Assembly: GCA_910575815.1 (NCBI GenBank)
Contig: CAJTFN010000007.1
Coordinates: forward strand, 62,001 to 126,000
Reading direction: 5' to 3'
DNA from: Oscillospiraceae bacterium
Lineage (GTDB): Bacteria > Bacillota > Clostridia > Oscillospirales > Oscillospiraceae
Length of the DNA stretch: 64,000 bases
In this document: one piece after another, positions 1 to 64,000 of the stretch
How the letters are laid out: each line of letters starts with the position of its first letter
How positions within the stretch are numbered: position 1 is the first letter of the stretch
Notes under the pieces: generated by a model
The model's input: only the letters and a program-made list of their open reading frames with translations
The model's database searches: none
What the model was told of the DNA's origin: nothing
Made by a program: the position numbers and the translations under genes

Positions 1-3
1 AGA

Positions 4-393
4 GTGAATTTTTTGAACGCAGACCACTACCGTGCCGAGATTAAAAAAGCATATACCTGGGCAATTTCTCATGGTATCAATGTGTTTGTTGTCAATTATT
101 CCAAGCCCATCGGTTTGTTGGCATTGGAAATATTACTTGACCTTCGCTGCGCTGGCGAGACTTTTCGACTTTACACTGTCCATACTGCACCTGTTAGATA
201 TATAAAAAGCTACCGGCTGATTCGGGAAACAGACATAGAAATCTTTTGGATGCTAAGCAAGTGTGATTATCGTTATAACCGTCTGACCACACTGGAAATG
301 TTTTATAAAATTTCCTCCAGAGTTGGGTATATCTACAACGAAGATGGTATTCAAATTGAAGAAACCAATCTTGAAGGATGGGATGATGAATAG
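4..393 (+). CDS. Hypothetical protein at window edge
   Basis: 129-residue protein read from a GTG at the window edge, so the true start may lie upstream. I do not recognise it with certainty. The stretch around residues 15-50 (helix, then GINVFVV, then a helix rich in Ala/Leu) loosely resembles the YpsA/DUF1273 SLOG-type Rossmann fold often carried by Tn1549-like elements, but the glycine motif that would support this is absent. It converges with the DUF3848/DUF3849 gene, leaving a 14-bp gap. A role in the conjugative element is inferred from position only. Confidence 0.5.
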   Translation: MNFLNADHYRAEIKKAYTWAISHGINVFVVNYSKPIGLLALEILLDLRCAGETFRLYTVHTAPVRYIKSYRLIRETDIEIFWMLSKCDYRYNRLTTLEMFYKISSRVGYIYNEDGIQIEETNLEGWDDE

Positions 394-407
394 AGCGTCG
401 CCTTAGC

Positions 408-1217
408 TCATCTCACCTCCTGACCTTTCGGTTTTGCGGCGGGCTGGCCACCGGGGACGGGCTTCGCCGCAAGCTGAGCCTTAATGGAGGGCTTCTTCTC
501 CGTCTGTTTCTGCATAGCGTCCATTTCCTTCCGTGTCTGTGTAACGAAGATGCTTAGAACACCAGGATGGCTTGTGATGAGATAGTCTCGGTGACGGCCC
601 GCAGTATCAAACATGGGGACAGTTGCCGCCCACGCCCGATTGCCGCTGGAAACACGGGGATCGCTCCTTATACCTTGAAGGGTAGCAGCCAGTACATGAC
701 TTACACGCTCCGCACCAAACGCCGCCAGTACGCCCTTTGTGTCAGCATGGAGACTCATTCCATCAAAGCCCTCCCTAATTGCCGTCTCAATAGCATCCCG
801 GCAGGCAACATTCGTTTCCAGGGAGGCGAGGAAAGCGTCCAACTCTCCATGCTCTCTGGCATATTCGCCGGTGTGCTGATAAATCGGGATAATGGGGGCA
901 GTTTCCCGCTGGGCCTCCATCAAACTTTCGGCCCTGCCCTCAATGCACTCCCGGATATTGTCCATGTGACCTGTCTCCATGTCCCGGAAGTCCTTGTAAA
1001 TATCCGCCAGAGGGCAGGGGGATTCCAGCAGCGCCTCCGCCTGGGGTGCGGGGAGATTCAGCACCTCCATCGACATCAGAATATCCTCCCGCATGACGTA
1101 CTCATAGGCATGGTTCAGGGCTTCCTCCGCTGTCATGCCCAACAGCCCGTGCTTGAACTGCTCCTGTTCCGCCGCCATTTTGTCATATAGTGCCTGATTC
1201 AATTTTTCTGTGTCCAT
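408..1217 (-). CDS. DUF3848/DUF3849 domain protein
   Basis: 269 residues. The N-terminal half (about 1-105) resembles DUF3848 and the middle (about 110-210, with the YQHTGEYAREHGE segment) resembles DUF3849, a pair common in conjugative elements of gut Firmicutes. The C-terminus is a low-complexity Lys/Pro/Ala tail. No catalytic motif is visible and the function of these families is unknown. It is the last gene of a leftward run (virB6-like, spoVG, XF1762, this gene). A purine-rich GGAGACG precedes the ATG. It is probably an accessory protein of ICE-1. Confidence 0.7.
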   Translation of the reverse strand: MDTEKLNQALYDKMAAEQEQFKHGLLGMTAEEALNHAYEYVMREDILMSMEVLNLPAPQAEALLESPCPLADIYKDFRDMETGHMDNIRECIEGRAESLMEAQRETAPIIPIYQHTGEYAREHGELDAFLASLETNVACRDAIETAIREGFDGMSLHADTKGVLAAFGAERVSHVLAATLQGIRSDPRVSSGNRAWAATVPMFDTAGRHRDYLITSHPGVLSIFVTQTRKEMDAMQKQTEKKPSIKAQLAAKPVPGGQPAAKPKGQEVR

Positions 1218-1232
1218 GAACGTCTCCTTCCA

Positions 1233-1673
1233 TTATAATAATTTCTCATACCGCAATTTCATCTGCGGCGGGCAGAGGTCCACAACGGGACAGCGTTTGC
1301 CGGTCCAGCGTTTTCCCCCTGCCTGCCCCATACACGTCCAGCCCGCTGCCCGGATACTGGCTCCGGCCTCCGTGTCCAACGTGTAGGTGATGATCTTGCG
1401 GTAGCCGATAGCCTTTGCCGCCCGCGCCGCCGCAGAGTACAGCATACTGCAAGCGTTTTTCTCGCCCGTGGTACAGAGCCGGGTCACTTCCAGCGTCAGG
1501 CCATTGTCCAGATAGCGGCTCACGGGACGGCCCACAATGGCAACGCCCACCAGCCGCCCCTCCGCCGCACACCCAATGGAAAACTTGTGGCCTATGGTGG
1601 GCTTGTGGTGGCGGTGGTGGGCAGCTACAAAAGCGTTGGCCTCTTTCAGTGATACCGGGGTTAAGGTGAGCAT
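1233..1673 (-). CDS. XF1762 family (GNAT-like) protein
   Basis: 146 residues from ATG 1673; a longer upstream frame exists but overlaps spoVG and is basic and low-complexity. The protein matches the XF1762 family as I remember it: HHRHHKP near residue 18, GVAIVGRP near 40, EVTRLCTTG near 57 and an IITYTL strand, a layout like a small acetyltransferase. Substrate unknown. The gene starts one base beyond the spoVG stop, so the two are probably translated together. Such proteins travel with phages and ICEs. Confidence 0.7.
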   Translation of the reverse strand: MLTLTPVSLKEANAFVAAHHRHHKPTIGHKFSIGCAAEGRLVGVAIVGRPVSRYLDNGLTLEVTRLCTTGEKNACSMLYSAAARAAKAIGYRKIITYTLDTEAGASIRAAGWTCMGQAGGKRWTGKRCPVVDLCPPQMKLRYEKLL

Positions 1674-1674
1674 A

Positions 1675-2100
1675 TCACCGCGCCCCTTTGTCCGTATTCC
1701 GCTCCTGGGCAGGAGCCGCCGCTTCTCGCACCCCCGTCTCTTTCGCCGCGCTCTTGAGTGCGCCGCGCACGGAAGGGGGACGCTCCTGCTCCACCGCTTT
1801 CTCATATGCGCTCAAAACAGCGGCGTTCAGCGCCTGCCGCATTTCCTTGGTGGTGGGGCAGCAGATGTCGTGATATTTGCCGTCCTGCCCCTTGGTGCTG
1901 GGCATGGAGACATACGGCCCATTCTCCGTATTGTAAATGCGGATGTTGTTGACGGCGAATACGCCGCCCAGGCTCACACTGGCAAAGCCCATCAGCTTGC
2001 CATGGTCCTTATCCGGGTCCTTGGGGAGATAGATTTTCACGTCCACGCCGGGGACGGCAGGGACCTCTGCGCCGGTTTCCGGCGCTCTATTCTCACTCAA
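1675..2100 (-). CDS. spoVG: SpoVG family regulator
   Basis: 141 residues. The central part carries the SpoVG fold signature: GKLMGFASVSLGGVFAVNNI followed by VSMPSTKGQDGKYHDICCP. SpoVG proteins are small nucleic-acid-binding regulators; chromosomal copies act in sporulation and septation, and element-borne copies are common in Tn1549/CTn-type ICEs. The C-terminal tail of about 40 residues (PSVRGALKSA and beyond) is an extension typical of ICE copies. A GGAGG site precedes the ATG. The gene lies between the virB6-like gene and the XF1762 gene in one direction. Confidence 0.85.
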   Translation of the reverse strand: MSENRAPETGAEVPAVPGVDVKIYLPKDPDKDHGKLMGFASVSLGGVFAVNNIRIYNTENGPYVSMPSTKGQDGKYHDICCPTTKEMRQALNAAVLSAYEKAVEQERPPSVRGALKSAAKETGVREAAAPAQERNTDKGAR

Positions 2101-2121
2101 ATTGCAATCCTCCTTCTCATT

Positions 2122-2991
2122 TTAATGTGCGTTGAAAATAGACCGGCTGACCGAGCCGGTTTTGAACAGGGAGAAGCACAGCAGTACCGTGTACCCGGCG
2201 CATTGCCAGATAGCAATATGAAGGTTGGTTCCGCTGGTGATCTGCCCAATCAGCACGGCATAAATCGCCACGCAGATCATAATGAAAAAGCCTTGCAGAC
2301 CAAGAGCCACAAGGCCGCGCAGGTAGTTTTGCCCCATCTGCCCCCATTCCCGGTTGGTCATGGTGGCGAAGGGAATTGCGCCGATAGAGCAGTAGATGTA
2401 AATTTCAATCATCCGCCCCACCAGCACAATCATCACGCAGAAGGACAGAATGGGCATGGTGATTTTCAGCAGCATCGTCTCCACCAGCAGACCGAACAGC
2501 TCTCCCAGCTCCATGGCCTCCAACTGCGCGGACACGTCCCCTATGACCGTGGCAAAGTCAAGGCTGGTGGTGCCGGTGATAATTCCGGCGCTCTGTTGTA
2601 CCACGTTCTGCCCCATCTCAAAGATTGCCATGGTAATATCAAAGGTGTGGGTGACGAGGTAAACGGCAATGAACGCTTTCAGCACCCATTTATAAATGGC
2701 GTAAGTTTCAAAGTCGTGGAAGTTATTTTTCTCCATGAGCATACTGATAAGCTCGTAGCACAGGACAAAGGTAATAATCATCCCGGCTATCGGAACCACC
2801 ACGTTATCACTCAGATTGCGGATCATGGAGAAAACCCCGGCGTTCCATGCCGCCGGGGTCGTCCCCACGTTTGCCGCAACTTCCCCGACTTCGCTGTTGA
2901 TCTGGTCAAACATCCCGTCCAGGTTGCCCATAATGCAGTCCCGGAGGATGCCCTTGATCCAGTCTGTGATTATGTCGAGGATGTTCAGCAT
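2122..2991 (-). CDS. VirB6/TrbL-like conjugal transfer membrane protein (CD1112 family)
   Basis: 289 residues with five to six hydrophobic segments (for example about 66-85, 107-125, 180-200, 230-255 and 262-280). This matches the CD1112-type VirB6/TrbL-like proteins of Tn1549/CTn elements, which form part of the inner-membrane channel of the conjugation machine. It follows the Maff2 gene by 13 bases, the standard order in these elements. No truncation is seen. Family assignment is from memory of the characteristic opening (MLNILDIITDWIKGIL) and the RMIEIYIYCSIGAIPFATM region. Confidence 0.88.
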   Translation of the reverse strand: MLNILDIITDWIKGILRDCIMGNLDGMFDQINSEVGEVAANVGTTPAAWNAGVFSMIRNLSDNVVVPIAGMIITFVLCYELISMLMEKNNFHDFETYAIYKWVLKAFIAVYLVTHTFDITMAIFEMGQNVVQQSAGIITGTTSLDFATVIGDVSAQLEAMELGELFGLLVETMLLKITMPILSFCVMIVLVGRMIEIYIYCSIGAIPFATMTNREWGQMGQNYLRGLVALGLQGFFIMICVAIYAVLIGQITSGTNLHIAIWQCAGYTVLLCFSLFKTGSVSRSIFNAH

Positions 2992-3004
2992 TGGCTACGC
3001 CCTC

Positions 3005-3220
3005 TTAGCCGAACAGGTTCGCCAGCAGGGGGATGAGCTGCATACCAATCAGGGCCACGCCGCCGCCCGCCATGAGCTGCTTCATGCCCTGCGACTTCGC
3101 GCCGGGGTTGTCGTTGCCGTAGCCTTCCAGCAGATTAATGACGCCCCACACGCCCAGGCCAGCGCCGAGGGCAATTACCAGAACCTTCAAAGTGTCGATA
3201 GCAGAAGTGAAAAATTCCAT
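3005..3220 (-). CDS. Maff2 family small membrane protein
   Basis: 71 residues, two hydrophobic helices around a Gly/Asn-rich loop (LLEGYGNDNPGAKSQGMKQL). This is a typical Maff2 protein, a small VirB2/pilin-like membrane component encoded directly upstream of the virB6-like gene in Tn1549-family ICEs. A GGAGGTATTTTA precedes the ATG. Exact function is not established; a structural role in the mating channel is inferred from gene order. Confidence 0.88.
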   Translation of the reverse strand: MEFFTSAIDTLKVLVIALGAGLGVWGVINLLEGYGNDNPGAKSQGMKQLMAGGGVALIGMQLIPLLANLFG

Positions 3221-3462
3221 TAAAATACCTCCATAATGTTGTAAAATATTGATTTTGAATGTGACAGGGAATCCTCCCCGGAAATATGAAACACCGCCAA
3301 CTGAACGTGTCAGTCGGCGGTGCTACCGGGCCGGGAACGTAGCTTTTGAGTAACAGCTATCAAAAGCAGCTTGTCCGGCCAGACGGTCAAAGATTGTGCC
3401 AGCCTTTACAAATGCCGGTTTCTGACGTATAATGCAGATAACACAGATAAATGGGGTTCTCC
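3221..3462. promoter_or_regulatory. Divergent intergenic region with promoter and stem-loops
   Basis: The region separates the leftward Maff2 operon from the rightward gene at 3463. On the plus strand TTTACA (3405-3410) and TATAAT (3428-3433) are spaced by 17 bases, a good sigma-A promoter for the rightward gene. A stem-loop with arms CACCGCC(A)ACTGA and TCAGT(C)GGCGGTG lies at about 3291-3321, and GCTTTTGA/TCAAAAGC pair at about 3341-3367. The stems could be a terminator or transcript leader for the Maff2 side; which is not decided. Confidence 0.6.
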
Positions 3463-3936
3463 ATGAACAATAGAGATTTGACTGACAAGGTAAATTCAGC
3501 CATGTACCGGCAATGCCGGGACCGGGGCTTTGCGGCTCCGGTGGATGTGCTGATGGAGATAGGCTATTTGTCCAAAAAGGACTATGAAAACTGGCGGTAT
3601 GGGCGCGTCTCCTACTTGGAGCGCGTCTGTACGGCCAATTTAAGCAAGCTGTCCACCGTCATGCACCAGATGCGGGTGTATGCGAAAAAGGCGGGGTTAA
3701 AGCCGTCTTTCTGCTGCTACAAACGGTGGGGCGTAAAGAAAAAGGGGGGTCAGGGCCATAAGCCGGTAATCCCCCTTCGGTTCAGCAAGAACGGCAATCC
3801 AGAAATTGAACGCTGGTATGCCACGCACTTCGTTGATACAAAGCGGGTCAGCCAGCTAAAGGCGGCAGCATTGGAGAAAGCGGAGCCGCCCCGTCAGGAG
3901 GGGGAATCCCCGGAGGACGGAGCTTCCATCTCGTAG
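3463..3936 (+). CDS. Conserved hypothetical ICE protein
   Basis: 157 residues. I chose ATG 3463 (MNNRDL) because GGGG lies 6 bases upstream and homologues I remember start there; an in-frame ATG at 3451 is possible. Features are a repeat-like helical start, RWGVKKKGGQGHKPVIPLRF in the middle and a C-terminal Pro/Glu-rich tail. Basic and soluble, with no known domain. It is transcribed against the conjugation operon, and its last 43 bases overlap the end of virD4 tail to tail, so each can affect the other's mRNA. Probably an accessory or regulatory protein. Confidence 0.75.
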   Translation: MNNRDLTDKVNSAMYRQCRDRGFAAPVDVLMEIGYLSKKDYENWRYGRVSYLERVCTANLSKLSTVMHQMRVYAKKAGLKPSFCCYKRWGVKKKGGQGHKPVIPLRFSKNGNPEIERWYATHFVDTKRVSQLKAAALEKAEPPRQEGESPEDGASIS

Positions 3937-5666
3937 CACTCGAAAACATCATCCGGCTTCACTGTCAGCCTGCGGACCAGGAACTTCGCAATATCAAAGT
4001 AATTCTTCTTGCTGGAATCCAGCAGATACTTGTACTGCGGGTGCTTGGTAATGTCAAACTTATCGGAGAAAAACGGCCTTACGCCCTGCACCTGCAAGAT
4101 GCACTTGCCGCCATCCATCACTGCCAGCTCGTCGGTGGACATCAATTCTTTACCAAGTTTTTGGTAATTGACGCCCATGCTTCGCTGGCTCCCTCTGGTG
4201 TCAGAGGTGTTGTAGAGGTCGATTGTTTCCTTCCCTAAAGTTTCGGAAATCTCCTTTAAGGTGCTTCTTTCCTTACCTCCGAGGAACAAAACGCAGGAGC
4301 AGTTGCCGATAATTGTCTCCGCATGGTCCTTGTAGACCGCTTTGAGCTGGCTCTGCGTCTGCACAACAATGTGCGCGGAAATCTCGCGGGAGCGAATCAC
4401 GCTGATGAGGTGCTGGAAGTTGGGAATCTTCTGGTTGGCGAACTCGTCCAGAAGGCAGGTGACGTGGGTTTTCAATGCGCCGCCGTTCTCTAAAGCCTTG
4501 TCGCACAGGACGTTGAACATCTGCGTGTAGACCATGGCTGAGATGAAATTGAAGGTCATATCCGTATCGGAGACGATACAGAACAGGGCCGTTTTTCGGT
4601 CCCCGATCTTGTCCAGCTCCAGGTCGTCGCCCTCCATGAGCTGACGGACCTCTTTAATATCAAAGGGAGCCATCCGAGCGCCGCAGCTAATAAGTATAGA
4701 TTTAGCTGTTTTGCCCGCAGCCATTTTGTATTTGACATACTGCCGGACGGCAAAATGTTCGGGGTCACGCTGTTGCAACTGTTCAAACATCAAATCAACG
4801 GCATTTTTGAAGTTTTCGTCATCTTCACGCACTTCCGAGGCGTTTAACATTTCCAACAACGTGGTCATGTTCTTTTCTTCCTCTGGGGCTTCGTACCAGA
4901 TATAGGCAATCAACGCCTGATAGTACAAGGCTTCGGCCTTGGACCAGAAATCTTCCCCGCCCTTGCTGTCCTCTCCCTTGGTGTTTTCCATGATGCAGTT
5001 GACCAGCTTCAAAATATCATTTTCACAGTAGATATATTTGAAGGGGTTATACCTCATGGATTGCTTAAAATTGATAGTATTGAGTATTTTTATCTCATAT
5101 CCACCACGTTGGAGCATCTTACCACATTCCTCGACCACGGTGCCTTTCGGGTCAGTGACAATATACGAAGCGTTCATCTGCATGAGGTTGGGCTTAATGT
5201 GGAAGCGGGTCTTGCCGGAGCCGGAACCGCCGATCACCAGCACATTTTTGTTGATATTGTACTTGGGGATTTTGTTCCTCCCCACCATGACGCGCTCTGT
5301 CTGCGTCAGGAGAATGTTCTGGTCGAATTGGGGATTGATGAAAGGCTTAATATCGTCGGAATTTCCCCAACGGGCACTACCGTACTCGACCCCGTGGCGG
5401 TACTTCTTGGCATTCTTGGCCTTGATATAGACCGCCGCCCGGATGCAGGCCGCGCCGATCAGCCCAACAAGAAGGTCCTGGGGGTGGAAGCTGGGGAGGG
5501 GATTGCCGGAAATGATCGCCCCCAGGCTGGAAATTGCCCCCATGCCCTTTGCCACCATATCCGCGCCAGCGGCCAGCCGGTAGCCCTCGCCCACGCGGTT
5601 GAAGAACCAGAAGATGAACACATAAGGGAAATTGAGAATCAGGAATTTTTTCAAATCAAATTTCAC
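3894..5666 (-). CDS. VirD4-like type IV coupling protein (CD1115 family)
   Basis: 590 residues. Two N-terminal membrane segments (about 8-22 and 65-82) are followed by a cytoplasmic ATPase: Walker A GGSGSGKT at 146-153 and Walker B CLLDEFAN at about 404-411. Coupling proteins bring the relaxase-DNA complex to the mating channel and drive DNA export by ATP hydrolysis. It overlaps pcfB by four bases (ATGA). It is intact here, which lets the broken ICE-2 copy be read: that copy is fused at residue 236 and split at residues 318 and 506 of this protein. Confidence 0.93.
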   Translation of the reverse strand: MKFDLKKFLILNFPYVFIFWFFNRVGEGYRLAAGADMVAKGMGAISSLGAIISGNPLPSFHPQDLLVGLIGAACIRAAVYIKAKNAKKYRHGVEYGSARWGNSDDIKPFINPQFDQNILLTQTERVMVGRNKIPKYNINKNVLVIGGSGSGKTRFHIKPNLMQMNASYIVTDPKGTVVEECGKMLQRGGYEIKILNTINFKQSMRYNPFKYIYCENDILKLVNCIMENTKGEDSKGGEDFWSKAEALYYQALIAYIWYEAPEEEKNMTTLLEMLNASEVREDDENFKNAVDLMFEQLQQRDPEHFAVRQYVKYKMAAGKTAKSILISCGARMAPFDIKEVRQLMEGDDLELDKIGDRKTALFCIVSDTDMTFNFISAMVYTQMFNVLCDKALENGGALKTHVTCLLDEFANQKIPNFQHLISVIRSREISAHIVVQTQSQLKAVYKDHAETIIGNCSCVLFLGGKERSTLKEISETLGKETIDLYNTSDTRGSQRSMGVNYQKLGKELMSTDELAVMDGGKCILQVQGVRPFFSDKFDITKHPQYKYLLDSSKKNYFDIAKFLVRRLTVKPDDVFECYEMEAPSSGDSPS

Positions 5667-6142
5667 AGTCCACGCTCCCCCCTGTCCCGGTCCTTGACGG
5701 TATCCTGGGTCATACTCCGTGCAACCTCCTTGAAGTGGGAGAGCGCCTGCCGTACAGACGGCTTCTCCGGGGCTTTGCGTTTCATGGTTTTAGCGGCGTA
5801 TTCGGCAAAGGCGGCTTGCATAGCGTCGTCATCCCGCGCTTTGAAAAAAACGTAGTATTCGCCCTTATCCGGGTTCTTTTTCAGAGCAAAATCCACGCCG
5901 TATTTTTTCGCCACGTTCTCAAAGCTCTTGATGTTCTTCTCATTGATCTCAATGTTTTTAACGCCAACGCCCTGGCCCACAAGCTGCTTCACACTCTGTT
6001 TACCGTGGTGGATTTTCGGATTATGGGACTGCGCCAGATACTTCCGGATAGCCCATTTGAGCAGATCGGCGGTCAGCCTGCCGCCAGTCTTGCCCACCTT
6101 GATTGCCAAGGCTACGGATTTATCCCGCACTTCGTCCTGCAT
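5663..6142 (-). CDS. PcfB family conjugation protein
   Basis: 159 residues, matching PcfB-type proteins: an N-terminal helical part (KVGKTGGRLTADLLKWAIRK), a compact central domain (KNIEINEKNIKSFENVAKKY) and a charged C-terminal tail. In the pCF10 system PcfB works with the coupling protein PcfC; Tn1549-like ICEs keep the pair next to each other, as here. The start overlaps nothing upstream, a GAAAGGAGG site precedes the ATG, and the stop overlaps the virD4 start. Confidence 0.85.
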   Translation of the reverse strand: MQDEVRDKSVALAIKVGKTGGRLTADLLKWAIRKYLAQSHNPKIHHGKQSVKQLVGQGVGVKNIEINEKNIKSFENVAKKYGVDFALKKNPDKGEYYVFFKARDDDAMQAAFAEYAAKTMKRKAPEKPSVRQALSHFKEVARSMTQDTVKDRDRGERGL

Positions 6143-6171
6143 GATGATCTGCCTCCTTTCTATAGGCGGGT

Positions 6172-6729
6172 TCAGCGGGCCTCGCCGCTGCTGAACCCTT
6201 CCTCAATTTCGTTGCCCCATACGAGCCAACCGGGCCTTATATTGCGGGCAAATAATTCAATTTTATTGGTATCTGGAAACATATCTTCCAGCATTTCATA
6301 GGCACATACCGGCTTGCGGCTATGATATGTGGCCGGTTCCCGCATGACCGTTGTGTACTTACCGAAGCACTCCCGTCTTGGCATCAGGATTTTATTTGGC
6401 CTGTAAAACCACAGCAGATACTCATGGCTGAATCTGACAGTGAACGCGGGAGCAACCCCATTTCCTTTATCCCAGATAAACCGGGCATGGAGCTTATACC
6501 CACGCATTTCCATTTGGGCCGATGTTTCCAGCAAAAACTTATCTATTGTCCAAATGAAGATATTGTGCTGCTCATTCGCCTGCTCAAAAAATGGGTCCTG
6601 CATCTTAAAACAGTCCTCTACGGACATAGTTGGATAGTCAAGCCGCCTACCTTGGTTGGGGCGGGACTTCCGAACATTTCCTTTCTGCTGCGGCCATGGA
6701 GGGTCACTGTAAATCAGGTCATAGCCCAT
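6172..6729 (-). CDS. MT-A70 family DNA methyltransferase
   Basis: 185 residues from ATG 6729, chosen because AGGGA lies 8 bases upstream and the DPPW motif then falls at residues 9-12; an earlier in-frame ATG at 6774 adds 15 basic residues. MT-A70 proteins transfer methyl from SAM to the N6 of adenine using the DPPW motif, which is intact. C-terminal FARNIRPGWLVWGNE is the usual family end. The start overlaps the PAPS-reductase-like gene by 11 bases, so the two are translationally coupled. It probably modifies ICE DNA to escape restriction; the recognition site is unknown. Confidence 0.85.
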   Translation of the reverse strand: MGYDLIYSDPPWPQQKGNVRKSRPNQGRRLDYPTMSVEDCFKMQDPFFEQANEQHNIFIWTIDKFLLETSAQMEMRGYKLHARFIWDKGNGVAPAFTVRFSHEYLLWFYRPNKILMPRRECFGKYTTVMREPATYHSRKPVCAYEMLEDMFPDTNKIELFARNIRPGWLVWGNEIEEGFSSGEAR

Positions 6730-7522
6730 TCGCTTTCCCTGTTCCTTCAGACAGTGCTTTTTCTTCTCTGGCAAAGCGTTCCTCCAGCCGCTCCACGCTC
6801 CAATCCTTCTTGAACTGTCCCAGAGGGCCGGGACCGAACATGGCCCGTGCCCGGTTGTCCATCTCCCGCAGCCGCGCCCACAGCTCCGGGTGGTGTGTCC
6901 GCAGCTTCCTCAATTCGTCAATGCGTTGCAGGGGACAGCACCAGCAGGAAGCTCGGCGGTAAATCTCATACAGCCCGCCAAAGTCAAAACCCCGGCTGTA
7001 ACAAATCTGCAATGCCTGGGCCTCGGTGATCTTCCAGTCCACCAACGGATACTGTTCGTCCTTGCACCGCCACGCTTCATCAGCAGCAATGCCAACATAG
7101 TGCAGGGCATTCTTTTCCTTTTTGAGCCGGTTGACCTCCTTGGAGATCAGGTGCGTTTTGAGCTGACCGGTACACCAACGCACCTTAATACCAGGCCAAC
7201 CATTGCCATAGGGCGGGATACCCAGCCGTGCCCGGTTTTCCAAGCAGCTTGACTTCTGTTTCGGTTCGTCAAACATCAGCCACTCAAAGCCGTGGGGATG
7301 GCGCAGGGTAGTGATATGGATGCCGCGCTCCCGGTAGAGAAGATCATCCAGCTTCGCCAGATGGTTGTACATCTCCGGGAACTCCATGCCCGTGTCGGCG
7401 CTGATAACCGCGTCAATCGGCATACCCTTTTCGATCATCAGCAGCAGGAGCGCAGAACTGTCCTTCCCTCCGCTCAGGCTGACAGCGTGATAAAAGTTTT
7501 CATTTCCGCTTGTTTTCGTCAA
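6719..7522 (-). CDS. Phosphoadenosine phosphosulfate reductase-family protein
   Basis: 267 residues. The ATP-pyrophosphatase P-loop SGGKDS is at residues 17-22 and a cysteine cluster SCWCCP lies near residue 195, as in element-borne PAPS-reductase/DndC-like proteins that may bind a metal cluster. These are often DNA-modification or cysteine/sulfur enzymes, not real assimilatory reductases. The start is TTG, placed by AAGGAGG five bases upstream. It overlaps the MT-A70 gene, suggesting a joint role in DNA modification. No dnd or ssp partners are in the window, so phosphorothioation is not supported. Confidence 0.8.
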   Translation of the reverse strand: MTKTSGNENFYHAVSLSGGKDSSALLLLMIEKGMPIDAVISADTGMEFPEMYNHLAKLDDLLYRERGIHITTLRHPHGFEWLMFDEPKQKSSCLENRARLGIPPYGNGWPGIKVRWCTGQLKTHLISKEVNRLKKEKNALHYVGIAADEAWRCKDEQYPLVDWKITEAQALQICYSRGFDFGGLYEIYRRASCWCCPLQRIDELRKLRTHHPELWARLREMDNRARAMFGPGPLGQFKKDWSVERLEERFAREEKALSEGTGKANGL

Positions 7523-7546
7523 ATATACCTCCTTAAACGCAAAATA

Positions 7547-7579
7547 AGCCCCGGAAGGAGCGAAGTCCTTCCGGGGCTG
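7547..7579 (-). terminator. Strong hairpin between SLH gene and PAPS-reductase gene
   Basis: An almost perfect stem with arms AGCCCCGGAAGGA and TCCTTCCGGGGCT encloses a 7-base loop. Read leftward it is followed by TATTTTG, so it should end or reduce transcription leaving the giant SLH gene. The next gene has its own strong ribosome-binding site, so this is either a terminator or an attenuator. Confidence 0.8.
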
Positions 7580-7593
7580 AAAGTGTTATGGGA

Positions 7594-10500
7594 TTATCCC
7601 AGGGCGGTCCACTGTTCCGTGGAGCCGTTCATGCTGAAGCTGTGCCCGTTGGACGCTTCAACAATGTCCCAATAGTACCACGCGCTGGTGGGAACATCGG
7701 AGAAGGTCTTGTAGCCCTTCACCACGGTGTCGGCGCTGGCGCTGCGGCCCAGGATACGGTTGACCATCACGATTGTCTCAGCGCGGGTGATATTCTGGTC
7801 AGGCCGGAACGTGCCGTCCGTGTAGCCGTAGACCAGACCGTTTTCCGCCGCCAGATTGATGTACTTCCGCGCCCAGCAATGGGAAATATCGGTGAAGCGG
7901 TCCAGAACGGTGTTATTGCCGCTGCTGTCACAGAACCGGGCAAGGATCGTTGCCAGCTCCGCACGGGTGATATTCCGCTGGGGACCGAATGTGCCGTCCT
8001 GGTAGCCGGTAATCACGCCCATGTTGCAGAGGGTGGAGACGGCGGTGCCGTACCACGCTCCGGCGGGAACGTCCTTAAAGCGGTTGATGTTGGTGCCGTA
8101 GGCGGCTTTGGCCTCCGGGGTCAGCAGCCGGTAGAGGATGGCCGCAACCTCGGCGCGGGTAATGTCGGCATTGGGGGCGGCCTGGGTGTTGGTCCGTCCG
8201 GCGATATAAGCGATATGGTCCTTTCGGTTCAGCAGGGAGAGCTTGGAGCCGGGAGTGGTCAGATCACCAATGCCGCCCGTGCTGCCGCCCTTGGCAATCG
8301 TGACCTTCTGGACCTGGGAGGCCATTTCAGAGGCGGTGGCCGCATAGCGCACCTCGTATGTGCCGGGAGCCAGTCCCCTCACGGTGTTCCCCGCGATAGC
8401 GGTCCACTTGCCGTCAGGCAGGAGCCGGTATTCCATGGTCTTATCCGTCTTGGTGAGAGTGCCGTCATTCCGGCCCTGCCGGGTTTCATCGGTGTGGCCC
8501 ACGCTGGGAGCCTTGCGGCGGTCGGGAATCTTCACCGTGACCGTCTCACCGGGCAGGCCGTCACCCTTGCCGGGGTAGCGGATAAGAACATCCTTCCCGG
8601 CCAGATCGGACACGTCCAGAGGGTTCGGGCAGGGCTTCCAGGTCTTGCCGCCGTCCGTGCTGTACTCCATATCCGGCGTGGTGTTCAGCGTCTCATTGTC
8701 AGGGTCAAAGACCAGCACAGGAGCGCCGGGGTGCTTGGAGATCACCACGGTGACGGTCCGGCTGGCAAAATCCGTTTTGGTGGCGGGGAACCGGAACAGG
8801 ACCGTCTTGCCCAGGTAGTCAGCGGTGTTCAGTGGCTTTTCCAGAGCGGCCCATGTTTTGCCGCCGTCAGCGGAAAACTCCACGCCCTTGTCGGAGCTGA
8901 CGGTCTGGGCCTTGCTGTCCACCTCCTCCTTGGGGGCATCCCGGCGAGTGGGAATCTGGATGGTTACACCGCTGCTGGGGAAGGAATCGCTGTTCCCGTG
9001 ATTGCGGATGATAATTGTCTGCCCGGTCAGATTGGACACGTCCAGGGGCTTGGTGCAGGGGTTCCAGGTCAAGCCGCTGTCAATGGAGCAGTCCATATCC
9101 GTGGTGGTGTTCACTGTCTCGGTAACGGTGTCCAGCTCCACCACGGGATTCTCTGTACGGTTAGGAATCCGCAGTTCGGTGGCATCGCTGGCGAATTTAT
9201 CCTCGGTCGCCGCCTCCCGGACGAGGATGGTCTGGCCGGTCAGGTTGGAAACATCCATATCTGGGTCACACTTGGTCCAGGTTTTGCCGCCGTTCGTGGA
9301 ATACTCCATAGCGGCAGTGGTGTTCACCGTCTGCTTGTCCCGGTCAATGGTCAGGTCGGGCTTTGCGCCCTTCTGCGGGACCTTCACCAGCACGGGCAGA
9401 CTGGCGAAGTGGTCAACATCGTACTTCTCCCGGACAGCCAGCTCCTTGCCGTAGAAGCTGGACACATCCAGACCATTAGCGGGCACAGTGGTCCAGCCGT
9501 TCTCCGTTCGGTACTCCGGCGCGGTGCCGGAGACGGTCAGCAGCTCCGCCACACGGTCAATGTCGGCGGTGGGGGCGGCGTTCCGGCTGGGGACGGTCAG
9601 GGTGGCGGTGTTGCTGGCGGGGTTGGTGCCGTCACAGGCATAGCGCACCAGCAATGTGGCGTTGGTCAGCTCGGACAGGTCCATGTTGTCCAGGCAGGGA
9701 ATCCAGCTTGCGCCGTTGTCTTTGGAATACTCCATAGCGGCGGTGCTGTCCATACGCTCAGTGGCATTGTCAATAGTCAGCACGGGAGCCACGCCCCGGA
9801 CGGGGACGGTCACGGTGGTGGGGTCGCTCTTAAAGGAATCGTCCGTGGCAGCGATGCGAACCAGCAGCGTCCCGCCCTGCCGGTCCTCCACGTCCTGATT
9901 ATCGGTGCAGGGTTTCCAGGTTTCGCCGCCGTCATCGGAATACTCCATGCCGGTGGTGGTATTCATGGTGAAGTCGAAAGGATTCACCTTCACGTCCGGG
10001 GCGGTGGGACGCTCCGGCAGAACCTCCATGACCACGGGTCCGGGGTTGCCGGTGCCATCATCTACCAGACGGACATAGATAGTCGAGCCGGGGATGATCT
10101 CGCCGCCGTTGGACAGATCATCGGTCAGGGTGTAGTCCTTCCCGGCCTCCACCACATCGGGGTCAAAGGTGATGATCTCCTTCCGGTAGTCAATCTCATA
10201 GTTCAGCCCCGTGTCGGCCACGGTCCGGCCCTCCACGCTCTGGCTGTCAGAGGCGGTGAGGTTGTCCGTCTCCTTCATCCGCTGGGTGAAGGTATAGGAG
10301 GTATCGGGGGTCAGGCCGGTAAACTTGGGGCTGTCCTGCCAAGTCTCGCCGCCGTCCATGCTGTACTCCGCGCCGGGGACGGGGTTCAGCGCAATGGTGG
10401 TCGTTGTGCGGCGGGCAATGGTGGGGGCGGTAGTCATGGCCTGCGGTGCTTTGGAGATGGTCATATCCGCGTAGACCTGTTCGGCGGTCAGATCGTAGCC

Positions 10501-13500
10501 GTCCTCGGCAACCAGGTAGAAACGGACCTTATAGGTTCCGGCGTTCACAGGGGCCTCGGAAGTCTCGTAGGGCTTGCCGCTGGCGAGGGTGCCGACATAC
10601 ATGACGCTGACGGACTTCACACCCTCCATATCAGTCAACAGACTGGTGTAGGGATAGGGTTGGCGGTTGCCGTTATAGACGGTACTGTAAGCGGGCATAT
10701 CCGCTTCCAGAATGTCCACCGGCTGATCGGTGGTCCTGCCGGAGACGGGCCGGGAGCCAGAGGCGGTGTGATTTTCGTCCTCAGCCATACGGACCAGGAT
10801 CGTGTAATTCTTGTCCGCTTCCAGCCCGCTGAAGGTATTGCCGCTCTGCCACGTTTTGCCGCCGTCAATACTGTACTCCGCACCGGGAATAGCGGAGACA
10901 GTCAGCTCATGGGCGCTGCTGCTCTCCAAAACGGCCATAGGGGTATCCTGCCCCGCCTTGCGGATGGTGAGCGTAGCAGAGTAGTCACCAGCCGCCAGGG
11001 TGTGATTAGCGTCCGGGGAGAAAATGGCGGTCACGTTGTAAACTCCGGCGTTGGTGGGAGCGGAGGTACTCTCCACGCCGTCCGCGCCGGTGTAGGTCAG
11101 GGCAACGGAGGAAATGCCCTCAATGCCGTCCGCCCCGTGGTAACGCTGGGGAGCGCCGGTGTAGGTGACAGTCTCATCCTTCAGCACGGGCCGGACAGTC
11201 CCGGCCTCGCCGGAGGCGCGGGTGATGTGCAGCACCGGGGCGGGCAGGGTTTCGGGCAGCTTATACCCCTCTGCCGCCACAAAGTCGATGTTGACCACAT
11301 AATCGCCCACGGTGACAGGCGGGGTGGCAATGCCGTCATAGCCGGTGATGGTCATGGAGGCGATGCCGGGTACAGACTTCGGCAGCGTATAGGTCTGCGC
11401 GTGGCCGGTGTACTCCACCGTCTGATCCGCGAACCGCTCAAAGGTGACGGTGGTTTTCTCCGTGGCCTGCATGGTGGAGGGACCCTCCAACTCCTTGTAA
11501 CAGGCCGTCTCCACCGCCTTGACCTTGATCTCATAGGTGGTGTCGCGGGTCAGGCCGGTGAAGGTGCCGGTGGTCTGCCACGTTACGCCGCCGTCAATGG
11601 AATAGGCCATGCCGTCCACCACTTCAATGGTGATGGAGGAATCCGTCACGCCAGTGACCACGGGGGCCAGGGGCTTGGCGGGAGTGGCCTTGTTGATGGT
11701 CAGGGTGGCGTACTGCGGCTGCAACTCCGCGTAGCCGCTCTGCATGGTGTAGCTGACCTTCACATTGTAAACGCCGGGGTTCACAGGCGGCTCGGTGGTG
11801 GGGCCGTAGGAGGTCCCATTGGTCCCGGTGAAGGTCTGGACCACTTCGGTGCATCCGGCGGGAACGTCCGCCACAAGGGACTTGGGCGTACCGTCATAGG
11901 TATAGACGGCGGACTGGACTGTCCCAGCGGAGGCGTTCTGCCGTGTGGTGCGGATAATGGCGGAGGAAGTGGGGCTTTCCTCATGGTTGCGATCTCCGGG
12001 ATACTTAGCCAGGATGGTATAGGCCGTGTCCGGGGTCAGGCCGTCAAAAATGGTGCTGGCCTGCCACGTCTTGCCGCCGTCAATAGAAAACACCGCCCCA
12101 GGAATGGCGGTGACGGTGATGGAGTTGGTGGCGGTACTGCTGGCACGGGGCGGGTTGGGGGCGTTCTGCTCCACCTTCGTGATGGTCAGCGTGGAAGTCA
12201 CAGGGTCCAGGGAAGCGGTCCCCGCCTGCATGGTGAAGCTGACGGTCACAGGATAGGTCCCCGCGTTGGTGGGAGCGGCGGTAGTGGTCTGGCCGTCCAC
12301 GGTATAGGTCACGGTGGACCGGGTAACGTGGGAAATGGCCGGGACCTGATAGGCAATGGGACTGCCGGTATAGGGGTGAGTCTGCGGCTGAAGGACCGCG
12401 CTCAGATCTCCGGGGTCCACGGTGGTGTACTCGGTGGAGAACTGCGCGGAGACAGCGGGAGAAGCGTCATAGTTGCCGTCCTCAGTGGCTTTCAACCTCT
12501 GATATAGGGTATAAGCGGTGCCAGCGTCCAGATTTTTGAACACGGGGCTGTCCTGCCACACCTGCCCGTCCATGCTGTACTCGGCGTTCTCCACCGTGTT
12601 CAGCGTCAGGGAGTTGGTAGCTGCCGCCGCCAGCGTGGGGGCGGGGCAGGTCTGCGCCGCCTTTTCAATGGTATAGCTGACAGTCAAGCCGGAGAGCTGG
12701 GGATAACCCGGCTCCATAACAAAGGAGACGGTAGCGGTGTAGCTGCCCGCATTCACCGGGGCAGAGGCGCTGCTGTAAGGCCGTCCATTGTTGGCAGTTC
12801 CTTTATAGGCCACGGCCACGGACCGGATGCCGTCCGGCAGTCCGGGCATGGGCAGGGCGGCGGACTGCCCATCATAGGTCTTGGCGTAGTCGCTGACGGT
12901 GGGGGCCTCCACCGTGCCGTAGGTCAGATTGACCGTGGCGGTGACAGCGGGGATATTGTCGCCGGAGAGTTGGGGGAACCGGGAGAGGTTCAGCGTCCCC
13001 CGAACCGTCTGCGTCAGGGCATAGGGGTCGTAGCCCGTACTGCTCCAGGTGACGGGAACGCCGGTGACGGTCTGGGCGTTTCCAGTGCCGCCCTCGGCCA
13101 CAACGCTGACGGTGGAGGGCAGGCCCAGCTTATTGAACGCCGTCCCCATGGGGGCGATCCGCACCACTTCCTCCACGCTGAGAATGGGCCGGGGAACGAC
13201 GGTCACGGGGATGGTGACACGGCCAAAGGACGTGCCGCCCTTGGTAATGACCGCCTGGACCTCAGTGCTTCCGGGCTTGCTGGAATTGAACCCGGCATAG
13301 CTGGGGTCAATGGTCCAGGTGTAGGGAGAAGCATACACGCTGCTGCCGGTGGTCAGTCTCACCGCCTGGACGGTATCGCCCACATAGATGGTATTGGTGG
13401 CGGGGAAAATCCAGGCCAGGGTATAAACAGTGTTATATTTGCCGTCCTCGGTCTGCCAGACGTAGTTATCATCCGTGATGGTCGCGCCAATGGCGTAGGG

Positions 13501-14286
13501 ACCAGCGGCCACGGGCCGGGTGACGGGGGCGGCGGTGTCCACCGTCAGTTCCCCGCCCTCCACCTTCACCTGACAGGCGGAGAGGGCGGCGGGAACGGAA
13601 ACACCGTTCACGTCCAGATAGGTGACGGTTTTGCCATCCAGCAGACTGTTCCCGTCATAGATTTTGCTGTCAAATTCAGCAGTCCAGGGGACGGCCTTGG
13701 GATAGACCAGCAGCCGCTCCGCCGTCCGCAGCTCCACATTGTCATAGATGGCGCTGTCCACGGTGATGATAATGCCATAGGAGCCGGGAGCGGTGACGGA
13801 CACATGGTTGTCCAGCGTAGTGCCCACATAGCGGTGGAAAGCCGGGGCCACGTTGTAGACTACCGTGTAGGCGTTCCCGCTGTACTCCACGCCCGTGGTA
13901 GTGGCGGAGAGATAGGCCGGGTCCAGGGTAAACGCGCTCAGGGTCAGGGCGGGGACGTTGATCTGCGCCCAGCTTCCACAGGTGTCGCAGGTGTACTTGA
14001 CCCGCCCGCCAGCGGAGGCGGTGGCCTTGACAATATCCGGGTTCAGCTCCGCGCCGGAGACGCAGTAGTGGGAGGCCCGGATGCCGCCGCTGTCCTCGTC
14101 GGTATAGTCCAGAAACAGATACACCGGGTTCTTGTCCGGGGCCGTGTAGTGGGAATCCGGCGCGGGCCATGTGGCGGGGTCGTCATCTGTGGTGGCGGCA
14201 AAGGCCTGGGCGGGCAGCAGGGCCACGCTCAGGCAGAACGCCAGGATCATGCTCATTACGCGGGAAAGGTTTTTCGTTTTTCGCAT
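7594..14286 (-). CDS. Giant SLH-anchored surface protein with beta-sandwich repeats (protein 1)
   Basis: 2,230 residues. Residues 1-30 form a signal peptide (basic start, hydrophobic core, AQAFA cleavage end). About 190-1370 hold repeated MBG/Ig-like modules (YDG...VNAGSY...V...YTI), each paired with a segment containing EYSMDGQVWQDS-type motifs. About 1380-1970 hold roughly nine shorter modules of the form MEYS.DGG.TWKPC. About 2005-2230 hold three SLH domains that would bind cell-wall polysaccharide. A fibrous adhesin or mating-contact protein is likely. It follows SLH protein 2 by 27 bases and has its own GGAGAAT-type ribosome site. No catalytic domain is seen. Repeats are divergent, arguing against recent expansion. 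Confidence 0.9.
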   Translation of the reverse strand: MRKTKNLSRVMSMILAFCLSVALLPAQAFAATTDDDPATWPAPDSHYTAPDKNPVYLFLDYTDEDSGGIRASHYCVSGAELNPDIVKATASAGGRVKYTCDTCGSWAQINVPALTLSAFTLDPAYLSATTTGVEYSGNAYTVVYNVAPAFHRYVGTTLDNHVSVTAPGSYGIIITVDSAIYDNVELRTAERLLVYPKAVPWTAEFDSKIYDGNSLLDGKTVTYLDVNGVSVPAALSACQVKVEGGELTVDTAAPVTRPVAAGPYAIGATITDDNYVWQTEDGKYNTVYTLAWIFPATNTIYVGDTVQAVRLTTGSSVYASPYTWTIDPSYAGFNSSKPGSTEVQAVITKGGTSFGRVTIPVTVVPRPILSVEEVVRIAPMGTAFNKLGLPSTVSVVAEGGTGNAQTVTGVPVTWSSTGYDPYALTQTVRGTLNLSRFPQLSGDNIPAVTATVNLTYGTVEAPTVSDYAKTYDGQSAALPMPGLPDGIRSVAVAYKGTANNGRPYSSASAPVNAGSYTATVSFVMEPGYPQLSGLTVSYTIEKAAQTCPAPTLAAAATNSLTLNTVENAEYSMDGQVWQDSPVFKNLDAGTAYTLYQRLKATEDGNYDASPAVSAQFSTEYTTVDPGDLSAVLQPQTHPYTGSPIAYQVPAISHVTRSTVTYTVDGQTTTAAPTNAGTYPVTVSFTMQAGTASLDPVTSTLTITKVEQNAPNPPRASSTATNSITVTAIPGAVFSIDGGKTWQASTIFDGLTPDTAYTILAKYPGDRNHEESPTSSAIIRTTRQNASAGTVQSAVYTYDGTPKSLVADVPAGCTEVVQTFTGTNGTSYGPTTEPPVNPGVYNVKVSYTMQSGYAELQPQYATLTINKATPAKPLAPVVTGVTDSSITIEVVDGMAYSIDGGVTWQTTGTFTGLTRDTTYEIKVKAVETACYKELEGPSTMQATEKTTVTFERFADQTVEYTGHAQTYTLPKSVPGIASMTITGYDGIATPPVTVGDYVVNIDFVAAEGYKLPETLPAPVLHITRASGEAGTVRPVLKDETVTYTGAPQRYHGADGIEGISSVALTYTGADGVESTSAPTNAGVYNVTAIFSPDANHTLAAGDYSATLTIRKAGQDTPMAVLESSSAHELTVSAIPGAEYSIDGGKTWQSGNTFSGLEADKNYTILVRMAEDENHTASGSRPVSGRTTDQPVDILEADMPAYSTVYNGNRQPYPYTSLLTDMEGVKSVSVMYVGTLASGKPYETSEAPVNAGTYKVRFYLVAEDGYDLTAEQVYADMTISKAPQAMTTAPTIARRTTTTIALNPVPGAEYSMDGGETWQDSPKFTGLTPDTSYTFTQRMKETDNLTASDSQSVEGRTVADTGLNYEIDYRKEIITFDPDVVEAGKDYTLTDDLSNGGEIIPGSTIYVRLVDDGTGNPGPVVMEVLPERPTAPDVKVNPFDFTMNTTTGMEYSDDGGETWKPCTDNQDVEDRQGGTLLVRIAATDDSFKSDPTTVTVPVRGVAPVLTIDNATERMDSTAAMEYSKDNGASWIPCLDNMDLSELTNATLLVRYACDGTNPASNTATLTVPSRNAAPTADIDRVAELLTVSGTAPEYRTENGWTTVPANGLDVSSFYGKELAVREKYDVDHFASLPVLVKVPQKGAKPDLTIDRDKQTVNTTAAMEYSTNGGKTWTKCDPDMDVSNLTGQTILVREAATEDKFASDATELRIPNRTENPVVELDTVTETVNTTTDMDCSIDSGLTWNPCTKPLDVSNLTGQTIIIRNHGNSDSFPSSGVTIQIPTRRDAPKEEVDSKAQTVSSDKGVEFSADGGKTWAALEKPLNTADYLGKTVLFRFPATKTDFASRTVTVVISKHPGAPVLVFDPDNETLNTTPDMEYSTDGGKTWKPCPNPLDVSDLAGKDVLIRYPGKGDGLPGETVTVKIPDRRKAPSVGHTDETRQGRNDGTLTKTDKTMEYRLLPDGKWTAIAGNTVRGLAPGTYEVRYAATASEMASQVQKVTIAKGGSTGGIGDLTTPGSKLSLLNRKDHIAYIAGRTNTQAAPNADITRAEVAAILYRLLTPEAKAAYGTNINRFKDVPAGAWYGTAVSTLCNMGVITGYQDGTFGPQRNITRAELATILARFCDSSGNNTVLDRFTDISHCWARKYINLAAENGLVYGYTDGTFRPDQNITRAETIVMVNRILGRSASADTVVKGYKTFSDVPTSAWYYWDIVEASNGHSFSMNGSTEQWTALG

Positions 14287-14313
14287 AGGCAGAAAATTCT
14301 CCTTTCAGCTTTC

Positions 14314-17300
14314 TCAAAAATCAAACACAATGGAATAGGTGATGTTGCTCTTGTTATACATACAGTCGTGGTTCGTATAGTAATAGAACCTCATCTGCGT
14401 ATAGGTGCCGGTGGGCAGTTTGCCGGAGAGGGTCACGCCGTTATTCGTAGTCTTATAGGCGATCTCATCCCATTGGCCGGTGCGAATGTTATAGGCTTCA
14501 ACCCTGCCGTAGTCGCTGCCGTTGTGACCGCTGACGGGCGGCACATCAAAGGTGTACTCGGTGATGTAGCCATAGATCGTCTCCCCATCGTCATTAAAGC
14601 TGATGCCGGTTTCCTCAATGAAGGAATTGGCGGAGGTCAGGGTCATGCCGCCGCCCACATCGTCCGCAACAAAGAACACGATGGCGGACCAGGGGGAGGC
14701 CGCGCCGTAGGCGTCCACCGCTCTGCACTTGATAAGGTGCTTTCCATATCCGTAAGTGGTGGATTCCTTGTCCCTGCCGTCCCATTCGTAGGTGATGGTG
14801 TCCCCTTCGGGATCGGTGGAACTGGCGGTGATCGTCACCGCTTGGCTGGGCCGCACCACGCCGTTGGCGGGGTTCCGTGAGATCACGGGCTTGCTGGGAG
14901 CCTGATTGACAAATTCAATGGTCTTTTCCTGCCAGGGGGAAGCCGCGCCGTAAGCGTCTACTGCCCGGACACGAATGGTATGGGAGCCGTTCCGGGAATA
15001 CCAGCCGGAGGAAACATAGTCCCCGCCCCATTCCAGCCGGACCGTATCGCCGTCCGGGTCACTGGCCGCAGCGGAGACATTGGCAAAGAAGTTATTGCCG
15101 CTGGTCTGCCGGGTCACGCTGGCGGTGAAGCTGGTGATAACAGGGGCGTTGTTGATGAACTCAATCGTCCGGCTCTCCCAGGCGGAGGCCGCACCCCATT
15201 CATCTACCGCCCGGACGCGGATGGTGTGCGTACCGACTTCATAATAGCCGTCCTGCTGGTACTCGCTGCTCCATTCCAGATGCACAGCGTCCCCGTCCGG
15301 GTCGGAGGCCACGGCGCTCAGGTCGGCGTAGAAGCGTCCATCCTTCATGTTCCGGGTGGCGTTGGCGGTGAAACTCTCAATGACCGGGGCGGTGTTGGTC
15401 ACGGTGATATTGGCAAAGGCACTGGTCAAATTTCCAGCATCGTCCCGGACGGTGGCGGTGATGGTGTAAGTCCCCTCGGCGTAGAGGGCCAGATCGCCGC
15501 CGTCATTGGAGAGGAAGCCGGTGTTGCTGTCCAGGGTGACGGGCCTGCCGCCCAGCTTCACGCCCCAGCTCACGGGCAGACTGCCCGCTCCGCTGATGCC
15601 CACGGGGAACTTGGTTCCGATATGGATGGAATCGGGAGCGGTGACGGTCAGTGCGGCTTTGAAAATGATGGTAATGCTCTGGCTGGCGGTGGCGGTCTTT
15701 CCATTGCTGTCCCGGAGGGTGGCGGTCAGGGTGTACTCGCCGGGTTCGGGGAAGATCACAGTGCCGCCGTCATTGTCCAGGTTGGAGAGGTCAATCAGGC
15801 AGGCCGCTCCATCCTTCTGAGCGGACCATGCGATAACCGCCCCGTCCGGGTTAAAGAGCTTATCCATGACCACGGGGACCCGGTTGCCCACATACTCCAT
15901 ATCCGCCATGGAGAATTGCAGGGAGCCAACGGGCAGAACAGTAATGGTGTCGCTGGCGGTGAAGGTCCGGCCCAGGCCGTCCCGCAGAGTGCCGATCAGC
16001 CGGAACTCTCCGCCTTGGGTAAACTGAATCGCCCCGCCCAGGTTGTTGAGGTCCCCGGTGACATAGGTGGAGAGGTCTGCGGGCTTGCCGTCCTTCTCCA
16101 AGGACCACTCCACAGGCAGCTCAATGTTATTGCCCAGGGTCCGCACCTGTACTGTCTCGCCGGTGTAGACCTGCCGCTCCACCATATCCACCTGCAACTC
16201 CTGATCTGCCAGAACTTCGATGCTGGGACCGTCAAAGGAGAATATCCGCCCGGTGGGGTCGGTGATCTCACAGCCGAGAGTGAACACGCCCGCGTGTTTG
16301 ATCCGAATATCGCCGGGAACAGTGCCGAGGGTCCCGGCAACGTAGGTCCCCCAATTCTGGCGGAGGCCGTAGGTGTCGTCAATGTGCCACTGGATTGCAG
16401 TGTCCGCCACCACGTTTTTGGATTCAACAGCCACGGTAAAGGTACTGTCCGTGTGTGCGTAGCCGGGCATGGTCCAGGCGATCACGGGAATGGGATAGAC
16501 GGTGAAGGACTGCTCATAAGAATAGGAACGTCCCCCGGCATCCTTAAAGCTGGCTTTCAGCTTGTACTCGCCCGCCTGCTTAAACTGGACTTTGCCGCCG
16601 TCTGCGGTCAGCTCCCCGGTCACATAGTCGGCCACGGGGACATTCTCGCCGTTCCGGGTCAGGGACCAGCGCAGGGGGTTCTCGCCCAATTCCTCAAAGC
16701 TAGTTACAAGTGTTACCACAGAATCGGTGTGGAACATTTTGGGCAGATAGAAGCCAGACACGCCCACGGGGTAAATCTGGATGGAAGCCGTGGCGGTGGT
16801 GACGCGGCCCAGCTCATCCGTCACGCTGGCGGTGAAGGTGTAAAAGCCAGGTTCTGAGAAGAAGCCATGCCCGCCCCTGGCGGTCAGGTCAAAGGGCGGC
16901 ATGATCTCTTTGCCGTCCCGCAGGACTGTCCAGACCACTTCGTTGCTGCCCAGGTTCTCGGTGGTCAGCCGCACATCCTCGGCGGTATCGGTATGGCTCA
17001 TATCGCTGGTGGAAACGGTCAGGCCAACAACAGGGTAAATGCGGATGGTCTGCTGGCAGGAATACTCCCGGCCCAGCGCGTCTACGGCGGAGGCGGTCAG
17101 AGTGTAGGTCCCCACTTCGGGAAAACGGACTTTGCCGCCCAGGTTGCCCAGGTCGCCCAGCATGGAGCCGGTCAGGGAAACCGCCGCACCGTCCTTCGTC
17201 AGCGTCCAGGTTACGTCCTGCCCCTGCAAATCGCTGGTCAGGAGGTCCACGGGAGTGCTGCTGTCCGTCCACGCGGCGGCAGGGAGGGTGAAGTCCAGGC

Positions 17301-20142
17301 CCGCCACGGGGTAGACTGCCACAGTCACAGCAGGAGCGGCGAACACCCGCCCGGTGGGGTCGGTCACGCTGGCGGAAATATCGTAGGCCCCGGCGCTGGT
17401 GATCTGGATGGTGCCGCCGTTGTCCGTCAGGTTGCCGGAGTAAGCGGCGGGAGTGCCGGGGTCATTGGAGGGAGTGATATTCCAGGCCACGGTCAGGGCG
17501 GTGTCCTTTTCCAGCGTGACGCTGACCGGCTCATCCGTATGAGTGGCGGCATCCGCCGTCAGGGTCAGGGAGAGGACGGGATAAACCTCAATCGTCTGCT
17601 CATAGGTAAAGGCACGGCCCAGGCCGTCCGTCACGGAGGCGGTCAGGATATTTGTGCCGGTCTGAAGGAATTTCACGTTCCCCCCAGCGTTGTCGAGGGT
17701 CCCGGTGATACCAGCAGCGAGAGAAACGGGCTGGCCGTCCACGGTCAGGGACCACGCAATTTTGCTGTCCCCTACATTTTCGGAGGTCATTTTCACCTTT
17801 ACCGTCTCATCCGGGTGGGCGAACTCCGGGAGCTTGAAGGACAGGCCCATGGTGTCCCATACGGCGATGGCGGCGCTGGCGCTGAATGTCCGGCCCAGGT
17901 GGTCCGTCACGCTGGCGGTCACGGTGTAGTTACCGGCAGAGGGGAATGTGATCTCGCCGCCGTCATTATTTAATGTGGCGGGGATGATCTCTCCCGCTTC
18001 GGAAGTGATTTCCCAGATCACGTCCAGGTCGGTTCCCGTCAGGCTGACAGTGGCAGGCTGGTCGATGTGGGCCGTCTCCGGCGCGTCCAGCGTCAGGACG
18101 ATCACCGGGCAGACCTCCAACGGCAGGGCGGCGGTGTACTCCTTCCCCAGCTCGTCCGTGACGGTAGCGGTCAGGACGTAGGCCCCGGCTCCGTCAAAGG
18201 TCAGCTTGCCGCCGTTATCGTCCAGAGAAATAGCAATACCCTCGCCGTCACGGGTTAAGGTCCATGCAACAGTCGAGGGTGTGCCATGCTCCACGGTCAG
18301 GCTGATTGCCACCGCTTCATCTTCATGGAGTTTGTCGGTGTCAGCGGTCAGGGAGAGGGGCAGGTTCGGGAGGGCCTTGATAGTCACAGGCTCAGAAGAA
18401 AACTCCCGGCCCTGGGCATCCTTGGCGATAGCGGTGAGGATGTAGTCCCCAGCACCGTCAAAGGTGAGTGTCCCGCCGTTGGCGGAGAGGGTCACGGGAA
18501 CCTCCTTGCCGTCCCTGGTCAGTGTCCAGCGGACGGAATCGGGCTTGCCGCCCTCCACCGTCAGGCCGATCTCCACTGTCCCGCCGTCATGCACCTTCTC
18601 CGCGCTGGCGGTCACGGTGGGAACGATTACCGGCAGGATGGTGATGGACTGGCTAGCGGTGTACTGCTTCCCGGCGGCGTCCGCGAGGGTAGCCGTCAGG
18701 GTGTACTTGCCCGTCCTGGCCAGAGCCAGTGTGCCGCCCTCCTTGGTGAAGCTGGCGAGGGGCTGGTTTGCGCCGTCCTTCGTCAGCGTCCAGACCACGG
18801 AGCCGTCCAGGTCATTTTTTAGCAGCAGCTTCACATCCTCCGTCCGGTCGGTGTAGCCGTACTCCGGCAGGGAAAAGGCAATGTCCCCGATGGGCAGGAC
18901 CTCCACAGTTTTCTCGCAGTAGGCTTTGCCGCCGCTGTTCTCCACGGTGCCGCGCAGCACATACCGCCCAGCCTCCATGAAGTAACAGATGCCGCCGTCC
19001 TTGGTGAAGCCCTCCGGCATGGCGATAGATTTCCCGTCACGGGTCAGCTCCCAGGTGACGGCCTCCGCGCCGGTGAGCGTGGTTTTCACGGAGACGGAAT
19101 CCCCCACATACCGATACGCTGGGAGGTCAAAGGCGATGGTAGGCTTGTCGGCCTTGTCGATGAACAGGACCTTGTTGCCCTTGTCCATCCCATTAGGGTA
19201 GACGATGGAGCAGCCCTTCTCGGACAGCTCTGCCGCCGCAGCGTCAAAGACCACCTGCACCGGACCGTCATTCCGGGGTGTGACCACGCCCGCCACAGTG
19301 GATTTGCCGCTGATGTTGACGGCGGAGCCGCCCCATACTACCAACCGCCCTTTGACGGTGATGTTATTGAGGCCCAGGGCCTTCTCCCCCAGGCCATTGG
19401 CAAGAATTAGGTCACTCTCAAAAACAGCATCCTGGATGCTTACCGCGCCCCGAATCAGAACCGTGTCCCGGTAGGTGCCGGTGAGATCACCGGAATCATG
19501 GACACTCTGGAAGATATTGTTCATGATCTGCGCCATCTCCGCACGGGTGATCTGGCCCTTGGGGTTCAGCCGTCCATCACGGTAACCGCTGACGTAGCCC
19601 CGCTCTACCATGGCTGCAACAGCGTCCGCCGCCCACGCGCCTACCTGGTTCCGGTCCGGGAACCGGGCAAGGGCGGAGTTACCGGCAGAGGGCAGGCAGA
19701 CCGTCCGGGCCAGCACCACCATGGCCTGTTCGCGGGTGATATTCTCATTCGGCCCCATACGGCTGTTGGAATACCCGGCGAAGGTCCCCATGTGGACCGC
19801 CTGGGCGATGTAGTCATGGTGCCAGCTCCCACGGGGCACGTCCGTGAAGCGGGAAATGTCGGCGCTCTTGTAGGTGCCAAACAGCCGGTCTATCATAGCG
19901 GCCATCTGAGCGCGGGTGAGATAGCCGTCCGGGTTCAGCTTGTCCCCAGACGTACCCACCATCACACCGTTGTCTACCGCCCACGCCAGGGCTTCATAGG
20001 CCCAATGGCCGTAGGCGTCGCCGTAGTCGGTGATCTTGTTGGCATTGGCGGCATGGGCGTTGACCGCTAAAAGGCTGACCATCATCACCGCCGCCAGGAA
20101 CAGAGAAAAGAATCGCTTTAGATTGGGAAATTTGATGCTCAT
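14314..20142 (-). CDS. Giant SLH-anchored surface protein with Ig-like repeats (protein 2)
   Basis: 1,942 residues from ATG 20142, chosen because GAAAGGAGG lies just upstream; a longer frame reaches 20277 but lacks a ribosome site. Signal peptide at 1-30 (LFLAAVMMVSLLAVNAHA), three SLH domains at about 32-215, a small beta-helix-like stretch (about 230-320), then about thirteen Ig-like modules of 85-95 residues (VTWTLTKDG...GG...TGKYTLTAT...D..G), three APVI.SFTA/SDPDGD modules near 1570-1780, and a C-terminal domain. It mirrors protein 1 with SLH at the opposite end. Both are cargo of the conjugative element, so roles in donor-recipient contact, exclusion or host adhesion are possible. Confidence 0.9.
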   Translation of the reverse strand: MSIKFPNLKRFFSLFLAAVMMVSLLAVNAHAANANKITDYGDAYGHWAYEALAWAVDNGVMVGTSGDKLNPDGYLTRAQMAAMIDRLFGTYKSADISRFTDVPRGSWHHDYIAQAVHMGTFAGYSNSRMGPNENITREQAMVVLARTVCLPSAGNSALARFPDRNQVGAWAADAVAAMVERGYVSGYRDGRLNPKGQITRAEMAQIMNNIFQSVHDSGDLTGTYRDTVLIRGAVSIQDAVFESDLILANGLGEKALGLNNITVKGRLVVWGGSAVNISGKSTVAGVVTPRNDGPVQVVFDAAAAELSEKGCSIVYPNGMDKGNKVLFIDKADKPTIAFDLPAYRYVGDSVSVKTTLTGAEAVTWELTRDGKSIAMPEGFTKDGGICYFMEAGRYVLRGTVENSGGKAYCEKTVEVLPIGDIAFSLPEYGYTDRTEDVKLLLKNDLDGSVVWTLTKDGANQPLASFTKEGGTLALARTGKYTLTATLADAAGKQYTASQSITILPVIVPTVTASAEKVHDGGTVEIGLTVEGGKPDSVRWTLTRDGKEVPVTLSANGGTLTFDGAGDYILTAIAKDAQGREFSSEPVTIKALPNLPLSLTADTDKLHEDEAVAISLTVEHGTPSTVAWTLTRDGEGIAISLDDNGGKLTFDGAGAYVLTATVTDELGKEYTAALPLEVCPVIVLTLDAPETAHIDQPATVSLTGTDLDVIWEITSEAGEIIPATLNNDGGEITFPSAGNYTVTASVTDHLGRTFSASAAIAVWDTMGLSFKLPEFAHPDETVKVKMTSENVGDSKIAWSLTVDGQPVSLAAGITGTLDNAGGNVKFLQTGTNILTASVTDGLGRAFTYEQTIEVYPVLSLTLTADAATHTDEPVSVTLEKDTALTVAWNITPSNDPGTPAAYSGNLTDNGGTIQITSAGAYDISASVTDPTGRVFAAPAVTVAVYPVAGLDFTLPAAAWTDSSTPVDLLTSDLQGQDVTWTLTKDGAAVSLTGSMLGDLGNLGGKVRFPEVGTYTLTASAVDALGREYSCQQTIRIYPVVGLTVSTSDMSHTDTAEDVRLTTENLGSNEVVWTVLRDGKEIMPPFDLTARGGHGFFSEPGFYTFTASVTDELGRVTTATASIQIYPVGVSGFYLPKMFHTDSVVTLVTSFEELGENPLRWSLTRNGENVPVADYVTGELTADGGKVQFKQAGEYKLKASFKDAGGRSYSYEQSFTVYPIPVIAWTMPGYAHTDSTFTVAVESKNVVADTAIQWHIDDTYGLRQNWGTYVAGTLGTVPGDIRIKHAGVFTLGCEITDPTGRIFSFDGPSIEVLADQELQVDMVERQVYTGETVQVRTLGNNIELPVEWSLEKDGKPADLSTYVTGDLNNLGGAIQFTQGGEFRLIGTLRDGLGRTFTASDTITVLPVGSLQFSMADMEYVGNRVPVVMDKLFNPDGAVIAWSAQKDGAACLIDLSNLDNDGGTVIFPEPGEYTLTATLRDSNGKTATASQSITIIFKAALTVTAPDSIHIGTKFPVGISGAGSLPVSWGVKLGGRPVTLDSNTGFLSNDGGDLALYAEGTYTITATVRDDAGNLTSAFANITVTNTAPVIESFTANATRNMKDGRFYADLSAVASDPDGDAVHLEWSSEYQQDGYYEVGTHTIRVRAVDEWGAASAWESRTIEFINNAPVITSFTASVTRQTSGNNFFANVSAAASDPDGDTVRLEWGGDYVSSGWYSRNGSHTIRVRAVDAYGAASPWQEKTIEFVNQAPSKPVISRNPANGVVRPSQAVTITASSTDPEGDTITYEWDGRDKESTTYGYGKHLIKCRAVDAYGAASPWSAIVFFVADDVGGGMTLTSANSFIEETGISFNDDGETIYGYITEYTFDVPPVSGHNGSDYGRVEAYNIRTGQWDEIAYKTTNNGVTLSGKLPTGTYTQMRFYYYTNHDCMYNKSNITYSIVFDF

Positions 20143-20227
20143 GCGTCCTCCTTTCAGATTTTGGATTTTCCGGGGTGTGCTATGTACTAAGGCGGGACCA
20201 GCAGACGGCGGAGCAGATGGCGGTTGG

Positions 20228-20569
20228 TCAATCCTTATCGCCTCCCTCCGGGCCGGACGTGGCGAAGTAGGCTTCAAATTCCCGCTGCTGGGCAGGGGTC
20301 AGGGAGGTAAAGTGTTCCCCCTCAAAGCCGCACAGCAGGAACGTCCCGGCGATGAAGTCCCCGCTGTCCGTGGGATTCTCCCGGTTGGGCATGAGTTTCA
20401 TGTTCTTGCCCTCACCGTTGCAGATCAGCATGACCCGCTGGGGCAAGTAGCACCCGGCCTCAATAGGTCCGCCCACAATCTGCTGAAAGGCTTCCAGCGT
20501 ATCCTCAACCTGGATGGGGCGGGGAGCCTCGCAGGGTTCTACCACCAGAATGTCGATTTTGTTTGCCAT
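20228..20569 (-). CDS. DUF3846 domain protein
   Basis: 113 residues. The pattern ILVVEPCEAPRPIQV, then LEAFQQIVGGPIEA, then CNGEGK and FIAGTFLLCG matches DUF3846, a small family frequent in ICEs and phages, function unknown. GGAGGATTTTCTGT precedes the ATG. It lies between repA and the SLH genes, all leftward, and is probably in the same transcript as repA. Confidence 0.85.
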   Translation of the reverse strand: MANKIDILVVEPCEAPRPIQVEDTLEAFQQIVGGPIEAGCYLPQRVMLICNGEGKNMKLMPNRENPTDSGDFIAGTFLLCGFEGEHFTSLTPAQQREFEAYFATSGPEGGDKD

Positions 20570-20599
20570 ACAGAAAATCCTCCTTCGTTTGTCCAGTTG

Positions 20600-21625
20600 T
20601 TATATTCCAGCGGCGTCCTGGGCCAGATCGTGACTGACCAGGGATGCGTAATACTGGCTGATGGTTGTGGGCGCGTTGTAGAGCGCCGCCAGGGTGTATG
20701 CCTTGATGTTCTTTACCAGCGTGGTATTCTGGCTCAGACTGTCCAGAACATAGGCGATATGCTCATGGTTCAGCTTCAGGAACCGGCTCTTGACCACGCC
20801 AGCAGCCATTTCCTCGCCAGCAATGCGGATGAAGTCCCGCCGGGAACAGCAGACCTCCACCATAAGCTCCACATAGCCCTCCAGCGTGTCCGCGTCGTAG
20901 GGATGCTCTTGGAGCAGGAGGTCAAAGTCGATATTTTCTTTTATCAGCTCTCGGTATCTATCCATCTCATCTATCCTCATCCGGCTCTTGGGCCGACCGG
21001 CAGGGGGAGAAGCGAGAGGCGCGGGGGTAGGGGGATGGATAGATGGGTCAGTATCGTTCAGATCAGTATTTTTCTTTTCAGTCTTATTAGGGGCGGAAAA
21101 ACCGCCGTCAAGACCGCGCGTTTCCAGCGGTGCAGACTGCGGTTTTTCCGCAGTCAAGAGTGCGGCACGATCCAGCGGTCTTGACTGCTGATTTTCCGCA
21201 GTCTGAGAAGCCGGGGGCGGCGGTGCCTGTTCCGGCTGCTGGGGCTGGCCGGGTTCCGGGGGCAGGATGAAGTTTTTGACGTAAATCCGCGTGGGCCGTC
21301 CCTGGCCCTGCTTCTTGCGTTCGATCAGGCCGATGCCGTCCTTGTCCAGCTCCCGGAACAGCTTCGTGGCCTTGTCCTTGCCGCAGCCCATGAGGTTCAT
21401 AGCGTCTTCCTGAGTGAAGTAGATGTAGACGCGCTTATCGCTGTCCATCCAGCCGTTTTTCACCGACAGCCCCATCCGGTCCAGCAGGAGGCCGTAAAGG
21501 ACCTTGGCCTCGATGGAAACGCTCTTGTAGCGAGGGTCGGTAAGCAGGGTCTTGGGAATACGGTAAAAGCTGTACTGTTCCGCTTCGTTGCCGTAGTAGT
21601 AGTCCAGATTCAGATTTGACGGCAT
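20600..21625 (-). CDS. repA: RepA_N-type replication initiator
   Basis: 341 residues from ATG 21625 (AAGGAGG eight bases upstream). The first 110 residues are the RepA_N winged-helix domain: YYYGNEAEQYSFYRIPKTLL, EAKVLYGLLLDRMGLS, TQEDAMNLMGCGKDKATKLF. A Pro/Gln-rich linker (about 125-200) and a conserved C-terminal block (about 225-341) follow. RepA_N proteins start replication of theta-type plasmids; in ICEs they maintain the excised circle. An in-frame upstream extension to 21799 is not conserved in the ICE-2 copy, where the same DNA is out of frame, which supports this start. Confidence 0.88.
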   Translation of the reverse strand: MPSNLNLDYYYGNEAEQYSFYRIPKTLLTDPRYKSVSIEAKVLYGLLLDRMGLSVKNGWMDSDKRVYIYFTQEDAMNLMGCGKDKATKLFRELDKDGIGLIERKKQGQGRPTRIYVKNFILPPEPGQPQQPEQAPPPPASQTAENQQSRPLDRAALLTAEKPQSAPLETRGLDGGFSAPNKTEKKNTDLNDTDPSIHPPTPAPLASPPAGRPKSRMRIDEMDRYRELIKENIDFDLLLQEHPYDADTLEGYVELMVEVCCSRRDFIRIAGEEMAAGVVKSRFLKLNHEHIAYVLDSLSQNTTLVKNIKAYTLAALYNAPTTISQYYASLVSHDLAQDAAGI

Positions 21626-21664
21626 GGTGATTGCCTCCTTTGTGATGTGCGGAGAAACAGAAAA

Positions 21665-21783
21665 AGCGCCCCGGTGACTGTTGATAGTCACCGGGGCGCT
21701 CATGCTCCTGCCGCTTGTTGGTTTGTCCGTAAACGCAAAAAACCCGCCCCCAACTGATAATTGGTCAATTGAGGGCGGGTTTT
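21665..21783 (-). promoter_or_regulatory. Two tandem hairpins with T-runs upstream of repA
   Basis: Read leftward, hairpin B (21737-21783, arms AAAACCCGCCC and GGGCGGGTTTT) is followed by T residues, then hairpin A (21665-21700, arms AGCGCCCCGGTGACT and AGTCACCGGGGCGCT) is also followed by TTTTT. Both look like intrinsic terminators placed between the gene at 21793 and repA. ICE-2 has the same arrangement at 42229-42344, with a C:G to T:A paired change in hairpin A, so the structure and not the coding frame is conserved. Likely attenuators that limit repA expression. Confidence 0.75.
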
Positions 21784-21792
21784 GGGATGTTG

Positions 21793-22140
21793 TTACCACT
21801 TTTCGCCTAAAATGCTTCTCTTACCTCGGATGTAATCGGTCAGAAATACGCTGTGACAGGTCTGATAGGTGAAAAACTGCCATATGACGAGTTTCCCCAT
21901 TTCCAATTTAACCTTGAAGAAAGGAAACAACAGATTGGTCCGGCCATCATTCTGGAAAACCATGACCTTCTGGAACTCGCTCCTCTCCAACAGGATACCT
22001 CCATGTGCAAATGTCTGATTGACCACATTTGCCGCTTCATGGGGGTTCATGTCACAGTCCTGGATGATAAGCCCCTCTCCGTACTGCCGCACCATTCCCG
22101 GCAGAGCATCTACGGTGATATTGCTAACCGTGATCGCCAT
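21793..22140 (-). CDS. Hypothetical protein between parB and repA
   Basis: 115 residues from ATG 22140 (GAGGAGAG nine bases upstream). Starts MAITVSNITVDALPGMV; the remainder is a mixed alpha/beta sequence with no motif I know. ICE-2 has a different protein (DUF5348) at the same place, so this slot between parB and repA is exchangeable. The position suggests a small maintenance or regulatory protein, but nothing in the sequence proves it. Confidence 0.65.
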   Translation of the reverse strand: MAITVSNITVDALPGMVRQYGEGLIIQDCDMNPHEAANVVNQTFAHGGILLERSEFQKVMVFQNDGRTNLLFPFFKVKLEMGKLVIWQFFTYQTCHSVFLTDYIRGKRSILGEKW

Positions 22141-22156
22141 ATACAATCTCTCCTCT

Positions 22157-23068
22157 CTATAAATGTTGGACACTCCACGCTTCCAGCAAGGACACAATGA
22201 CTTCTTCCATCTGTTGGGCGGTGTAGGTCTGCGGAAAATATTGATGAAGTCTCGCTTGTTTGAGAACCACCTGCACAGCGGCGGGATGCTCCGCTTTCAA
22301 AAGAGTTTCAATAACGGTGATAGTCAGGGTGCCATCTTTGCTATGTTGCTTGATTTTTGTTAGTTGGCCTCTCCCTGGAATCACATTCAGCTTGTCCATC
22401 ACCGATACAAGATCGGTTTGTTCCTGTTTTGTCAGATCGGAAATGTAGTCAGCGGCAGTGCTAACCGCCAGTTTATCCTCGTCTACCAATACCAGCAATG
22501 GAGGAACTAGCTTGGTAAGAGCGATATACCGAGCAACAGTCATACCGGATTTTTCCCCGGCATCTTGGGCGATCTTATCCCGTGTGGTCAACTTCTGCAC
22601 CGTCGGTGCAGAAGTTAGGTCCCACCGCTTACCCTGATGCTTCAAGGCTTCCAGTTTCATCTTGTAGGCAAAGGCTTTCTCACTGGGCAGGATTTTCTCG
22701 CGCTGTAGGTTGGAATCGACCATGATAATAGTCGCTTCATCATCGTCCAGAGTCCGAATGAGTACCGGCATAGTGGATTTGCCAGCCAGTTCACTTCCCC
22801 GCTTGCGCCGGTGGCCCGCTATGATCTCATAGCCGCCCTCTTGCCGGGGGCGAACGATACCAGGGGAGAGAACACCGCTTCTTGCGATACTCTCCACCGT
22901 TTTCTGCATCGCTTCATCATCCCGCACCTGAAAGGGATGATTTTTGAAGGGAAACAGTTCTGACAGCGGAATCTCCTGCACCAGATCACCGTTGGCCTTT
23001 ACCGGATCACTTGTCTGAAACAAAGCGTCATAATCGGTCAACTGTATCTTGCTGGCACTGCTTTTCAT
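22157..23068 (-). CDS. parB: ParB/RepB/Spo0J family partition protein
   Basis: 303 residues. The N-terminal ParB domain shows the CTP/DNA-clamp region (PFKNHPFQVRDDE, then GYEIIAGHRRKRGSELAG), followed by a helix-turn-helix region near 150-200 and a C-terminal dimer part. ParB binds centromere-like sites and stimulates ParA to segregate the excised element. It overlaps parA by four bases (ATGA), a classic parAB pair. The ICE-2 copy at 42819 is closely similar along its length. Confidence 0.92.
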   Translation of the reverse strand: MKSSASKIQLTDYDALFQTSDPVKANGDLVQEIPLSELFPFKNHPFQVRDDEAMQKTVESIARSGVLSPGIVRPRQEGGYEIIAGHRRKRGSELAGKSTMPVLIRTLDDDEATIIMVDSNLQREKILPSEKAFAYKMKLEALKHQGKRWDLTSAPTVQKLTTRDKIAQDAGEKSGMTVARYIALTKLVPPLLVLVDEDKLAVSTAADYISDLTKQEQTDLVSVMDKLNVIPGRGQLTKIKQHSKDGTLTITVIETLLKAEHPAAVQVVLKQARLHQYFPQTYTAQQMEEVIVSLLEAWSVQHL

Positions 23069-23850
23069 GCCAGCACCTCCCGCGTCAACGCTGCGTATGC
23101 GGCGGAGACTTTACCCGCAGGGTCATGGAGGTAGATACTCCGGCCCTCTGCACTGGTTTCTGCCGCTCGGATGGACAGCGGAATAATGCTGTCAAATATC
23201 CGCACACCGCTACCATAGGCGCTTCTCAGCAGCTCCACAATCTCGCGGGAGTAGTTGGTCCGCATATCCGCCATGGTTATGAGAATACCCGCAATATCCA
23301 AGCAGGGGTTGATTTTCAGCTTCACTTTTGATATGGTATGGATAAGCTGTTCAAGGCCCTTGATGGAGAGGTAGTGTGCCTGCATGGGAATTACTACTTC
23401 GTCAGCAGCGGCTAAGGCATTGATGGTCAGCATACCCAGGGACGGGCAGCAGTCCAGCAGAATCACATCGTACTGTTCGCGGACACTGTTCAGATACTCC
23501 CGCAGGATTGTCTCACGGCTCATGGTGTTCACCAGCGTGACCTCCAGACCGGACAGCTCAATGTTAGCGGGCAGCAGATCAACACCCTCCGCCTGATGGA
23601 TAATACCCATTCCGGGGGACACAGGCTTATCCGTAATGATAAATCCCAGCACATCGGCAAGGGTCCCTTCAAGTTGGTCCGGCTGCTGATAGCCCAGGCT
23701 GGCGGTAAGCGAACCCTGCGGGTCTACGTCCACCAGGAGGACCTTCTTGCCTTCCCGTGCCAGTCCGATTCCCAAATTGACCGTTGTTACAGTCTTGCCA
23801 ACTCCGCCTTTCTGGTTACAGATTGCCGTAATTTTGGCTGTTTTGCTCAT
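23065..23850 (-). CDS. parA: ParA family ATPase
   Basis: 261 residues. The deviant Walker A motif KGGVGKTVTTVN sits at residues 14-25, followed by VDVDPQGS and DVILLDCCPSLG, the usual ParA/Soj signature. It moves ParB-bound DNA and stabilises the element. GAAGGAGGCC precedes the ATG. It is the first gene inside the right end of ICE-1: only about 90 bases separate its start from the element boundary, and these hold a terminator-like hairpin. Confidence 0.93.
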   Translation of the reverse strand: MSKTAKITAICNQKGGVGKTVTTVNLGIGLAREGKKVLLVDVDPQGSLTASLGYQQPDQLEGTLADVLGFIITDKPVSPGMGIIHQAEGVDLLPANIELSGLEVTLVNTMSRETILREYLNSVREQYDVILLDCCPSLGMLTINALAAADEVVIPMQAHYLSIKGLEQLIHTISKVKLKINPCLDIAGILITMADMRTNYSREIVELLRSAYGSGVRIFDSIIPLSIRAAETSAEGRSIYLHDPAGKVSAAYAALTREVLA

Positions 23851-23883
23851 TTTGGCCTCCTTCTATGTTCATAGAATAAAAAC

Positions 23884-23950
23884 AGGACTAAACCAGAGCG
23901 CCCCTTGCTGTGGGGTGTTTCTGATTTAGTCCTATTTTAACAGGCCCGTC
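23884..23950 (-). repeat. ICE-1 right end: boundary plus terminator-like hairpin
   Basis: Arms AGGACTAAA and TTTAGTCCT (23884-23933) enclose an inner GCCCC/GGGGTG stem, followed on the minus strand by GTTTTTATTC, so the hairpin can stop transcripts entering parA from outside. The element boundary lies within about 23941-23950: ICE-1 and ICE-2 share the sequence up to GGGCCTGTTAAAAT and then differ, each passing into a different recombinase gene. This is a probable attachment-site half; the exact crossover is unresolved. Confidence 0.75.
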
Positions 23951-24115
23951 CACGTAATACTCGTACCGGGGCATACCGTTCTTTTCAGCGTAATCTTTGA
24001 GCATAAGTTTCTGGTTCGAGATGTTCATGCTTTCATTCTGGCTGCCGTCATCAAGGGAAATCCTGCAATAGAGGGCGGTTATTTTCTGATTCGATAGATG
24101 ATTTTTCCTGCTCAT
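23945..24115 (-). pseudogene. Serine recombinase N-terminal fragment, interrupted by ICE-1
   Basis: About 57 residues of a large serine recombinase. The catalytic motif ALYCRISLDD (Ser near residue 18) and MNISNQKLMLKDYA are clear. The frame then reaches YYVDG and at that Asp-Gly passes into ICE-1 sequence, adding an 18-residue foreign tail and a stop. In complete proteins this site is followed by GxSGT..DRP. The missing part should lie beyond the far (left) end of ICE-1, outside the window. It was presumably the integrase of element E1. Confidence 0.88.
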
Positions 24116-24224
24116 AGGCTTCTCCTTCTATGAACAGGGACACGATACCATGATAATACCATGCCCCCGCCATTTGTTCAACTGTTTTCTGCAAGATTCC
24201 CGGTTTTTCTCCGGTTTCCGCCCT

Positions 24225-24398
24225 TTAGCCTGCCTGCCGTTTCTGCCATTCCTCGAACCGCTCACAGGTCTGCCTCTCGATAAGCTGCTCAAAAGCTTCC
24301 TGCATGGTCTGGCTGCCCGCAAACTCACGGGACACGATAAACTGCACCTTTTTCTTTTTGTTCCGGCTCTGCGCCGGGCGGTCTGCTTGTTTTGCCAT
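24225..24398 (-). CDS. Small conserved mobile-element protein
   Basis: 57 residues. Begins MAKQADRPAQSRNKKKKVQF and ends in a helical, Glu/Gln-rich stretch (TMQEAFEQLIERQ). GGAGGTAAATGCCT precedes the ATG. Short basic-then-helical proteins like this are common next to recombinases in mobilizable elements of Firmicutes. No function is known; it may be a DNA-binding or excision helper. It lies about 110 bases upstream of the recombinase fragment, in the same direction. Confidence 0.6.
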   Translation of the reverse strand: MAKQADRPAQSRNKKKKVQFIVSREFAGSQTMQEAFEQLIERQTCERFEEWQKRQAG

Positions 24399-24674
24399 AG
24401 GCATTTACCTCCATAAAGATACCCGGACGGCTCCGTCCGGGCGTGTGTCGTGTGCTGCCGGGCAGGTGGGAGCCTGACAACGGGGTCTGACAACGGACGT
24501 TAAAAAACCCCGCACACAAAACCCGGCTTTCCGTTTTCTGTTCTGATTGATTTTCTTTCTGTTTTTCCGTTGCTTTCGTTGTCAGGGAAAGAAAAAGCCC
24601 TGAAAAACGGCATTTGTTAGGCGGCTTCCCGGCAACGGGCTTGACAACGGGAGGGGCAACCAGTCGACAACCGG
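24399..24674. other. Gene-free stretch with short repeats
   Basis: No convincing gene. Contains several short related Pu/Py segments (GACAACGG occurs repeatedly, e.g. near 24476, 24490, 24646 and 24774 in the adjoining gene) and GC-rich inverted pieces such as CCGGACGG...CCGTCCGG at 24423-24439. Possibly iterons or an origin of the element; nothing proves it. Confidence 0.35.
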
Positions 24675-25604
24675 CTACGGTTTTCCCGCTTCCAGCCATT
24701 CCTCCGGCAGCCCAAGCTGGACGGCTTCCCCTTCGGGCAAAGGCTGGAAACCTGATTTTCCATGCCCTCCGTTGTCAGGCGGTGCCACCCGTTCCCAACC
24801 CTTCTGCCGGTTATAGGGCGAGGGAAAATGCCGGGGATTCTCAAAGGCTTTCCAGCCCGCCGCATAGTTCTTCATGATGGAATTAATATCACGAATATCA
24901 TACTGTTTTGGTTCCTCATAAGCCGGGTGCCCCAGCCCTTCATGGTAGATTTGCAGGGAGCAGACCATCTTCCCGCCGTACCCGTCCAAGAAGTTCAGAA
25001 TCCGGGTGGCGAGGGTGTCCTCCGGCATAAATGACCGCTGGTGCTCTTTCAGATACCGCTCCATTGCCGGGCTTAATTTCAGCTTTACATCACCTTTCCG
25101 GTAAACCTCCATGACCTCCGCCCACATCTGCCCGATATAGGCTCTGGAAGCGGCTTCATCTTCCAGAATATGAACCTCCGCCGCTTCCGCCTGCACCTGC
25201 ACCGGTAAAAAACGCCGGTTCCCAGTGCGGTCAAGGGGCAGGAAGTCCAGCGTGTTGGAAGTTCCGGCAAACACGCACTACCGCTTATGGTCTTTTGGGT
25301 GGACTTCATAAGGGGCTTTGTAGGTTTCCTTCTGGCGGCTCAAAAAGGACTTAATATCCTCAATGCTCTTTGCGTTCGCCGTGGCAATCATTTCCGACAT
25401 TTCAATAATCCAATGCCCTTGCAGCTTCCGGTATATGTTATCATCGTCTAACTTCCGCAGGTCATCGGAAAACCACTCATTTCCGCCGTCCGGGGCTTCC
25501 CTGATGTCTGATACCTCTACCGTGAACCACGGGGAAAATACCGGCTCCGCACCCGTTGTTTTGACCGTAAAACGCCCCCAAATCAGGCAATATCCTTCCC
25601 GCCC
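24675..25604 (-). pseudogene. VapE-type primase/helicase, broken
   Basis: C-terminal two thirds of a virulence-associated E (VapE) family protein: EWFSDDLRKLDDD, then QGHWIIEMSEM, TANAKSIEDIKSF, KETYKAPYEVHP, then VFAGTSNTLDFLPLDRTGNR. VapE proteins are superfamily-3-like helicase/primases that replicate phage satellites and mobile elements. A TAG stop at 25278-25280 interrupts the frame where relatives have a residue before CVF.GTSN, and the N-terminal part with the Walker A loop is absent upstream of about 25604. The gene is therefore inactive, or the fragment after the stop is translated alone. Confidence 0.8.
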
Positions 25605-25888
25605 GGCATGGACTTGAAGCCGTGTTCTTTGGCATATGCCCTCGCCGCCGCCCGCCGTTCCTCACTGTAAGGCGGAACCAGCCGGATAGACAGCCGGGAC
25701 TTATCCAGAACATAGGTCACGCTCCCTTCCGGCGTGGACTTCTCCAAACGGCACAGGAGCGGATATTTTTTGCTGAACTCCGCCAGCCGCCGCTTCAAGT
25801 CCGCATTGAATGTGTAAATACTGGCTTCCTTCTCACCCTCGTTGAAGTTGACAATCGTTTCCTTTTCATACTTAGACGGCTTTCCCAT
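25583..25888 (-). CDS. Hypothetical element protein
   Basis: 101 residues from ATG 25888 (GGGAGGGATTTT just upstream). Begins MGKPSKYEKETIVNFNEGE and includes AEFSKKYPLLCRLE and RLVPPYSEERRAAARAYA. Small, basic, soluble; I know it as a recurrent companion of VapE-type genes in Firmicute elements but cannot name a family. Its end overlaps the start of the VapE remnant in another frame. Confidence 0.65.
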   Translation of the reverse strand: MGKPSKYEKETIVNFNEGEKEASIYTFNADLKRRLAEFSKKYPLLCRLEKSTPEGSVTYVLDKSRLSIRLVPPYSEERRAAARAYAKEHGFKSMPGGKDIA

Positions 25889-26162
25889 AAAATCCCTCCC
25901 AGTCTGTGCTTTTTTCAACCATGCGGATATGCTTCTTTGCTTCAAAATATCCTTCCATTTCCAAACGGAGATGGCGGTAAAAACAGGGATACCATTCCCC
26001 GGCTCCGCCGTCATCCAGCTTCCTTGCCAGGCACAGCACCCGGCGTTTCACTTTTTCATCCACCGTCAGGGCAGTGACCCATTTCAGCCTGCGGACGGTG
26101 TTCTCATGGCTCCCGCACCCGAAGGCATATAAAATCTTCTTTTCCTCAATGCTTAACTTCAT
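25872..26162 (-). CDS. Hypothetical protein (possibly TTRAP-like)
   Basis: 96 residues from ATG 26162. Starts MKLSIEEKKILYAFGCGS and is mostly helical, ending in MVEKSTDWEGFYGKAV. The start and size recall the transposon-transfer-assisting (TTRAP) family of conjugative transposons, but the match is weak. Its stop overlaps the next gene by 17 bases, and both are leftward, so it is probably in one operon with the VapE remnant. Confidence 0.55.
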   Translation of the reverse strand: MKLSIEEKKILYAFGCGSHENTVRRLKWVTALTVDEKVKRRVLCLARKLDDGGAGEWYPCFYRHLRLEMEGYFEAKKHIRMVEKSTDWEGFYGKAV

Positions 26163-26408
26163 GTTCCATCCTCCATAATTGATAGTTTGTTTCCCTGCCG
26201 TTTTGCCTGCAATCCGTTCCTGCCCGGAATCACCCCAGCGTTTTCCGTTCCTTTGGTATGCTCCTGTCATGGCACTACTTCTCCGGGAACGGTATCACTT
26301 GCAGCCGGTCATTCTGTTTTCAATGTCCTGTGACACTGAAATCTTATCAAAATAAACCGGCTTCCCCCGTATGTCCGAAAGGCTGGAAAAATTCCCGAAA
26401 AACCAAAA

Positions 26409-26442
26409 TTTCCACGCTTTCGGAAATGCCCTGTGCTATAAT
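26409..26442 (+). promoter_or_regulatory. Candidate promoter/operator of the HTH gene
   Basis: TATAAT at 26437-26442 lies 34 bases before the HTH-gene start. Upstream, TTTCC (26409-26413) and GGAAA (26422-26426) form an inverted repeat that may be the operator of this regulator. E0 has a similar TTTCCACGCT...CGGA block followed by TATAAT at 47335-47363, where the regulator gene itself is missing. No good -35 box is visible. Confidence 0.45.
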
Positions 26443-26475
26443 GGTCATGAACCCTGTTTTGAGAGGAGGGGCGCA

Positions 26476-27333
26476 ATGTATATAAAACTGACGCTTCAGG
26501 AGAAATTAAAAGACGAGAGAACCAGCCGCCGCATGACCCTTGCGGAACTGGAAAAGGCAACAGGCATAGCAAGAGCCACGCTGGGAAAATATGAATCCGA
26601 CAAATGCACGGATATAAGCCCGTTCAACCTTGCAAAGCTGGCGGAATACTACGGTCTTTCCATGGATTACCTCATGGGGCTGACCGAAAATAAGAACCAC
26701 CCGAACACCGCCCTGCATGAGCTGCACTTGAATGATTCCACAGTTGATTTGTTAAAAAGCGGCGCACTCAACAACCGGCTTCTCTGTGAGTTTGTCTGCC
26801 ATCCGGGATTTTTGCGCCTGCTGACGGATATGGAAGTCTGCATTGACCGGATTGCGGATATGCGCATCCGTGACATGAACTTAGTTCTGGAACAGGCAAG
26901 GCAGTCTGTCATGGAACAGCGGCAGCCCCCGGAAAATGACCTCTATATGCGCACGCTGGAACTGGGGCAGGTCAGCGAGGAACTGTTTTTCAGCCACGTC
27001 ATCCATGATGACCTTGACCGGATTGTAAAAGACCTCCGCACCCGGCACGAGTCCGACAAGACCACCGCCGAACTGGAAACCCCAGCAGCGGACTTTGCCC
27101 GGAACATCCCGGTGATACTGCTGGACGCCCTCATGCACAAAGGCACGGCGGACGAAAAACGGGCGTTTACTATCTGCCGGGTGTTCGGCATTGATTATAT
27201 GAGCCTCCCAGAAGAGGAACGTGCCACCCTTGCCCGTGTGTTTAAAAAATCCCCTCTGCTCCCCGCAGCTTCCAGCCAGCGTGGAAAATCAAAGCTGCTG
27301 TCCCTGTTTGGGAAGAAAAAGACGAAAGAATGA
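26476..27333 (+). CDS. XRE-type helix-turn-helix transcriptional regulator
   Basis: 285 residues from ATG 26476 (GAGGAGGGGCGCA upstream). N-terminal HTH_3 domain at about 5-65: MTLAELEKATGIARATLGKY is the helix-turn-helix, FNLAKLAEYYGLSMDYLMG the last helices. A long C-terminal helical region (about 75-270) may bind a partner or ligand. It is the only rightward gene in E1, opposite to the replication genes it may control, like a phage-type repressor. A hairpin at 27341-27378 follows. Confidence 0.85.
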   Translation: MYIKLTLQEKLKDERTSRRMTLAELEKATGIARATLGKYESDKCTDISPFNLAKLAEYYGLSMDYLMGLTENKNHPNTALHELHLNDSTVDLLKSGALNNRLLCEFVCHPGFLRLLTDMEVCIDRIADMRIRDMNLVLEQARQSVMEQRQPPENDLYMRTLELGQVSEELFFSHVIHDDLDRIVKDLRTRHESDKTTAELETPAADFARNIPVILLDALMHKGTADEKRAFTICRVFGIDYMSLPEEERATLARVFKKSPLLPAASSQRGKSKLLSLFGKKKTKE

Positions 27334-27340
27334 CGCAAAA

Positions 27341-27378
27341 AGGGCTGCCATTCCCGTAAAATCCGGTTAGCAGTCCTC
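27341..27378. terminator. Bidirectional hairpin between HTH gene and tnpV
   Basis: Arms AGGGCTGC and GCAGTCCT with an inner CCG/CGG pair and AT loop, followed by CTTT rightward. It lies between two converging genes and may serve both. Confidence 0.55.
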
Positions 27379-27451
27379 TTTACTGTATCGTGTGTCCCAT
27401 GTTCAATTTTCCGGCTTTAGAGCCGCTTTTTCCAGACAGGAGCCAGCCGCA

Positions 27452-27835
27452 TTATACATAGACCAGTTCCGTATAAATAATTTCTTCTGCCCGGTTACGG
27501 ATAGAATTGCAGCGGCGCACCCATTCAAGCTGGTCATCCGCTTTCAATTTCTCCGTCACGCCCTCGGCGGCTTTCATCTGCTCCATGATAAGGTCAAGCC
27601 GTTCCTGTGCCTGCCCGTCCACATCGGCAAGGTGCGTCCAGAGTTTCCCGGATAACAGCAGGCTGCAATAAAGGGCGGGGCGGGCTTCTTCCAGATAGGC
27701 TTTACGCCTGCGCCCCCAATGCCCGATAGGGCGGGATTCCTTCGTCAGCCGCAGGGCGGGAATGTAATAATCACCCACAAGAACGTAGTCAAGACCGTTG
27801 GTATCGTCATGGATTCTTTCTGGCAGTTCTTTCAT
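27452..27835 (-). CDS. tnpV: TnpV family transposon protein
   Basis: 127 residues. Begins MKELPERIHDDTNGLDYVLV and ends NSIRNRAEEIIYTELVYV, the typical TnpV sequence. TnpV was named from the Tn4451 family and is widespread in Firmicute mobilizable elements; its function is not known. GGAGGTCACGA precedes the ATG. It sits about 100 bases inside the right end of E1. Confidence 0.88.
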   Translation of the reverse strand: MKELPERIHDDTNGLDYVLVGDYYIPALRLTKESRPIGHWGRRRKAYLEEARPALYCSLLLSGKLWTHLADVDGQAQERLDLIMEQMKAAEGVTEKLKADDQLEWVRRCNSIRNRAEEIIYTELVYV

Positions 27836-27899
27836 TCGTGACCTCCTGTATTCAGTTTTCCAGAATCCAGTTGTTCGTGTCCCTGTTCATGTGAATTTA

Positions 27900-28505
27900 T
27901 TAGGCAACTGAACTCTTCACGAACAAGTATGGCATATCCTTCCCTAATTTTTGGTAGTTTACACCCATGCTCCGCTGGCTCCCTCTGGTGTCAGAGGTGT
28001 TATATAGATCAATGGTTTCCTTCCCTAAAGTTTCGGAAATCTCCTTTAAGGTGCTTCTTTCCTTGCCTCCGAGGAACAACACACAGGAACAGTTGCCGAT
28101 AATCGTCTCCGCGTGGTCCTTATAAACGGCCTTGAGCTGGCTCTGCGTCTGGACCACGATATGGGCGGAAATTTCGCGGGAGCGAATCACGCTGATAAGA
28201 TGTTGGAAGTTTGGAATCTTCTGGTTGGCGAACTCGTCCAGCAGACAGGTGACGTGGGTTTTCAACGCGCCGCCGTTCTCTAAAGCCTTGTCGCACAGGA
28301 CGTTGAACATCTGTGTGTAGACCATGGCCGAGATGAAATTGAAGGTCATATCCGTATCGGAGACGATACAGAACAGCGCCGTTTTCCGGTCCCCGATCTT
28401 GTCCAGCTCCAGGTCGTCACCCTCCATAAGCTGGCGGACCTCCTTAATATCAAAGGGGGCCATTCGTGCGCCACAGGAAATCAGGATCGACTTCGCTGTT
28501 TTGCC
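27900..28505 (-). pseudogene. Fragment of ICE-2 virD4 (residues ~319-506)
   Basis: Reads GKTAKSILISCGARMAPFD at its start and contains the Walker B motif CLLDEFANQ, nearly identical to the intact copy at 3894. It is cut at both ends: upstream (28505) it meets E2 directly after the bases for GKT, and downstream (27937) after GKLGK it runs into E1 and stops 12 residues later. The preceding 5' part is found at 41657-41907, 13 kb away, showing E2 was inserted in this gene. Confidence 0.92.
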
Positions 28506-28610
28506 TGAAACGAGTTGTCAAGGACTTTTTAATACTGTTCACAAAATATTCAAAAAATCGACACAGCAAAAGCCGGGGGCCTTATGGCTCCCGGCCTGCT
28601 CGTGCGGCGC

Positions 28611-28814
28611 TTACTCCTGCGCCATCATTTGGCGGACTTCCTCACGGAGCATACGCTTGATTTTTTCCTCCATGGTTTCGGTGCTGGTTTCGCTGAAATG
28701 CGCCCACACAAGGTAGGTGGTTTTGCCGATTTTCTTCACCATTGAGGGCGGGGTGTCCGGCTTGGGTCGGGGGAAGGTCATGCCTGCGGTAGCGTTGGGA
28801 AGTTTGTTTGCCAT
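28611..28814 (-). CDS. tnpW: TnpW family transposon protein
   Basis: 67 residues. Begins MANKLPNATAGMTFPRPKPD and ends with EKIKRMLREEVRQMM, as in transposon-encoded TnpW proteins of Tn4451-like elements; function unknown. GGAGCCGCCT precedes the ATG. It is close to the left end of E2 and follows the DnaC-like gene by 12 bases. Confidence 0.85.
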   Translation of the reverse strand: MANKLPNATAGMTFPRPKPDTPPSMVKKIGKTTYLVWAHFSETSTETMEEKIKRMLREEVRQMMAQE

Positions 28815-28826
28815 AGGCGGCTCCTT

Positions 28827-29654
28827 TCAGTCCATCAGATTTTTCAGACGTGCCAGCTTGTCCTGTGCCGTTGCCCTGCGGAAGTTCTCGCCGGAAAAAC
28901 GGATAGGGGCGCACATCTCCAACAGCCGGTCATAGATGCGGGCGTGGGCGGTGTCCTGGGGGTGCTGCAAATCCTGAAGGGACAAGTTCGTGGTGACGAT
29001 CAGCGGCCTGCGGCTGCGGTAGCGGCTGTCAATCACGTTGTAGACCTGCTCCAATCCGTACTCCGTCCCACGTTCCATTCCAAAATCGTCCAGTACCAGT
29101 AGCGGGGCGCGGCAGAGGCGGGCTATGTACTCGTTGCGGCCCTCAAAGCTGGCGGTCAGGTCGTTGAGTATCAGGGCAAAGTTCGTCATGCGGACGGCCA
29201 CTTCCTGTTCCATCAGGGCATTGGCGATACAGCCCGCAAAATAGCTTTTGCCAGTCCCCACGCCGCCCCACAGCAGATAGCCGATGTTTTCCGCCCGTAT
29301 CGTCGGCCAGTTCTCAACGTAAAAGCGGGCGTGTTTCATCTGCGGGCATTTGCCGTTGTCATTGGCAAACGTCCACTCCCTCATGGCGGGGTCAGTAAAG
29401 CCCCAGCGCTTCAATTCGGCCACGGCCTGACGGTGACGGCGGGCCTCCTGCTCCGCTGCCTCCCGGTCGATGCGCTCCTGCTCACAGCGGCAGGGGTGGG
29501 GGAGCAAGCGGCCCTCCAACGGCGGGGCCTCCATGCGAAACTGTTTCGGGGTGCGGCACTTGCCGCAGTACAAAAGACCGTCCTCGCCGGTGTAGTCCCC
29601 CGGTTCCAGCCGGGTCACGGTGATGCGCTTGATGATGCTGTCAAAATCATTCAT
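28827..29654 (-). CDS. DnaC/IstB-like ATP-binding protein
   Basis: 275 residues from ATG 29654 (GGAGGGCGAGAGCCT upstream). A zinc-type cysteine set (CGKC, then PCRC) in the first 65 residues precedes an AAA+ ATPase: Walker A GGVGTGKS near 130-137 and Walker B LLVLDDFG near 193-200. DnaC-like loaders bring the replicative helicase to DNA, and this type is standard in mobilizable elements beside a relaxase. It probably supports replication of the excised element. The start overlaps the stop of a 28-residue ORF (ATGA). Confidence 0.85.
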   Translation of the reverse strand: MNDFDSIIKRITVTRLEPGDYTGEDGLLYCGKCRTPKQFRMEAPPLEGRLLPHPCRCEQERIDREAAEQEARRHRQAVAELKRWGFTDPAMREWTFANDNGKCPQMKHARFYVENWPTIRAENIGYLLWGGVGTGKSYFAGCIANALMEQEVAVRMTNFALILNDLTASFEGRNEYIARLCRAPLLVLDDFGMERGTEYGLEQVYNVIDSRYRSRRPLIVTTNLSLQDLQHPQDTAHARIYDRLLEMCAPIRFSGENFRRATAQDKLARLKNLMD

Positions 29655-29737
29655 AGGCTCTCGCCCTCCTTGCCGTCCTGGTAGTTGCAGCACTCATGCA
29701 CCAGCCGCCGGACAGCCCGATATTGCTGATAGGTCAT
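29651..29737 (-). CDS. 28-residue ORF, shortened cysteine-rich VLP type
   Basis: 28 residues. MTYQQYRAVRRLVHECCNY is the usual opening of cysteine-rich VLP proteins (compare 46646-47059), but the gene stops after QDGKEGESL and lacks the remaining cysteine domain. GGAGGAACAGGAGCG precedes the ATG. It overlaps the relaxase remnant upstream and the DnaC-like gene downstream by ATGA junctions, so it may survive as a coupling peptide. Could be a natural short form or a remnant. Confidence 0.55.
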   Translation of the reverse strand: MTYQQYRAVRRLVHECCNYQDGKEGESL

Positions 29738-29990
29738 CGCTCCTGTTCCTCCCTGCGCTGGGGCTGGCCCTCCCTGGCAAGCCGGTCAGCAGTCTTTTTC
29801 AGCGTTTCCACCGCCTTAATATCCTCCCGCATGGAGCGCATTGTCAGGTAGTCGGCCTCTTTCTCGGCGGTCAGCCTTTGGACCTCGGCCCTCCACGCCT
29901 TGGGGGTGATGCTCTCGCCGGAGGCTTTCAGGGTGTCCAGGTAGCGGACGGCGGCATCGAGCAGGGCAAAAACGACTATTTTCGCAAGCC
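29734..29990 (-). pseudogene. C-terminal remnant of a MobA/MobL-type relaxase
   Basis: About 85 residues (AAVRYLDTLKASGESITPKA onward, ending LAREGQPQRREEQER) match the extreme C-terminus of relaxases from Tn4451-like elements as I remember them. The catalytic N-terminal part is gone: from about 29990 upstream the frame enters unrelated sequence of the MATE cassette. E2 therefore no longer encodes its own relaxase. Confidence 0.7.
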
Positions 29991-30107
29991 TGGGTGGAGT
30001 ATGCCAATGCGGGAGGCAGGCTTTTTTTGATGCTAAATCAGGGAATAAGAATATAGAAAAAGACACGACAACGCCTCCCTAACGGTTGTCGTACCTTTTC
30101 AAAAGAA

Positions 30108-30149
30108 AGAGCCGATAACCGCATTTTTAATTTGCGTGTTACCGGCTCT
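30108..30149 (-). terminator. Terminator of the MATE-KTR cassette
   Basis: Leftward, arms AGAGCCGGTAAC and GTTATCGGCTCT enclose an AT-rich loop and are followed by TTCTTTT. A second inverted pair, ACGACAACG/CGGTTGTCGT, sits next to it at about 30065-30092. Ends the MATE/KTR transcript. Confidence 0.75.
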
Positions 30150-30197
30150 GCGTCTATGCGTCTGGCTCTTTTGATATTTATTTGGACATTAGGCTAC

Positions 30198-30359
30198 TCA
30201 AGCGAACAACAGATAGATTTCCTTTTTTACATTTACTAAAGACTCCTGCTTACATTTCGGACAATACAGCGGGAAATTGACAAGCTCTGTGTCAGGGCGC
30301 ACTTTGAGTCTGGTCTTATTTCCGCATACGGGGCATAGAAGCCATATCATCTGACCCAT
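30198..30359 (-). CDS. Cysteine-rich KTR domain protein
   Basis: 53 residues from ATG 30359. Two CxxC pairs (CPVC at 8-11 and CPKC) frame the KTRLKVR motif that gives the family its name; it should bind zinc. Proteins of this family are common beside resistance genes in Firmicute mobile elements; role unknown. The start overlaps the MATE stop by one base (TGATG), with GGAGG upstream, so it is translated with MATE. Confidence 0.85.
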   Translation of the reverse strand: MGQMIWLLCPVCGNKTRLKVRPDTELVNFPLYCPKCKQESLVNVKKEIYLLFA

Positions 30360-31738
30360 CAAAGGCTTTCCTCCTTGTAACTTTTTTGAATTAGCTTTTT
30401 TTGCTCCCACTTTCTACTTTTGAAATAGAGCAAGCCCACAATAGCAGGCAGGACTGGCGAAAGTGCCTGCCCATAAAAAATGCCAGGAAATCCCATGCAA
30501 AGCGTAAAAGCTAAAAACCAGCTCACTGGCAAACGAATGATAACTGCATCCAATAAAGCGTTAAACATGGCAACATTTGCCGCACCTGCCCCGATGGAAA
30601 AGGAATCCAGCGTATACATAGCCGCATAAATCAAACTATTGATACCGCAACAAATACGCAGGTAATAAACACCATCGTTTACTACTTCTGGGCTGGTACT
30701 ACCGAACAGTAAAATCAATGGTTCCGCAAAAAGTTGCACGCCAATTACAACAATGAGCGTAACAGCAATATTCATCACTAAACTGATTTTTACCACCTTT
30801 CTGGCTCGCTCGATTTGTCCTGCGCCCATGCACTGGCCGACCATCGCCGTTACTGCCTGTCCAATAGCCCAGCAGGGCATACCAGCAAAGGTATTGATCT
30901 GCAAGCCTACGCCAGATGCGGCGGAAACAGATGTACCAAATTGATTGAGCATACCTGTTACCAGCAGATAGGCTGTGTTGACTACTACCATCTGAATTGC
31001 TGTAGGTAGACCGACTTTTATAATGGCGGTCAGCTTATCCCATTGAAGTGTAAATTTTCCGTGTTCCGCCGCAGAGAAAAACACCTTGTGTCGTTGTAGA
31101 TAGAGCAAAGAAATCACAAAGGAAATTCCCTGTGCCGTGATTGTTGCGTAAGCAGCTCCTACTGTCCCCATTTCAAAGGAGCCTATCAATATAATATCTA
31201 AAAAGACATTGATGATGGTGGCAATCCCAACAAAGCAGAGGGGTGATTTAGAATCTCCCAGTCCCTTGAGTACAGAGCAAACAGCATTATATCCAAACAC
31301 AAAGACTGTCCCACAACAAATAGTTTTCATATAATCACAGGCATCTTGATACGCATCTGCCGGAACATTTAGTGCCTGAAACAGAGGACGGTAAATTGCC
31401 AGGCTCACAACAGTCACAAGGAAAGAAGATACCAGCGAAAGTAACGCTAACATTTGAAAAGACTCCGCTTGCCCCTTTGCATCGTCTGCCCCTTTGTATT
31501 GAGCAATCAATACAGCTCCGCCCATTGTCATACCAATACAAATTGAGTTAATGATATAACACAGTTTAGAAGCGTTACTAATCGCCGCAAGGCCCACATC
31601 CCCTACAATCCGTCCAATCACAAGCATATCTACCACATTGTAGAAAGATTGCAGCATATTTGCCAGAAGTAACGGGAGCGCGAAAACGGCCAGCTTTCTT
31701 GGCACACTCCCGGTCAAAAAGTTATGTTTTTCTATCAT
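30359..31738 (-). CDS. MATE family multidrug efflux transporter
   Basis: 459 residues with about twelve membrane segments and typical MATE features: GSVPRKLAVFALPLLLANML at the start, VVDMLVIGRIVGDVGLAAI, and a repeat of the pattern in the second half. MATE pumps export cationic drugs using Na+ or H+ gradients; the substrate here is not known. ATG 31738 is chosen because GGAGG lies 7 bases upstream; an in-frame ATG chain reaches 31810 but passes through a terminator hairpin. A leader with a coding peptide and four hairpins precedes it, suggesting drug-induced attenuation. Confidence 0.9.
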   Translation of the reverse strand: MIEKHNFLTGSVPRKLAVFALPLLLANMLQSFYNVVDMLVIGRIVGDVGLAAISNASKLCYIINSICIGMTMGGAVLIAQYKGADDAKGQAESFQMLALLSLVSSFLVTVVSLAIYRPLFQALNVPADAYQDACDYMKTICCGTVFVFGYNAVCSVLKGLGDSKSPLCFVGIATIINVFLDIILIGSFEMGTVGAAYATITAQGISFVISLLYLQRHKVFFSAAEHGKFTLQWDKLTAIIKVGLPTAIQMVVVNTAYLLVTGMLNQFGTSVSAASGVGLQINTFAGMPCWAIGQAVTAMVGQCMGAGQIERARKVVKISLVMNIAVTLIVVIGVQLFAEPLILLFGSTSPEVVNDGVYYLRICCGINSLIYAAMYTLDSFSIGAGAANVAMFNALLDAVIIRLPVSWFLAFTLCMGFPGIFYGQALSPVLPAIVGLLYFKSRKWEQKKLIQKSYKEESL

Positions 31739-31760
31739 ATCCATTCCTCCAAAAAGAAAA

Positions 31761-31985
31761 GGGCACACCATATCGTGTACCCTTTGCACATTCATAAATA
31801 AGCATAACAAAAGGCCACAAACAAAACATTGTCTGTGGCCTAAACAGTCGATTGTCTATCGTTGGTTGGATAAAAGGGTACAAAAACCAAAGGCAGTCTA
31901 TATCCGCCTTGGCCTTTTCACCATATCAATCAACTTTCCGAAAAGGCTCCGCACAATGTTTCGTGGTATAAACTTGTGTGGAGCC
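31761..31985 (-). promoter_or_regulatory. Four tandem terminator-like hairpins in the MATE leader
   Basis: In transcript order: H1 31945-31985 (arms GGCTCC.CACAA/TTGTG.GGAGCC, then TTTT) lies within the leader peptide; H2 31887-31912 (CCAAGGC/GCCTTTGG, then TTTTTG); H3 31812-31841 (AGGCCACAGAC/GTTTGTGGCCT, then TTTTG); H4 31761-31782 (GGGTACAC/GTGTGCCC, then TTTTCTTTTT) just before the MATE ribosome site. TGTACCC upstream of H3 could pair with the GGGTACA arm of H4 as an antiterminator. Confidence 0.8.
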
Positions 31986-32015
31986 GAATCCAATACAGAA
32001 CTTCCCGAACAACAT
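31926..32015 (-). CDS. 29-residue leader peptide of the MATE gene
   Basis: ATG 32015 is preceded by AGAGAGGTG at good spacing. The peptide starts MLFGKFCIGFGSTQ and ends AEPFRKVD. Its 3' half covers the first terminator stem (H1), so ribosomes translating it would disrupt or allow that hairpin. This is the usual design of ribosome-mediated attenuation (as for tet(M), erm or bmrB leaders). No homology to a named leader peptide is claimed. Confidence 0.7.
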   Translation of the reverse strand: MLFGKFCIGFGSTQVYTTKHCAEPFRKVD

Positions 32016-32045
32016 TGTGTTCACCTCTCTTGTTAATTTGTATGA

Positions 32046-32074
32046 ATTATACACAGTTTGCACTTTCTTGTCAA
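32046..32074 (-). promoter_or_regulatory. Consensus sigma-A promoter for the MATE operon
   Basis: On the minus strand TTGACA (32074-32069) and TATAAT (32051-32046) are separated by exactly 17 bases. Both boxes match the consensus fully, so this is a strong, probably constitutive promoter feeding the attenuated leader. Confidence 0.88.
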
Positions 32075-32188
32075 GTCAAATCCGTAGACTCTTATATAGT
32101 TAGAGACTTTGATTTACGAAAAAAATACTGCTTAAAGGTCAAATCAGTTTTCATGTTCTTGCTCTCTCCCTCGAAGTGTAGGCCGGAC

Positions 32189-33658
32189 TTACATAACCGC
32201 CCGTTTCGGCTCCTGGCGGGGCAGGCTGGCGGCGGTAGTGAAGATACCGCGCTCCATGTCCTCGGCCCGTAAAGCGGCCCTCTTTGCGTCCATGACGGGC
32301 TTGCGCTTGATGCTGTACCGCCGGTCATACTCCTGCTGCTTTCCGCTGGCCTTGCGGCGAAGATATGCCTGATGCAGCTTGTCCCGCCGTTCCTCCCGCC
32401 TGCGAAACGCCTCCTGTTCCTCCGGGGTCAATTCTGCTTCCCGGAAAGAGGGGGGTATGTATCTGCCCACAAAATTGAAGTAGATTTCAACCGTCTGTGT
32501 GGTGTCCTGGCATCCTTTGCGGTCGCGCTCATGGACAAGGATTTTATCGACAAACTCATTGAGCATAGTGTTCGTCATGGTGCCAAAGCCTTGGTATTTG
32601 TCAATCAGGGCGATAAACTTTTCCGCCGATTTCTTGCCCTGGTCGTAACTGCTGACGGCCTTTTCCAACTGGGTGATTTCAGCGGCAAGTTCCTCCTGCT
32701 CCTTGGCGTACTGTGCGTCCAGAGCGGCATACCGGGCATCCGGCAGACGGCCCAAAGCGTTGTCCTCATAAATTTTACACACAAGCCGTTCCAGCTCTCC
32801 GGCTCGTTTCTGTGCCGCTGCCAGCCGCCGCCGTTTTTTCCTGATGTCGCTGTCCTGCTGGCTGGCCTGGGCCTCCTGCACTTCCCGGATGAACGCCGCC
32901 CGGTCAGACTTGGCGTAATCGCTGATGGCTTGGAGCATATCAGACACCAGGGACAAGACTATCTTTTCCGCGATACGATGCTGGGTAGGACAGCGAGTGC
33001 CAACGGGGACTTTGCTGTATTGGGAGCAAGTGTACTGCGGGGTACGCTTGCCGTTGTAGGTGCGGTGAACATACATCTTGCCGCCGCAATCGGCACAGTA
33101 GATCAGCCCGGTCAGCGGCGCGGCCTCACCAAAACCGTCCGCATAGCGTTTGGCGTTGCCCCGGATTCGTTGCACACTGTCGAAGGTTTCCTGGTCGATG
33201 ATGGCCTCATGGGTATTCTCGAAAATTGTCCACTCGCTTTCATCAACATAGTGGCTTTTCTTGTCCTTGAAATGCTTTCGGGTCTTGAAGTTGACAGTAT
33301 GGCCCAAGTATTCCCGCCGTTTGAGGATATTGACAACAGTGGAGGTAGACCACTGGCAGGGGTCTTTGATGTCCCTAGTCTTGTGCAGGCCCTCGCCATG
33401 CCGCGCCATGTGGACGGCTGGCATCTCGATTTTGTCAGCAGTCAAGCGGCTGGCAATTTGGAAAGGCCCGTAGCCCTCCAAAGTCATGGCGTAGATGCGC
33501 CGTATCACGTCAGCGGCCTCGTCGTCCACAATCCAGTTTTCCCGCTTTTCGTCCCAGAGGTAGCCATAGGGAACAAATCCGGTCAGGTGCTTTCCACTCA
33601 TACCCTTGGCCTTGAATACCGACTTGATTTTGCGGCTCGTGTCACGGGCATAAAATTC
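32189..33658 (-). pseudogene. Serine recombinase of E2, C-terminal piece
   Basis: Reads EFYARDTSRKIKSVFKAKGM at its start, the junction between catalytic and recombinase domains. It has the recombinase domain (GFVPYGYLW..., GYGPFQIASRL), a zinc ribbon (YCADCGG, then TCSQ and TRC), a coiled coil near the middle and a basic tail. The catalytic domain is missing: E3 is inserted at 33658. Joining this to the piece ending at 39646 restores Asn-Ile-Met-Leu-Glu-Phe-Tyr-Ala. About 22 foreign residues are fused in front, so a short product could still be made. Confidence 0.92.
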
Positions 33659-33784
33659 GAATGCCACCCTCTCATAAAGAATGACACTACACGCAGGACA
33701 TAGCATCCCTGTTACCCCCGACAAAGTTATTCCAAGCCGAACACCATATTATCGGAAACGGCTACCAAAAACATTTTATAAATG

Positions 33785-33832
33785 AACGGCAGGCAATTCG
33801 AGTATGGCCATATACTCTAATTGCCTGCCGTT
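33785..33832. terminator. Long inverted repeat inside the left end of E3
   Basis: Arms AACGGCAGGCAATT and AATTGCCTGCCGTT with an inner GAGTATGG/CCATA.CTC pairing, followed by TCATG. It separates the element end from the TetR promoter and probably blocks transcription from outside. Confidence 0.7.
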
Positions 33833-33889
33833 TCATGCACCCCGGAAATACAGTCTATTTGAAAATATTGATTTTATAGCATTTCACGC

Positions 33890-33918
33890 TTGCATTATCC
33901 CCTTGGGTGTGCTAAAAT
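33890..33918 (+). promoter_or_regulatory. Promoter of the TetR gene
   Basis: TTGCAT (33890-33895) and TAAAAT (33913-33918) with a 17-base spacer, about 50 bases before the TetR start. AAATTTATGAATTTATCTTTATTT downstream is AT-rich and may hold the TetR operator. Confidence 0.6.
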
Positions 33919-33968
33919 AAAGTTAAATTTATGAATTTATCTTTATTTCGCATGAGGGAGGTGGCAGG

Positions 33969-34589
33969 ATGCCAAGAGTGGCTTATTCTGAGGCAGATAA
34001 AGGGCGCATCAGAAACGCGCTTATTACAGTTGGGCTTGAACTGATGGCAAAACAAGGCATACAGCATACTACAGTAGAGCAAATATATAAAAAAGTTGGT
34101 ATTTCAAGGACATTTTTTTACTCTTTCTTCTCAACGAAAGAAGATTTGGTCATTGAAACGCTGTATCTGCAGCAGCCTAAAATTATTGAGTATGTGCAAA
34201 AGCTAATGTCCGACCCTGCTTTAAGCTGGCGTGACGCAGTAAAGCAATTTCTTTATGCTTGTTGCTATGGAGAGAAAAATGGAATTGCAATTTTAACGAT
34301 TGAAGAACAACAGCTTCTGTTCAAAAGCCTCTCAAAGGAAAGCTATCAGGTGTTCCGCAAGAAACAGCTTCGTCTTTTTGGAGAGATTTTAGAAAGCTTT
34401 GGGATAAAAGCAGATACGGCAAAGATTAATCTGTTTACGAATTTAAGCCTGACCGTAATGGTTATACGCAGGGCGATCCCGGATACCCTCCCCTTCTTTG
34501 TTCCCGAAGCGGCGGAGGAGACGATGGATTTTCAGCTCAATGCAATTGTAGACGCCCTGGAGAAATTAAAAACGGAGTCCACACTCTGA
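33969..34589 (+). CDS. TetR family transcriptional regulator
   Basis: 206 residues. The N-terminal TetR helix-turn-helix is clear at about 10-57: GLELMAKQGIQHTTVEQIYK, then KVGISRTFFYSFFSTKEDLV. The C-terminal helical domain would bind an unknown ligand. GAGGGAGGTGGCAGG precedes the ATG. It is the first gene of E3 and is followed by four cargo genes in the same direction, so it probably controls itself and the cargo. Confidence 0.88.
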   Translation: MPRVAYSEADKGRIRNALITVGLELMAKQGIQHTTVEQIYKKVGISRTFFYSFFSTKEDLVIETLYLQQPKIIEYVQKLMSDPALSWRDAVKQFLYACCYGEKNGIAILTIEEQQLLFKSLSKESYQVFRKKQLRLFGEILESFGIKADTAKINLFTNLSLTVMVIRRAIPDTLPFFVPEAAEETMDFQLNAIVDALEKLKTESTL

Positions 34590-34822
34590 AAAACAGGAAT
34601 AAGCAAGTCCGTCCGAATATATGTTTCGGCGTTATATTCAGGCGGACTTTACTTCACTCAAAAAAAATAAATCTAACTGTTTGAATTTATTTTTGAGGAA
34701 TACAGCAAACTCCACAGGAGAATGCACGATGAATCCGTTTGTTACTTTGGGAGCACTTTGAACCTGAAGTGATGTTAGCTCTGTTATGGAGTCAATATTA
34801 AAAATCATGGAGGAAAGAGATT

Positions 34823-35308
34823 ATGGGATTTTTTAGCAAGCTGTTTAAGGGACCCGAAATTGACATGGAAAAGAGTGCTGCAAATGCAAATAAAATGCGC
34901 CTGCTGTTTAACCAAGTTGTAGAAAATGGGGACGATTACAGGCTGATTTTCGGATATACCGAGGATGTGAGCCGTTTCAATTATGGATTTGTTCATGGCA
35001 GTAAAACGAAAATTGGAAACCTGATTGTTGGCTGGAATGAGGCCAGCCAGACAATTGTGGTTGTGCCTACGGTTCCCGATCTTTCCGGCTGCGGTGATCC
35101 GGCCTATTATCGCCGTTCTGAAATTTTGAAAGCTTATCGGAATAAATATCCTACGGACGCCTTTATCATTTACCCGGACAAAAAAGGGTATATCGGCATC
35201 AATGCCTATGACTGGCTGGAAGATGAAAAGCTGTATGTTTATGTGTCACAGGAGGATGAACTGGCCGCTTTTACCGACTTCTTTATGAATCGGTTCGCGA
35301 CAAAGTGA
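34823..35308 (+). CDS. Hypothetical protein, E3 cargo
   Basis: 161 residues, soluble, mixed alpha/beta, starting MGFFSKLFKGPEIDMEKSA. It contains DYRLIFGYTEDVSRFNYGF and IVVVPTVPDLSGCGDPAYYR. No domain recognised. GGAGGAAAGAG precedes the ATG. It forms an apparent operon with the membrane protein and the DUF1266 protein that follow. The opening Phe-Phe-Ser-Lys-Leu-Phe pattern could touch the membrane. Confidence 0.7.
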   Translation: MGFFSKLFKGPEIDMEKSAANANKMRLLFNQVVENGDDYRLIFGYTEDVSRFNYGFVHGSKTKIGNLIVGWNEASQTIVVVPTVPDLSGCGDPAYYRRSEILKAYRNKYPTDAFIIYPDKKGYIGINAYDWLEDEKLYVYVSQEDELAAFTDFFMNRFATK

Positions 35309-35309
35309 G

Positions 35310-35498
35310 GTGGAGATGCCTTTTGGAGAAATCGGAGCGTTCCTGCTGCTCCTTATGGCTGTGTTTATATTTGGAAATCTATGGTTTCATTTCACAGAAG
35401 CAATCCTAAGCCAGATTAAAAAGATATTTATACGCCACAAAAAACCTTCAGCATGGCATCCGCTCTCCCCAGATAAGGAGGACAGTAAAATTGTTTGA
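35310..35498 (+). CDS. Small membrane protein, E3 cargo
   Basis: 62 residues from GTG 35310 (ATG 35316 is an alternative). One membrane segment at about 8-28 (IGAFLLLLMAVFIFGNLWF) with a basic C-terminal tail (KKIFIRHKKPSAWHPL). One base separates it from the previous stop, and its end overlaps the DUF1266 start. Function unknown; context suggests a membrane partner of its two neighbours. Confidence 0.6.
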   Translation: MEMPFGEIGAFLLLLMAVFIFGNLWFHFTEAILSQIKKIFIRHKKPSAWHPLSPDKEDSKIV

Positions 35499-36675
35499 TA
35501 TAAACGAGATTATGAAACGGGCACAGCAGGCAAGCGAACAGGCGGCTGACAGTATAAAAGAGACTTTTGAAAAAAGCGAAGAAATCGTCAGCAAAATTGA
35601 GGTCCCGAACTCTGAAGAAAGCCCATCTATTTCTGCCGCTGAGGTGGAAGAACAGATTGCTACTAATACCAAGCGTCAAGTGGAAATTCTCGGCCAGATG
35701 TTTGGGCCGGACAGTATGGCTCAAATGGCTGCCAATGAGGAGCTGCTGCAAAAAATGGTAAATGATAAGGTTACTGAGGCGGCTGCGTCTACGGCGGAAA
35801 ACCTCATAGGACAGTTGTTCGGGGAGGATATGGGCGTAATCGCGGCGGCATTGGAAACGCTGGAGATGGAAGATGGCGGCGATGAGGAAGAACTTACGTT
35901 TAATCTGGAACTGGAAGAAAGCCTTTATACTGCCTTGGAAGAAGCAATGGACCGGCTTGAGGCCATGCCTGAGCCAGAACCGGTCCCCTATCAAAAGGAT
36001 GACACAAAATGGGAACAATTTGGAATCCTGCTGTCCGGCATCATATCGCGCCTTAACGACCACAATCTATCCAGTATGGATGTGGAGGAACATATCCCTG
36101 TTATGGAACAGAAAATCGTGTCTCTTGTACGCCGTTCCTGGGGGATAGATGGCCGCAGTGATCTGCTTGATATGATTCGTTATCTGGCGCAGGAGGGCTA
36201 TATCCTGCGGTATCAGCTTTATAGTGAGGCGGCTTCACCGGAGGAATTGATGGACGAAACGATGGACGAGGACGACCGTGAGTCTACCAGCCGGGCATGG
36301 AGATTCGCTCAACGGTACAAATGCTGGTATACTCCCGGCTTTATGGCTGGATGGGATATTGGCCGGGCGGCGATGCTGACCCGCTGGGGATGCTATTTAG
36401 GCTGGCTCACGGAAAGCGAGGCTGCCGGTATTCTTTGGGATCTCTCTCAAAAGGTCGTGGAGGAACTGCATAGCTGGCGTGAATTTGCCCAGTCCTATCT
36501 TTTTGGCGGTCTGATGTGGAAAATGCTGTGCGGCGACAGCTCCGCCGGAAGTTATCTGGGTTATATTGCAGATGCTGCCACAGATCTGTTGGCAGGAAAA
36601 GCCGAGCAAGACGGCGGACAATGGCGTGGCTGTCCTTGGCCCGCACAAAGAAAGATCGGTTTTACAGCCCTTTGA
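35491..36675 (+). CDS. DUF1266 domain protein, E3 cargo
   Basis: 394 residues from TTG 35491, set by AAGGAGG nine bases upstream. Residues 1-160 are acidic and helical (probably coiled). Residues about 210-375 match DUF1266: RRSWGIDGRSDLLDMIRYL, AGWDIGRAAMLTRWGCYLGW, then SWREFAQSYLFGGLMWK. The DUF1266 function is not established; the domain occurs in variable bacterial loci. It is the last gene of the TetR-led run, followed by a terminator-like hairpin at 36841. The combination with a small membrane protein suggests a three-part module. Confidence 0.75.
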   Translation: MFDINEIMKRAQQASEQAADSIKETFEKSEEIVSKIEVPNSEESPSISAAEVEEQIATNTKRQVEILGQMFGPDSMAQMAANEELLQKMVNDKVTEAAASTAENLIGQLFGEDMGVIAAALETLEMEDGGDEEELTFNLELEESLYTALEEAMDRLEAMPEPEPVPYQKDDTKWEQFGILLSGIISRLNDHNLSSMDVEEHIPVMEQKIVSLVRRSWGIDGRSDLLDMIRYLAQEGYILRYQLYSEAASPEELMDETMDEDDRESTSRAWRFAQRYKCWYTPGFMAGWDIGRAAMLTRWGCYLGWLTESEAAGILWDLSQKVVEELHSWREFAQSYLFGGLMWKMLCGDSSAGSYLGYIADAATDLLAGKAEQDGGQWRGCPWPAQRKIGFTAL

Positions 36676-37058
36676 AACCTTACTGTTGCGCTCCAGATAA
36701 TTCCAGCAATAAGCCCAGTCCAAATTGCCGCAAAATTTTTTCTGCTATACTGCGGTCTACCTGAAAAAAAGATGTGGCGGTAGGAGGTTTTGCGTAGATA
36801 CACTACCTTGCAAGCAGGGCATTTGTATATACAAATGCTCAAAACTGTGGTTGCCGGCGTTGCCGGAAACCGCAGTTTTTGCTTGTTGGTGGCTCCAGCC
36901 CCCAAACCCCTTTTCGCAGAATTTCATTCTGCGGCTACGCACCGTTCCGGCGCTTTTCTCTCCCGCCCTTCAGCGGGATTTTTGAAAAACGGGGAAATTG
37001 GCACTCCGGCAAAATCTCAACCCCCCGCCAGCCCTCGACAAAATTTTCTTCAAAGGCA
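36676..37058. other. Gene-free stretch of E3 with palindrome and terminator
   Basis: Contains a perfect 20-base palindrome GCATTTGTATATACAAATGC at 36819-36838, directly followed by a terminator-like hairpin at 36841-36880 (arms AAAACTG.GGTT and AACCGCAGTTTT). A short pair CGCAGAATTTCATTCTGCG lies at about 36915-36933. No coding frame looks real. The palindrome may be a protein-binding site or an oriT part. Confidence 0.5.
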
Positions 37059-37087
37059 TTGACAGGAACATCTGTTTGTGCTACTAT
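37059..37087 (+). promoter_or_regulatory. Promoter of the recombinase-side operon of E3
   Basis: TTGACA (37059-37064), 17-base spacer, TACTAT (37082-37087). Transcription would run into a long hairpin (37120-37178) before the first gene at 37206. Confidence 0.75.
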
Positions 37088-37119
37088 GATGGGGAACTGA
37101 ATACTTCACATATTTTTTT

Positions 37120-37178
37120 CGCAGATACATAGACCGAACCACAGCGTTTTTGCTGGGGTCGGTCTTATTGTATCTGCG
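37120..37178 (+). promoter_or_regulatory. Attenuator-like hairpin before the E3 small genes
   Basis: Outer arms CGCAGATACA and TGTATCTGCG, inner arms AGACCGA and TCGGTCT, followed by TTTTTGTTTTTG and then the AGGGAGG site of the next gene. A strong terminator in a leader suggests that expression of these genes and the recombinase depends on read-through or antitermination. Confidence 0.7.
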
Positions 37179-37205
37179 TTTTTGTTTTTGAAGGGAGGCC
37201 GGACA

Positions 37206-37670
37206 ATGGAAAAAATCAAAACGGAGGAAGTCAGGCGCAGGCGGGGCAGACCGAAGCTGGACGCTCACATCACGGAGGAATACGCCCCCAGCAGGCGGCA
37301 GGCGCTGAACAAGATGTATCTCTATGAGGGTGTCCATCTATTATCAGTAGCGGCTACCGAAATTCAAAACAGCGAAGTTTTATGGCGGGAGGACAGAACA
37401 GCCGTCACCTTAAAATCCCGTGACGGCATTCTGGAACAACTCGGCAGAATGGCGGTGCAGGACAAACTGGGCCGTACCGATTGCGTCTATCTCGCCAACC
37501 TTGCCATCGCCGCCGTTCGAGCCGGGTATACCACACGAGAGGTAGAAGTTGCTCTGCGGAAAATCCGCATGGCGGCAAAGTCCAGCATGAAAAATCCAGA
37601 CGATGAGGCGCTTTATTGTGCGCTGGGCAATACCGTGGACATTCTGCGGAGGATGGGAGGTATCGCATGA
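37206..37670 (+). CDS. Conserved mobile-element protein
   Basis: 154 residues from ATG 37206 (AGGGAGGCCGGACA upstream). Starts MEKIKTEEVRRRRGRPKLDA, an AT-hook-like RGRP motif, and is otherwise helical. Relatives occur next to serine recombinases in Firmicute elements; function unknown, possibly DNA-binding. It overlaps the next gene by four bases (ATGA). Confidence 0.7.
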   Translation: MEKIKTEEVRRRRGRPKLDAHITEEYAPSRRQALNKMYLYEGVHLLSVAATEIQNSEVLWREDRTAVTLKSRDGILEQLGRMAVQDKLGRTDCVYLANLAIAAVRAGYTTREVEVALRKIRMAAKSSMKNPDDEALYCALGNTVDILRRMGGIA

Positions 37671-37882
37671 AAACCGAAAAACGGCCAGCGGAAATCACAG
37701 TGGCGGGGGAACTCCCCGGCTTTGAATACGGCGGGTGTCGGGGCGTGTTTTTGAACCTGGGGCTTGATGTGGAAATGGACGGAGTGACCTATCACCTGTC
37801 CAGCAGCTTTGCAGAAAAAGCGGAAATGGGCGAGGTCATCGACACAACGGAACTGGAGCGGAACAGGCGGTGGACGGCGTAA
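37667..37882 (+). CDS. Hypothetical protein upstream of the E3 recombinase
   Basis: 71 residues from the ATG in the ATGA overlap with the previous gene. Begins MKTEKRPAEITVAGELPGFE; small mixed alpha/beta protein without a known domain. Together with the preceding gene it may form a recombination-directionality or regulatory pair for the recombinase that starts 110 bases downstream; this is inferred from position. Confidence 0.6.
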   Translation: MKTEKRPAEITVAGELPGFEYGGCRGVFLNLGLDVEMDGVTYHLSSSFAEKAEMGEVIDTTELERNRRWTA

Positions 37883-37991
37883 AAATTTCCGATGTCCGGC
37901 AGAAAGCTATTGCTTTACAGTGCTAAAGCGACTATAATGGGAGCAGGTAACAGATGCTATGTTCCTGCGTCCAGGGAGGTAAAAAAACAAG

Positions 37992-39617
37992 ATGCAGGAA
38001 AAATACAATGTCGGAATTTATTGCAGGCTCAGCCGGGACGATGAGAGAACCAGGGAGTCCGTGTCCATCGAAAATCAGAAAATCATGCTCAGCCGCTATG
38101 TGCAGGAGCAGGGATGGAATCTCTACGCCGCCTACTGCGATGACGGGGTCTCCGGGACAACTTTCGACCGGCCCATGTTCAACCAGATGATCGCCGATGC
38201 CAAAGCCGGGAAAATCAATCTGATACTCTGTAAGGACCTCAGTCGTCTGGGCAGAGACTACATTGAGGCTGGACGGTTTACGGACATCGTGTTCCCTTCG
38301 ATGGGCTGCCGGTTTATTGCCCTGAATGACGGCGTGGACACCATCCACAAGAACAATGAGATGCTGGTGATTTTGAAAAATGTCATGAACGACCTCTATG
38401 CACGCGACACCAGCAGCAAAATCCGCGCCGTCAAACAGTCCACCTTTCGGACGGGAAAGTATGTCGGCTGCTACGCTCCCATCGGCTACCGAAAATCTCC
38501 AGCGGACAAGCACATCCTGGAAATCGACCCGGTGACCGCCCCTGTCGTTCTCCGCATCTTCGATATGCGCTTGCAGGGGGACAGCTTTCGGAAAATCGCC
38601 CGGACGCTGAATGAGGAGGGCGTACCCTCTCCCCGCAGCTTCTACTACATGGCGGAGGGCAGGCCGAACCTGCGGGGCGAGACGCCCTACTGGAACGATG
38701 TGACGGTCAAGACCATTCTTCGGAATGAGGTCTACCTCGGCCACATGGTGCAGAACAAGACCGGCACCGTTTCCTACAAAGTCCACAAGCAGGTGAGCAA
38801 GCCGAAAGAGGACTGGATCAAGGTGGAGCATACTCATGAGGCACTTGTCTCCCAAGAGGTCTGGGATGCAGTTCAAAGGCTGGACAATCATCCATCAAAG
38901 GGGCGCTCTGGCAGTGATGGAGTGATCTCTCTGTTCGCCGGCGTTCTCTACTGTGCGGACTGCGGCGGCTCTATGCGGTATCAAAGGGATTACCGCAGCC
39001 GGAAGCGCCATACCGATGGACATTTTGGCGAGTTTCAAGCCTACACTTGTAATCGGTATATGAATGGAGGCAAGGCGGTTTGTACCTCGCACTACATCAA
39101 CTGCAAGGTGCTGACGAAGCTGCTCTTGCTGGACATCCACGCCAAGGCGATGCTGGCGCAGAACAGTCCCACCGCCCTCAAGGAGAAAATCCTGGCGCAG
39201 AAAAACGCTGCCAGCATGGAGCAGACAAAGGCACTCCGGGCAACGCTGGCGGCGGTGGACAAGCGGCTGGCGGAACTGGAAAAGCTGGTGGTTGCCGCCT
39301 ATGAGGATAAGGTGAAGGGCGTCATGCCGGAGGCACTGTGCATCCAACTGATGAACCGCTACGAGAACGAACGCCGGAGCAAGCTGGAACAGCGAACGCA
39401 GCTCACCGCCCAGCTGGAAGCCACCCAGGAGGACGAGCAGGCCACCGACGAGTGGTTGGCCGTCATCAGGGATTATGCCCAGCTTGAGGAACTCGACCGC
39501 CCCACCCTCCTGCGGCTGGTAAAGCGCATCGAGGTAGGCGAAAAGTACGAAATCGCCGGGGAGACCCACCGGGACATCAAAATCTATTACAACTTTGTCG
39601 GGTATGTGGAACTCTGA
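37992..39617 (+). CDS. Large serine recombinase of E3 (TnpX-like)
   Basis: 541 residues, complete. Catalytic domain at 1-140: YCRLSRDDE (Ser 14), DDGVSGTTFDRP, LCKDLSRLGRDY and YARDTSSKIR at its end. Recombinase domain about 160-300 (APIGYRKSP...), zinc ribbon (LYCADCGG, then CNRY and CTSH), coiled coil about 395-440, and a C-terminal YYNFVGYVEL as usual. It should excise and insert E3 at GA-core sites. The stop lies 28 bases inside the right end. It is the only intact integrase in the window, so E3 is probably still mobile and could act on related ends. Confidence 0.95.
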   Translation: MQEKYNVGIYCRLSRDDERTRESVSIENQKIMLSRYVQEQGWNLYAAYCDDGVSGTTFDRPMFNQMIADAKAGKINLILCKDLSRLGRDYIEAGRFTDIVFPSMGCRFIALNDGVDTIHKNNEMLVILKNVMNDLYARDTSSKIRAVKQSTFRTGKYVGCYAPIGYRKSPADKHILEIDPVTAPVVLRIFDMRLQGDSFRKIARTLNEEGVPSPRSFYYMAEGRPNLRGETPYWNDVTVKTILRNEVYLGHMVQNKTGTVSYKVHKQVSKPKEDWIKVEHTHEALVSQEVWDAVQRLDNHPSKGRSGSDGVISLFAGVLYCADCGGSMRYQRDYRSRKRHTDGHFGEFQAYTCNRYMNGGKAVCTSHYINCKVLTKLLLLDIHAKAMLAQNSPTALKEKILAQKNAASMEQTKALRATLAAVDKRLAELEKLVVAAYEDKVKGVMPEALCIQLMNRYENERRSKLEQRTQLTAQLEATQEDEQATDEWLAVIRDYAQLEELDRPTLLRLVKRIEVGEKYEIAGETHRDIKIYYNFVGYVEL

Positions 39618-39645
39618 ATTCTATCCTTCTTTATGCGAGGTTATC

Positions 39646-39955
39646 TAACATGATATTCAAGAACGGGGTCATGTCATTGTCCCCTTTGTCGGTGTCTACA
39701 TTGTCGTTAATGGCAATCAGCCGCACTCCCCGTTGGCGAAGAATTTCCATTACCTGACCGACTTTCAGATAGTCACGGCCCATTCTGGACATATCCTTGA
39801 TGATGATTGCCTCCACATTGCCGTCCTCGACTTCCTCCATCATCGCCATAAAACCGGGCCGGTCAAAGCGGGTGCCGGAAACGCCGTCATCAGTGAAGTG
39901 CTTGAAACGGGGATACCCATTCCGGCGGGCGAAGTCCTCCAGCATGATTTTTTGA
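39646..39955 (-). pseudogene. Serine recombinase of E2, middle piece
   Basis: About 100 residues of catalytic domain: KIMLEDFARRNGYPRF, TDDGVSGTRFDRPGF, IIIKDMSRMGRDYLKVG, ending DMTPFLNIM where E3 begins. The first 29 residues are at 41476-41562, displaced by element P; the C-terminal piece is at 32189-33658, displaced by E3. So one recombinase gene was hit by two independent insertions. Confidence 0.92.
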
Positions 39956-39956
39956 G

Positions 39957-40000
39957 ATGTAATGTATAAAGGGTGGTTTCACCAAGCCACTACATTACAT
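39957..40000. repeat. Palindrome at the left end of element P
   Basis: 10-base perfect arms ATGTAATGTA and TACATTACAT with an inner GGTGG/CCAC pair around TTTCACC. Begins one or two bases from the insertion point. Confidence 0.75.
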
Positions 40001-40019
40001 TGACTGCGGTTCATTTGTG

Positions 40020-40385
40020 GCAGAATGGCACAGGATGGAGGGATGGTGATTTACCAGCAGGAGGGAACCGAAGCGGGAGCGTCCGGGGATGACCTGGGCG
40101 CTCCGTTCTCTCTGCCGGTCCTCTCGAAGAGCGCACTTACTCACCACCCGCAAGCGAGCGGTGGTACTGCCTGCGGCAGTCGTGCGTTCGACCAGGGAGA
40201 CCCGCCGAGCGTCCCTTCCCTGCCCAGTATGGACAGGCCAGCAGACGCCAACGGCGGCTTGTGCATCGGGCGGAGCTTCACCGATGCACCGGGGGCTTGG
40301 GGGTCTTCGGACACCAACAAGCTGCACCAGGTATATACCGGTGCATTGCTTGCTACTACTATCTGCATCTATAACTGGGGTTGAA
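40020..40385. ncRNA. Candidate structured RNA in element P
   Basis: 360 bases with no convincing gene but at least five strong stems: GGAGCG/CGCTCC (about 40075-40106), ACCACCCGC/GCGGTGGT (about 40144-40166), CTGCC/GGCAG (about 40168-40181), GTGCATCGG/CCGATGCAC (about 40260-40289), GCACC.GGTA/TACC.GGTGC (about 40324-40345). All lie between the left-end palindrome and the DUF1835 gene. The placement recalls element-end RNAs such as HEARO/omega RNAs or intron-like parts of IStrons, but I cannot match a named family. Strand is undecided. Confidence 0.45.
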
Positions 40386-40457
40386 AGTTACTTGCGGTGA
40401 TGGTATACTTGGTTCGTGTCAATTCGATAAATAAGAGTTTGATATGGAGGTCTTACC

Positions 40458-41408
40458 ATGCTACAGGTTGTTTTCTCCGACAGCGAACGCGGGTCGTTGA
40501 AGCTGGCTACCCACTGTTCCTGCATCAATAGCGAGGACGGACCTATCGGGTTCATTTTTGGAGAAGGCGAGACCACACCGGAGGAACAGGAGCGGGCCAT
40601 GGCAAAACTCAAGGCCCAGTGGGAGGAGGAGAAACGTCGGGCACGACCTGTGGGTGGCAGTCCTGGAGATGTACTGTGTCCTTCCTACGGTCTGGATATG
40701 GGTCCCCTTAGCGGACCCAATGTGGATAAGGCTCGGTTTAATCTGCTTACCGCCTGGTTGGGGGGCGACTTCCCTCTCCCAGACAGTACCCCTGAGGACT
40801 ACGCCCAACAGCGTGATCAGATGTGGGAGCAGCGTCAGCAGGATCGGTTACGACTGTTGGAGATGGCAGAAAACGGCGAGGCAGTACGCATCTGGTACAG
40901 CCCCGCCGCACCTTGGTCCCTGTGTGGGTTTTACGAAGTGTGCTGGCTGCTTCGGAGCTTCGATTGCCCCGTGACCGCCTTAGAACTGCCTCAGTGGATG
41001 CCGAGGGAGGACGGTACAGTACAGTCCTGTCTTAGCTGGGGGGAGTTGGTTCCAGGGGACTGGGCGGCGTTCCTTCCCTTGGAGCGGGAAATCCCCAAGA
41101 GTGTCCGCCGGGCTATTGCCATGGAGTGGGCAGGACTGCGGAAAGAGAACGCCCCCCTACGGGCTGTGGTCAACGGGCGGCTGGTCAGTGTGGGGGAGGA
41201 TTTCTACGATCCATTTATCCGTGCCCACATTCCTAATGGGGTCTTCCGGGTGGCCCAACTCATCGGCGAGGTACTGGGCCGTGAGCGACTGGGCATTGGT
41301 GACTGGTGTCTGGCCAAACGCATCAAGGCAATGCTCGACCAGGGCGAACTGATTACGGTGTCTAAGGGTGACGGTTTCTACCGGGATGAGGTGCGCCGAG
41401 CTTCATAA
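40458..41408 (+). CDS. DUF1835/DUF3658 domain protein
   Basis: 316 residues, ATG 40458 with TGGAGG six bases upstream. The start MLQVVFSDSERGSLKLA is the DUF1835 strand-helix pattern, and the C-terminal third (RVAQLIGEVLGRERLGIGD, ending ISKGDGFYRDE-like) matches DUF3658. Function unknown; these two domains usually occur together in Firmicutes. It is the only gene of P. Codon use is GC-rich like the chromosome, so it may be a captured chromosomal gene. Confidence 0.8.
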   Translation: MLQVVFSDSERGSLKLATHCSCINSEDGPIGFIFGEGETTPEEQERAMAKLKAQWEEEKRRARPVGGSPGDVLCPSYGLDMGPLSGPNVDKARFNLLTAWLGGDFPLPDSTPEDYAQQRDQMWEQRQQDRLRLLEMAENGEAVRIWYSPAAPWSLCGFYEVCWLLRSFDCPVTALELPQWMPREDGTVQSCLSWGELVPGDWAAFLPLEREIPKSVRRAIAMEWAGLRKENAPLRAVVNGRLVSVGEDFYDPFIRAHIPNGVFRVAQLIGEVLGRERLGIGDWCLAKRIKAMLDQGELITVSKGDGFYRDEVRRAS

Positions 41409-41428
41409 GAGAGAACTTTCAGTTTATC

Positions 41429-41462
41429 GGGGGGATTTCATCTTTTGGGTGAAATCCCCCTT
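41429..41462 (+). terminator. Hairpin at the right end of element P
   Basis: Arms GGGGGATTTCA and TGAAATCCCCC around TCTTTTGGG, followed by TTGACAAATGTTTTC. Terminates the DUF1835 gene and may be the right-end recognition hairpin of P, about 13 bases from the boundary. Confidence 0.7.
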
Positions 41463-41475
41463 GACAAATGTTTTC

Positions 41476-41562
41476 TTGATTTTGGATTGAAAAACTCTCC
41501 CCATTTAATTCGTCGTCGCGGCTGAGGCGTTCATAGAGTAGCGCAATCTTGGTTTTTGCCAT
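41476..41562 (-). pseudogene. Serine recombinase of E2, first 29 residues
   Basis: ATG 41562 with AAGGAGGTCTGTGCT upstream. Reads MAKTKIALLYERLSRDDELN and continues to SIQNQ, containing the catalytic Ser in RLS. At SIQNQ the frame is broken by element P; the next codons are at 39955. Only about 94 bases lie between this start and the E2 boundary, so the recombinase gene began at the right end of E2. Confidence 0.9.
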
Positions 41563-41610
41563 AGCACAGACCTCCTTGAATGAAAATATGCTCTAAGCTG
41601 TCCTTGCCTA

Positions 41611-42189
41611 TCACCGAAAAATCAGTGAATTAACAAGTCTCTTAGAGCATAAATCACCCGCTGCCATTTTGTACTTCTTGTACTGCCGGACGGCGAAGTG
41701 ATCCGGGTCCCGGCTTTCCAACTGTTCAAACATCAAATCCACGGCATTTTTGAAGTTTTCGTCATCTTCCCGCACTTCCGAGGCGTTTAACATTTCCAGC
41801 AGCGTGGTCATGTTTTTTTCTTCCTCCGGGGCCTCATACCAGATATAGGCGATCAACGCCTGATAGTACAAGGCTTCGGCTTTGGCCCAAAAATCTTCGC
41901 CGCCCTTGTCCAACTCCCGGAACAGCTTCGTGGCCTTGTCCTTCCCGCAGCTCATAAGGGTCATGGCGTCCTCCTGGGTAAAATAGATGTAGACGCGCTT
42001 ATCGCTGTCCATCCAGCCGTTTTTCACCGACAGCCCCATACGGTCCAGCAACAGGCCGTAGAGGACCTTTGCCTCAATGGAAACACTCTTATAACGGGGG
42101 TCGGTCAGCAGGGTCTTGGGGATACGGTAAAAGCTGTACTGGTCCGCTTCGGTGCCGTAGTAGTAGTCCAGGTTCAAGTTTGACGGCAT
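41611..42189 (-). pseudogene. Deletion fusion of ICE-2 repA (N-term) to virD4 (middle)
   Basis: ATG 42189 (AAGGAGG upstream). Residues 1 to about 94 are the RepA_N domain (YYYGTEADQYSFYRIPKTLL, TQEDAMTLMSCGKDKATKLF, ending ELDK). From GGEDFWAKAEALYYQALIAY on, the sequence is virD4 (residue 236 of the intact copy) up to KYKMAAG, then 14 foreign residues from E2. All genes that lie between repA and virD4 in ICE-1 are missing, so ICE-2 has lost them in one deletion. The chimera is unlikely to function. Confidence 0.9.
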
Positions 42190-42228
42190 AGTCATTGCCT
42201 CCTTTGAAATGTGCGGAGAAATAAAAAA

Positions 42229-42344
42229 GCGTCCCGGCGACTGCAATAGTCACCGGGACGTTCGTGCTCTGTCCGCTTGTCGTTTGCTTGTAAATGAAAA
42301 AAAGCCCACCCGCCACTGATTGTTAGTCAGTTGCGGGTGGGCTT
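42229..42344 (-). promoter_or_regulatory. Tandem hairpins before repA in ICE-2
   Basis: Counterpart of the ICE-1 pair: 42229-42262 (GCGTCCCGG.GACT/AGTC.CCGGGACGT) followed by T residues, and 42302-42344 (AAGCCCACCCGC/GCGGGTGGGCTT). Sequence differs from ICE-1 but pairing is kept, with a T:A pair replacing a C:G pair. Confidence 0.75.
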
Positions 42345-42354
42345 GCCTGATGGA

Positions 42355-42801
42355 TCATGTTACCGATCTTACACGGACACGCAGCCCCTCCATGGGAAGG
42401 TCCTTGTAGCCAACGAGGTAATAATCCGCTCCGTTGTGTTCCACGGTGGTCCGGGTCCAGTAGGGAACATCGTGGTATTCGTCCGTTACCAGGGCCTCTA
42501 TGCTGCTACGGCAATCATAGTAGTGGCCCTTCGCCGTCCGGTACTTCCCAGCGGTTCCCAGTCGCAGACGGCTGACCTCCGAGATAGGCTGGGTCAGATA
42601 GGAAATATACTCCTGCGCATATGCCAGCAGGTCCGTGATACGCCGCAGTTCTTCCCAAAGAAGAAGCTGTTCGCCATCGGAACGATCTATGTCGAGGCCG
42701 CTCAGATCGTCGTAGTCCGTGTAGGTGGAGAATTTGAGAAACTGCGCAATGCTCCGGCTCAGCTTGACAGCCTCCGAAAGCGCCGCCTGTAAATCCGCCA
42801 T
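42355..42801 (-). CDS. DUF5348 domain protein
   Basis: 148 residues from ATG 42801 (GGAAGGAGGCCCAAC upstream). N-terminal helical part (LQAALSEAVKLSRSIAQFL), then the DUF5348-type module near 95-145 (GKYRTAKGHYYDCRSSIEAL, VPYWTRTTVEHNGADYYLVG). Function unknown; common in ICEs. It occupies the slot between parB and repA that holds a different gene in ICE-1. Confidence 0.8.
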   Translation of the reverse strand: MADLQAALSEAVKLSRSIAQFLKFSTYTDYDDLSGLDIDRSDGEQLLLWEELRRITDLLAYAQEYISYLTQPISEVSRLRLGTAGKYRTAKGHYYDCRSSIEALVTDEYHDVPYWTRTTVEHNGADYYLVGYKDLPMEGLRVRVRSVT

Positions 42802-42818
42802 GTTGGGCCTCCTTCCTA

Positions 42819-43727
42819 TTACTCCTTTATACTCTTTGAATGTTGAACACTCCATGCTTCCAGTAGAGACACAATAACTTCTTCCATCTGCTGACTAGTG
42901 TAAGACGTTGGGAAGTATTGATGAAGTCTCGTTTTATTGAGAACTACCTGCAAAGTGGCAGGGCTTCCTTTGGATAGAATATCTTTGATAACCGTGACGG
43001 TCAGATCGCCGTCTTTGCTGTGCTGTTTGATTTTTACAAGCTGATTTTTGACCGGAATTACATTCAATTTTTCCATCTCTAACACGAGGTCTGTCTGCTC
43101 CTGTTTAGTTAGAGCGGAAATATAGTCGGCAGCAGTGCTGAACGACAGTTTACCCTCATCCACCAGTGCCAGCAGAGGGGGAATCAGTTTGGTTAAAGCT
43201 ATGTACCGAGTCACGGTCAAGCCACAACTTTCCCCGGCATCTTGGGCAATCCTATCCCGTGCGGGTAACTTTGGAACGCCGCGTTCTAAAGTTAGATCAT
43301 GCCGTTTGCCCTGATGTTTCAAGGCGTCCAGCTTCATTTTGTAGGCAAAGGCTTTTTCGCTGGGCAGGATTTTCTCGCGTTGAAGGTTAGAATCGACCAT
43401 GATTATGGTGGCTTCATCATCATCCAATGCCCGAATAAGTACCGGCATTGTCTCCCTGCCTGCCAGTTCGCTTCCACGCTTGCGTCGGTGGCCCGCGATG
43501 ATCTCATAGCCGCCCTCTTGCCGGGGCCGGACAATAGCGGGGGACAGAACGCCGCTCCGTGCAATACTCTCCACCATTTTCCTCATCGCATCATCGTCCC
43601 GCACCTGAAATGGATGATCCTTGAAAGGAAACAGTTCTGACAGCGGAACCTCCTGTACTGTCTCGCCGCCCGTCTGAAACAGATCGTTTAAGCCGGTCAA
43701 TGCGATCTTCCCGGCACTGCTTTTCAT
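42819..43727 (-). CDS. parB: ParB/RepB/Spo0J family partition protein (ICE-2)
   Basis: 302 residues, close relative of the ICE-1 ParB: same PFKDHPFQVRDDD and GYEIIAGHRRKRGSELAG core; differences are concentrated at the N-terminus and in the DNA-binding half (RHDLTLERGVPKLPARDRIA). The divergence may give each element its own centromere specificity. Overlaps parA by four bases. Confidence 0.92.
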   Translation of the reverse strand: MKSSAGKIALTGLNDLFQTGGETVQEVPLSELFPFKDHPFQVRDDDAMRKMVESIARSGVLSPAIVRPRQEGGYEIIAGHRRKRGSELAGRETMPVLIRALDDDEATIIMVDSNLQREKILPSEKAFAYKMKLDALKHQGKRHDLTLERGVPKLPARDRIAQDAGESCGLTVTRYIALTKLIPPLLALVDEGKLSFSTAADYISALTKQEQTDLVLEMEKLNVIPVKNQLVKIKQHSKDGDLTVTVIKDILSKGSPATLQVVLNKTRLHQYFPTSYTSQQMEEVIVSLLEAWSVQHSKSIKE

Positions 43728-44509
43728 GCCAGGACCTCCCGCGTCAAAGCGGTGTAGGCAGCTGAGACTTTACCGGCAGGGTCATGGAGATAGATACTCC
43801 GTCCCTCCGCACTGGTTTCTGCCGCTCGGATGGATAGGGGGATAATGCTTTCAAATATGCGTACACCGTTTCCATAGGCGTTTCTCAGCAAATCTACAAT
43901 CTCACGGGAGTAGTTGGTCCTCATATCCGCCATGGTTATGAGAATACCCGCAATGTCCAAACGAGGGTTGATTTTCAGCTTCACCTTTGATATAGTGCGG
44001 ATGAGCTGTTCCAATCCCTTGATGGAAAGGTAATGCGCCTGCATAGGAATGATTACTTCGTCCGCAGCGGCCAGGGCGTTGATGGTCAGCATACCGAGTG
44101 ATGGGCAGCAGTCCAGCAGAATCACATCGTACTGTTCCCGGACGCTGTTCAGGTATTCGCGCAGGATTGTCTCACGGCTCATGGTGTTCACCAGCGTAAC
44201 CTCCAGACCGGACAACTTAATGTTGGCGGGAAGAAGATCAACGCCCTCCGCCTGATGGATGATACCCATTCCGGGAAGTACAGGCTTATCCGTAATGATA
44301 AACCCCAGCACATCGGCAAGGGTCCCTTCAAGCTGGTCCGGGTGCTGATAGCCCAGGCTGGCGGTAAGCGAACCTTGGGGGTCTACGTCCACCAGGAGGA
44401 CCTTCTTGCCTTCCCGTGCCAGCCCGATTCCCAAATTGACCGTTGTTACAGTCTTGCCAACTCCGCCTTTCTGGTTGCAGATTGCCGTAATTTTGGCTGC
44501 TTTGCTCAT
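43724..44509 (-). CDS. parA: ParA family ATPase (ICE-2)
   Basis: 261 residues, almost identical to ICE-1 ParA, with intact KGGVGKTVTTVN at 14-25. It seems complete, so ICE-2 still makes a ParAB pair although conjugation genes are lost or broken. It starts about 95 bases inside the right end of ICE-2. Near-identity of the two ParA proteins alongside a more different ParB may allow cross-talk or incompatibility between the two elements. Confidence 0.92.
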   Translation of the reverse strand: MSKAAKITAICNQKGGVGKTVTTVNLGIGLAREGKKVLLVDVDPQGSLTASLGYQHPDQLEGTLADVLGFIITDKPVLPGMGIIHQAEGVDLLPANIKLSGLEVTLVNTMSRETILREYLNSVREQYDVILLDCCPSLGMLTINALAAADEVIIPMQAHYLSIKGLEQLIRTISKVKLKINPRLDIAGILITMADMRTNYSREIVDLLRNAYGNGVRIFESIIPLSIRAAETSAEGRSIYLHDPAGKVSAAYTALTREVLA

Positions 44510-44542
44510 TTTGGCCTCCTTCTATGTTCATAGAATAAAAAC

Positions 44543-44606
44543 AGGACTAAACCAGTGCGCCCCTTGCTGTGGGGTGTTGCTGATTTAGTCCTATTTTAAC
44601 AGGCCC
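44543..44606 (-). repeat. ICE-2 right end: boundary plus terminator-like hairpin
   Basis: Same layout as at 23884: arms AGGACTAAA/TTTAGTCCT (44543-44592), inner CCCC/GGGG stem, then GTTTTTATTC leftward. The shared element sequence ends at GGGCCTGTTAAAAT; beyond it (from about 44606) the DNA is a different recombinase gene. Confidence 0.78.
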
Positions 44607-44735
44607 GTCTGTGTATTCCCTGCAACTACCGCCTTTCAATTCGTATTTGCAAAACTCAATCTGGCTTTCAATGGAAATGCTGTCCTTTTTGTCTACCGAT
44701 TGTCTTGCATAGATTGCGTCTATCCGATTATTCAT
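44606..44735 (-). pseudogene. Serine recombinase N-terminal fragment, interrupted by ICE-2
   Basis: About 43 residues: MNNRIDAIYARQSVDKKDSI with catalytic Ser in ARQS, then IESQIEFCKYELKG and EYTDG. At this Asp-Gly it passes into ICE-2 and gains the same type of 18-residue tail as the fragment at 23945. It is a different recombinase from that one, so the two ICEs chose the same codons in two unrelated host genes. The rest should be beyond the left end of ICE-2, outside the window. Confidence 0.88.
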
Positions 44736-44828
44736 TCGTCGCTCCTTTTCTTAAAAAAGAAGCGGAGCTGCTGACAGTCTTATTATACCGCCAACAGCCC
44801 CGTAAATCAATGATGTGGCTGGAAAAAC

Positions 44829-45041
44829 TTACGCCCCGGCTTCCTCTTTCTGCCGCTTATCGGCGTACTTTCGAAACACCTCATAAAGCTGCTGTTCCAG
44901 TTCCCGGCGTTTTGCCGCTTCCTGCTCCGGTGTGAATACCGGAGAGAGATTTTCCAGCGTGATTTCTTTTCCTTGAAAAGTTACGATTTCTGTTTCCTTT
45001 TTGTATCTGATATTCGTTATAAAATCACCTTTCCTTTCCAT
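44829..45041 (-). CDS. Small hypothetical protein of E0
   Basis: 70 residues. Starts MERKGDFITNIRYKKETEIV; the second half is a charged helix (PEQEAAKRRELEQQLYEVFR) that may form a coiled coil. It overlaps the relaxase end by 17 bases and lies before the recombinase, a usual place for small accessory proteins. Function unknown. Confidence 0.6.
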   Translation of the reverse strand: MERKGDFITNIRYKKETEIVTFQGKEITLENLSPVFTPEQEAAKRRELEQQLYEVFRKYADKRQKEEAGA

Positions 45042-45965
45042 AGTTCGGTTGCCGCTTCAACTCCGCCAATACCTCCGGCGGGATACGGTCAACCAGCCGC
45101 TGAATGTTGTGTAACTCGCTTTCCAGCTTCGCCCGTTCCATAACGCCTTTCATCTTGTCCTTTTCGCTGGCCTTTGCCCTTGCTTCCAGTTTTTCATTTT
45201 CTGCCAAGAGGTCATTTATCGTGACCTTGTATTTCTTCAACTGGCCGGAGAAATTCTCCATCTGCGGGAACCACTTTTTCAGCAGGGCAAGGGCTTCCTC
45301 TTTCTTCTTTCCGGCGTTGATTGGATTGATACCGTCCAGTGTGGCTTCAATCGCCCTTGCCTGTTTGGAGAGGGAAACCGCCTGTTTGAAAAGCCGGGTG
45401 GGGATATGCTTTCTTCCCGTTTTGCTTGCGCTCTCCCCACGCTCCAAGCTGGGGTACTTCTCTACCATATGGGCGTGAAAATCGTCCTGCCACTTTGTAA
45501 GGTTGGCTCTGTTCCCGATAATCTCCTTTGCACACAGGCGGTTGTCTTTCGTCAGCGGCACAAAGGTCAAATGCAGGTGGGGCGTTTTCTCGTCCATGTG
45601 TACCACTGCCGATACAATATTCTCCCGGCCTACTCGTTCAATCAGGAAGTCCGCCGCCCGCTGGAAGTAGGCCGCTATCTCCTTGGGGACTTGCCCTTGA
45701 AAAATTCCGGGCTGGCGGTTATGAGGGTATCGACAAAGCGTGTGCTGTCCTTGCGGGTGCGGCATCCGGCCTGCTCAATACGGCTCTGAATGAAATGGTA
45801 GTAACGGCCCTCTGGCTTGACGATATGGAAATTGTACCTGCTTCGGCTGGTGTCAATGTCCGGGTTACTGGCGTACTGTTCCTTTTGCCTTTCGTGATGG
45901 GCTTCCAGCGGTCTTGCCGGGTGGCCCTTGTGCTTCTCAAACCGCAAAATTGCGTGTTGCGCCAT
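45025..45965 (-). pseudogene. MOBV-type relaxase with a frameshift
   Basis: N-terminal part (from ATG 45965, MAQHAILRFEKHKGHP, with YNFHIVKPEGRYYHFIQSRI) and the remaining part (FQRAADFLIERVGRE, then the metal-binding HMDEKTPHLHLTF) are in different frames. The switch is at the CCCC run at 45685-45688; one more C would restore PKEIAAY. MOBV relaxases nick oriT and carry the strand to the recipient. The break is either a real inactivating deletion or a sequencing error in a homopolymer. The C-terminal part is a coiled coil. Confidence 0.8.
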
Positions 45966-46138
45966 TGAACTCCTTTCCCCATTCCATTCCTTTCCGGCGG
46001 GTTTTCCCGCCGAAAATATCTCTGATAGGATTGGAATGGAATTGATATAAATAGATGGTTTTAATCTCTGTATTTCTATATACCGTCCGGTTTCCGTACT
46101 CTAAGAGGATTGATTTTCGTACTTGTGGGGTACGGTTT

Positions 46139-46534
46139 TCAGCCCTCAGGCGTACCGCAGCCGGACTTCTTGAAGTCGGCGTTTGGAACCGTTTCATAGG
46201 ATTTTGGATAAATGCGGTTAGGCTTTCCACAGCCCTGTTTCTGTATCTCCACCAGCCCCGCATACTGCAACTCCCGCAGGGTATTCACCGCCTTTTGCCG
46301 CCCACAGTGGAGCAGGGCGACCACCTCGCAGATGGGGTAATACAGGTAAATCCGCCCATATTCGTCCGCCCAGCCGTTCTTGCGGGACAACTCCGCCCGC
46401 CGTAGGATAAAGGCGTACAGCACCTTCGCTTCGTTGGATAGGGGCTTGAATGACGGGGCTTCAAAGAGGAAATTAGGGAGCCGGGTGAAACTGATTGTTT
46501 TCTCCGGCTGGTGAATGTAAATCGTGTTTGTCAT
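46139..46534 (-). CDS. RepA_N-like replication initiator
   Basis: 131 residues with a winged-helix RepA_N-type domain: PEKTISFTRLPNFLFEAPSF, NEAKVLYAFILRRAELSRKN, then CEVVALLHCGRQKAVNTLRE. Compared with the 341-residue ICE-1 RepA it has only the N-terminal domain, a short form normal for small mobilizable elements. No good SD is close to the ATG. It probably starts replication of the excised E0. Confidence 0.75.
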   Translation of the reverse strand: MTNTIYIHQPEKTISFTRLPNFLFEAPSFKPLSNEAKVLYAFILRRAELSRKNGWADEYGRIYLYYPICEVVALLHCGRQKAVNTLRELQYAGLVEIQKQGCGKPNRIYPKSYETVPNADFKKSGCGTPEG

Positions 46535-46645
46535 AGCGTGTTTTGTGGACGGTTAGAAGCCCGTTTTCCGGGGTGGGCGATAAATCATACCATCCGCCCC
46601 GGTTTGGGGCTTGCGGAGCCTTGCAAATCAAGGCTTTTTCCCGCC

Positions 46646-47059
46646 TTAACTGTCCACAGCAGACCTCCTTTTCCGTTCACTTTCTGTTTTCTGCCGCCTG
46701 TGAACTCTGGCGGCGCAGTCCGGGCAGTATTTACCCCGGTTGGATTTTGGGACGAACATTCCCCCGCACTCCGTACAGCGTTTCAAAGAACTGTCACGGT
46801 AAATCTCTGCTTCCAGCGTCCCGTCCAGCGGCAAGACCGCCCAGCGGAACCACTTGCAGCAGACGGAAGATGTAATCATCTGCGGACAGGCGCAGGTGTC
46901 GCCATCGTCCAGCGCAAGGCAGTTTCCACCGTCACAGTTGCAGCACTCCCGGCGGATAAGGGTGGTTGCACGTTTCTGCTGTGCCGGGGTCATGCGGTAA
47001 GGGGACCCGTCCGGCTTGCGCTCTAACAGCGGCAAATGTTGATAGGGTCTTTCTTTCAT
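46646..47059 (-). CDS. Cysteine-rich VLP domain protein
   Basis: 137 residues from ATG 47059 (GGAGGGACTGC upstream). The core RRECCNCDGGNCLALDDGD, then CACPQMITSSVCCKWF and AVLP, gives the family its name; a C-terminal zinc ribbon (CTECGGMFVP...YCPDC) follows. The protein should bind zinc and possibly DNA. Such proteins lie next to relaxase genes in Firmicute elements. It is the first gene of the leftward E0 run. Confidence 0.85.
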   Translation of the reverse strand: MKERPYQHLPLLERKPDGSPYRMTPAQQKRATTLIRRECCNCDGGNCLALDDGDTCACPQMITSSVCCKWFRWAVLPLDGTLEAEIYRDSSLKRCTECGGMFVPKSNRGKYCPDCAARVHRRQKTESERKRRSAVDS

Positions 47060-47410
47060 GCAGTCCCTCCGTTTTTCTTTTTGTTGCCGTTTCTCCCGAA
47101 AAGGCTTCCTACCCCATTTCTGCGGCGTGTTCCGGCGTTGGTGCGCTCGTCCGCTCTGGTCACGGTGTCCAGAAGCAGGGTCACGGCGCACTTCTCCAGC
47201 CGGGGTATTCCTTTTCAGACGGTCATTCGGTTTTCAAGGAGCTTGTCCATCGATGAACTATCTCAAGTGTATACTTTTTTGATTGCCTGTGCCGTATATC
47301 CAAGAGGTAGGAAATCAGCCCGGAAAACTCGCTATTTCCACGCTCTCGGATTTGTGGTATAATGAGAAACAGAAAAACGGAATGATGGAGTTTGTAAAAG
47401 GATATAGATT
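47060..47410. other. E0 right-end region without a complete gene
   Basis: No real gene seen. It holds the upstream region of the VLP gene and, rightward, a TATAAT at 47358-47363 preceded by TTTCCACGCT...CGGA (47335-47349), similar to the promoter of the E1 HTH gene. What follows is a decayed fragment and not an HTH gene, so a deletion probably ended E0 here. Confidence 0.5.
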
Positions 47411-47545
47411 ATGAAAATGCCCAGCGAAAATATTGATAAAGCTATGTTTGCTCCATGCGGAATGAATTGCATGGTTTCTCCAAGATGTCAACTTGCCCAA
47501 TCAGGCGCAGGAGAAAGCAGAGAAAACGGTGGACGAGTTGTGTGA
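47411..47545 (+). pseudogene. DUF3795-like N-terminal fragment
   Basis: 44 residues: MKMPSENIDKAMFAPCGMNC is the typical start of DUF3795 proteins (a cysteine-rich small domain), but after MV the sequence changes to an unrelated tail and stops. In another frame, 47487-47620 encodes a helical C-terminus ending HLKRLSSSIQK from an unknown second gene. Two gene remnants are joined here. Confidence 0.55.
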
Positions 47546-47639
47546 ACAGGCAGGTAAAGAAGGAACCCAGAATGTACTGCAAACGCATCTAAAAAGATTA
47601 TCTTCGTCTATTCAAAAGTAAGAAACGCAGTAGATCGTC

Positions 47640-48355
47640 AATCTGTCCAGCGGTACGCAGACAGTTGCAATATATTCGCCGGGACACAGGTTATATAGAT
47701 GAAATGTTCAAAATGGTGAAAAATTGTTCCAAACGCAGAAGGAGCATGTTTAAGCCCGGAATCCACAGTATTCCGCGGTGTGTCGTCAGTCTGGCTCGGC
47801 CTTGGGTTCGGCCCATGGTCCGGGAAAAAGCCCACGCTAACACTGAATTTGGCTCATATCTGCATATCAGTTGATGGACGGCTATGCCAGGATCGAACAG
47901 CTGGACTTTGAACCGTTTAATAAATCGGGAAATTGGGGAGCCTCTGGCGGGCCGCCGTCCGGTATCGAGAGTACTATGGTTATTATCCGGAACGCATTCA
48001 GGCAGACAAGATCTACCATAGCCGCCAGACGCTGGCCTTTTGCAAAGAGTACGAGATTCGTCTATCTGGCTCCACTTTGGGCAAGCCGCCAAAAGATTCG
48101 CTCCTGTCCCGTCAGACAAAGAAACAGGAGTATCAGGACAACTGCGACTACGATGTTGCGGAGGACATTTTCGGCGCAAGTAAGACCACCTATGGTCTGG
48201 ATAGCATCATGGCATATCTGCAAGAAACTATTGTCAGTGTTATTAGCGTTACCTTGTTGCTTTTGAATCTCCCCAGATTCCTCAGGACCGCTTTTGCTCT
48301 CTTCTGTCCCTTATCTGTGATTATTGTTTTGCCAGGGTTGCGGAGCAGAATCTAG
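47640..48355 (+). pseudogene. Decayed IS5/IS1182-type DDE transposase
   Basis: Pieces in at least two frames: MDGYARIEQLDFEPFNKSGN, then YREYYGYYPERIQADKIYHS, RQTLAFCKEYEIRLSGSTLG and GASKTTYGLDSIMAYLQETI. This is the C-terminal half of an IS1182-like transposase. Frameshifts and loss of the N-terminus show it is long dead. It marks the left border of the six-gene operon. Confidence 0.75.
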
Positions 48356-48427
48356 ATAAGGAAAGCACCCGATGGTGGTGCTGGCCATTAAGCTGGTACT
48401 TTACCTCTAATTTAATTCCGTATTGCC

Positions 48428-48456
48428 TTGCGTTTGAATGTCTGATTTAGTATAAT
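48428..48456 (+). promoter_or_regulatory. Promoter of the six-gene operon
   Basis: TTGCGT (48428-48433), 17-base spacer, TATAAT (48451-48456), then about 95 bases to the first gene. The -10 box is perfect, the -35 box matches four of six. It is the only clear promoter before the NUDIX gene. Confidence 0.72.
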
Positions 48457-48550
48457 GTGTATCATCTTTGAGCTGAAATGTGAGATCAGAGAGTAAAAAT
48501 AGCTGGGGGAACAATGGAGAGCGGCTTCTGGCGATAAAGGGGAAATCAAA

Positions 48551-49000
48551 TTGCCTAACGTAGAATTAACTAGCATGTGTGCCCTGATATCAGAGGGTAA
48601 AGCGCTGATGATCGATAGGATAAAATCATGGCCGGGCTGGACGTTTCCGGGAGGCCACCTGGAATATGGGGAAAGCATGACGCAGTGCGCAGCCAGAGAG
48701 CTTCTGGAAGAAACGGGGCTTTGCGTGAAAACCTTGAGGTTCAAGGGCGTGGCGAATATTTTTAATACCGTTACAAAAGAACGGCATATTATCTTCAATT
48801 ATGTGGCGGAGGGTTTTACAGGAACGCTTGCGGCGGGTGGCGAAGGGCGCGTCGCCTGGATCGACCTTGATAAAATCCCAGGTCTTCCCCTAGCGGAGGG
48901 AATGGAATACCGTCTGCCTCTCTTCCTGGCGGAGGGGATTCAGGAGCTTTACATAGAATGGGATGAGGAAAATCACTATACGAAGGTGGAGTACCATTAA
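48551..49000 (+). CDS. NUDIX hydrolase
   Basis: 149 residues from TTG 48551 (AAAGGGG seven bases upstream). The NUDIX box is complete: GGHLEYGE (34-41) and RELLEETG (49-56). NUDIX enzymes cleave nucleoside diphosphates linked to another group, e.g. 8-oxo-dGTP or nucleotide sugars; the substrate here is unknown. First gene of the operon, 16 bases before the SIS-HAD gene. It could remove a product or misused substrate of the other enzymes, or be an ordinary housekeeping enzyme caught in the operon. Confidence 0.85.
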   Translation: MPNVELTSMCALISEGKALMIDRIKSWPGWTFPGGHLEYGESMTQCAARELLEETGLCVKTLRFKGVANIFNTVTKERHIIFNYVAEGFTGTLAAGGEGRVAWIDLDKIPGLPLAEGMEYRLPLFLAEGIQELYIEWDEENHYTKVEYH

Positions 49001-49016
49001 CTGCGAGGTGGATCCC

Positions 49017-50936
49017 ATGGGAAAAGATTTTGAGAGAGAATTGCAGAATCTCGACTTGATTTATCAAGGAGCCTTTGCCGGGAATATTGAGGTTCTGACA
49101 GACTTTTTGCAAAAATACATCCACCTGCCCTTCCTCGGCGTCGGGTCGGGCGGCTCTCTTTCGGTGGCGCATATTTTTGAATACCTTTGTGCCAAAAGCG
49201 GGGGAATCGCAAAAAGCCTCACTCCTATAGAGCTGACTCTTTTTAGTAAACAGATGCGGGAAATGGCCGTGTTGCTGTTTACGGCGGGGGGGAGGAACAA
49301 GGACTCCATTCATGCTTATCAGTATCTTTCGGAATTAGAGCCGGAAGGCCTGCTGACGTGCTGCATGTGTGCCGGTGCGCCCATCAAGCAGCTTCAGCGG
49401 AACAATCTGCACAACGACTACTTTGAATACCGGATGCCCGTGCCGAAGGACGGCTATTTAGCGGTGGAATCTCTTGTGTCATCCATGGCGCTGCTGTGCC
49501 GGGCATTTGAAGGCCTGACGGGAAGTGGTTTTTTCAGCCTTCCGGAAACGGTTTCCTGGGGCTCCCACGGGCCCGGGCCAGAGCAGATGGAGTCTATACT
49601 GGCAAAGGAAACCCTGATTGTTTTGCATGGTGGGATCACGACGCCGGCGGCCATTGATTTGGAATCCAAATTCAGTGAGGTTTCATTGGGAAATATCCAG
49701 CTCGTGGACTTCCGGAATTTTGCTCACGGGAGGCACTACTGGCTCTCTGATCGCAGGGACCGCACGGCCATTGTTTCCATGGCGGGGACCTCCATGGAGA
49801 AAATCGCGGACAAAACCCTGGGACTACTTCCGCAGGATATCCCAGTCATCCGCTTTGATGTCGGAGATGCAACGGTCGATGGACTCTTTGCATCCTTTGA
49901 TTTCGTTTTTCAGCTTGTCTTACAGGCAGGCCTGCTTCGCGGAATTAATCCCGGAAAGCCTAAAGTGGCTGATTTCGGGAAAAAGCTCTATCATCTGAGC
50001 TATAATATATGCAATCAAGAAGAGATGAAGACCCGAAGAAAAGATCCCGTCGCCATGGCGGTATATCGAAAATATAGAGGCGTCCGATGCCGCGACGAGG
50101 AGACGTACCGAAAGGCGGGGCTGGATTATCTGCGAAAGCTGGCGGGCAGGACCTTTAAGGGTGTCATATTCGATTACGATGGGACGTTATACAATAAGCA
50201 TGGGGGAGAGGCTGAGGGAATCGCGGTTTTCGAACGGTTAAACCAGCTCCTTTCCCGGGGGATCAAGATTGGAATTGCTACTGGCCGGGGAAAATCCGTG
50301 CGGAGCGAATTGAAAAAGGTGATTTCAGAGGACTTCTGGCAGGAAGTTGTGATTGCCTATTATAATGGCGGTTGTATAGGATTGCTGGGAGACGACCGAC
50401 AGCCGGATAAGGAGGCCGCGCCGGTTCCCGAGGCCTTTGACGAGTTGAAGCGGCGGATGGACCTCGTATCCGAGCTGAGCCTGCTGGAGATTGATGGGAT
50501 CGCAGACAAAAATCCGTTCCAGTGGACGATTTTTATGGATACGTACCAGAGCGCCTCTCAGAGACGAAAACTGTTCTCTCTCTGTGGCAGCGTTTCCGGC
50601 ATCAAGACGGTTCAATCGAGCCACTCGGTGGATATCATTCCGGAAACAAGTAGCAAGATCAATATTTTCGGATATTGGAGCGGGCTTGGATACACGCGGG
50701 ATGATTTTATTGTAATGGGCGACGCGGGGCAGTTTGGAGGCAACGACTATGAATTGCTGAATTGCCCGTGTGCTTTAAGCGTGGACCGCGTATCGGAACA
50801 AATGGATGCTTGCTGGAATTTCGCAAAACCCGGCATGCGGAATTTGGAGGCAACCTTGTACTATCTGGAGCATTTTGAGACGCGTGAATGGGGAGAGCTC
50901 TGTTTGGACCTAAAGGGGTGGAACTATGAAGTATGA
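49017..50936 (+). CDS. SIS-HAD fusion: phosphosugar isomerase-type domain with phosphatase
   Basis: 639 residues from ATG 49017 (GAGGTGG upstream). Residues about 1-335 look like a double SIS domain: FLGVGSGGSLSVAHI near 40-53, then LIVLHGGITTP at 200-210 and TAIVSMAGTS at 250-259. Residues about 378-620 are a Cof-type HAD phosphatase: FDYDGT (385-390), TGRG (422-425), Lys in SSKI (547) and GDAGQFGGND (568-577), all catalytic positions present, with a C2-type cap between. SIS domains bind or isomerise phosphosugars, so isomerisation plus dephosphorylation of a sugar phosphate is inferred. Overlaps the next gene by 11 bases. Confidence 0.85.
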   Translation: MGKDFERELQNLDLIYQGAFAGNIEVLTDFLQKYIHLPFLGVGSGGSLSVAHIFEYLCAKSGGIAKSLTPIELTLFSKQMREMAVLLFTAGGRNKDSIHAYQYLSELEPEGLLTCCMCAGAPIKQLQRNNLHNDYFEYRMPVPKDGYLAVESLVSSMALLCRAFEGLTGSGFFSLPETVSWGSHGPGPEQMESILAKETLIVLHGGITTPAAIDLESKFSEVSLGNIQLVDFRNFAHGRHYWLSDRRDRTAIVSMAGTSMEKIADKTLGLLPQDIPVIRFDVGDATVDGLFASFDFVFQLVLQAGLLRGINPGKPKVADFGKKLYHLSYNICNQEEMKTRRKDPVAMAVYRKYRGVRCRDEETYRKAGLDYLRKLAGRTFKGVIFDYDGTLYNKHGGEAEGIAVFERLNQLLSRGIKIGIATGRGKSVRSELKKVISEDFWQEVVIAYYNGGCIGLLGDDRQPDKEAAPVPEAFDELKRRMDLVSELSLLEIDGIADKNPFQWTIFMDTYQSASQRRKLFSLCGSVSGIKTVQSSHSVDIIPETSSKINIFGYWSGLGYTRDDFIVMGDAGQFGGNDYELLNCPCALSVDRVSEQMDACWNFAKPGMRNLEATLYYLEHFETREWGELCLDLKGWNYEV

Positions 50937-52041
50937 GTTGGCTGAATCGATTCTGGAAAGCACTATGCAGCACTGGGATATGACGCGAATGAGCGAAGAG
51001 ACAAAAAACATCCAGATCATATCGGAAATCAAATATGATGATTACCAGCAATACACGCACGGGATGCGTTATGTGGAGAGTTTGGCCCTTTGGCTGCGCC
51101 AGTTTGACAGCGAAGAGGATAAAGAAACTGCGTACCGGGCGGCGAAGGACCTCCTGATCTACATATCGGAAGAAGAGATGCGGCAGCTTGTGGCCTACGC
51201 CTTTCCCATCACCATGAAACAATTCCTGCTCCAGCGAACAAAACGGTTCTGCGAAAAATACGGAATCTCCGATTTGGAGGATAGAAAGAGTCTTTACGCG
51301 TACTTCAGGCGGTGCAGCATGTTTTTGGGATTAAGCGACGGCGCCCACATGGACTTTTTCCGGCGGCAAAACCGGGAATTGAGTAATGAGCAGGTATTTG
51401 TTCATTATGATTTTTCTCAGAGCAAAGCAGAGGATATGATAAAAAATCTAGAAAAAGACACAAGCGTCCAAAAGATGATAGAAAAGTACCCTGGAAAGCT
51501 GTCGGCCCAATTCTATACGTTTTTCCTGATGGATGATTTTACGGGAAGTGGAAAGAGTTATATCCGAAAAGACTCCGAGGGATGGCATGGAAAAATCAAA
51601 AAGTTTTTTGAGCGTCTGGAGAAAATGAACTTCCGTGCTGCGGAGGCAGAGATACACCTTGTGCTGTATGTCGCGACGGCCAAGGCCTTGAAAAACATTC
51701 AAACACAGGCGAATTTATTTACGGCGGAAATGGGCTGGAAGCCCATTTCCGTAGATGCCCTTCAAATCGTAGAGCCGCTGAACTGGGAGAGCCACAAAGC
51801 GTTGTTGGATCTGCTGAAGCGAAATTACGAGCGGTGCCTTGGGTTTGGCAAGGCCTCTTATGAGGATAAGCATTTCACGATCGGCGGGGGACAATATCCG
51901 TACCTTGGCTTTGCCGATTGCTCGCTGCCCTTGGTTTTATATCATAACACGCCGAACAATACCCTCCCTGTTCTTTGGTATTCCTGGGAAGAAATGGTTT
52001 GTCCCTTATTCCCGCGCGTAACAAGACATAAGGAGAACTGA
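50926..52041 (+). CDS. Phosphoribosyltransferase-like protein
   Basis: 371 residues from ATG 50926 (AAAGGGGTGGAACT upstream). Hydrophobic strand FFLM followed by DDFTGSGKS at 203-211 resembles the PRPP-binding loop of type I phosphoribosyltransferases (DD..TG.T/S); LVLYVATAKALKNI near 245 would be the next strand. The N-terminal 150 residues are helical and without known domain. I recall a conflict-associated group called PRTase-CE with this look, but cannot verify it. It would transfer or sense phosphoribosyl groups. Two bases separate it from the ATPase gene. Confidence 0.7.
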   Translation: MKYELAESILESTMQHWDMTRMSEETKNIQIISEIKYDDYQQYTHGMRYVESLALWLRQFDSEEDKETAYRAAKDLLIYISEEEMRQLVAYAFPITMKQFLLQRTKRFCEKYGISDLEDRKSLYAYFRRCSMFLGLSDGAHMDFFRRQNRELSNEQVFVHYDFSQSKAEDMIKNLEKDTSVQKMIEKYPGKLSAQFYTFFLMDDFTGSGKSYIRKDSEGWHGKIKKFFERLEKMNFRAAEAEIHLVLYVATAKALKNIQTQANLFTAEMGWKPISVDALQIVEPLNWESHKALLDLLKRNYERCLGFGKASYEDKHFTIGGGQYPYLGFADCSLPLVLYHNTPNNTLPVLWYSWEEMVCPLFPRVTRHKEN

Positions 52042-52042
52042 T

Positions 52043-53944
52043 ATGATTTGGAAGAACCCGTTTTTATCAAAGCATAGCGAACAGCAGATGGGAGAAGAGC
52101 AGTTTTTATCCTTGTTTGATTGTACGGCGCTCCAGATTGTCAGCGAGGAAAATTTGGAGAAGGTCAGCTTTGTTTCCAGTTCTCCCGGCGCCGGAAAGAC
52201 CTCGCTTTTTCGCGCGTTTTCCTCGGAGGTTTTAAGCAAAATCGTGTCCCCCGCATCCAATGACCTCTATAGAGAAATTCGTCGGCAGATGGAGCGCTTG
52301 GGCGTGGTCCAAAATGGGCGGGTTGTGCTGGCCAGCGCAGCCCTGTCCTGTGCGAGGGGGTACACCATTATTGATGAAATGTTTCAAAACGGGAGAAGAA
52401 AGCAAATATTCTTTGCGTTGTTGAATTATAGAATTGCCATTTCCATACTGAAAAACATCGGACATTTGCTGGAGCTGGAACCGGGGGACTATGAACAGAT
52501 CCAGTTTGCACAGATACCCCAGGAGATGGCAAGCGACGAGGCCTATTTTAAAAACGGGAAAACCATGTACAACTGGGCGTGCCAAGGTGAGCGCGAGTTA
52601 TGCAAATACCTGGACAGTGAACGGGATACCCCCTATGAGGTATCGTTCGTTCACACAACGCTGCTGCTTTTGAAGCTGTTTGAGCCGGAAAACATATTGG
52701 TGAACGGAGAACCCTATTTTCATAATGTGCTGATTATTTTCGATGATTTTCACAAGCTCACGGATAATCAGAAGGACATCATCACCGAAGCGGTGTATAC
52801 GCTAAAAACCAGCATCGGTGTTTGGCTCGGCCAGCGGCTGGAGGGCTTTAAGGATGAGCATTTGATTTCTATGGATGGAAGCCTGAGCCGAGATTACAAC
52901 CCCAATATTGTAATTGACAACTACTGGCCAAAGAAGAAAAACGTGTTTTACGGCATGTTGGAGGAGATTGCAGACAGGCGGATCAAGGAGGCGGGCTTAG
53001 AGGGTTATTTAAAACTTTCAGATTGCATTTCCAATGAATTAGAGAGCAAAAGATATGAAAAAGCCTGGAATCATTTCAGCAAATTGGAACGGGAGAAGAT
53101 TGACCGGAATCTGGAGGCCTCCTGCATTTACAGTGAAATCATCTCTTGCATCGACGGGCGAAAAGACATGCGGGTATCGGAACGGGCGATTTGGTACGAG
53201 TGCATCGCGATACTGGAAAACCGGCGGGCGGCCAAGGAACAGATATCTCTTTATCTTGGAGAAAAAGTAACACAGGCGGACTTTGAGGCCTTCGTAGACA
53301 AATACGCGGATGTCGCGGAGTATTACGTGTGCTGTCGAGCGGGAATCCCGTTCTACTATGGGATAGGCAACCTGAAAATGCTGTCCTCCTATAATGTCGA
53401 GCAATTCCTGTATTTTGCCGGGGCTTATTTTGACTGCTGCCGGGTAAAGAGCATGGATCACAGGCGCAGGCAGAAGCGAAAGCTGAGCGCGGAGGAGCAG
53501 GGAAAGGTCCTGGAAACGGCCGCAAGGAAAAAGTGGGCAGATATGGATTACCGCTACGCAAACATCAGAAGCATCAAAGAGTTTTTGAACAATATAGCCG
53601 CCTTGTGCATGCGGTCCAGGGATGCGGAACAGGCCGCATACGCCGGCGGTTCGTACACGGGAATTGGTGTGAAGAAGATCGTATTGCTTCAATGCCTTTC
53701 TGATCCGAATTGTGATGAGTTGGTAAAAATCCTGGGCGCGTGCCTGGCTTCCAAATACCTGGAAAGAAGAGACATCCAGGACGAAAATATGGTGCTGTTT
53801 TACCTGAACCGGTGGCTGTGTGTATATTACGGCCTTCCCCTGGCCTATGGCGGATGGGCAAGATGCAACATGCAGCGGCTCATCTCGTTTTGCGGCGGCC
53901 GGGCCGATAGTGACGAGGATCAGTTGGAAATCGATTTTCTTTGA
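52043..53944 (+). CDS. AAA/ORC-type P-loop ATPase
   Basis: 633 residues from ATG 52043 (AAGGAG upstream). The opening NPFLSKHSEQQMGEEQFLSL is followed by Walker A SSPGAGKTS (46-54) and Walker B VLIIFDDFH (229-237); RRIKEAGLEG lies further on. The layout resembles ORC/CDC6-like or STAND-type ATPases of conflict systems: short N-terminus, ATPase core, long helical C-terminus (about 330-633). Probably the switch or sensor of the operon. No nuclease or membrane domain is seen. It is between the PRTase-like gene and the unrecognised gene at 53954. Confidence 0.8.
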   Translation: MIWKNPFLSKHSEQQMGEEQFLSLFDCTALQIVSEENLEKVSFVSSSPGAGKTSLFRAFSSEVLSKIVSPASNDLYREIRRQMERLGVVQNGRVVLASAALSCARGYTIIDEMFQNGRRKQIFFALLNYRIAISILKNIGHLLELEPGDYEQIQFAQIPQEMASDEAYFKNGKTMYNWACQGERELCKYLDSERDTPYEVSFVHTTLLLLKLFEPENILVNGEPYFHNVLIIFDDFHKLTDNQKDIITEAVYTLKTSIGVWLGQRLEGFKDEHLISMDGSLSRDYNPNIVIDNYWPKKKNVFYGMLEEIADRRIKEAGLEGYLKLSDCISNELESKRYEKAWNHFSKLEREKIDRNLEASCIYSEIISCIDGRKDMRVSERAIWYECIAILENRRAAKEQISLYLGEKVTQADFEAFVDKYADVAEYYVCCRAGIPFYYGIGNLKMLSSYNVEQFLYFAGAYFDCCRVKSMDHRRRQKRKLSAEEQGKVLETAARKKWADMDYRYANIRSIKEFLNNIAALCMRSRDAEQAAYAGGSYTGIGVKKIVLLQCLSDPNCDELVKILGACLASKYLERRDIQDENMVLFYLNRWLCVYYGLPLAYGGWARCNMQRLISFCGGRADSDEDQLEIDFL

Positions 53945-53953
53945 GGAGTCAGC

Positions 53954-55039
53954 ATGAAAACTTGGAAAGACAGCCTCTTTTTAGAAGGAAAACGAAAAAT
54001 TGCGGAATATTTCCAGGGGCAGGAGCAAGTCCTCCTCATTCTTGGGCATGGATTTGACCCGAGAGCCTGTAAGGTTGCGGAGGTCTTGACAGAAGCGGCT
54101 CCGTCTCTTACTGTCTGCTTGGTGGATTATAATGAGACAGGCATCGGCAAAGATACCAAAAATAAGTCGCGCAGCATGAAGAACTATGAAGCCATCCTAA
54201 AAATATGCCAAGGCGTCACTCTGCTTGAGCAGCGGATCCCCATGTATCGGGGAGACAGCCTGAAGAAGATCTTAGTAATTTCAGAAAGCGTCCGAGCCCA
54301 GTTCAGCAGGCAATTCATATCGGGCTATCAAACCATTGTGATCGATGTCAGCGCGATGCCGCGCGGTGTCGGGTATAGTATCATCAAACGCCTGATCGAT
54401 ATCAAGAGTGAGACGCAGAAGCTGTGTGTCGCCGTATGTGAAAACAGCAAATTTGACGACATGATCAGGCCGGTGATTGTAGATGAGTCGGCGGAATATC
54501 TGCCGGGGTTCAACACATTTTCCATGCTTCTGGAACAGGACGACGGGGAAACGGTCTGGTTTCCTGTCTTAGGTCTGGATGATATCACCGCATTTCATAT
54601 CATCGATGATTATCTGAAGCCTATCGAAATATGTCCTGTCATCCCCTTTCCGTCAAAGGATATACAGCGTGGTGAGAGGATCCTGCGCTCCTGCGGCGAG
54701 GCGCTGTTCAGAGAGCGGAACGTGGAAAAGCGAAACATTATTTATGTCCCCGAAAATCACCCCTTGTGGGTTTACCAAAAGTTATATGATACGGTGCGGT
54801 ATTACGAAAAAGCCCTTCATATTGATCAGGACCGGGTGATTAAATACGCATTTTCCTCGCAGTCCAGCAAGCTGATTGATATCGGCGTGCTGCTGGCAAT
54901 TATGGATTTGGCTAAGGAAGGGATCAAAGCTGGAATTGTAGTTGTTGAAAATCAGGGCTATCAAGCGGAGAACACGTATCCGGAAAAGGATGAGGAGTTG
55001 TATTGCCTCTGCCTGGACGACAGTATATTTGCGTGGTGA
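53954..55039 (+). CDS. Unrecognised alpha/beta protein of the operon
   Basis: 361 residues, ATG 53954 with TTGAGGAGTC upstream. I do not recognise the family. The start has a strand-turn pattern VLLILGHGFDPRACKVAEVL (26-45), then SLTVCLVDYNE, and a second strand TIVIDVSAMPRGVGYSII (127-144); the end has GIKAGIVVVENQGYQAENTY. This resembles a Rossmann-like nucleotide-binding fold, with GHGFDPR (31-37) and DVSAMPRG (131-138) as likely functional motifs. It could be a sensor, an effector enzyme acting on nucleotides, or a scaffold. Ten bases after the ATPase gene, five before the kinase gene. Confidence 0.65.
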   Translation: MKTWKDSLFLEGKRKIAEYFQGQEQVLLILGHGFDPRACKVAEVLTEAAPSLTVCLVDYNETGIGKDTKNKSRSMKNYEAILKICQGVTLLEQRIPMYRGDSLKKILVISESVRAQFSRQFISGYQTIVIDVSAMPRGVGYSIIKRLIDIKSETQKLCVAVCENSKFDDMIRPVIVDESAEYLPGFNTFSMLLEQDDGETVWFPVLGLDDITAFHIIDDYLKPIEICPVIPFPSKDIQRGERILRSCGEALFRERNVEKRNIIYVPENHPLWVYQKLYDTVRYYEKALHIDQDRVIKYAFSSQSSKLIDIGVLLAIMDLAKEGIKAGIVVVENQGYQAENTYPEKDEELYCLCLDDSIFAW

Positions 55040-55043
55040 AGAA

Positions 55044-56060
55044 ATGAAAACAGATGAACGATGTATTTTAGGAGCTGGTTTTCTTTGCGTTGATATCATA
55101 CAGCGACAGGAGCGCAGGGCGATCGCACTGGGCGGAACCGCCGCAAACGTCTTATCAATTTTGTCCAAGCTGGGGCGGCGGACTGTTTTTGTCAGCGCCG
55201 ACTATGACGATGCCTGGGGGGAATGGCTGAAGGTTGCCCTGAATGCCAGGAATATTGACGTTTATTCCTTCTCAAAAAGTCGAACAGCAGCACCAAGGGT
55301 CATAGAGATTTTGGATGAACGGACAAGGAAGCATCACTTTCAAACCGTCTGCCCGGTTTGCGGGAGGAGCCTGTCCAAGGTGATCCTGCCGGACAGAGCC
55401 CACGTGAAGGACAGTCTTGCGGTGCATATCAGGAGGGCGAATATCTTTTACTATGATAGAATTTCGCCTGGAATCAGGGAAATCGCGGAAAGGAATCAAA
55501 ACGGCTGGAATTTTTACGAGCCCAATGCATGTAGGAGCTACCGGGTGTTCCTGGATTCGCTGAGGAAGGCGAATATTTTAAAGTTCTCTCAGAGCAGAGT
55601 GCCTCAGGCTTATATGGAGCGGCTGACCGATGATTTGCGGAGCTCGGAGGTACAACTGATCATCGTTACCATGGGGGCCAGCGGTTTTCGCTTTTCCTTT
55701 CGGAAAGCGGATGATCTCTTATCGAAATGGATCGAGGTGCCACCCAAAAGAGTGGAAAACATGGTAGATGACTCAGGGGCCGGAGATTGGCTGACTGCAG
55801 TTTTCCTGCATTACTTTTTGGAGCGGTATCCGGTATATTCTGACGGGCTGGACAAGGAGGCGTTGCTGGAGATGCTGAATGCGGCAAAGGAAATCGCAGC
55901 CTTAAAATGCAGTTTCATTGGGGCCCAAGGTATTTTTCAGGATCAAGATGGCCTGGAAATGCTGAGCCGCAGACTGGGCGTGCCCGTCGCGCCGGTTTCC
56001 GATGCGGTGCTGGACTGGGGAGAAGGATGCCTCTGCTGCGGAAGGCGCTCTATTGGCTGA
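55044..56060 (+). CDS. PfkB-type carbohydrate/nucleoside kinase with CxxC insert
   Basis: 338 residues from ATG 55044. PfkB signatures: GGTAANVLSILSKLG (30-44) and DDSGAGD (242-248), the anion hole and catalytic Asp. PfkB kinases phosphorylate ribose, fructose phosphates or nucleosides with ATP. Unusual are a CPVC pair (103-106) in the lid region and a CLCCG near the C-terminus, which may bind zinc. The start is five bases after the previous stop. With the SIS, HAD and PRTase-like partners it fits a pathway on a ribose-type phosphate; substrate unknown. Confidence 0.82.
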   Translation: MKTDERCILGAGFLCVDIIQRQERRAIALGGTAANVLSILSKLGRRTVFVSADYDDAWGEWLKVALNARNIDVYSFSKSRTAAPRVIEILDERTRKHHFQTVCPVCGRSLSKVILPDRAHVKDSLAVHIRRANIFYYDRISPGIREIAERNQNGWNFYEPNACRSYRVFLDSLRKANILKFSQSRVPQAYMERLTDDLRSSEVQLIIVTMGASGFRFSFRKADDLLSKWIEVPPKRVENMVDDSGAGDWLTAVFLHYFLERYPVYSDGLDKEALLEMLNAAKEIAALKCSFIGAQGIFQDQDGLEMLSRRLGVPVAPVSDAVLDWGEGCLCCGRRSIG

Positions 56061-56493
56061 CGAAAAAAGGGAAGCGTCCTCGTGCAGACGGGGCCGCTTC
56101 TTACAACCTGTATTCATAACCGGGGAATGCTGTAGCAACCTTCAGAAATGATGACAGCAAAGGAGGCGGATACAGGCGGTATAGAACAAGGATGACGACA
56201 CAGGTAGGCTGGCTGGCACCCGCCAAGGGGGAGGACACGGTTATATGACGCCCATATCCAGTGAACTTGCTGTCAGTATTTTTGAATGTTGCTATAGGTA
56301 GTGGGAAATAGAGGCATGTCGGGAGCAAAGACTATCTTGTTGCAATAATAGGATTATGCAAAAAAGCGGAAGCAAATAGTGCGGAAGCTGAGTTGAAATT
56401 AACAACTCAACTTCCGTTCTATTTGCTTGTGCAGGAAATGCCCAAAACCGTTGCGCCGCAATGGTTTTAGACCTGCATCTTTTTTATCCACAC
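56061..56493. other. Gene-free stretch after the operon
   Basis: No gene supported. GAAGCG.CC/GG.CGCTTC (about 56069-56098) is a possible terminator of the operon. A long inverted repeat at 56372-56426 (outer GCAAATAG/CTATTTGC, inner GGAAG.TGAGTTG/CAACTCAACTTCC) is more striking and may end the element transcript. The last 60 bases lead to the recombinase junction. Confidence 0.55.
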
Positions 56494-57805
56494 AAGGAAT
56501 ATCATGAACGAATACTATGCCCGCGATATTTCCAAGAAGCGCCGGATCGTGAACAAGATGAAAGGCAATTCCGGCGTGCCGCTGTCTCCGCCTCCCTATG
56601 GCTACATCAAGAACCCGGAGGACCCCCTCTTTTGGGTAATCGACCCGGAGGCCGCCGCCGTTGTCCGGCGTATCTATCAAATGGCCCTGGACGGCTACGG
56701 GCTGGCAGAAACCGCCGCCGCGCTGGAGAAAGATGGGGTGTTCAATCCCACCTACTACTGGCGGAGCAAGGGAACCAGCCGGGGCGGTTCCAAAAGCACC
56801 GTGGAGCCCACCAAATGGGGGCATACCACCATCAAGAAAATTCTCACCTTGCAGGAGTATTGCGGTGACGTGATTAACTTCAAATCCTACTCCAAGTCCT
56901 ACAAGATGAAAAAGCGGATTGAAAACCCGGAGGAGAACCGGGCAATCTTCCTCAACGTCCACGAGGCTATTATCGACCGGCCCACCTGGGAAAAGGTGCA
57001 GAGCATGAAAAAGGGGACCCGCCGGAGGCGGCCCACCGTCACCCAGGAACCCAGCGTGTTTTCCGGCTATTTGAAATGCCCGGAGTGCGGCGGCAATCTC
57101 AATTTCCACTTCAACCAGGGCAACCACGACATTAAGTTTTTCAGTTGTCAAAACCACAATTCCGGCCTGCGCAAGTGCTCCAAGACCCACTATATCCGGC
57201 TGGAATTTCTGGAGCGGGTGGTGCTGTATGAGGTGAACCGGCTGGCCAGTTTCGCCAATGAGTACGAGGACGACTTTATCAAGGCGATGATGGGCCGTTC
57301 CGCAAAGGTGACGGAGAATGAGCGGGCCAGGAAACAGCGGGAGTTGGATGGGCTACTGGCGCGGGACAAGGAGCTGGACGGACTGTTTGAGAGGCTTTAC
57401 GAGGACAACGTGAGCCAGAAGATCAGCGATGCCCGGTTTGCGAAGATGTCCCAGCGGTATGAGCAGGAGCAGGGGGAGAACGCCAAGAGGATCAAGGCCC
57501 TGCGGCTGGAGCTGAAAAAGAGCAAGGGCAAGCGGATGGACGTTGACACGTTTCTTGAAACGGTCCGGCGGTACACCAACGCCACCGAGATTACCCAGCG
57601 CATGGTGGCAGAGCTGATTGACCATATTGACGTGTACCATACAGAAAAGCAGGACGGCGTTACCACCCAGCACATCACCATCTATTACAACTGTATCGGC
57701 ACTTTCTCCGTCCCTGACTGCCGGAAAATCCCGGCTGCGGAGATCACAATGGGGACGAGAAAGGGAGTAGCCGTCAGCTACTCCCCGGAGCGGATCGCCG
57801 TATAG
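56494..57805 (+). pseudogene. Serine recombinase C-terminal part (R0)
   Basis: Begins NIMNEYYARDISKKRRIVNK at the end of the catalytic domain; the catalytic part is missing. Recombinase domain (PPPYGYIKNPE, DGYGLAETAAAL), zinc ribbon (LKCPECGGNLNF, SCQNH, KC), coiled coil about 265-330 and YYNCIGTFSVPD end are complete. From ATG 56504 433 residues could still be made. The junction lies at GA-ATATC just before the NIM codons, nearly the same place at which E3 split the E2 recombinase. The N-terminal half should be to the left and is not in the window. Confidence 0.85.
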
Positions 57806-57822
57806 GATTTTGAGCAAAAATA

Positions 57823-57872
57823 ATGCGGAGTGTCCTCCAAGGATACTCAAATCCTATAAGGACACTCCGCAT
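57823..57872 (-). terminator. Terminator downstream of tRNA-Pro
   Basis: 14-base perfect arms ATGCGGAGTGTCCT and AGGACACTCCGCAT, followed leftward by TATTTTTGC. Ends the tRNA transcript and may also stop the converging recombinase remnant. Confidence 0.85.
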
Positions 57873-57947
57873 GGTCGGAGTGCAGGGACTCGAACCCTGG
57901 GCCTCCTGCTCCCAAAGCAGGCGCGCTACCAACTGCGCAACACCCCG
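57872..57947 (-). tRNA. tRNA-Pro (anticodon TGG)
   Basis: 76 bases including an encoded CCA. Acceptor CGGGGTG pairs with CACTCCG (one G.U), the D-arm contains AGTTGGTAGCGCG, the anticodon stem-loop is CCTGC-TTTGGGA-GCAGG with TGG at the centre, and the T-arm has GGTTCGAGTC. It marks the end of accessory DNA and the start of chromosomal genes. Confidence 0.95.
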
Positions 57948-58201
57948 GCATTTTTAAATCTCACCAAGCCCTCTCGCCTTCAACAGCCCAGCTCTCAGCC
58001 AACCTCTCTCCACACCCTCCTCAGTACATTTCTATTTTACTCTGTTTCCAGCCAAAGTCAAGATAAAAGCCCGAAAATCACGCGGACAATTTAAAATCAC
58101 AGCTTCCTGGACTTCTTGAACAAAGCCGTCCCTTTGTGCTATAGTAATTCAAAAAGCCTCCCCCCTCTCCAAACACCCCCGCTCAAAGAAAGGACCTCCT
58201 C

Positions 58202-59458
58202 ATGAAAAACAGCCGCCTCTTCGAAATCCTATACCTCCTCGTCGAAAAACGGTCCGTCACCGCCGGAGAACTGGCCACGAGGCTGGAGGTATCGGAGCGG
58301 ACCATCTACCGGGATATCGACGCCTTATCCGCCGCCGGCATCCCGGTCTTCACCCAAAAAGGGCAGGGTGGCGGCATCCGCCTCATGGACCAGTTCGTTC
58401 TGGACCGAGCCCTCCTGTCCCAGGAGCAGCAGGACGAAATCCTGTTCGCCCTTCAGGCCACCCTGGCCACCGGCGGCACAGAGGAGGAAACCCTGACCCG
58501 TCTTTCCACCCTGTTCCGCCGGGAGGGCGGAGACTGGCTGGAGGTGGACTTCACCGACTGGGGTAGCGGATCAATGGAGCGAGAGAATTTCGCCCTGGTG
58601 AAACAGGCCATTCTGAAGCGCAAGCCCCTTTCCTTCACCTACTACAGCTCCACCGGGGAGAAGAGCCGCCGGACCGTTGAACCCGCCCGCCTGGTGTTCA
58701 AAGGCGGCTGCTGGTACCTCTCCGCCTTTTGCCGGACCCGTCAGGACTGGCGCATCTTCCGCCTGGTACGAATGGCGGACCTGACCGCGGAAGACGGAAC
58801 CTGCCCGCCCCGCCGGCCTCCGGAGCGCCTGGAGGCCCCCTCCCCCGTCGAATACCCAAGGGCCGCCCTGCGGCTGCGCTTCCAGCCTTCCGCCGCTTGG
58901 CGGGTGCGGGACTACTTCCACCCAAAGCAGGTCACCCCGGAGGCAGACGGCTGTCTGCTGGTGCGCTGCGCCTTCCCCGAGGACCAGTGGCTCCTCTCCT
59001 TTCTCCTGTCCTTCGGCAACCAGCTGGAGGTGCTGTCGCCGGTCTATTGGCGGGAGATTCTCGCCAGAGAGAGCAAAAAAATATGGACCGTCTATGAAAC
59101 CGGACAGACCCTGTCAAGTTTCAAGGCGTATGCTGGTTCCAGAGGCGGGAAGCCAAGTCCCGCCCAATATAAGGAGGATATTCCTATGGAAGACCGGAAA
59201 TTCTGCCAGTGCTGCGGCATGCCTCTGGACAAGCCCGAAGACGCGGGCACCGAGGCCGGCGGCGCCCCCAGCGGCGACTACTGCCGTTACTGCTACCAAA
59301 ACGGGGCCTTTACCGCCCCCGACGCCACCATGGACGACATCATTGCCTTTAACCTGAAATTCAACGAGGAAAACGGCCATCCCTTCGGTCCTCAGGCCGA
59401 GGCGGAAACGATGATGCGGAGCTGGTTCCCCACCTTGAAACGCTGGAGAAAGCCGTAA
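58202..59458 (+). CDS. YafY-type WYL regulator fused to a zinc-ribbon domain
   Basis: 418 residues. HTH_11 at about 5-60 (VTAGELATRLEVSERTIYRD), WYL domain about 135-230 (LSFTYYSSTGEKSRRTVEPA), C-terminal WCX part about 235-310, then a zinc-ribbon module from residue 329 (EDRKFCQCCGMPLDKPED, CRYCYQNG). WYL proteins are ligand-responsive transcription factors. In many Clostridia the zinc-ribbon protein is a separate gene; here no stop separates them, yet AAGGAGG and ATG 59186 remain in the middle, so the ribbon may also be made alone. Confidence 0.85.
   Translation: MKNSRLFEILYLLVEKRSVTAGELATRLEVSERTIYRDIDALSAAGIPVFTQKGQGGGIRLMDQFVLDRALLSQEQQDEILFALQATLATGGTEEETLTRLSTLFRREGGDWLEVDFTDWGSGSMERENFALVKQAILKRKPLSFTYYSSTGEKSRRTVEPARLVFKGGCWYLSAFCRTRQDWRIFRLVRMADLTAEDGTCPPRRPPERLEAPSPVEYPRAALRLRFQPSAAWRVRDYFHPKQVTPEADGCLLVRCAFPEDQWLLSFLLSFGNQLEVLSPVYWREILARESKKIWTVYETGQTLSSFKAYAGSRGGKPSPAQYKEDIPMEDRKFCQCCGMPLDKPEDAGTEAGGAPSGDYCRYCYQNGAFTAPDATMDDIIAFNLKFNEENGHPFGPQAEAETMMRSWFPTLKRWRKP
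59171..59188 (+). promoter_or_regulatory. Internal ribosome-binding site and start codon
   Basis: AAGGAGG (59171-59177) is eight bases before ATG 59186, in frame within the WYL-zinc-ribbon gene. It would give a 90-residue zinc-ribbon protein by internal initiation. Confidence 0.6.
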
Positions 59459-59502
59459 GGAACCTTCCGAGAAAACCGGCGGCTTCCCAGTAAAGAAGCA
59501 AA

Positions 59503-59557
59503 AACAGCGCGCTTGCCTTTGGTACCAAGAACCGTACCAACGCAAGCGCGCCGTTCT
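59503..59557. terminator. Bidirectional terminator
   Basis: Arms ACAGCGCGCTTGC and GCAAGCGCGCCGTTCTGT with an inner GGTAC/GTACC pair, between the converging WYL gene and methyltransferase gene; TTATTC follows rightward. Confidence 0.75.
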
Positions 59558-59606
59558 GTTATTCACGCAGCCGCCCCGCCTTACACCCCCGCTTCCAGGG
59601 ACAGGC

Positions 59607-60341
59607 TCACCCCTTTTTCACAGCCGCTTTCACCAACAGCATCATCGGGCGGCGCAGTTCGTCCCTCATGCCCGGAAGGTCCATCATCTCCTCCGGCGGC
59701 TCCGCTTCCACCACCGCTTTCAGTTCAAAACCATGGTTCAGCAGCCCCATCAGAATCTGCGTCAGCGTATGGTGTTGTTTCACGACGTCACACCCCAGAA
59801 AGCGCGTGTTTCGTTTCCCTGGGAAAAAATATTGGTCAACGGGCCAATGCCGCGGCGCTCCCTCTTTGGTATACTCCCAATCCTGTCCAACCCCGGCGGT
59901 AAAGACTGGGTGCTCAATGTTAAAAAGAAACACGCCCCCGGGCTTCAGCGTTTTGTATACATCTTGAAATACCTTCTCCAGGTCCTCAATATAGTGCAGG
60001 GCCAAGTTGGACACGACACAGTCCCAACCATCCTTCGGATATTCATAGTCCTCAATTCCGCAGACCTGATACTCAATCCGGCCCTCCGGGTTGTGCCTCT
60101 CCGCCTCCTCAATCATGTTCCGGCTCAGGTCAAGGCCCAGCACCCGTTCCGCTCCCTGCTCTGCCGCGAATCTGCAATGCCAGCCGTAGCCGCACCCAAG
60201 ATCAAGCACCGCTTTCCCTTCAAGCGGCGGAAACAGGGGCTTAAATTGATGCCACTCTCCGGCGGCGCTCAGCCCATCCCGGCTGCGGGGCATCTTCGCG
60301 TATTGCTCAAAGAACCCCTCCTGATCATATGAATTCCCCAT
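59607..60341 (-). CDS. Class I SAM-dependent methyltransferase
   Basis: 244 residues from ATG 60341 (AAGGGGAAGTGGCC upstream; an ATG at 60359 is possible). Motif I VLDLGCGYGWHCRFA (about 50-64), VLGLDLS and an SNLALHYIEDLEKVF segment show the standard small-molecule methyltransferase fold (UbiE/Methyltransf_11 type). Substrate unknown. A monocistronic chromosomal gene ending in the shared terminator. Confidence 0.85.
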   Translation of the reverse strand: MGNSYDQEGFFEQYAKMPRSRDGLSAAGEWHQFKPLFPPLEGKAVLDLGCGYGWHCRFAAEQGAERVLGLDLSRNMIEEAERHNPEGRIEYQVCGIEDYEYPKDGWDCVVSNLALHYIEDLEKVFQDVYKTLKPGGVFLFNIEHPVFTAGVGQDWEYTKEGAPRHWPVDQYFFPGKRNTRFLGCDVVKQHHTLTQILMGLLNHGFELKAVVEAEPPEEMMDLPGMRDELRRPMMLLVKAAVKKG

Positions 60342-60525
60342 GGCCACTTCCCCTTCCATCCTAAATGGACCGCCTCAGACATGCTTGAAATACGGCGAAG
60401 CGTCCGGCGGCGAAAGCTCCTTCTCCCCCGGGTGGCCGGCCATACCTCAAATCCGCTTTCATCATATCACAGCTCCCCTTTTCATTCAATTTTATTTCAA
60501 AGAATCTCTGGAATTTCCATCGAAA

Positions 60526-60666
60526 GCCCAGGCAACGGGCGGGTCTCCGTCTCTTTCGAAACTGCGAAAGGGTCCATATTTTTTCATCTTACCTCTTGAC
60601 AGAAACTTATGTTCGAGTTACAATGATACTCGAACAAAATTTCTATATCGCCCAGGCAACGGGCGG
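60526..60666. repeat. 17-base direct repeat flanking the promoter
   Basis: GCCCAGGCAACGGGCGG occurs at 60526-60542 and again at 60650-60666. Each copy can fold into a GCCC/GGGC stem. The second is in the leader just before the AAGGAGG of the small membrane protein; the first precedes the promoter. Confidence 0.7.
60596..60632 (+). promoter_or_regulatory. Promoter with overlapping inverted repeat and LexA-like box
   Basis: TTGACA (60596-60601), 17-base spacer, TACAAT (60619-60624). Within it, TGTTCGAGT and ACTCGAACA are perfect 9-base inverted arms (60610-60636) across the -10 box. AAACTTATGTTCG just upstream resembles the Firmicute LexA box (GAAC-N4-GTTC) with one mismatch in the core. Binding of a repressor here would block transcription, fitting the DNA-repair genes downstream. 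Confidence 0.65.
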
Positions 60667-60683
60667 CAAGGAGGTTTTTCCTA

Positions 60684-60886
60684 TGACCGGTTGGACGCTC
60701 TTCCTCATCATCGTTGGCGTGGCCTTTCTCACCGCGCAGCTCTTCCGCCTTATCGACCTGATCGAACGGCCTTCCCATCGCTCCGCACTGTGCCGGAAGG
60801 CTTTGCCCGCAGCCTGGAACCTTCTGGTCCGGACCGCTCTGTGCCGCCGTTTTGGTGAAGCATCGTGGATGTTCTGGAGAAGCTGA
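60684..60886 (+). CDS. Small membrane protein of the repair operon
   Basis: 66 residues from ATG 60684 (CAAGGAGGTTTTTCCT upstream). One membrane segment (GWTLFLIIVGVAFLTAQLF) and a basic C-terminal half. First gene after the promoter; its end overlaps the radical SAM gene by 22 bases. Small membrane proteins led by LexA-type promoters often inhibit division (YneA/SulA-like roles), but this one lacks a recognisable LysM or FtsZ-binding motif. Function is unknown. Confidence 0.6.
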
Positions 60887-62139
60887 CCATCCTCGCGGAC
60901 GCCGCCAAATACGACGCCGCCTGCACCTCCAGCGGCGGAACCCGAAGGGCGAAGCCCGGCTGCCTCGGCAACACCTCCTCCGCCCTGGCGGGCTGCTGCC
61001 ACAGCTTTTCCGCCGATGGCCGTTGCGTCACACTGCTGAAGGTCCTCCTGACCAACCGCTGCGTCTACGACTGCAAATACTGCGTCAACCGCCGGAGCAA
61101 CGACACGAAGCGGGCAGCCTTCACTCCGGAGGAACTGGCGGATCTGACCATTCAATTTTACCGCCGGAATTACATTGAGGGACTCTTCCTCTCCTCCGGC
61201 GTCTTCCGGAACCCGGACTACACCACGGAGCTCATGATCCGGGTCCTGGCCCTCCTCCGGGAGCGGTACCGCTTCAACGGCTATATCCACGCCAAGGCCA
61301 TCCCCGGCACGTCGCCGGAGCTGGTGGAGCGGCTGGGCCTCCTGGCGGACCGGCTCAGCGTAAACATCGAGCTCCCCTCGGAGGCAGGGCTGAAAACTCT
61401 GGCCCCGGACAAAACGAAAGGAGCCATCCTGGCCCCCATGCGGCAGATTCAAACCCGAAACCGGCAGAGCCGGGAGGAGCTGGTCAAATTTCGCCACGCC
61501 CCCCGCTTCGCTCCCGCCGGGCAAAGCACTCAGCTCATCATAGGCGCCACCCGGGACACGGACTTCCACATCCTCCGCTTGACCCAAGGCCTCTATGATC
61601 GCTACCGTCTAAAACGTGTGTTCTATTCCGCCTACGTTCCGGTGGTGGAGCACGCCCTCCTCCCCGCCAGGGATGTAAAGCCGCCCCTGCTGCGGGAGCA
61701 CCGGCTCTATCAGGCGGACTGGCTGCTGCGGTTTTATGGTTTCCGGGCGGAGGAGCTGCTGGACGAGGGGCATCAGGACTTCGACACCCGGGTAGACCCG
61801 AAATGCAGCTGGGCCCTATCCCACCTGGACGTTTTTCCGGTGGAGGTCAATACCGCCGCCTACGAGATGCTGCTGCGCGTCCCCGGCGTGGGGGTTACCT
61901 CCGCCCGGCGGATTGTCCGCGCCCGGAGAGTGGGGCCTCTCCACATGGATAACCTGAAAAAACTGGGTGTGGTGATGAAACGGGCCCAATATTTCCTCAC
62001 CGCCTCCGGAAAAATGGCAGAGGGCCTGCGCTTCACGCCGGACGGCATCCTCCGGGGGCTGATCGCCGCGGAGCGGCCCTTGCTGCCTCAGGAGGAGCCG
62101 GTTCAGCTGTCCCTGTTCGACGTAATGGAAACGGCCTAA
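60865..62139 (+). CDS. Putative DNA modification/repair radical SAM protein
   Basis: 424 residues from GTG 60865. The radical SAM cluster motif is CVYDCKYC (CxxxCxxC, about 65-72), followed by FLSSGVFRNPDYT and IHAKAIPGTSPELV. A helix-hairpin-helix (LLRVPGVGVTSARRIV, about 332-347) suggests DNA binding. This matches the family annotated as putative DNA modification/repair radical SAM proteins, always paired with the gene at 62324. It probably repairs or modifies a base with a radical mechanism; the reaction is not known to me. Confidence 0.88.
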   Translation: MDVLEKLTILADAAKYDAACTSSGGTRRAKPGCLGNTSSALAGCCHSFSADGRCVTLLKVLLTNRCVYDCKYCVNRRSNDTKRAAFTPEELADLTIQFYRRNYIEGLFLSSGVFRNPDYTTELMIRVLALLRERYRFNGYIHAKAIPGTSPELVERLGLLADRLSVNIELPSEAGLKTLAPDKTKGAILAPMRQIQTRNRQSREELVKFRHAPRFAPAGQSTQLIIGATRDTDFHILRLTQGLYDRYRLKRVFYSAYVPVVEHALLPARDVKPPLLREHRLYQADWLLRFYGFRAEELLDEGHQDFDTRVDPKCSWALSHLDVFPVEVNTAAYEMLLRVPGVGVTSARRIVRARRVGPLHMDNLKKLGVVMKRAQYFLTASGKMAEGLRFTPDGILRGLIAAERPLLPQEEPVQLSLFDVMETA

Positions 62140-62156
62140 GAAAAGGAGCGCTCTTG

Positions 62157-62333
62157 ATGATGCAGATTTACTTTGTCCCTTCCGCCTCCTGCACCGGCTG
62201 GGAAGTTTATGGGATTCTCCTTCCAAAAAAGCCCATCCATTCCAGGGGCGGTTTCGCCCTGCCGCCAGAGGGCCATCCGGACAGCACCCCGGCGGAGGCC
62301 ACCGGAACTGGGAGCGGTTCTCCATGGAGGTAA
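62157..62333 (+). CDS. Possible 58-residue leader ORF
   Basis: ATG 62157 with AAAAGGAGCG upstream; reads MMQIYFVPSASCTGWEVYGI and ends GSGSPWR, overlapping the start of the next gene by 10 bases. No homology recognised. It may serve only for translational coupling, or be a chance frame in GC-rich DNA. Confidence 0.35.
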   Translation: MMQIYFVPSASCTGWEVYGILLPKKPIHSRGGFALPPEGHPDSTPAEATGTGSGSPWR

Positions 62334-63109
62334 TCTACCATTACGACGGCAGCTTCGAGGGCTTTCTCTCCTGCGTCTTCGCCAGCTACGCCCATAAAGA
62401 AAGCCCCGCCGGCTTTTGCTCCGGCGAGGACCTGCTGTACTCATTCTATGATACCCGGACCGTTTCCACCAACCCCGAACACGCCGCCCGGGTCTGGCGA
62501 AAGATCGCCGCCCTGTCTCCGGAGGCCGCCGCCCTGCTGCGCCGGGGCCTTCTCACCTGCCTTCCGGAAAAGGAGCTGCACCTCTACCGCCTGCTGGCCA
62601 AGCTGCTCCGGGACGGCCCCGGCTTCCTGGGGAACCGCTCCGACGAGACGCTATACCCCGTGCTCCGGGCCGTCCAGCATCTGAACGAGGAGGTCCATCT
62701 TTTAAAGGGCTTCGTCCGCTTCTCCGACCTGGGGGGCGTGCTGGGCGGCGAGATCGAGCCCAAAAACCGGGTCCTCCCCGTCCTGGGAGGACACTTCCGC
62801 GCCCGGCTCCAGGGCGAGCGGTTCTTCCTCTACGACCGCACCCACAAGGAAGCCCTGTTTCACGTTCCCGGCCAATCCGTCATCCGTCCCCTGGCCGCCT
62901 TTCAAATGGCCCCGCCGGACAAAACCGAGGCCCGTTACCGCCTGCTTTGGAAACGTTTTTACGACACCATCGCCATCAAGGAGCGGGAAAACCCCCGCCT
63001 CCGCATGAGCAACATGCCCAAACGCTATTGGAACACCATGACCGAGTTCCAGGATGAACGCTATTTCATCCCCTCCAGCGCCCCCCTGCCGGACCTGGAA
63101 GCGCCCTAG
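62324..63109 (+). CDS. TIGR03915-type putative DNA repair protein
   Basis: 261 residues from ATG 62324 (GGGAGCGG upstream). The start IYHYDGSFEGFLSCVFASYA and the core LLRRGLLTCLPEKELHLYRL match the partner protein of the radical SAM repair enzyme (DUF4130 type). The C-terminal half has RMSNMPKRYWNTMTEFQDER. The pair is widely conserved in Clostridia. Exact role unknown; a DNA-binding or glycosylase-like contribution is inferred. Confidence 0.85.
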   Translation: MEVIYHYDGSFEGFLSCVFASYAHKESPAGFCSGEDLLYSFYDTRTVSTNPEHAARVWRKIAALSPEAAALLRRGLLTCLPEKELHLYRLLAKLLRDGPGFLGNRSDETLYPVLRAVQHLNEEVHLLKGFVRFSDLGGVLGGEIEPKNRVLPVLGGHFRARLQGERFFLYDRTHKEALFHVPGQSVIRPLAAFQMAPPDKTEARYRLLWKRFYDTIAIKERENPRLRMSNMPKRYWNTMTEFQDERYFIPSSAPLPDLEAP

Positions 63110-63181
63110 CGTTCTTTTTCCTATGCTCTGGGCGCAAAGCGACGGATACGCCAGCAACCCCCTCTCTTTCGGGAAAGCTGG

Positions 63182-63886
63182 TCAGGGGTCGAAGGACTCC
63201 CGGAGGCGCTTTAGGCCCCGGCGCTCCAGGCGGGATATCTGCACCTGGGACACTCCCACCACCCGGGCCGTCTGCTCCTGGGTCAGGCCCTTGAAATAGC
63301 GGAGGAGAATCGTCATCCGCTCCTTCTCCGGCAGACGGTCGATGGCCTCCCGAAGGGCAATCCGCTCAACCAGCCCCTCCTCTGGTGCCTCCGTGCCCAG
63401 AGACCCCTCCAAGGTCAGCCCCTCCGCCGTCTCCTGCTGGAGGGACTCCGGCGCGTCGGTGGCCAAGTCCGTTCGGGCAATTTCCTCCGGCGTGATTCCC
63501 GTGGCCTCCGACAGCTCCGACAGGGCCGGCTCCCGGCCCAGCTGATGCCGGAGACGCTCCCGGGCTGTGTAGAGAGTCTGTGCCTGTTCCCGGATGCTCC
63601 GGCCCACCTTCACCGCTCCGTCATCCCGGAGAAAGCGGCGAATCTCCCCCGCGATTTTCGGCACCGCGTAGGTGGAAAAACAGGTTCCGTAGTCGAAGTC
63701 AAAGCCCTGAACCGCCTTCAAAAAACCCAGGCAGCCCAGTTGATATAAATCGTCCGGCTCCACGCCCCGTCCATAGTACCGCCGGACCACGCTCCAGATC
63801 AGACCGTTATTCTCAATCACCGCCCGCTCGCAGGCGTCCCGGTCCCCCTGCTGCGCCGCCCGGAGGAGCTCCAGCGCGGCGCTCAT
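63182..63886 (-). CDS. sigF: Forespore sigma factor SigF
   Basis: 234 residues. Sigma-70 regions are clear: region 2 (DLYQLGCLGFLKAVQGFDFD, then STYAVPKIAGEIRRFLRDDG), region 3 (LGREPALSELSEATGITPEE) and region 4 (LTQEQTARVVGVSQVQISRL). In spore formers SigF is the first forespore-specific sigma factor and is held by SpoIIAB until phosphate removal from SpoIIAA. It overlaps the upstream spoIIAB by ATGA, which distinguishes it from SigG. Confirms an endospore-forming lineage. Confidence 0.92.
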   Translation of the reverse strand: MSAALELLRAAQQGDRDACERAVIENNGLIWSVVRRYYGRGVEPDDLYQLGCLGFLKAVQGFDFDYGTCFSTYAVPKIAGEIRRFLRDDGAVKVGRSIREQAQTLYTARERLRHQLGREPALSELSEATGITPEEIARTDLATDAPESLQQETAEGLTLEGSLGTEAPEEGLVERIALREAIDRLPEKERMTILLRYFKGLTQEQTARVVGVSQVQISRLERRGLKRLRESFDP

Positions 63887-64000
63887 TTCTTCAAGCGGGG
63901 GGCCAGCCTTTTCCGCATCACCACCGTAGTCCCCCGGTTCACGGCAGACCGCACCGCCACCTTGTCCATGAAGCTCTCCATAATGGTAAAGCCCATTCCG
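63883..64000 (-). CDS. spoIIAB: Anti-sigma F factor SpoIIAB, C-terminal end (partial)
   Basis: The last 38 residues are present; the gene continues past the window. GMGFTIMESFMDKVAVRS and GTTVVMRKRL are the typical end of the SpoIIAB GHKL kinase. SpoIIAB binds and inhibits SigF and phosphorylates SpoIIAA. Its TGA overlaps the sigF ATG. Confidence 0.9.
   Translation of the reverse strand, partial: GMGFTIMESFMDKVAVRSAVNRGTTVVMRKRLAPRLKK

Follow-up and report, generated by a model that had tools for sequence, protein, structure and literature searches.

A tightly packed run of six genes for sugar-phosphate and nucleotide enzymes, with an ATPase among them, raises the question of whether these genes belong together and what they would do as one system. 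The answer proposed here, to which we give a probability of roughly one half, is that genes 2 to 6 form a two-module conflict system that centres on nucleotides and spreads by horizontal transfer. These five genes are a linked unit of assigned families and folds with intact active-site motifs; they fall into two modules and lie in a mobile setting.

Organization of the Operon

The window, meaning the whole analyzed stretch of 64,000 nt, was checked for open reading frames, and all six genes were verified at their positions on the forward strand. The first gene, g1 (48551..49000, +), starts with the codon TTG and encodes an accessory NUDIX hydrolase (PF00293, E 3.8e-20), whose Nudix box is complete as read by eye. 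It is followed by g2 (49017..50936, +; likely ATG at 49017 in an ORF listed from 48963), g3 (50926..52041, +), g4 (52043..53944, +), g5 (53954..55039, +) and g6 (55044..56060, +; likely ATG at 55044 in an ORF listed from 54942). Using the likely starts, the consecutive gaps are +16, −11, +1, +9 and +4 bases, which agrees with the overlaps or tiny gaps given in the preliminary description. Its family calls were likewise upheld by profile comparison (rounded Pfam E values of 4e-20 for NUDIX, 2e-8 for HAD, 6e-24 for PRTase-CE, 7e-14 for ORC-CDC6-like and 2e-12 for PfkB). The host of the operon is a gut bacterium.

A promoter-like sequence, TTGCGT-17-TATAAT (48428..48456, +), was read by eye upstream of g1. 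It is absent from the list of a consensus scan of the region, which gave 14 promoter-like sites against 8.7 (sd 3.0) in shuffled sequences. Judged from these letters, one promoter driving all six genes is plausible.

Linkage of Five Genes in Two Modules

Genes 2 to 6 are all present in 71 of 80 genome loci, with one gene fragmented in a few of these. Each of the remaining nine loci runs into a contig end where the missing gene would lie, no more than 1172 bases being available there. The SIS-HAD gene was found in 79 and the PfkB gene in 73 of the 80 loci, and their absences lie at contig ends. A NUDIX gene at the position of g1 occurs in 4 of the 80 loci, all from Clostridia, and the core therefore consists of five genes with NUDIX as an optional addition. 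The six-gene operon originally described thus stands as a travelling unit of genes 2 to 6, with the NUDIX gene outside it. Since the loci were found through the PRTase, the linkage holds for the PRTase clade of g3 and not for PRTase-CE at large, which has 2942 relatives. Within this clade the genes are linked rather than normally unlinked, and no catabolic operon with the same genes was recognised as a match.

Three gene orders were found, in 62, 6 and 3 loci. In the second, g2 and g6 lie ahead of g3-g4-g5, and in the third they are divergent from them. Gene trees were built for 67 of the 84 sets searched, comprising 65 genome loci, one IMG/VR contig and the window. Their distances correlate with r 0.85–0.91 among g3, g4 and g5, with 0.74 between g2 and g6 and with 0.56–0.70 between these two groups. 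The genes hence form two co-evolving modules, PRTase-ORC-CARF and SIS-HAD-PfkB. L001, L040, L041, L043, L045, L051, L055, L058, L072 and the window copy, being near-copies or cut, were left out of the alignment and neighbour lists. The alignments hold, each plus the window, 55 of 66 rows for g2, 43 of 67 for g4, 40 of 68 for g5 (with eight database proteins added) and 45 of 67 for g6.

The Sugar Enzymes g2 and g6

The g2 protein is a fusion of a GlmS-like double SIS part with a HAD phosphatase. Its SIS half is detectable at the profile level only, where profile A4 matches PDB entries 8eol/3hba (E 2.7e-9) and 4qjb (E 1e-6); the alignment to 8eol spans 19–314. The residues G46, G47, E217, E222, H238 and G239 occur in all 56 aligned rows and presumably take the catalytic and phosphosugar-loop roles of their counterparts in GlmS. 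The HAD half matches PF08282 (E 1.8e-8) and carries the motifs required of a Cof-like HAD enzyme (DxDGT, TGR, Lys, GDxxxxxxND), with D387, D389, T391, G424, R425, K548, D570, N577 and D578 in 56 of 56 rows and T423 in 53. The g6 protein is a PfkB-family kinase (PF00294, E 1.6e-12; PDB fructokinase, E 6.6e-19) with the GG and GAGD motifs, since G30, G31, D242, G245, G247 and D248 were found in all 46 rows.

When the SIS-HAD profile was searched against 398 genomes of the phylum, 103 matched. The own genome alone scored high (1.7e-211), the next match stood at 5e-11, and the remaining listed matches cover the profile in part. The combination of SIS, PfkB and HAD enzymes recalls heptose synthesis by GmhA, HldE and GmhB. 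A heptose-type pathway was rejected, because the HAD part is closer to Cof/HAD-IIB models than to HAD-IIIA and because the six genes include no nucleotidyltransferase.

The Phosphoribosyltransferase g3

The g3 protein passes the PRTase-CE family PF24390 with 85.7 bits against a gathering cut-off of 27 (E 6.2e-24). Its PRPP loop, DDFTGSG, is intact, and across the loci D203, D204, F205 and G209 are present in 67 of 67 rows and S208 in 66. Identity among the PRTases falls to 32%, which leaves room for a different chemistry in each lineage. Compared with the PDB sequences, the profile of g3 gave no match at E up to 1, and tblastn of g3 gave none in a phage collection, a result that does not exclude phages.

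The PADLOC model of the retron PRTase_III-A matches g3 with E 6e-19, and the PRTase was proposed as the effector of a DprA-PRTase pair that protects against T7 and lambda (PMC9122126). Together with the best agreement of the g3, g4 and g5 gene trees, this would fit a PRTase that is a toxic effector held inactive by the ORC and CARF proteins, while the SIS-HAD and PfkB enzymes recycle spent sugar-phosphates and no new messenger is made. We regard this arrangement as rather unlikely, as the constancy of SIS-HAD and PfkB (79/80 and 73/80) equals that of the PRTase and exceeds what a mere helper would need, and the presence of a CARF protein points to a soluble ligand.

The ATPase g4 and the CARF Protein g5

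The g4 protein, an ORC/Cdc6-type AAA+ ATPase of 633 residues, passes the gathering cut-off of PF24389 (E 7e-14), and its Walker A and B motifs (Walker lysine K52) are intact. It belongs to a distant clade of this family, which 39 of 44 rows match (best E 4e-35), and its fold matches tie among several AAA+ groups.

The g5 protein had been called an unrecognised Rossmann-like protein; its family is now recognised, since it matches PADLOC CARF6 with E 2e-67. We take CARF6 to be the family of the CARF classification by Makarova and co-workers, with models in PADLOC-DB. The protein is a stand-alone tandem CARF protein in which no effector domain was seen. Both sequence and fold place it in the CARF superfamily. 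Its fold matches include Can1, Csm6, Can2 and Card1, and in a second structural comparison the best 19 rows were all CARF or ring-nuclease proteins. In plain Foldseek generic Rossmann proteins rank above CARF, with Cam1 in 11th place (probability 1.00), and a PDB sequence search with the g5 profile gave a single match at chance level (E 0.59). As a CARF-type ligand sensor, g5 is more likely than the ATPase to sense any compound. The sensing of a compound, first given to the ATPase, would thus more likely fall to g5, and the ATPase itself, with its Walker motifs, is confirmed.

The likeness of g5 to the folds of Can1, Csm6, Can2 and Card1 would also suit an ancillary protein that receives cyclic oligoadenylate from a type III CRISPR system elsewhere in the cell. 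This reading was considered and rejected as very improbable: g5 has no fused effector domain, the own genome showed no Csm1-type Cas10 in a Csm1 search, and of 50 host genomes searched 7 gave a Cas10 palm match over the cut-off (43 did not), or 13 at E 0.001. These counts refer to 50 of the 58 loci first chosen and are perhaps too high, since this palm family also exceeds its cut-off in the E. coli control. On the other hand, each search covered one Cas10 family, and the host genomes may be incomplete.

Distribution and Mobile Setting

A concatenated tree of 62 of the 67 sets spreads the operon over 12 phylum-level groups, three of them archaeal. Its joins cross phyla, for instance between L022 of Armatimonadota and L032 of Acidobacteriota; not all phylum labels are safe, because metagenome bins, into which foreign contigs can be sorted, make up many of the hosts. 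Chitinophaga cymbidii (L011) is one of the hosts. Among 98 relatives, the own genome aside, one has the PRTase, in a copy broken by stops. Matches include 18 plasmid records, of which the three that were opened carry all five genes. Furthermore, three IMG/VR contigs were found; two carry the complete set of five, and the third carries four, since its end cuts g2.

In the window, the operon is surrounded by plasmid- or ICE-type genes and lies beside an integrase remnant at a tRNA-Pro. The dead transposase and the truncated recombinase reported at its flanks are both real. Upstream is a transposase remnant (47933..48352, +; DDE_Tnp_1_2, E 1.8e-16), and downstream a serine recombinase remnant (56504..57805, +) with PF07508, PF13408 and PF14287, in which the Resolvase domain PF00239 is absent. 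The latter is followed by a tRNA-Pro(TGG) (57872..57947, −; ARAGORN), the likely attachment site. The same stretch, from the recombinase remnant through the tRNA-Pro, was found in two genomes (G033 and G014), both without a PRTase match. The operon thus moves horizontally as a unit on mobile DNA.

The NUDIX, HAD, PRTase and PfkB superfamilies have many housekeeping members, and the genes could in principle serve the ordinary salvage of sugars or nucleosides, with a regulator that has been mislabelled. This was considered and rejected as hardly credible, as the operon is very rare, patchy, carried on plasmids and spread over 12 phylum-level groups, the six genes include no transporter, and the CARF and ORC-type proteins are constant.

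Neighbouring Genes and a Possible Wider ORC-CARF Class

Operons elsewhere include NADAR, DCD/dUTPase-like (dCTP-deaminase/dUTPase-like) and AbiE genes, and a nucleoside 2-deoxyribosyltransferase lies upstream of one operon. In L056, BrxL is directly upstream of the operon. Additional neighbours in L033, L021 and L055:2677-4152 gave no Pfam match. The 150 flank proteins compared (the first 150 of 173) matched 246 PADLOC families, and 143 control proteins matched 31, the controls coming from 15 host genomes, in which 25 stretches were placed by convenience; the contrast is crude, since families and not proteins are tallied and one GajA alone matched 73 of them. Examined singly, three of ten neighbours match a defence model and seven do not. 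A neighbourhood rich in defence genes is suggested by these data.

A PF24389 search of 345 genomes from the phylum of Chitinophaga gave 89 matches, many of them short and N-terminal, and 23 over the cut-off. In four of the six loci opened among the 23 (L173–L178), the ORC ATPase precedes a CARF-like protein, and the enzymes vary. L173, with the top score of that search (E 2e-114), has PRTase, ORC and CARF-like genes in the order of the operon. The SIS-HAD and PfkB profiles matched nothing in L173–L178, and L178 matched none of the operon profiles. By eye, L176 and L177 have methyltransferase-like ORFs directly upstream of ORC, and in L173 such an ORF directly precedes the PRTase-ORC pair.

These ORFs, the BrxL gene of L056 and the placing of BrxC among ORC/Cdc6-clade ATPases (PMC12839542) would fit a nucleic-acid base-modification pathway with a restriction arm, in which the PRTase and sugar enzymes would make a modified precursor and the ORC protein would be a BrxC-like anchoring ATPase. 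We consider this improbable. Ten intervening genes scanned from eight loci, like the six genes here, hold no methyltransferase or nuclease, and such a pathway has no place for a CARF sensor.

Proposed Mechanism

We infer the following scheme for what a two-module conflict system of this kind would sense and catalyse, which way material would pass between its modules and how it would act against phages. Module 1 (PRTase, ORC-type ATPase and tandem CARF protein) would be the sensing and response core. Its ORC/Cdc6-like ATPase may recognise the nucleic-acid state of an invader and switch on the PRPP-dependent PRTase, which would make or use a phosphoribosyl or nucleotide-like compound. The CARF protein would bind the product and so determine how readily the response is triggered. 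In module 2, the GlmS-like SIS isomerase fused to a HAD sugar phosphatase and the PfkB kinase might make, supply or clear the phosphosugar part of the compound, and the optional nucleotide hydrolases (NUDIX, NADAR, dCTP-deaminase/dUTPase-like) could act as an off-switch or as nucleotide-depleting effectors.

More tentatively, and with somewhat less confidence than in the conflict system itself, the operon may make a non-cyclic nucleotide messenger of its own, based on a phosphoribosyl group or a sugar, which a tandem CARF receptor would read with neither CRISPR nor a nucleotide cyclase involved. The operon would then be one branch of a wider class of systems in bacteria, perhaps also in archaea, in which an ORC-type ATPase and a CARF-like receptor are joined by an exchangeable enzyme, such as a PRTase, a calcineurin-like phosphoesterase, a methyltransferase or a protein kinase.

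Comparison With Known Systems

The full-text literature, with most subscription papers and all preprints outside it, contained no recognisable description of the five-gene set. Names already exist for the families CARF6, PRTase-CE and ORC-CDC6-like, and the parts have therefore been seen by others. The 2020 CARF classification may already show the neighbourhood of the operon, and the neighbouring accessions PF24389 and PF24390, whose gathering cut-offs are passed by g4 (in a distant clade) and g3, suggest one published description of both. Among the PADLOC models, none matches g2, g4 or g6 at E up to 0.1, and the operon thus corresponds to no defence system known to PADLOC.

A likeness exists to the Ter-associated module, for which a nucleoside-type signal has been proposed that PRTases and HAD phosphoesterases would produce, the ligand-binding proteins being separate (PMC7824862; PMC5512222). 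Here, PRTase and HAD enzymes are likewise accompanied by a separate ligand-binding protein. However, that module has TerB, TerC and TerD, none of which was matched among the six genes, whereas here the sensor is a CARF protein and the ATPase is of ORC type. The retron type III-A shares a related PRTase with g3, but no reverse transcriptase was found by Pfam in the six operon genes and 11 window neighbours. In the DprA-PRTase system the PRTase partners DprA (PMC9122126), and no DprA was found among the operon and neighbour genes scanned.

The anti-phage PRTase-like protein of DS-32 (NCBIfam DS32_1) is weakly similar to g3 (E 0.048; 13 bits against a cut-off of 250), and among 35 operon PRTase rows 3 match it with E 0.1 or lower, the best value being 0.0016. 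We suppose that DS-32 is among the DS-numbered systems of the DefensePredictor paper, although the name is absent from its main text as far as accessible (PMC13092281). BREX resembles the operon in that BrxC and g4 are both ORC/Cdc6-clade AAA+ ATPases; BrxC, however, has 1200–1300 residues with wHTH and further domains (PMC12839542), against 633 residues in g4, and neither PglZ, BrxX nor a BrxC of that size is among the six genes.

By sequence, g5 is a member of the CARF6 family, which is here a constant component of an operon of five genes. The role for which CARF receptors are known is to read the cyclic oligoadenylates that type III CRISPR systems produce. In this operon, across many bacterial phyla and in archaea, a CARF receptor is instead consistently accompanied by sugar enzymes and a phosphoribosyl enzyme. 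If the operon makes its own ligand, this would be a new kind of signalling molecule in prokaryotic immunity, and the operon itself names the enzymes expected to make it. Furthermore, the combination of an ORC-type ATPase, a CARF-like protein and an interchangeable enzyme offers a handle for finding further systems.

Structure and conservation of the operon

In the window, six open reading frames (ORFs) are located on the + strand at 48551-56060, and, with 49017 and 55044 taken as the starts of g2 and g6, are separated by intergenic gaps of +16, -11, +1, +9 and +4 bases. Using Pfam and the defence-gene models of PADLOC, they were assigned in order to the families NUDIX (g1), SIS-HAD (g2), PRTase-CE (g3), ORC-CDC6-like (g4), CARF6 (g5, a tandem CARF sensor family) and PfkB (g6). 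The SIS half of g2 has no Pfam match. In PDB, the g2 family profile matched the GlmS-like SIS proteins 8eol and 3hba (E 2.7e-9, profile positions 19-314) and, beyond position 314, HAD phosphatases. For PfkB, the profile search of PDB ranked a fructokinase first.

A scan with the g3 family profile over one genome per species (84,980 genomes) yielded 113 relatives, and the best 80 loci were retained. All of the genes g2 to g6 are recognisable in 71 of these 80 loci, a linkage figure that applies to loci anchored on the PRTase and does not extend to the 2942 wider PRTase relatives. Four of the complete loci (L007, L016, L031 and L036) have at least one gene in pieces. In the remaining nine, the contig breaks off in the direction of the missing gene; the largest leftovers are 1172 bases in L055, occupied by an AAA_14-DUF4143 ATPase 3′ of g5, and 539 bases in L079. 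Such an ATPase is also found within the operon of L050, where it precedes g6. Over the 80 loci, g2 was counted 79 times, g3 and g4 80 times each, g5 74 times, g6 73 times and NUDIX four times. A protein search gave 179 CARF6 relatives.

System copies with stops or frame breaks, for which sequencing errors are possible, were seen in L007, L031, L016 (11134-13077), L036 (8096-10005) and the related genome G034 (contig C30, 3467-4577). Broken copies of this kind would not be surprising if the system is costly or in decay.

The catalytic residues are kept in all or nearly all rows of the alignments, with 56 rows each for HAD and SIS, 67 for the PRPP loop, 46 for PfkB and 44 for the Walker motifs, and because of this the enzymes should be catalytically competent.

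Two modules within the gene set

The order g2-g3-g4-g5-g6 is present in 62 loci, whereas six have g2-g6 followed by g3-g4-g5 and three have g6-g2 divergent from g3-g4-g5. The gene trees were compared for 67 sets with five full-length genes (65 genome loci, one IMG/VR contig and the window). The path-distance correlation is 0.85-0.91 within g3-g4-g5 and 0.74 between g2 and g6, compared with 0.56-0.70 across the modules, and the rearranged gene orders split at the same border. From these sequence comparisons, we read g3-g4-g5 as probably one working complex, which g2-g6 would feed or relieve as a metabolic pair.

Accessory genes

Several further genes lie inside or beside the operon. NUDIX is an accessory gene in Clostridia. 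A NADAR gene, identified by Pfam (E 3e-26), is located within the operon of L014; blastp detected relatives in L023, L048, L051, L067 and L082, and another NADAR gene is annotated in the operon of a Sphingomonas plasmid (L084), which carries nucleoside 2-deoxyribosyltransferase-like and Mrr-like genes 5′ of it (3320-4728). The operons of L008 and L022 contain a dCTP-deaminase/dUTPase-like gene. Since NUDIX, NADAR and dUTPase-like enzymes act on nucleotides or nucleotide sugars, this set fits a nucleotide-type product. AbiEi/AbiEii toxin-antitoxin genes, some in pieces, separate the CARF gene from the PfkB gene in L066 (6298-7901), L068 (14193-15194), L069 (10974-12575) and L074 (4251-4907); the labels of these four loci are Prevotella, Bacteroidaceae or Bacteroidales, and Gastranaerophilales for L074. 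Blastp also found relatives of these genes in L070 and L072.

Mobility and defence neighbourhood

The operon is flanked on its 5′ side by plasmid- or ICE-type genes (TraG, two RepA_N, ParA, ParB, Mob_Pre and serine recombinases) and on its 3′ side by a recombinase without a Resolvase domain and a tRNA-Pro. Two genomes of the same genus, neither with a match to the PRTase, share the stretch from this recombinase through tRNA-Pro: G033 (92%) and G014 (80%). In G014 the frame of the recombinase extends 5′ beyond the shared stretch. These comparisons suggest that the operon probably forms one end of an integrated element, the integrase of which is N-terminally truncated. A further serine recombinase ORF, at 32189-33724 near a full-length one at 37992-39617, likewise lacks a Resolvase domain, so that the element holds several decayed integrases.

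Besides the own genome, the PRTase occurs in one of 98 relatives, in a copy broken by stops. It was also found in 18 plasmid records, of which the three opened all have the five genes (PRTase of L084 at 9001-10107), and on three putative viral IMG/VR contigs. One such contig, L082 (the same as L142), carries PRTase, ORC, CARF and PfkB genes at 18-6087 with a NADAR-type gene just 3′.

The surroundings of the operon are suggestive of a defence-rich location. The 150 neighbours matched 246 PADLOC families, compared with 31 for 143 control proteins, which were drawn from other regions of 15 host genomes; part of this excess is redundancy, because a single GajA protein matched 73 families, and any one family was matched by at most two neighbours. 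With Pfam, a phage integrase was found in four of the 150 neighbours and relaxase, AbiEii, GmrSD, ResIII, Fic and PIN in two each. Two genes 5′ of the operon are GajA in L027 (E 4e-195) and a type I restriction subunit in L016 (E 6e-162), and immediately 5′ are BrxL in L056 (E 2e-128) and Fic in L059. Of ten neighbours examined singly, three have a defence-model match and seven have none.

Proposed mechanism

In most hosts, a type III CRISPR system cannot be assumed as the ligand source, because no Csm1 was found in the own genome and the Cas10 palm exceeds the cut-off in 7 of 50 host genomes (13 at E 0.001), counts which may be too high as the palm family PF22335 exceeds the cut-off in the E. 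coli control, too. The data show a linked five-gene unit, its families and folds, intact motifs, two modules and mobility. For the trigger, chemistry and output we infer that the ORC-type ATPase would act as a gate, while the PRTase would make or use a phosphoribosyl compound, with phosphosugar chemistry supplied by SIS-HAD and PfkB; the CARF protein would read this compound, and the infected cell would be stalled or killed. We give this mechanism as a whole a probability of about one half.

Relation to known systems

In the phylum of Chitinophaga, six loci with the Pfam family PF24389 (ORC-CDC6-like) were compared, with strong members in L173, L174 and L175 (E 7e-93 to 2e-114) and weaker ones in L176, L177 and L178. 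The ORC gene is followed by a protein aligning to the CARF6 profile in L173 (7147-10995), L174 (6804-10783), L175 (6692-10703) and L177 (5888-10623); no CARF-like protein was seen after it in L176 and L178. Against the CARF6 profile, hhalign gave a probability of 94% (E 2e-7) for the L173 family, which includes L174 and L175, and 85% (E 6e-6) for the set of L174, L175 and L177. The enzyme in front changes: in L173 the ORC gene is preceded by a PRTase (g3 profile, E 9e-14), whereas the gene in this place, labelled by eye, is in L174 and L175 a calcineurin-like phosphoesterase and in L176 and L177 a methyltransferase-like ORF. Such an ORF also precedes the PRTase in L173, and the ORC protein of L177 itself has a kinase-like N-terminus (both by eye). 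On this pattern, the ORC and CARF-like proteins are likely the constant core, of which g2-g6 is likely the most elaborate form among these loci. It is possible that a PF24389 ATPase, a CARF-like protein and a variable enzyme define a wider class of systems.

No description of the gene set as a whole was found in searches of open-access papers, the likeliest prior-art papers being outside that scope. CARF6, PRTase-CE and ORC-CDC6-like are families already named, and we file the g2-g6 set that contains them as a nucleotide-centred conflict system.
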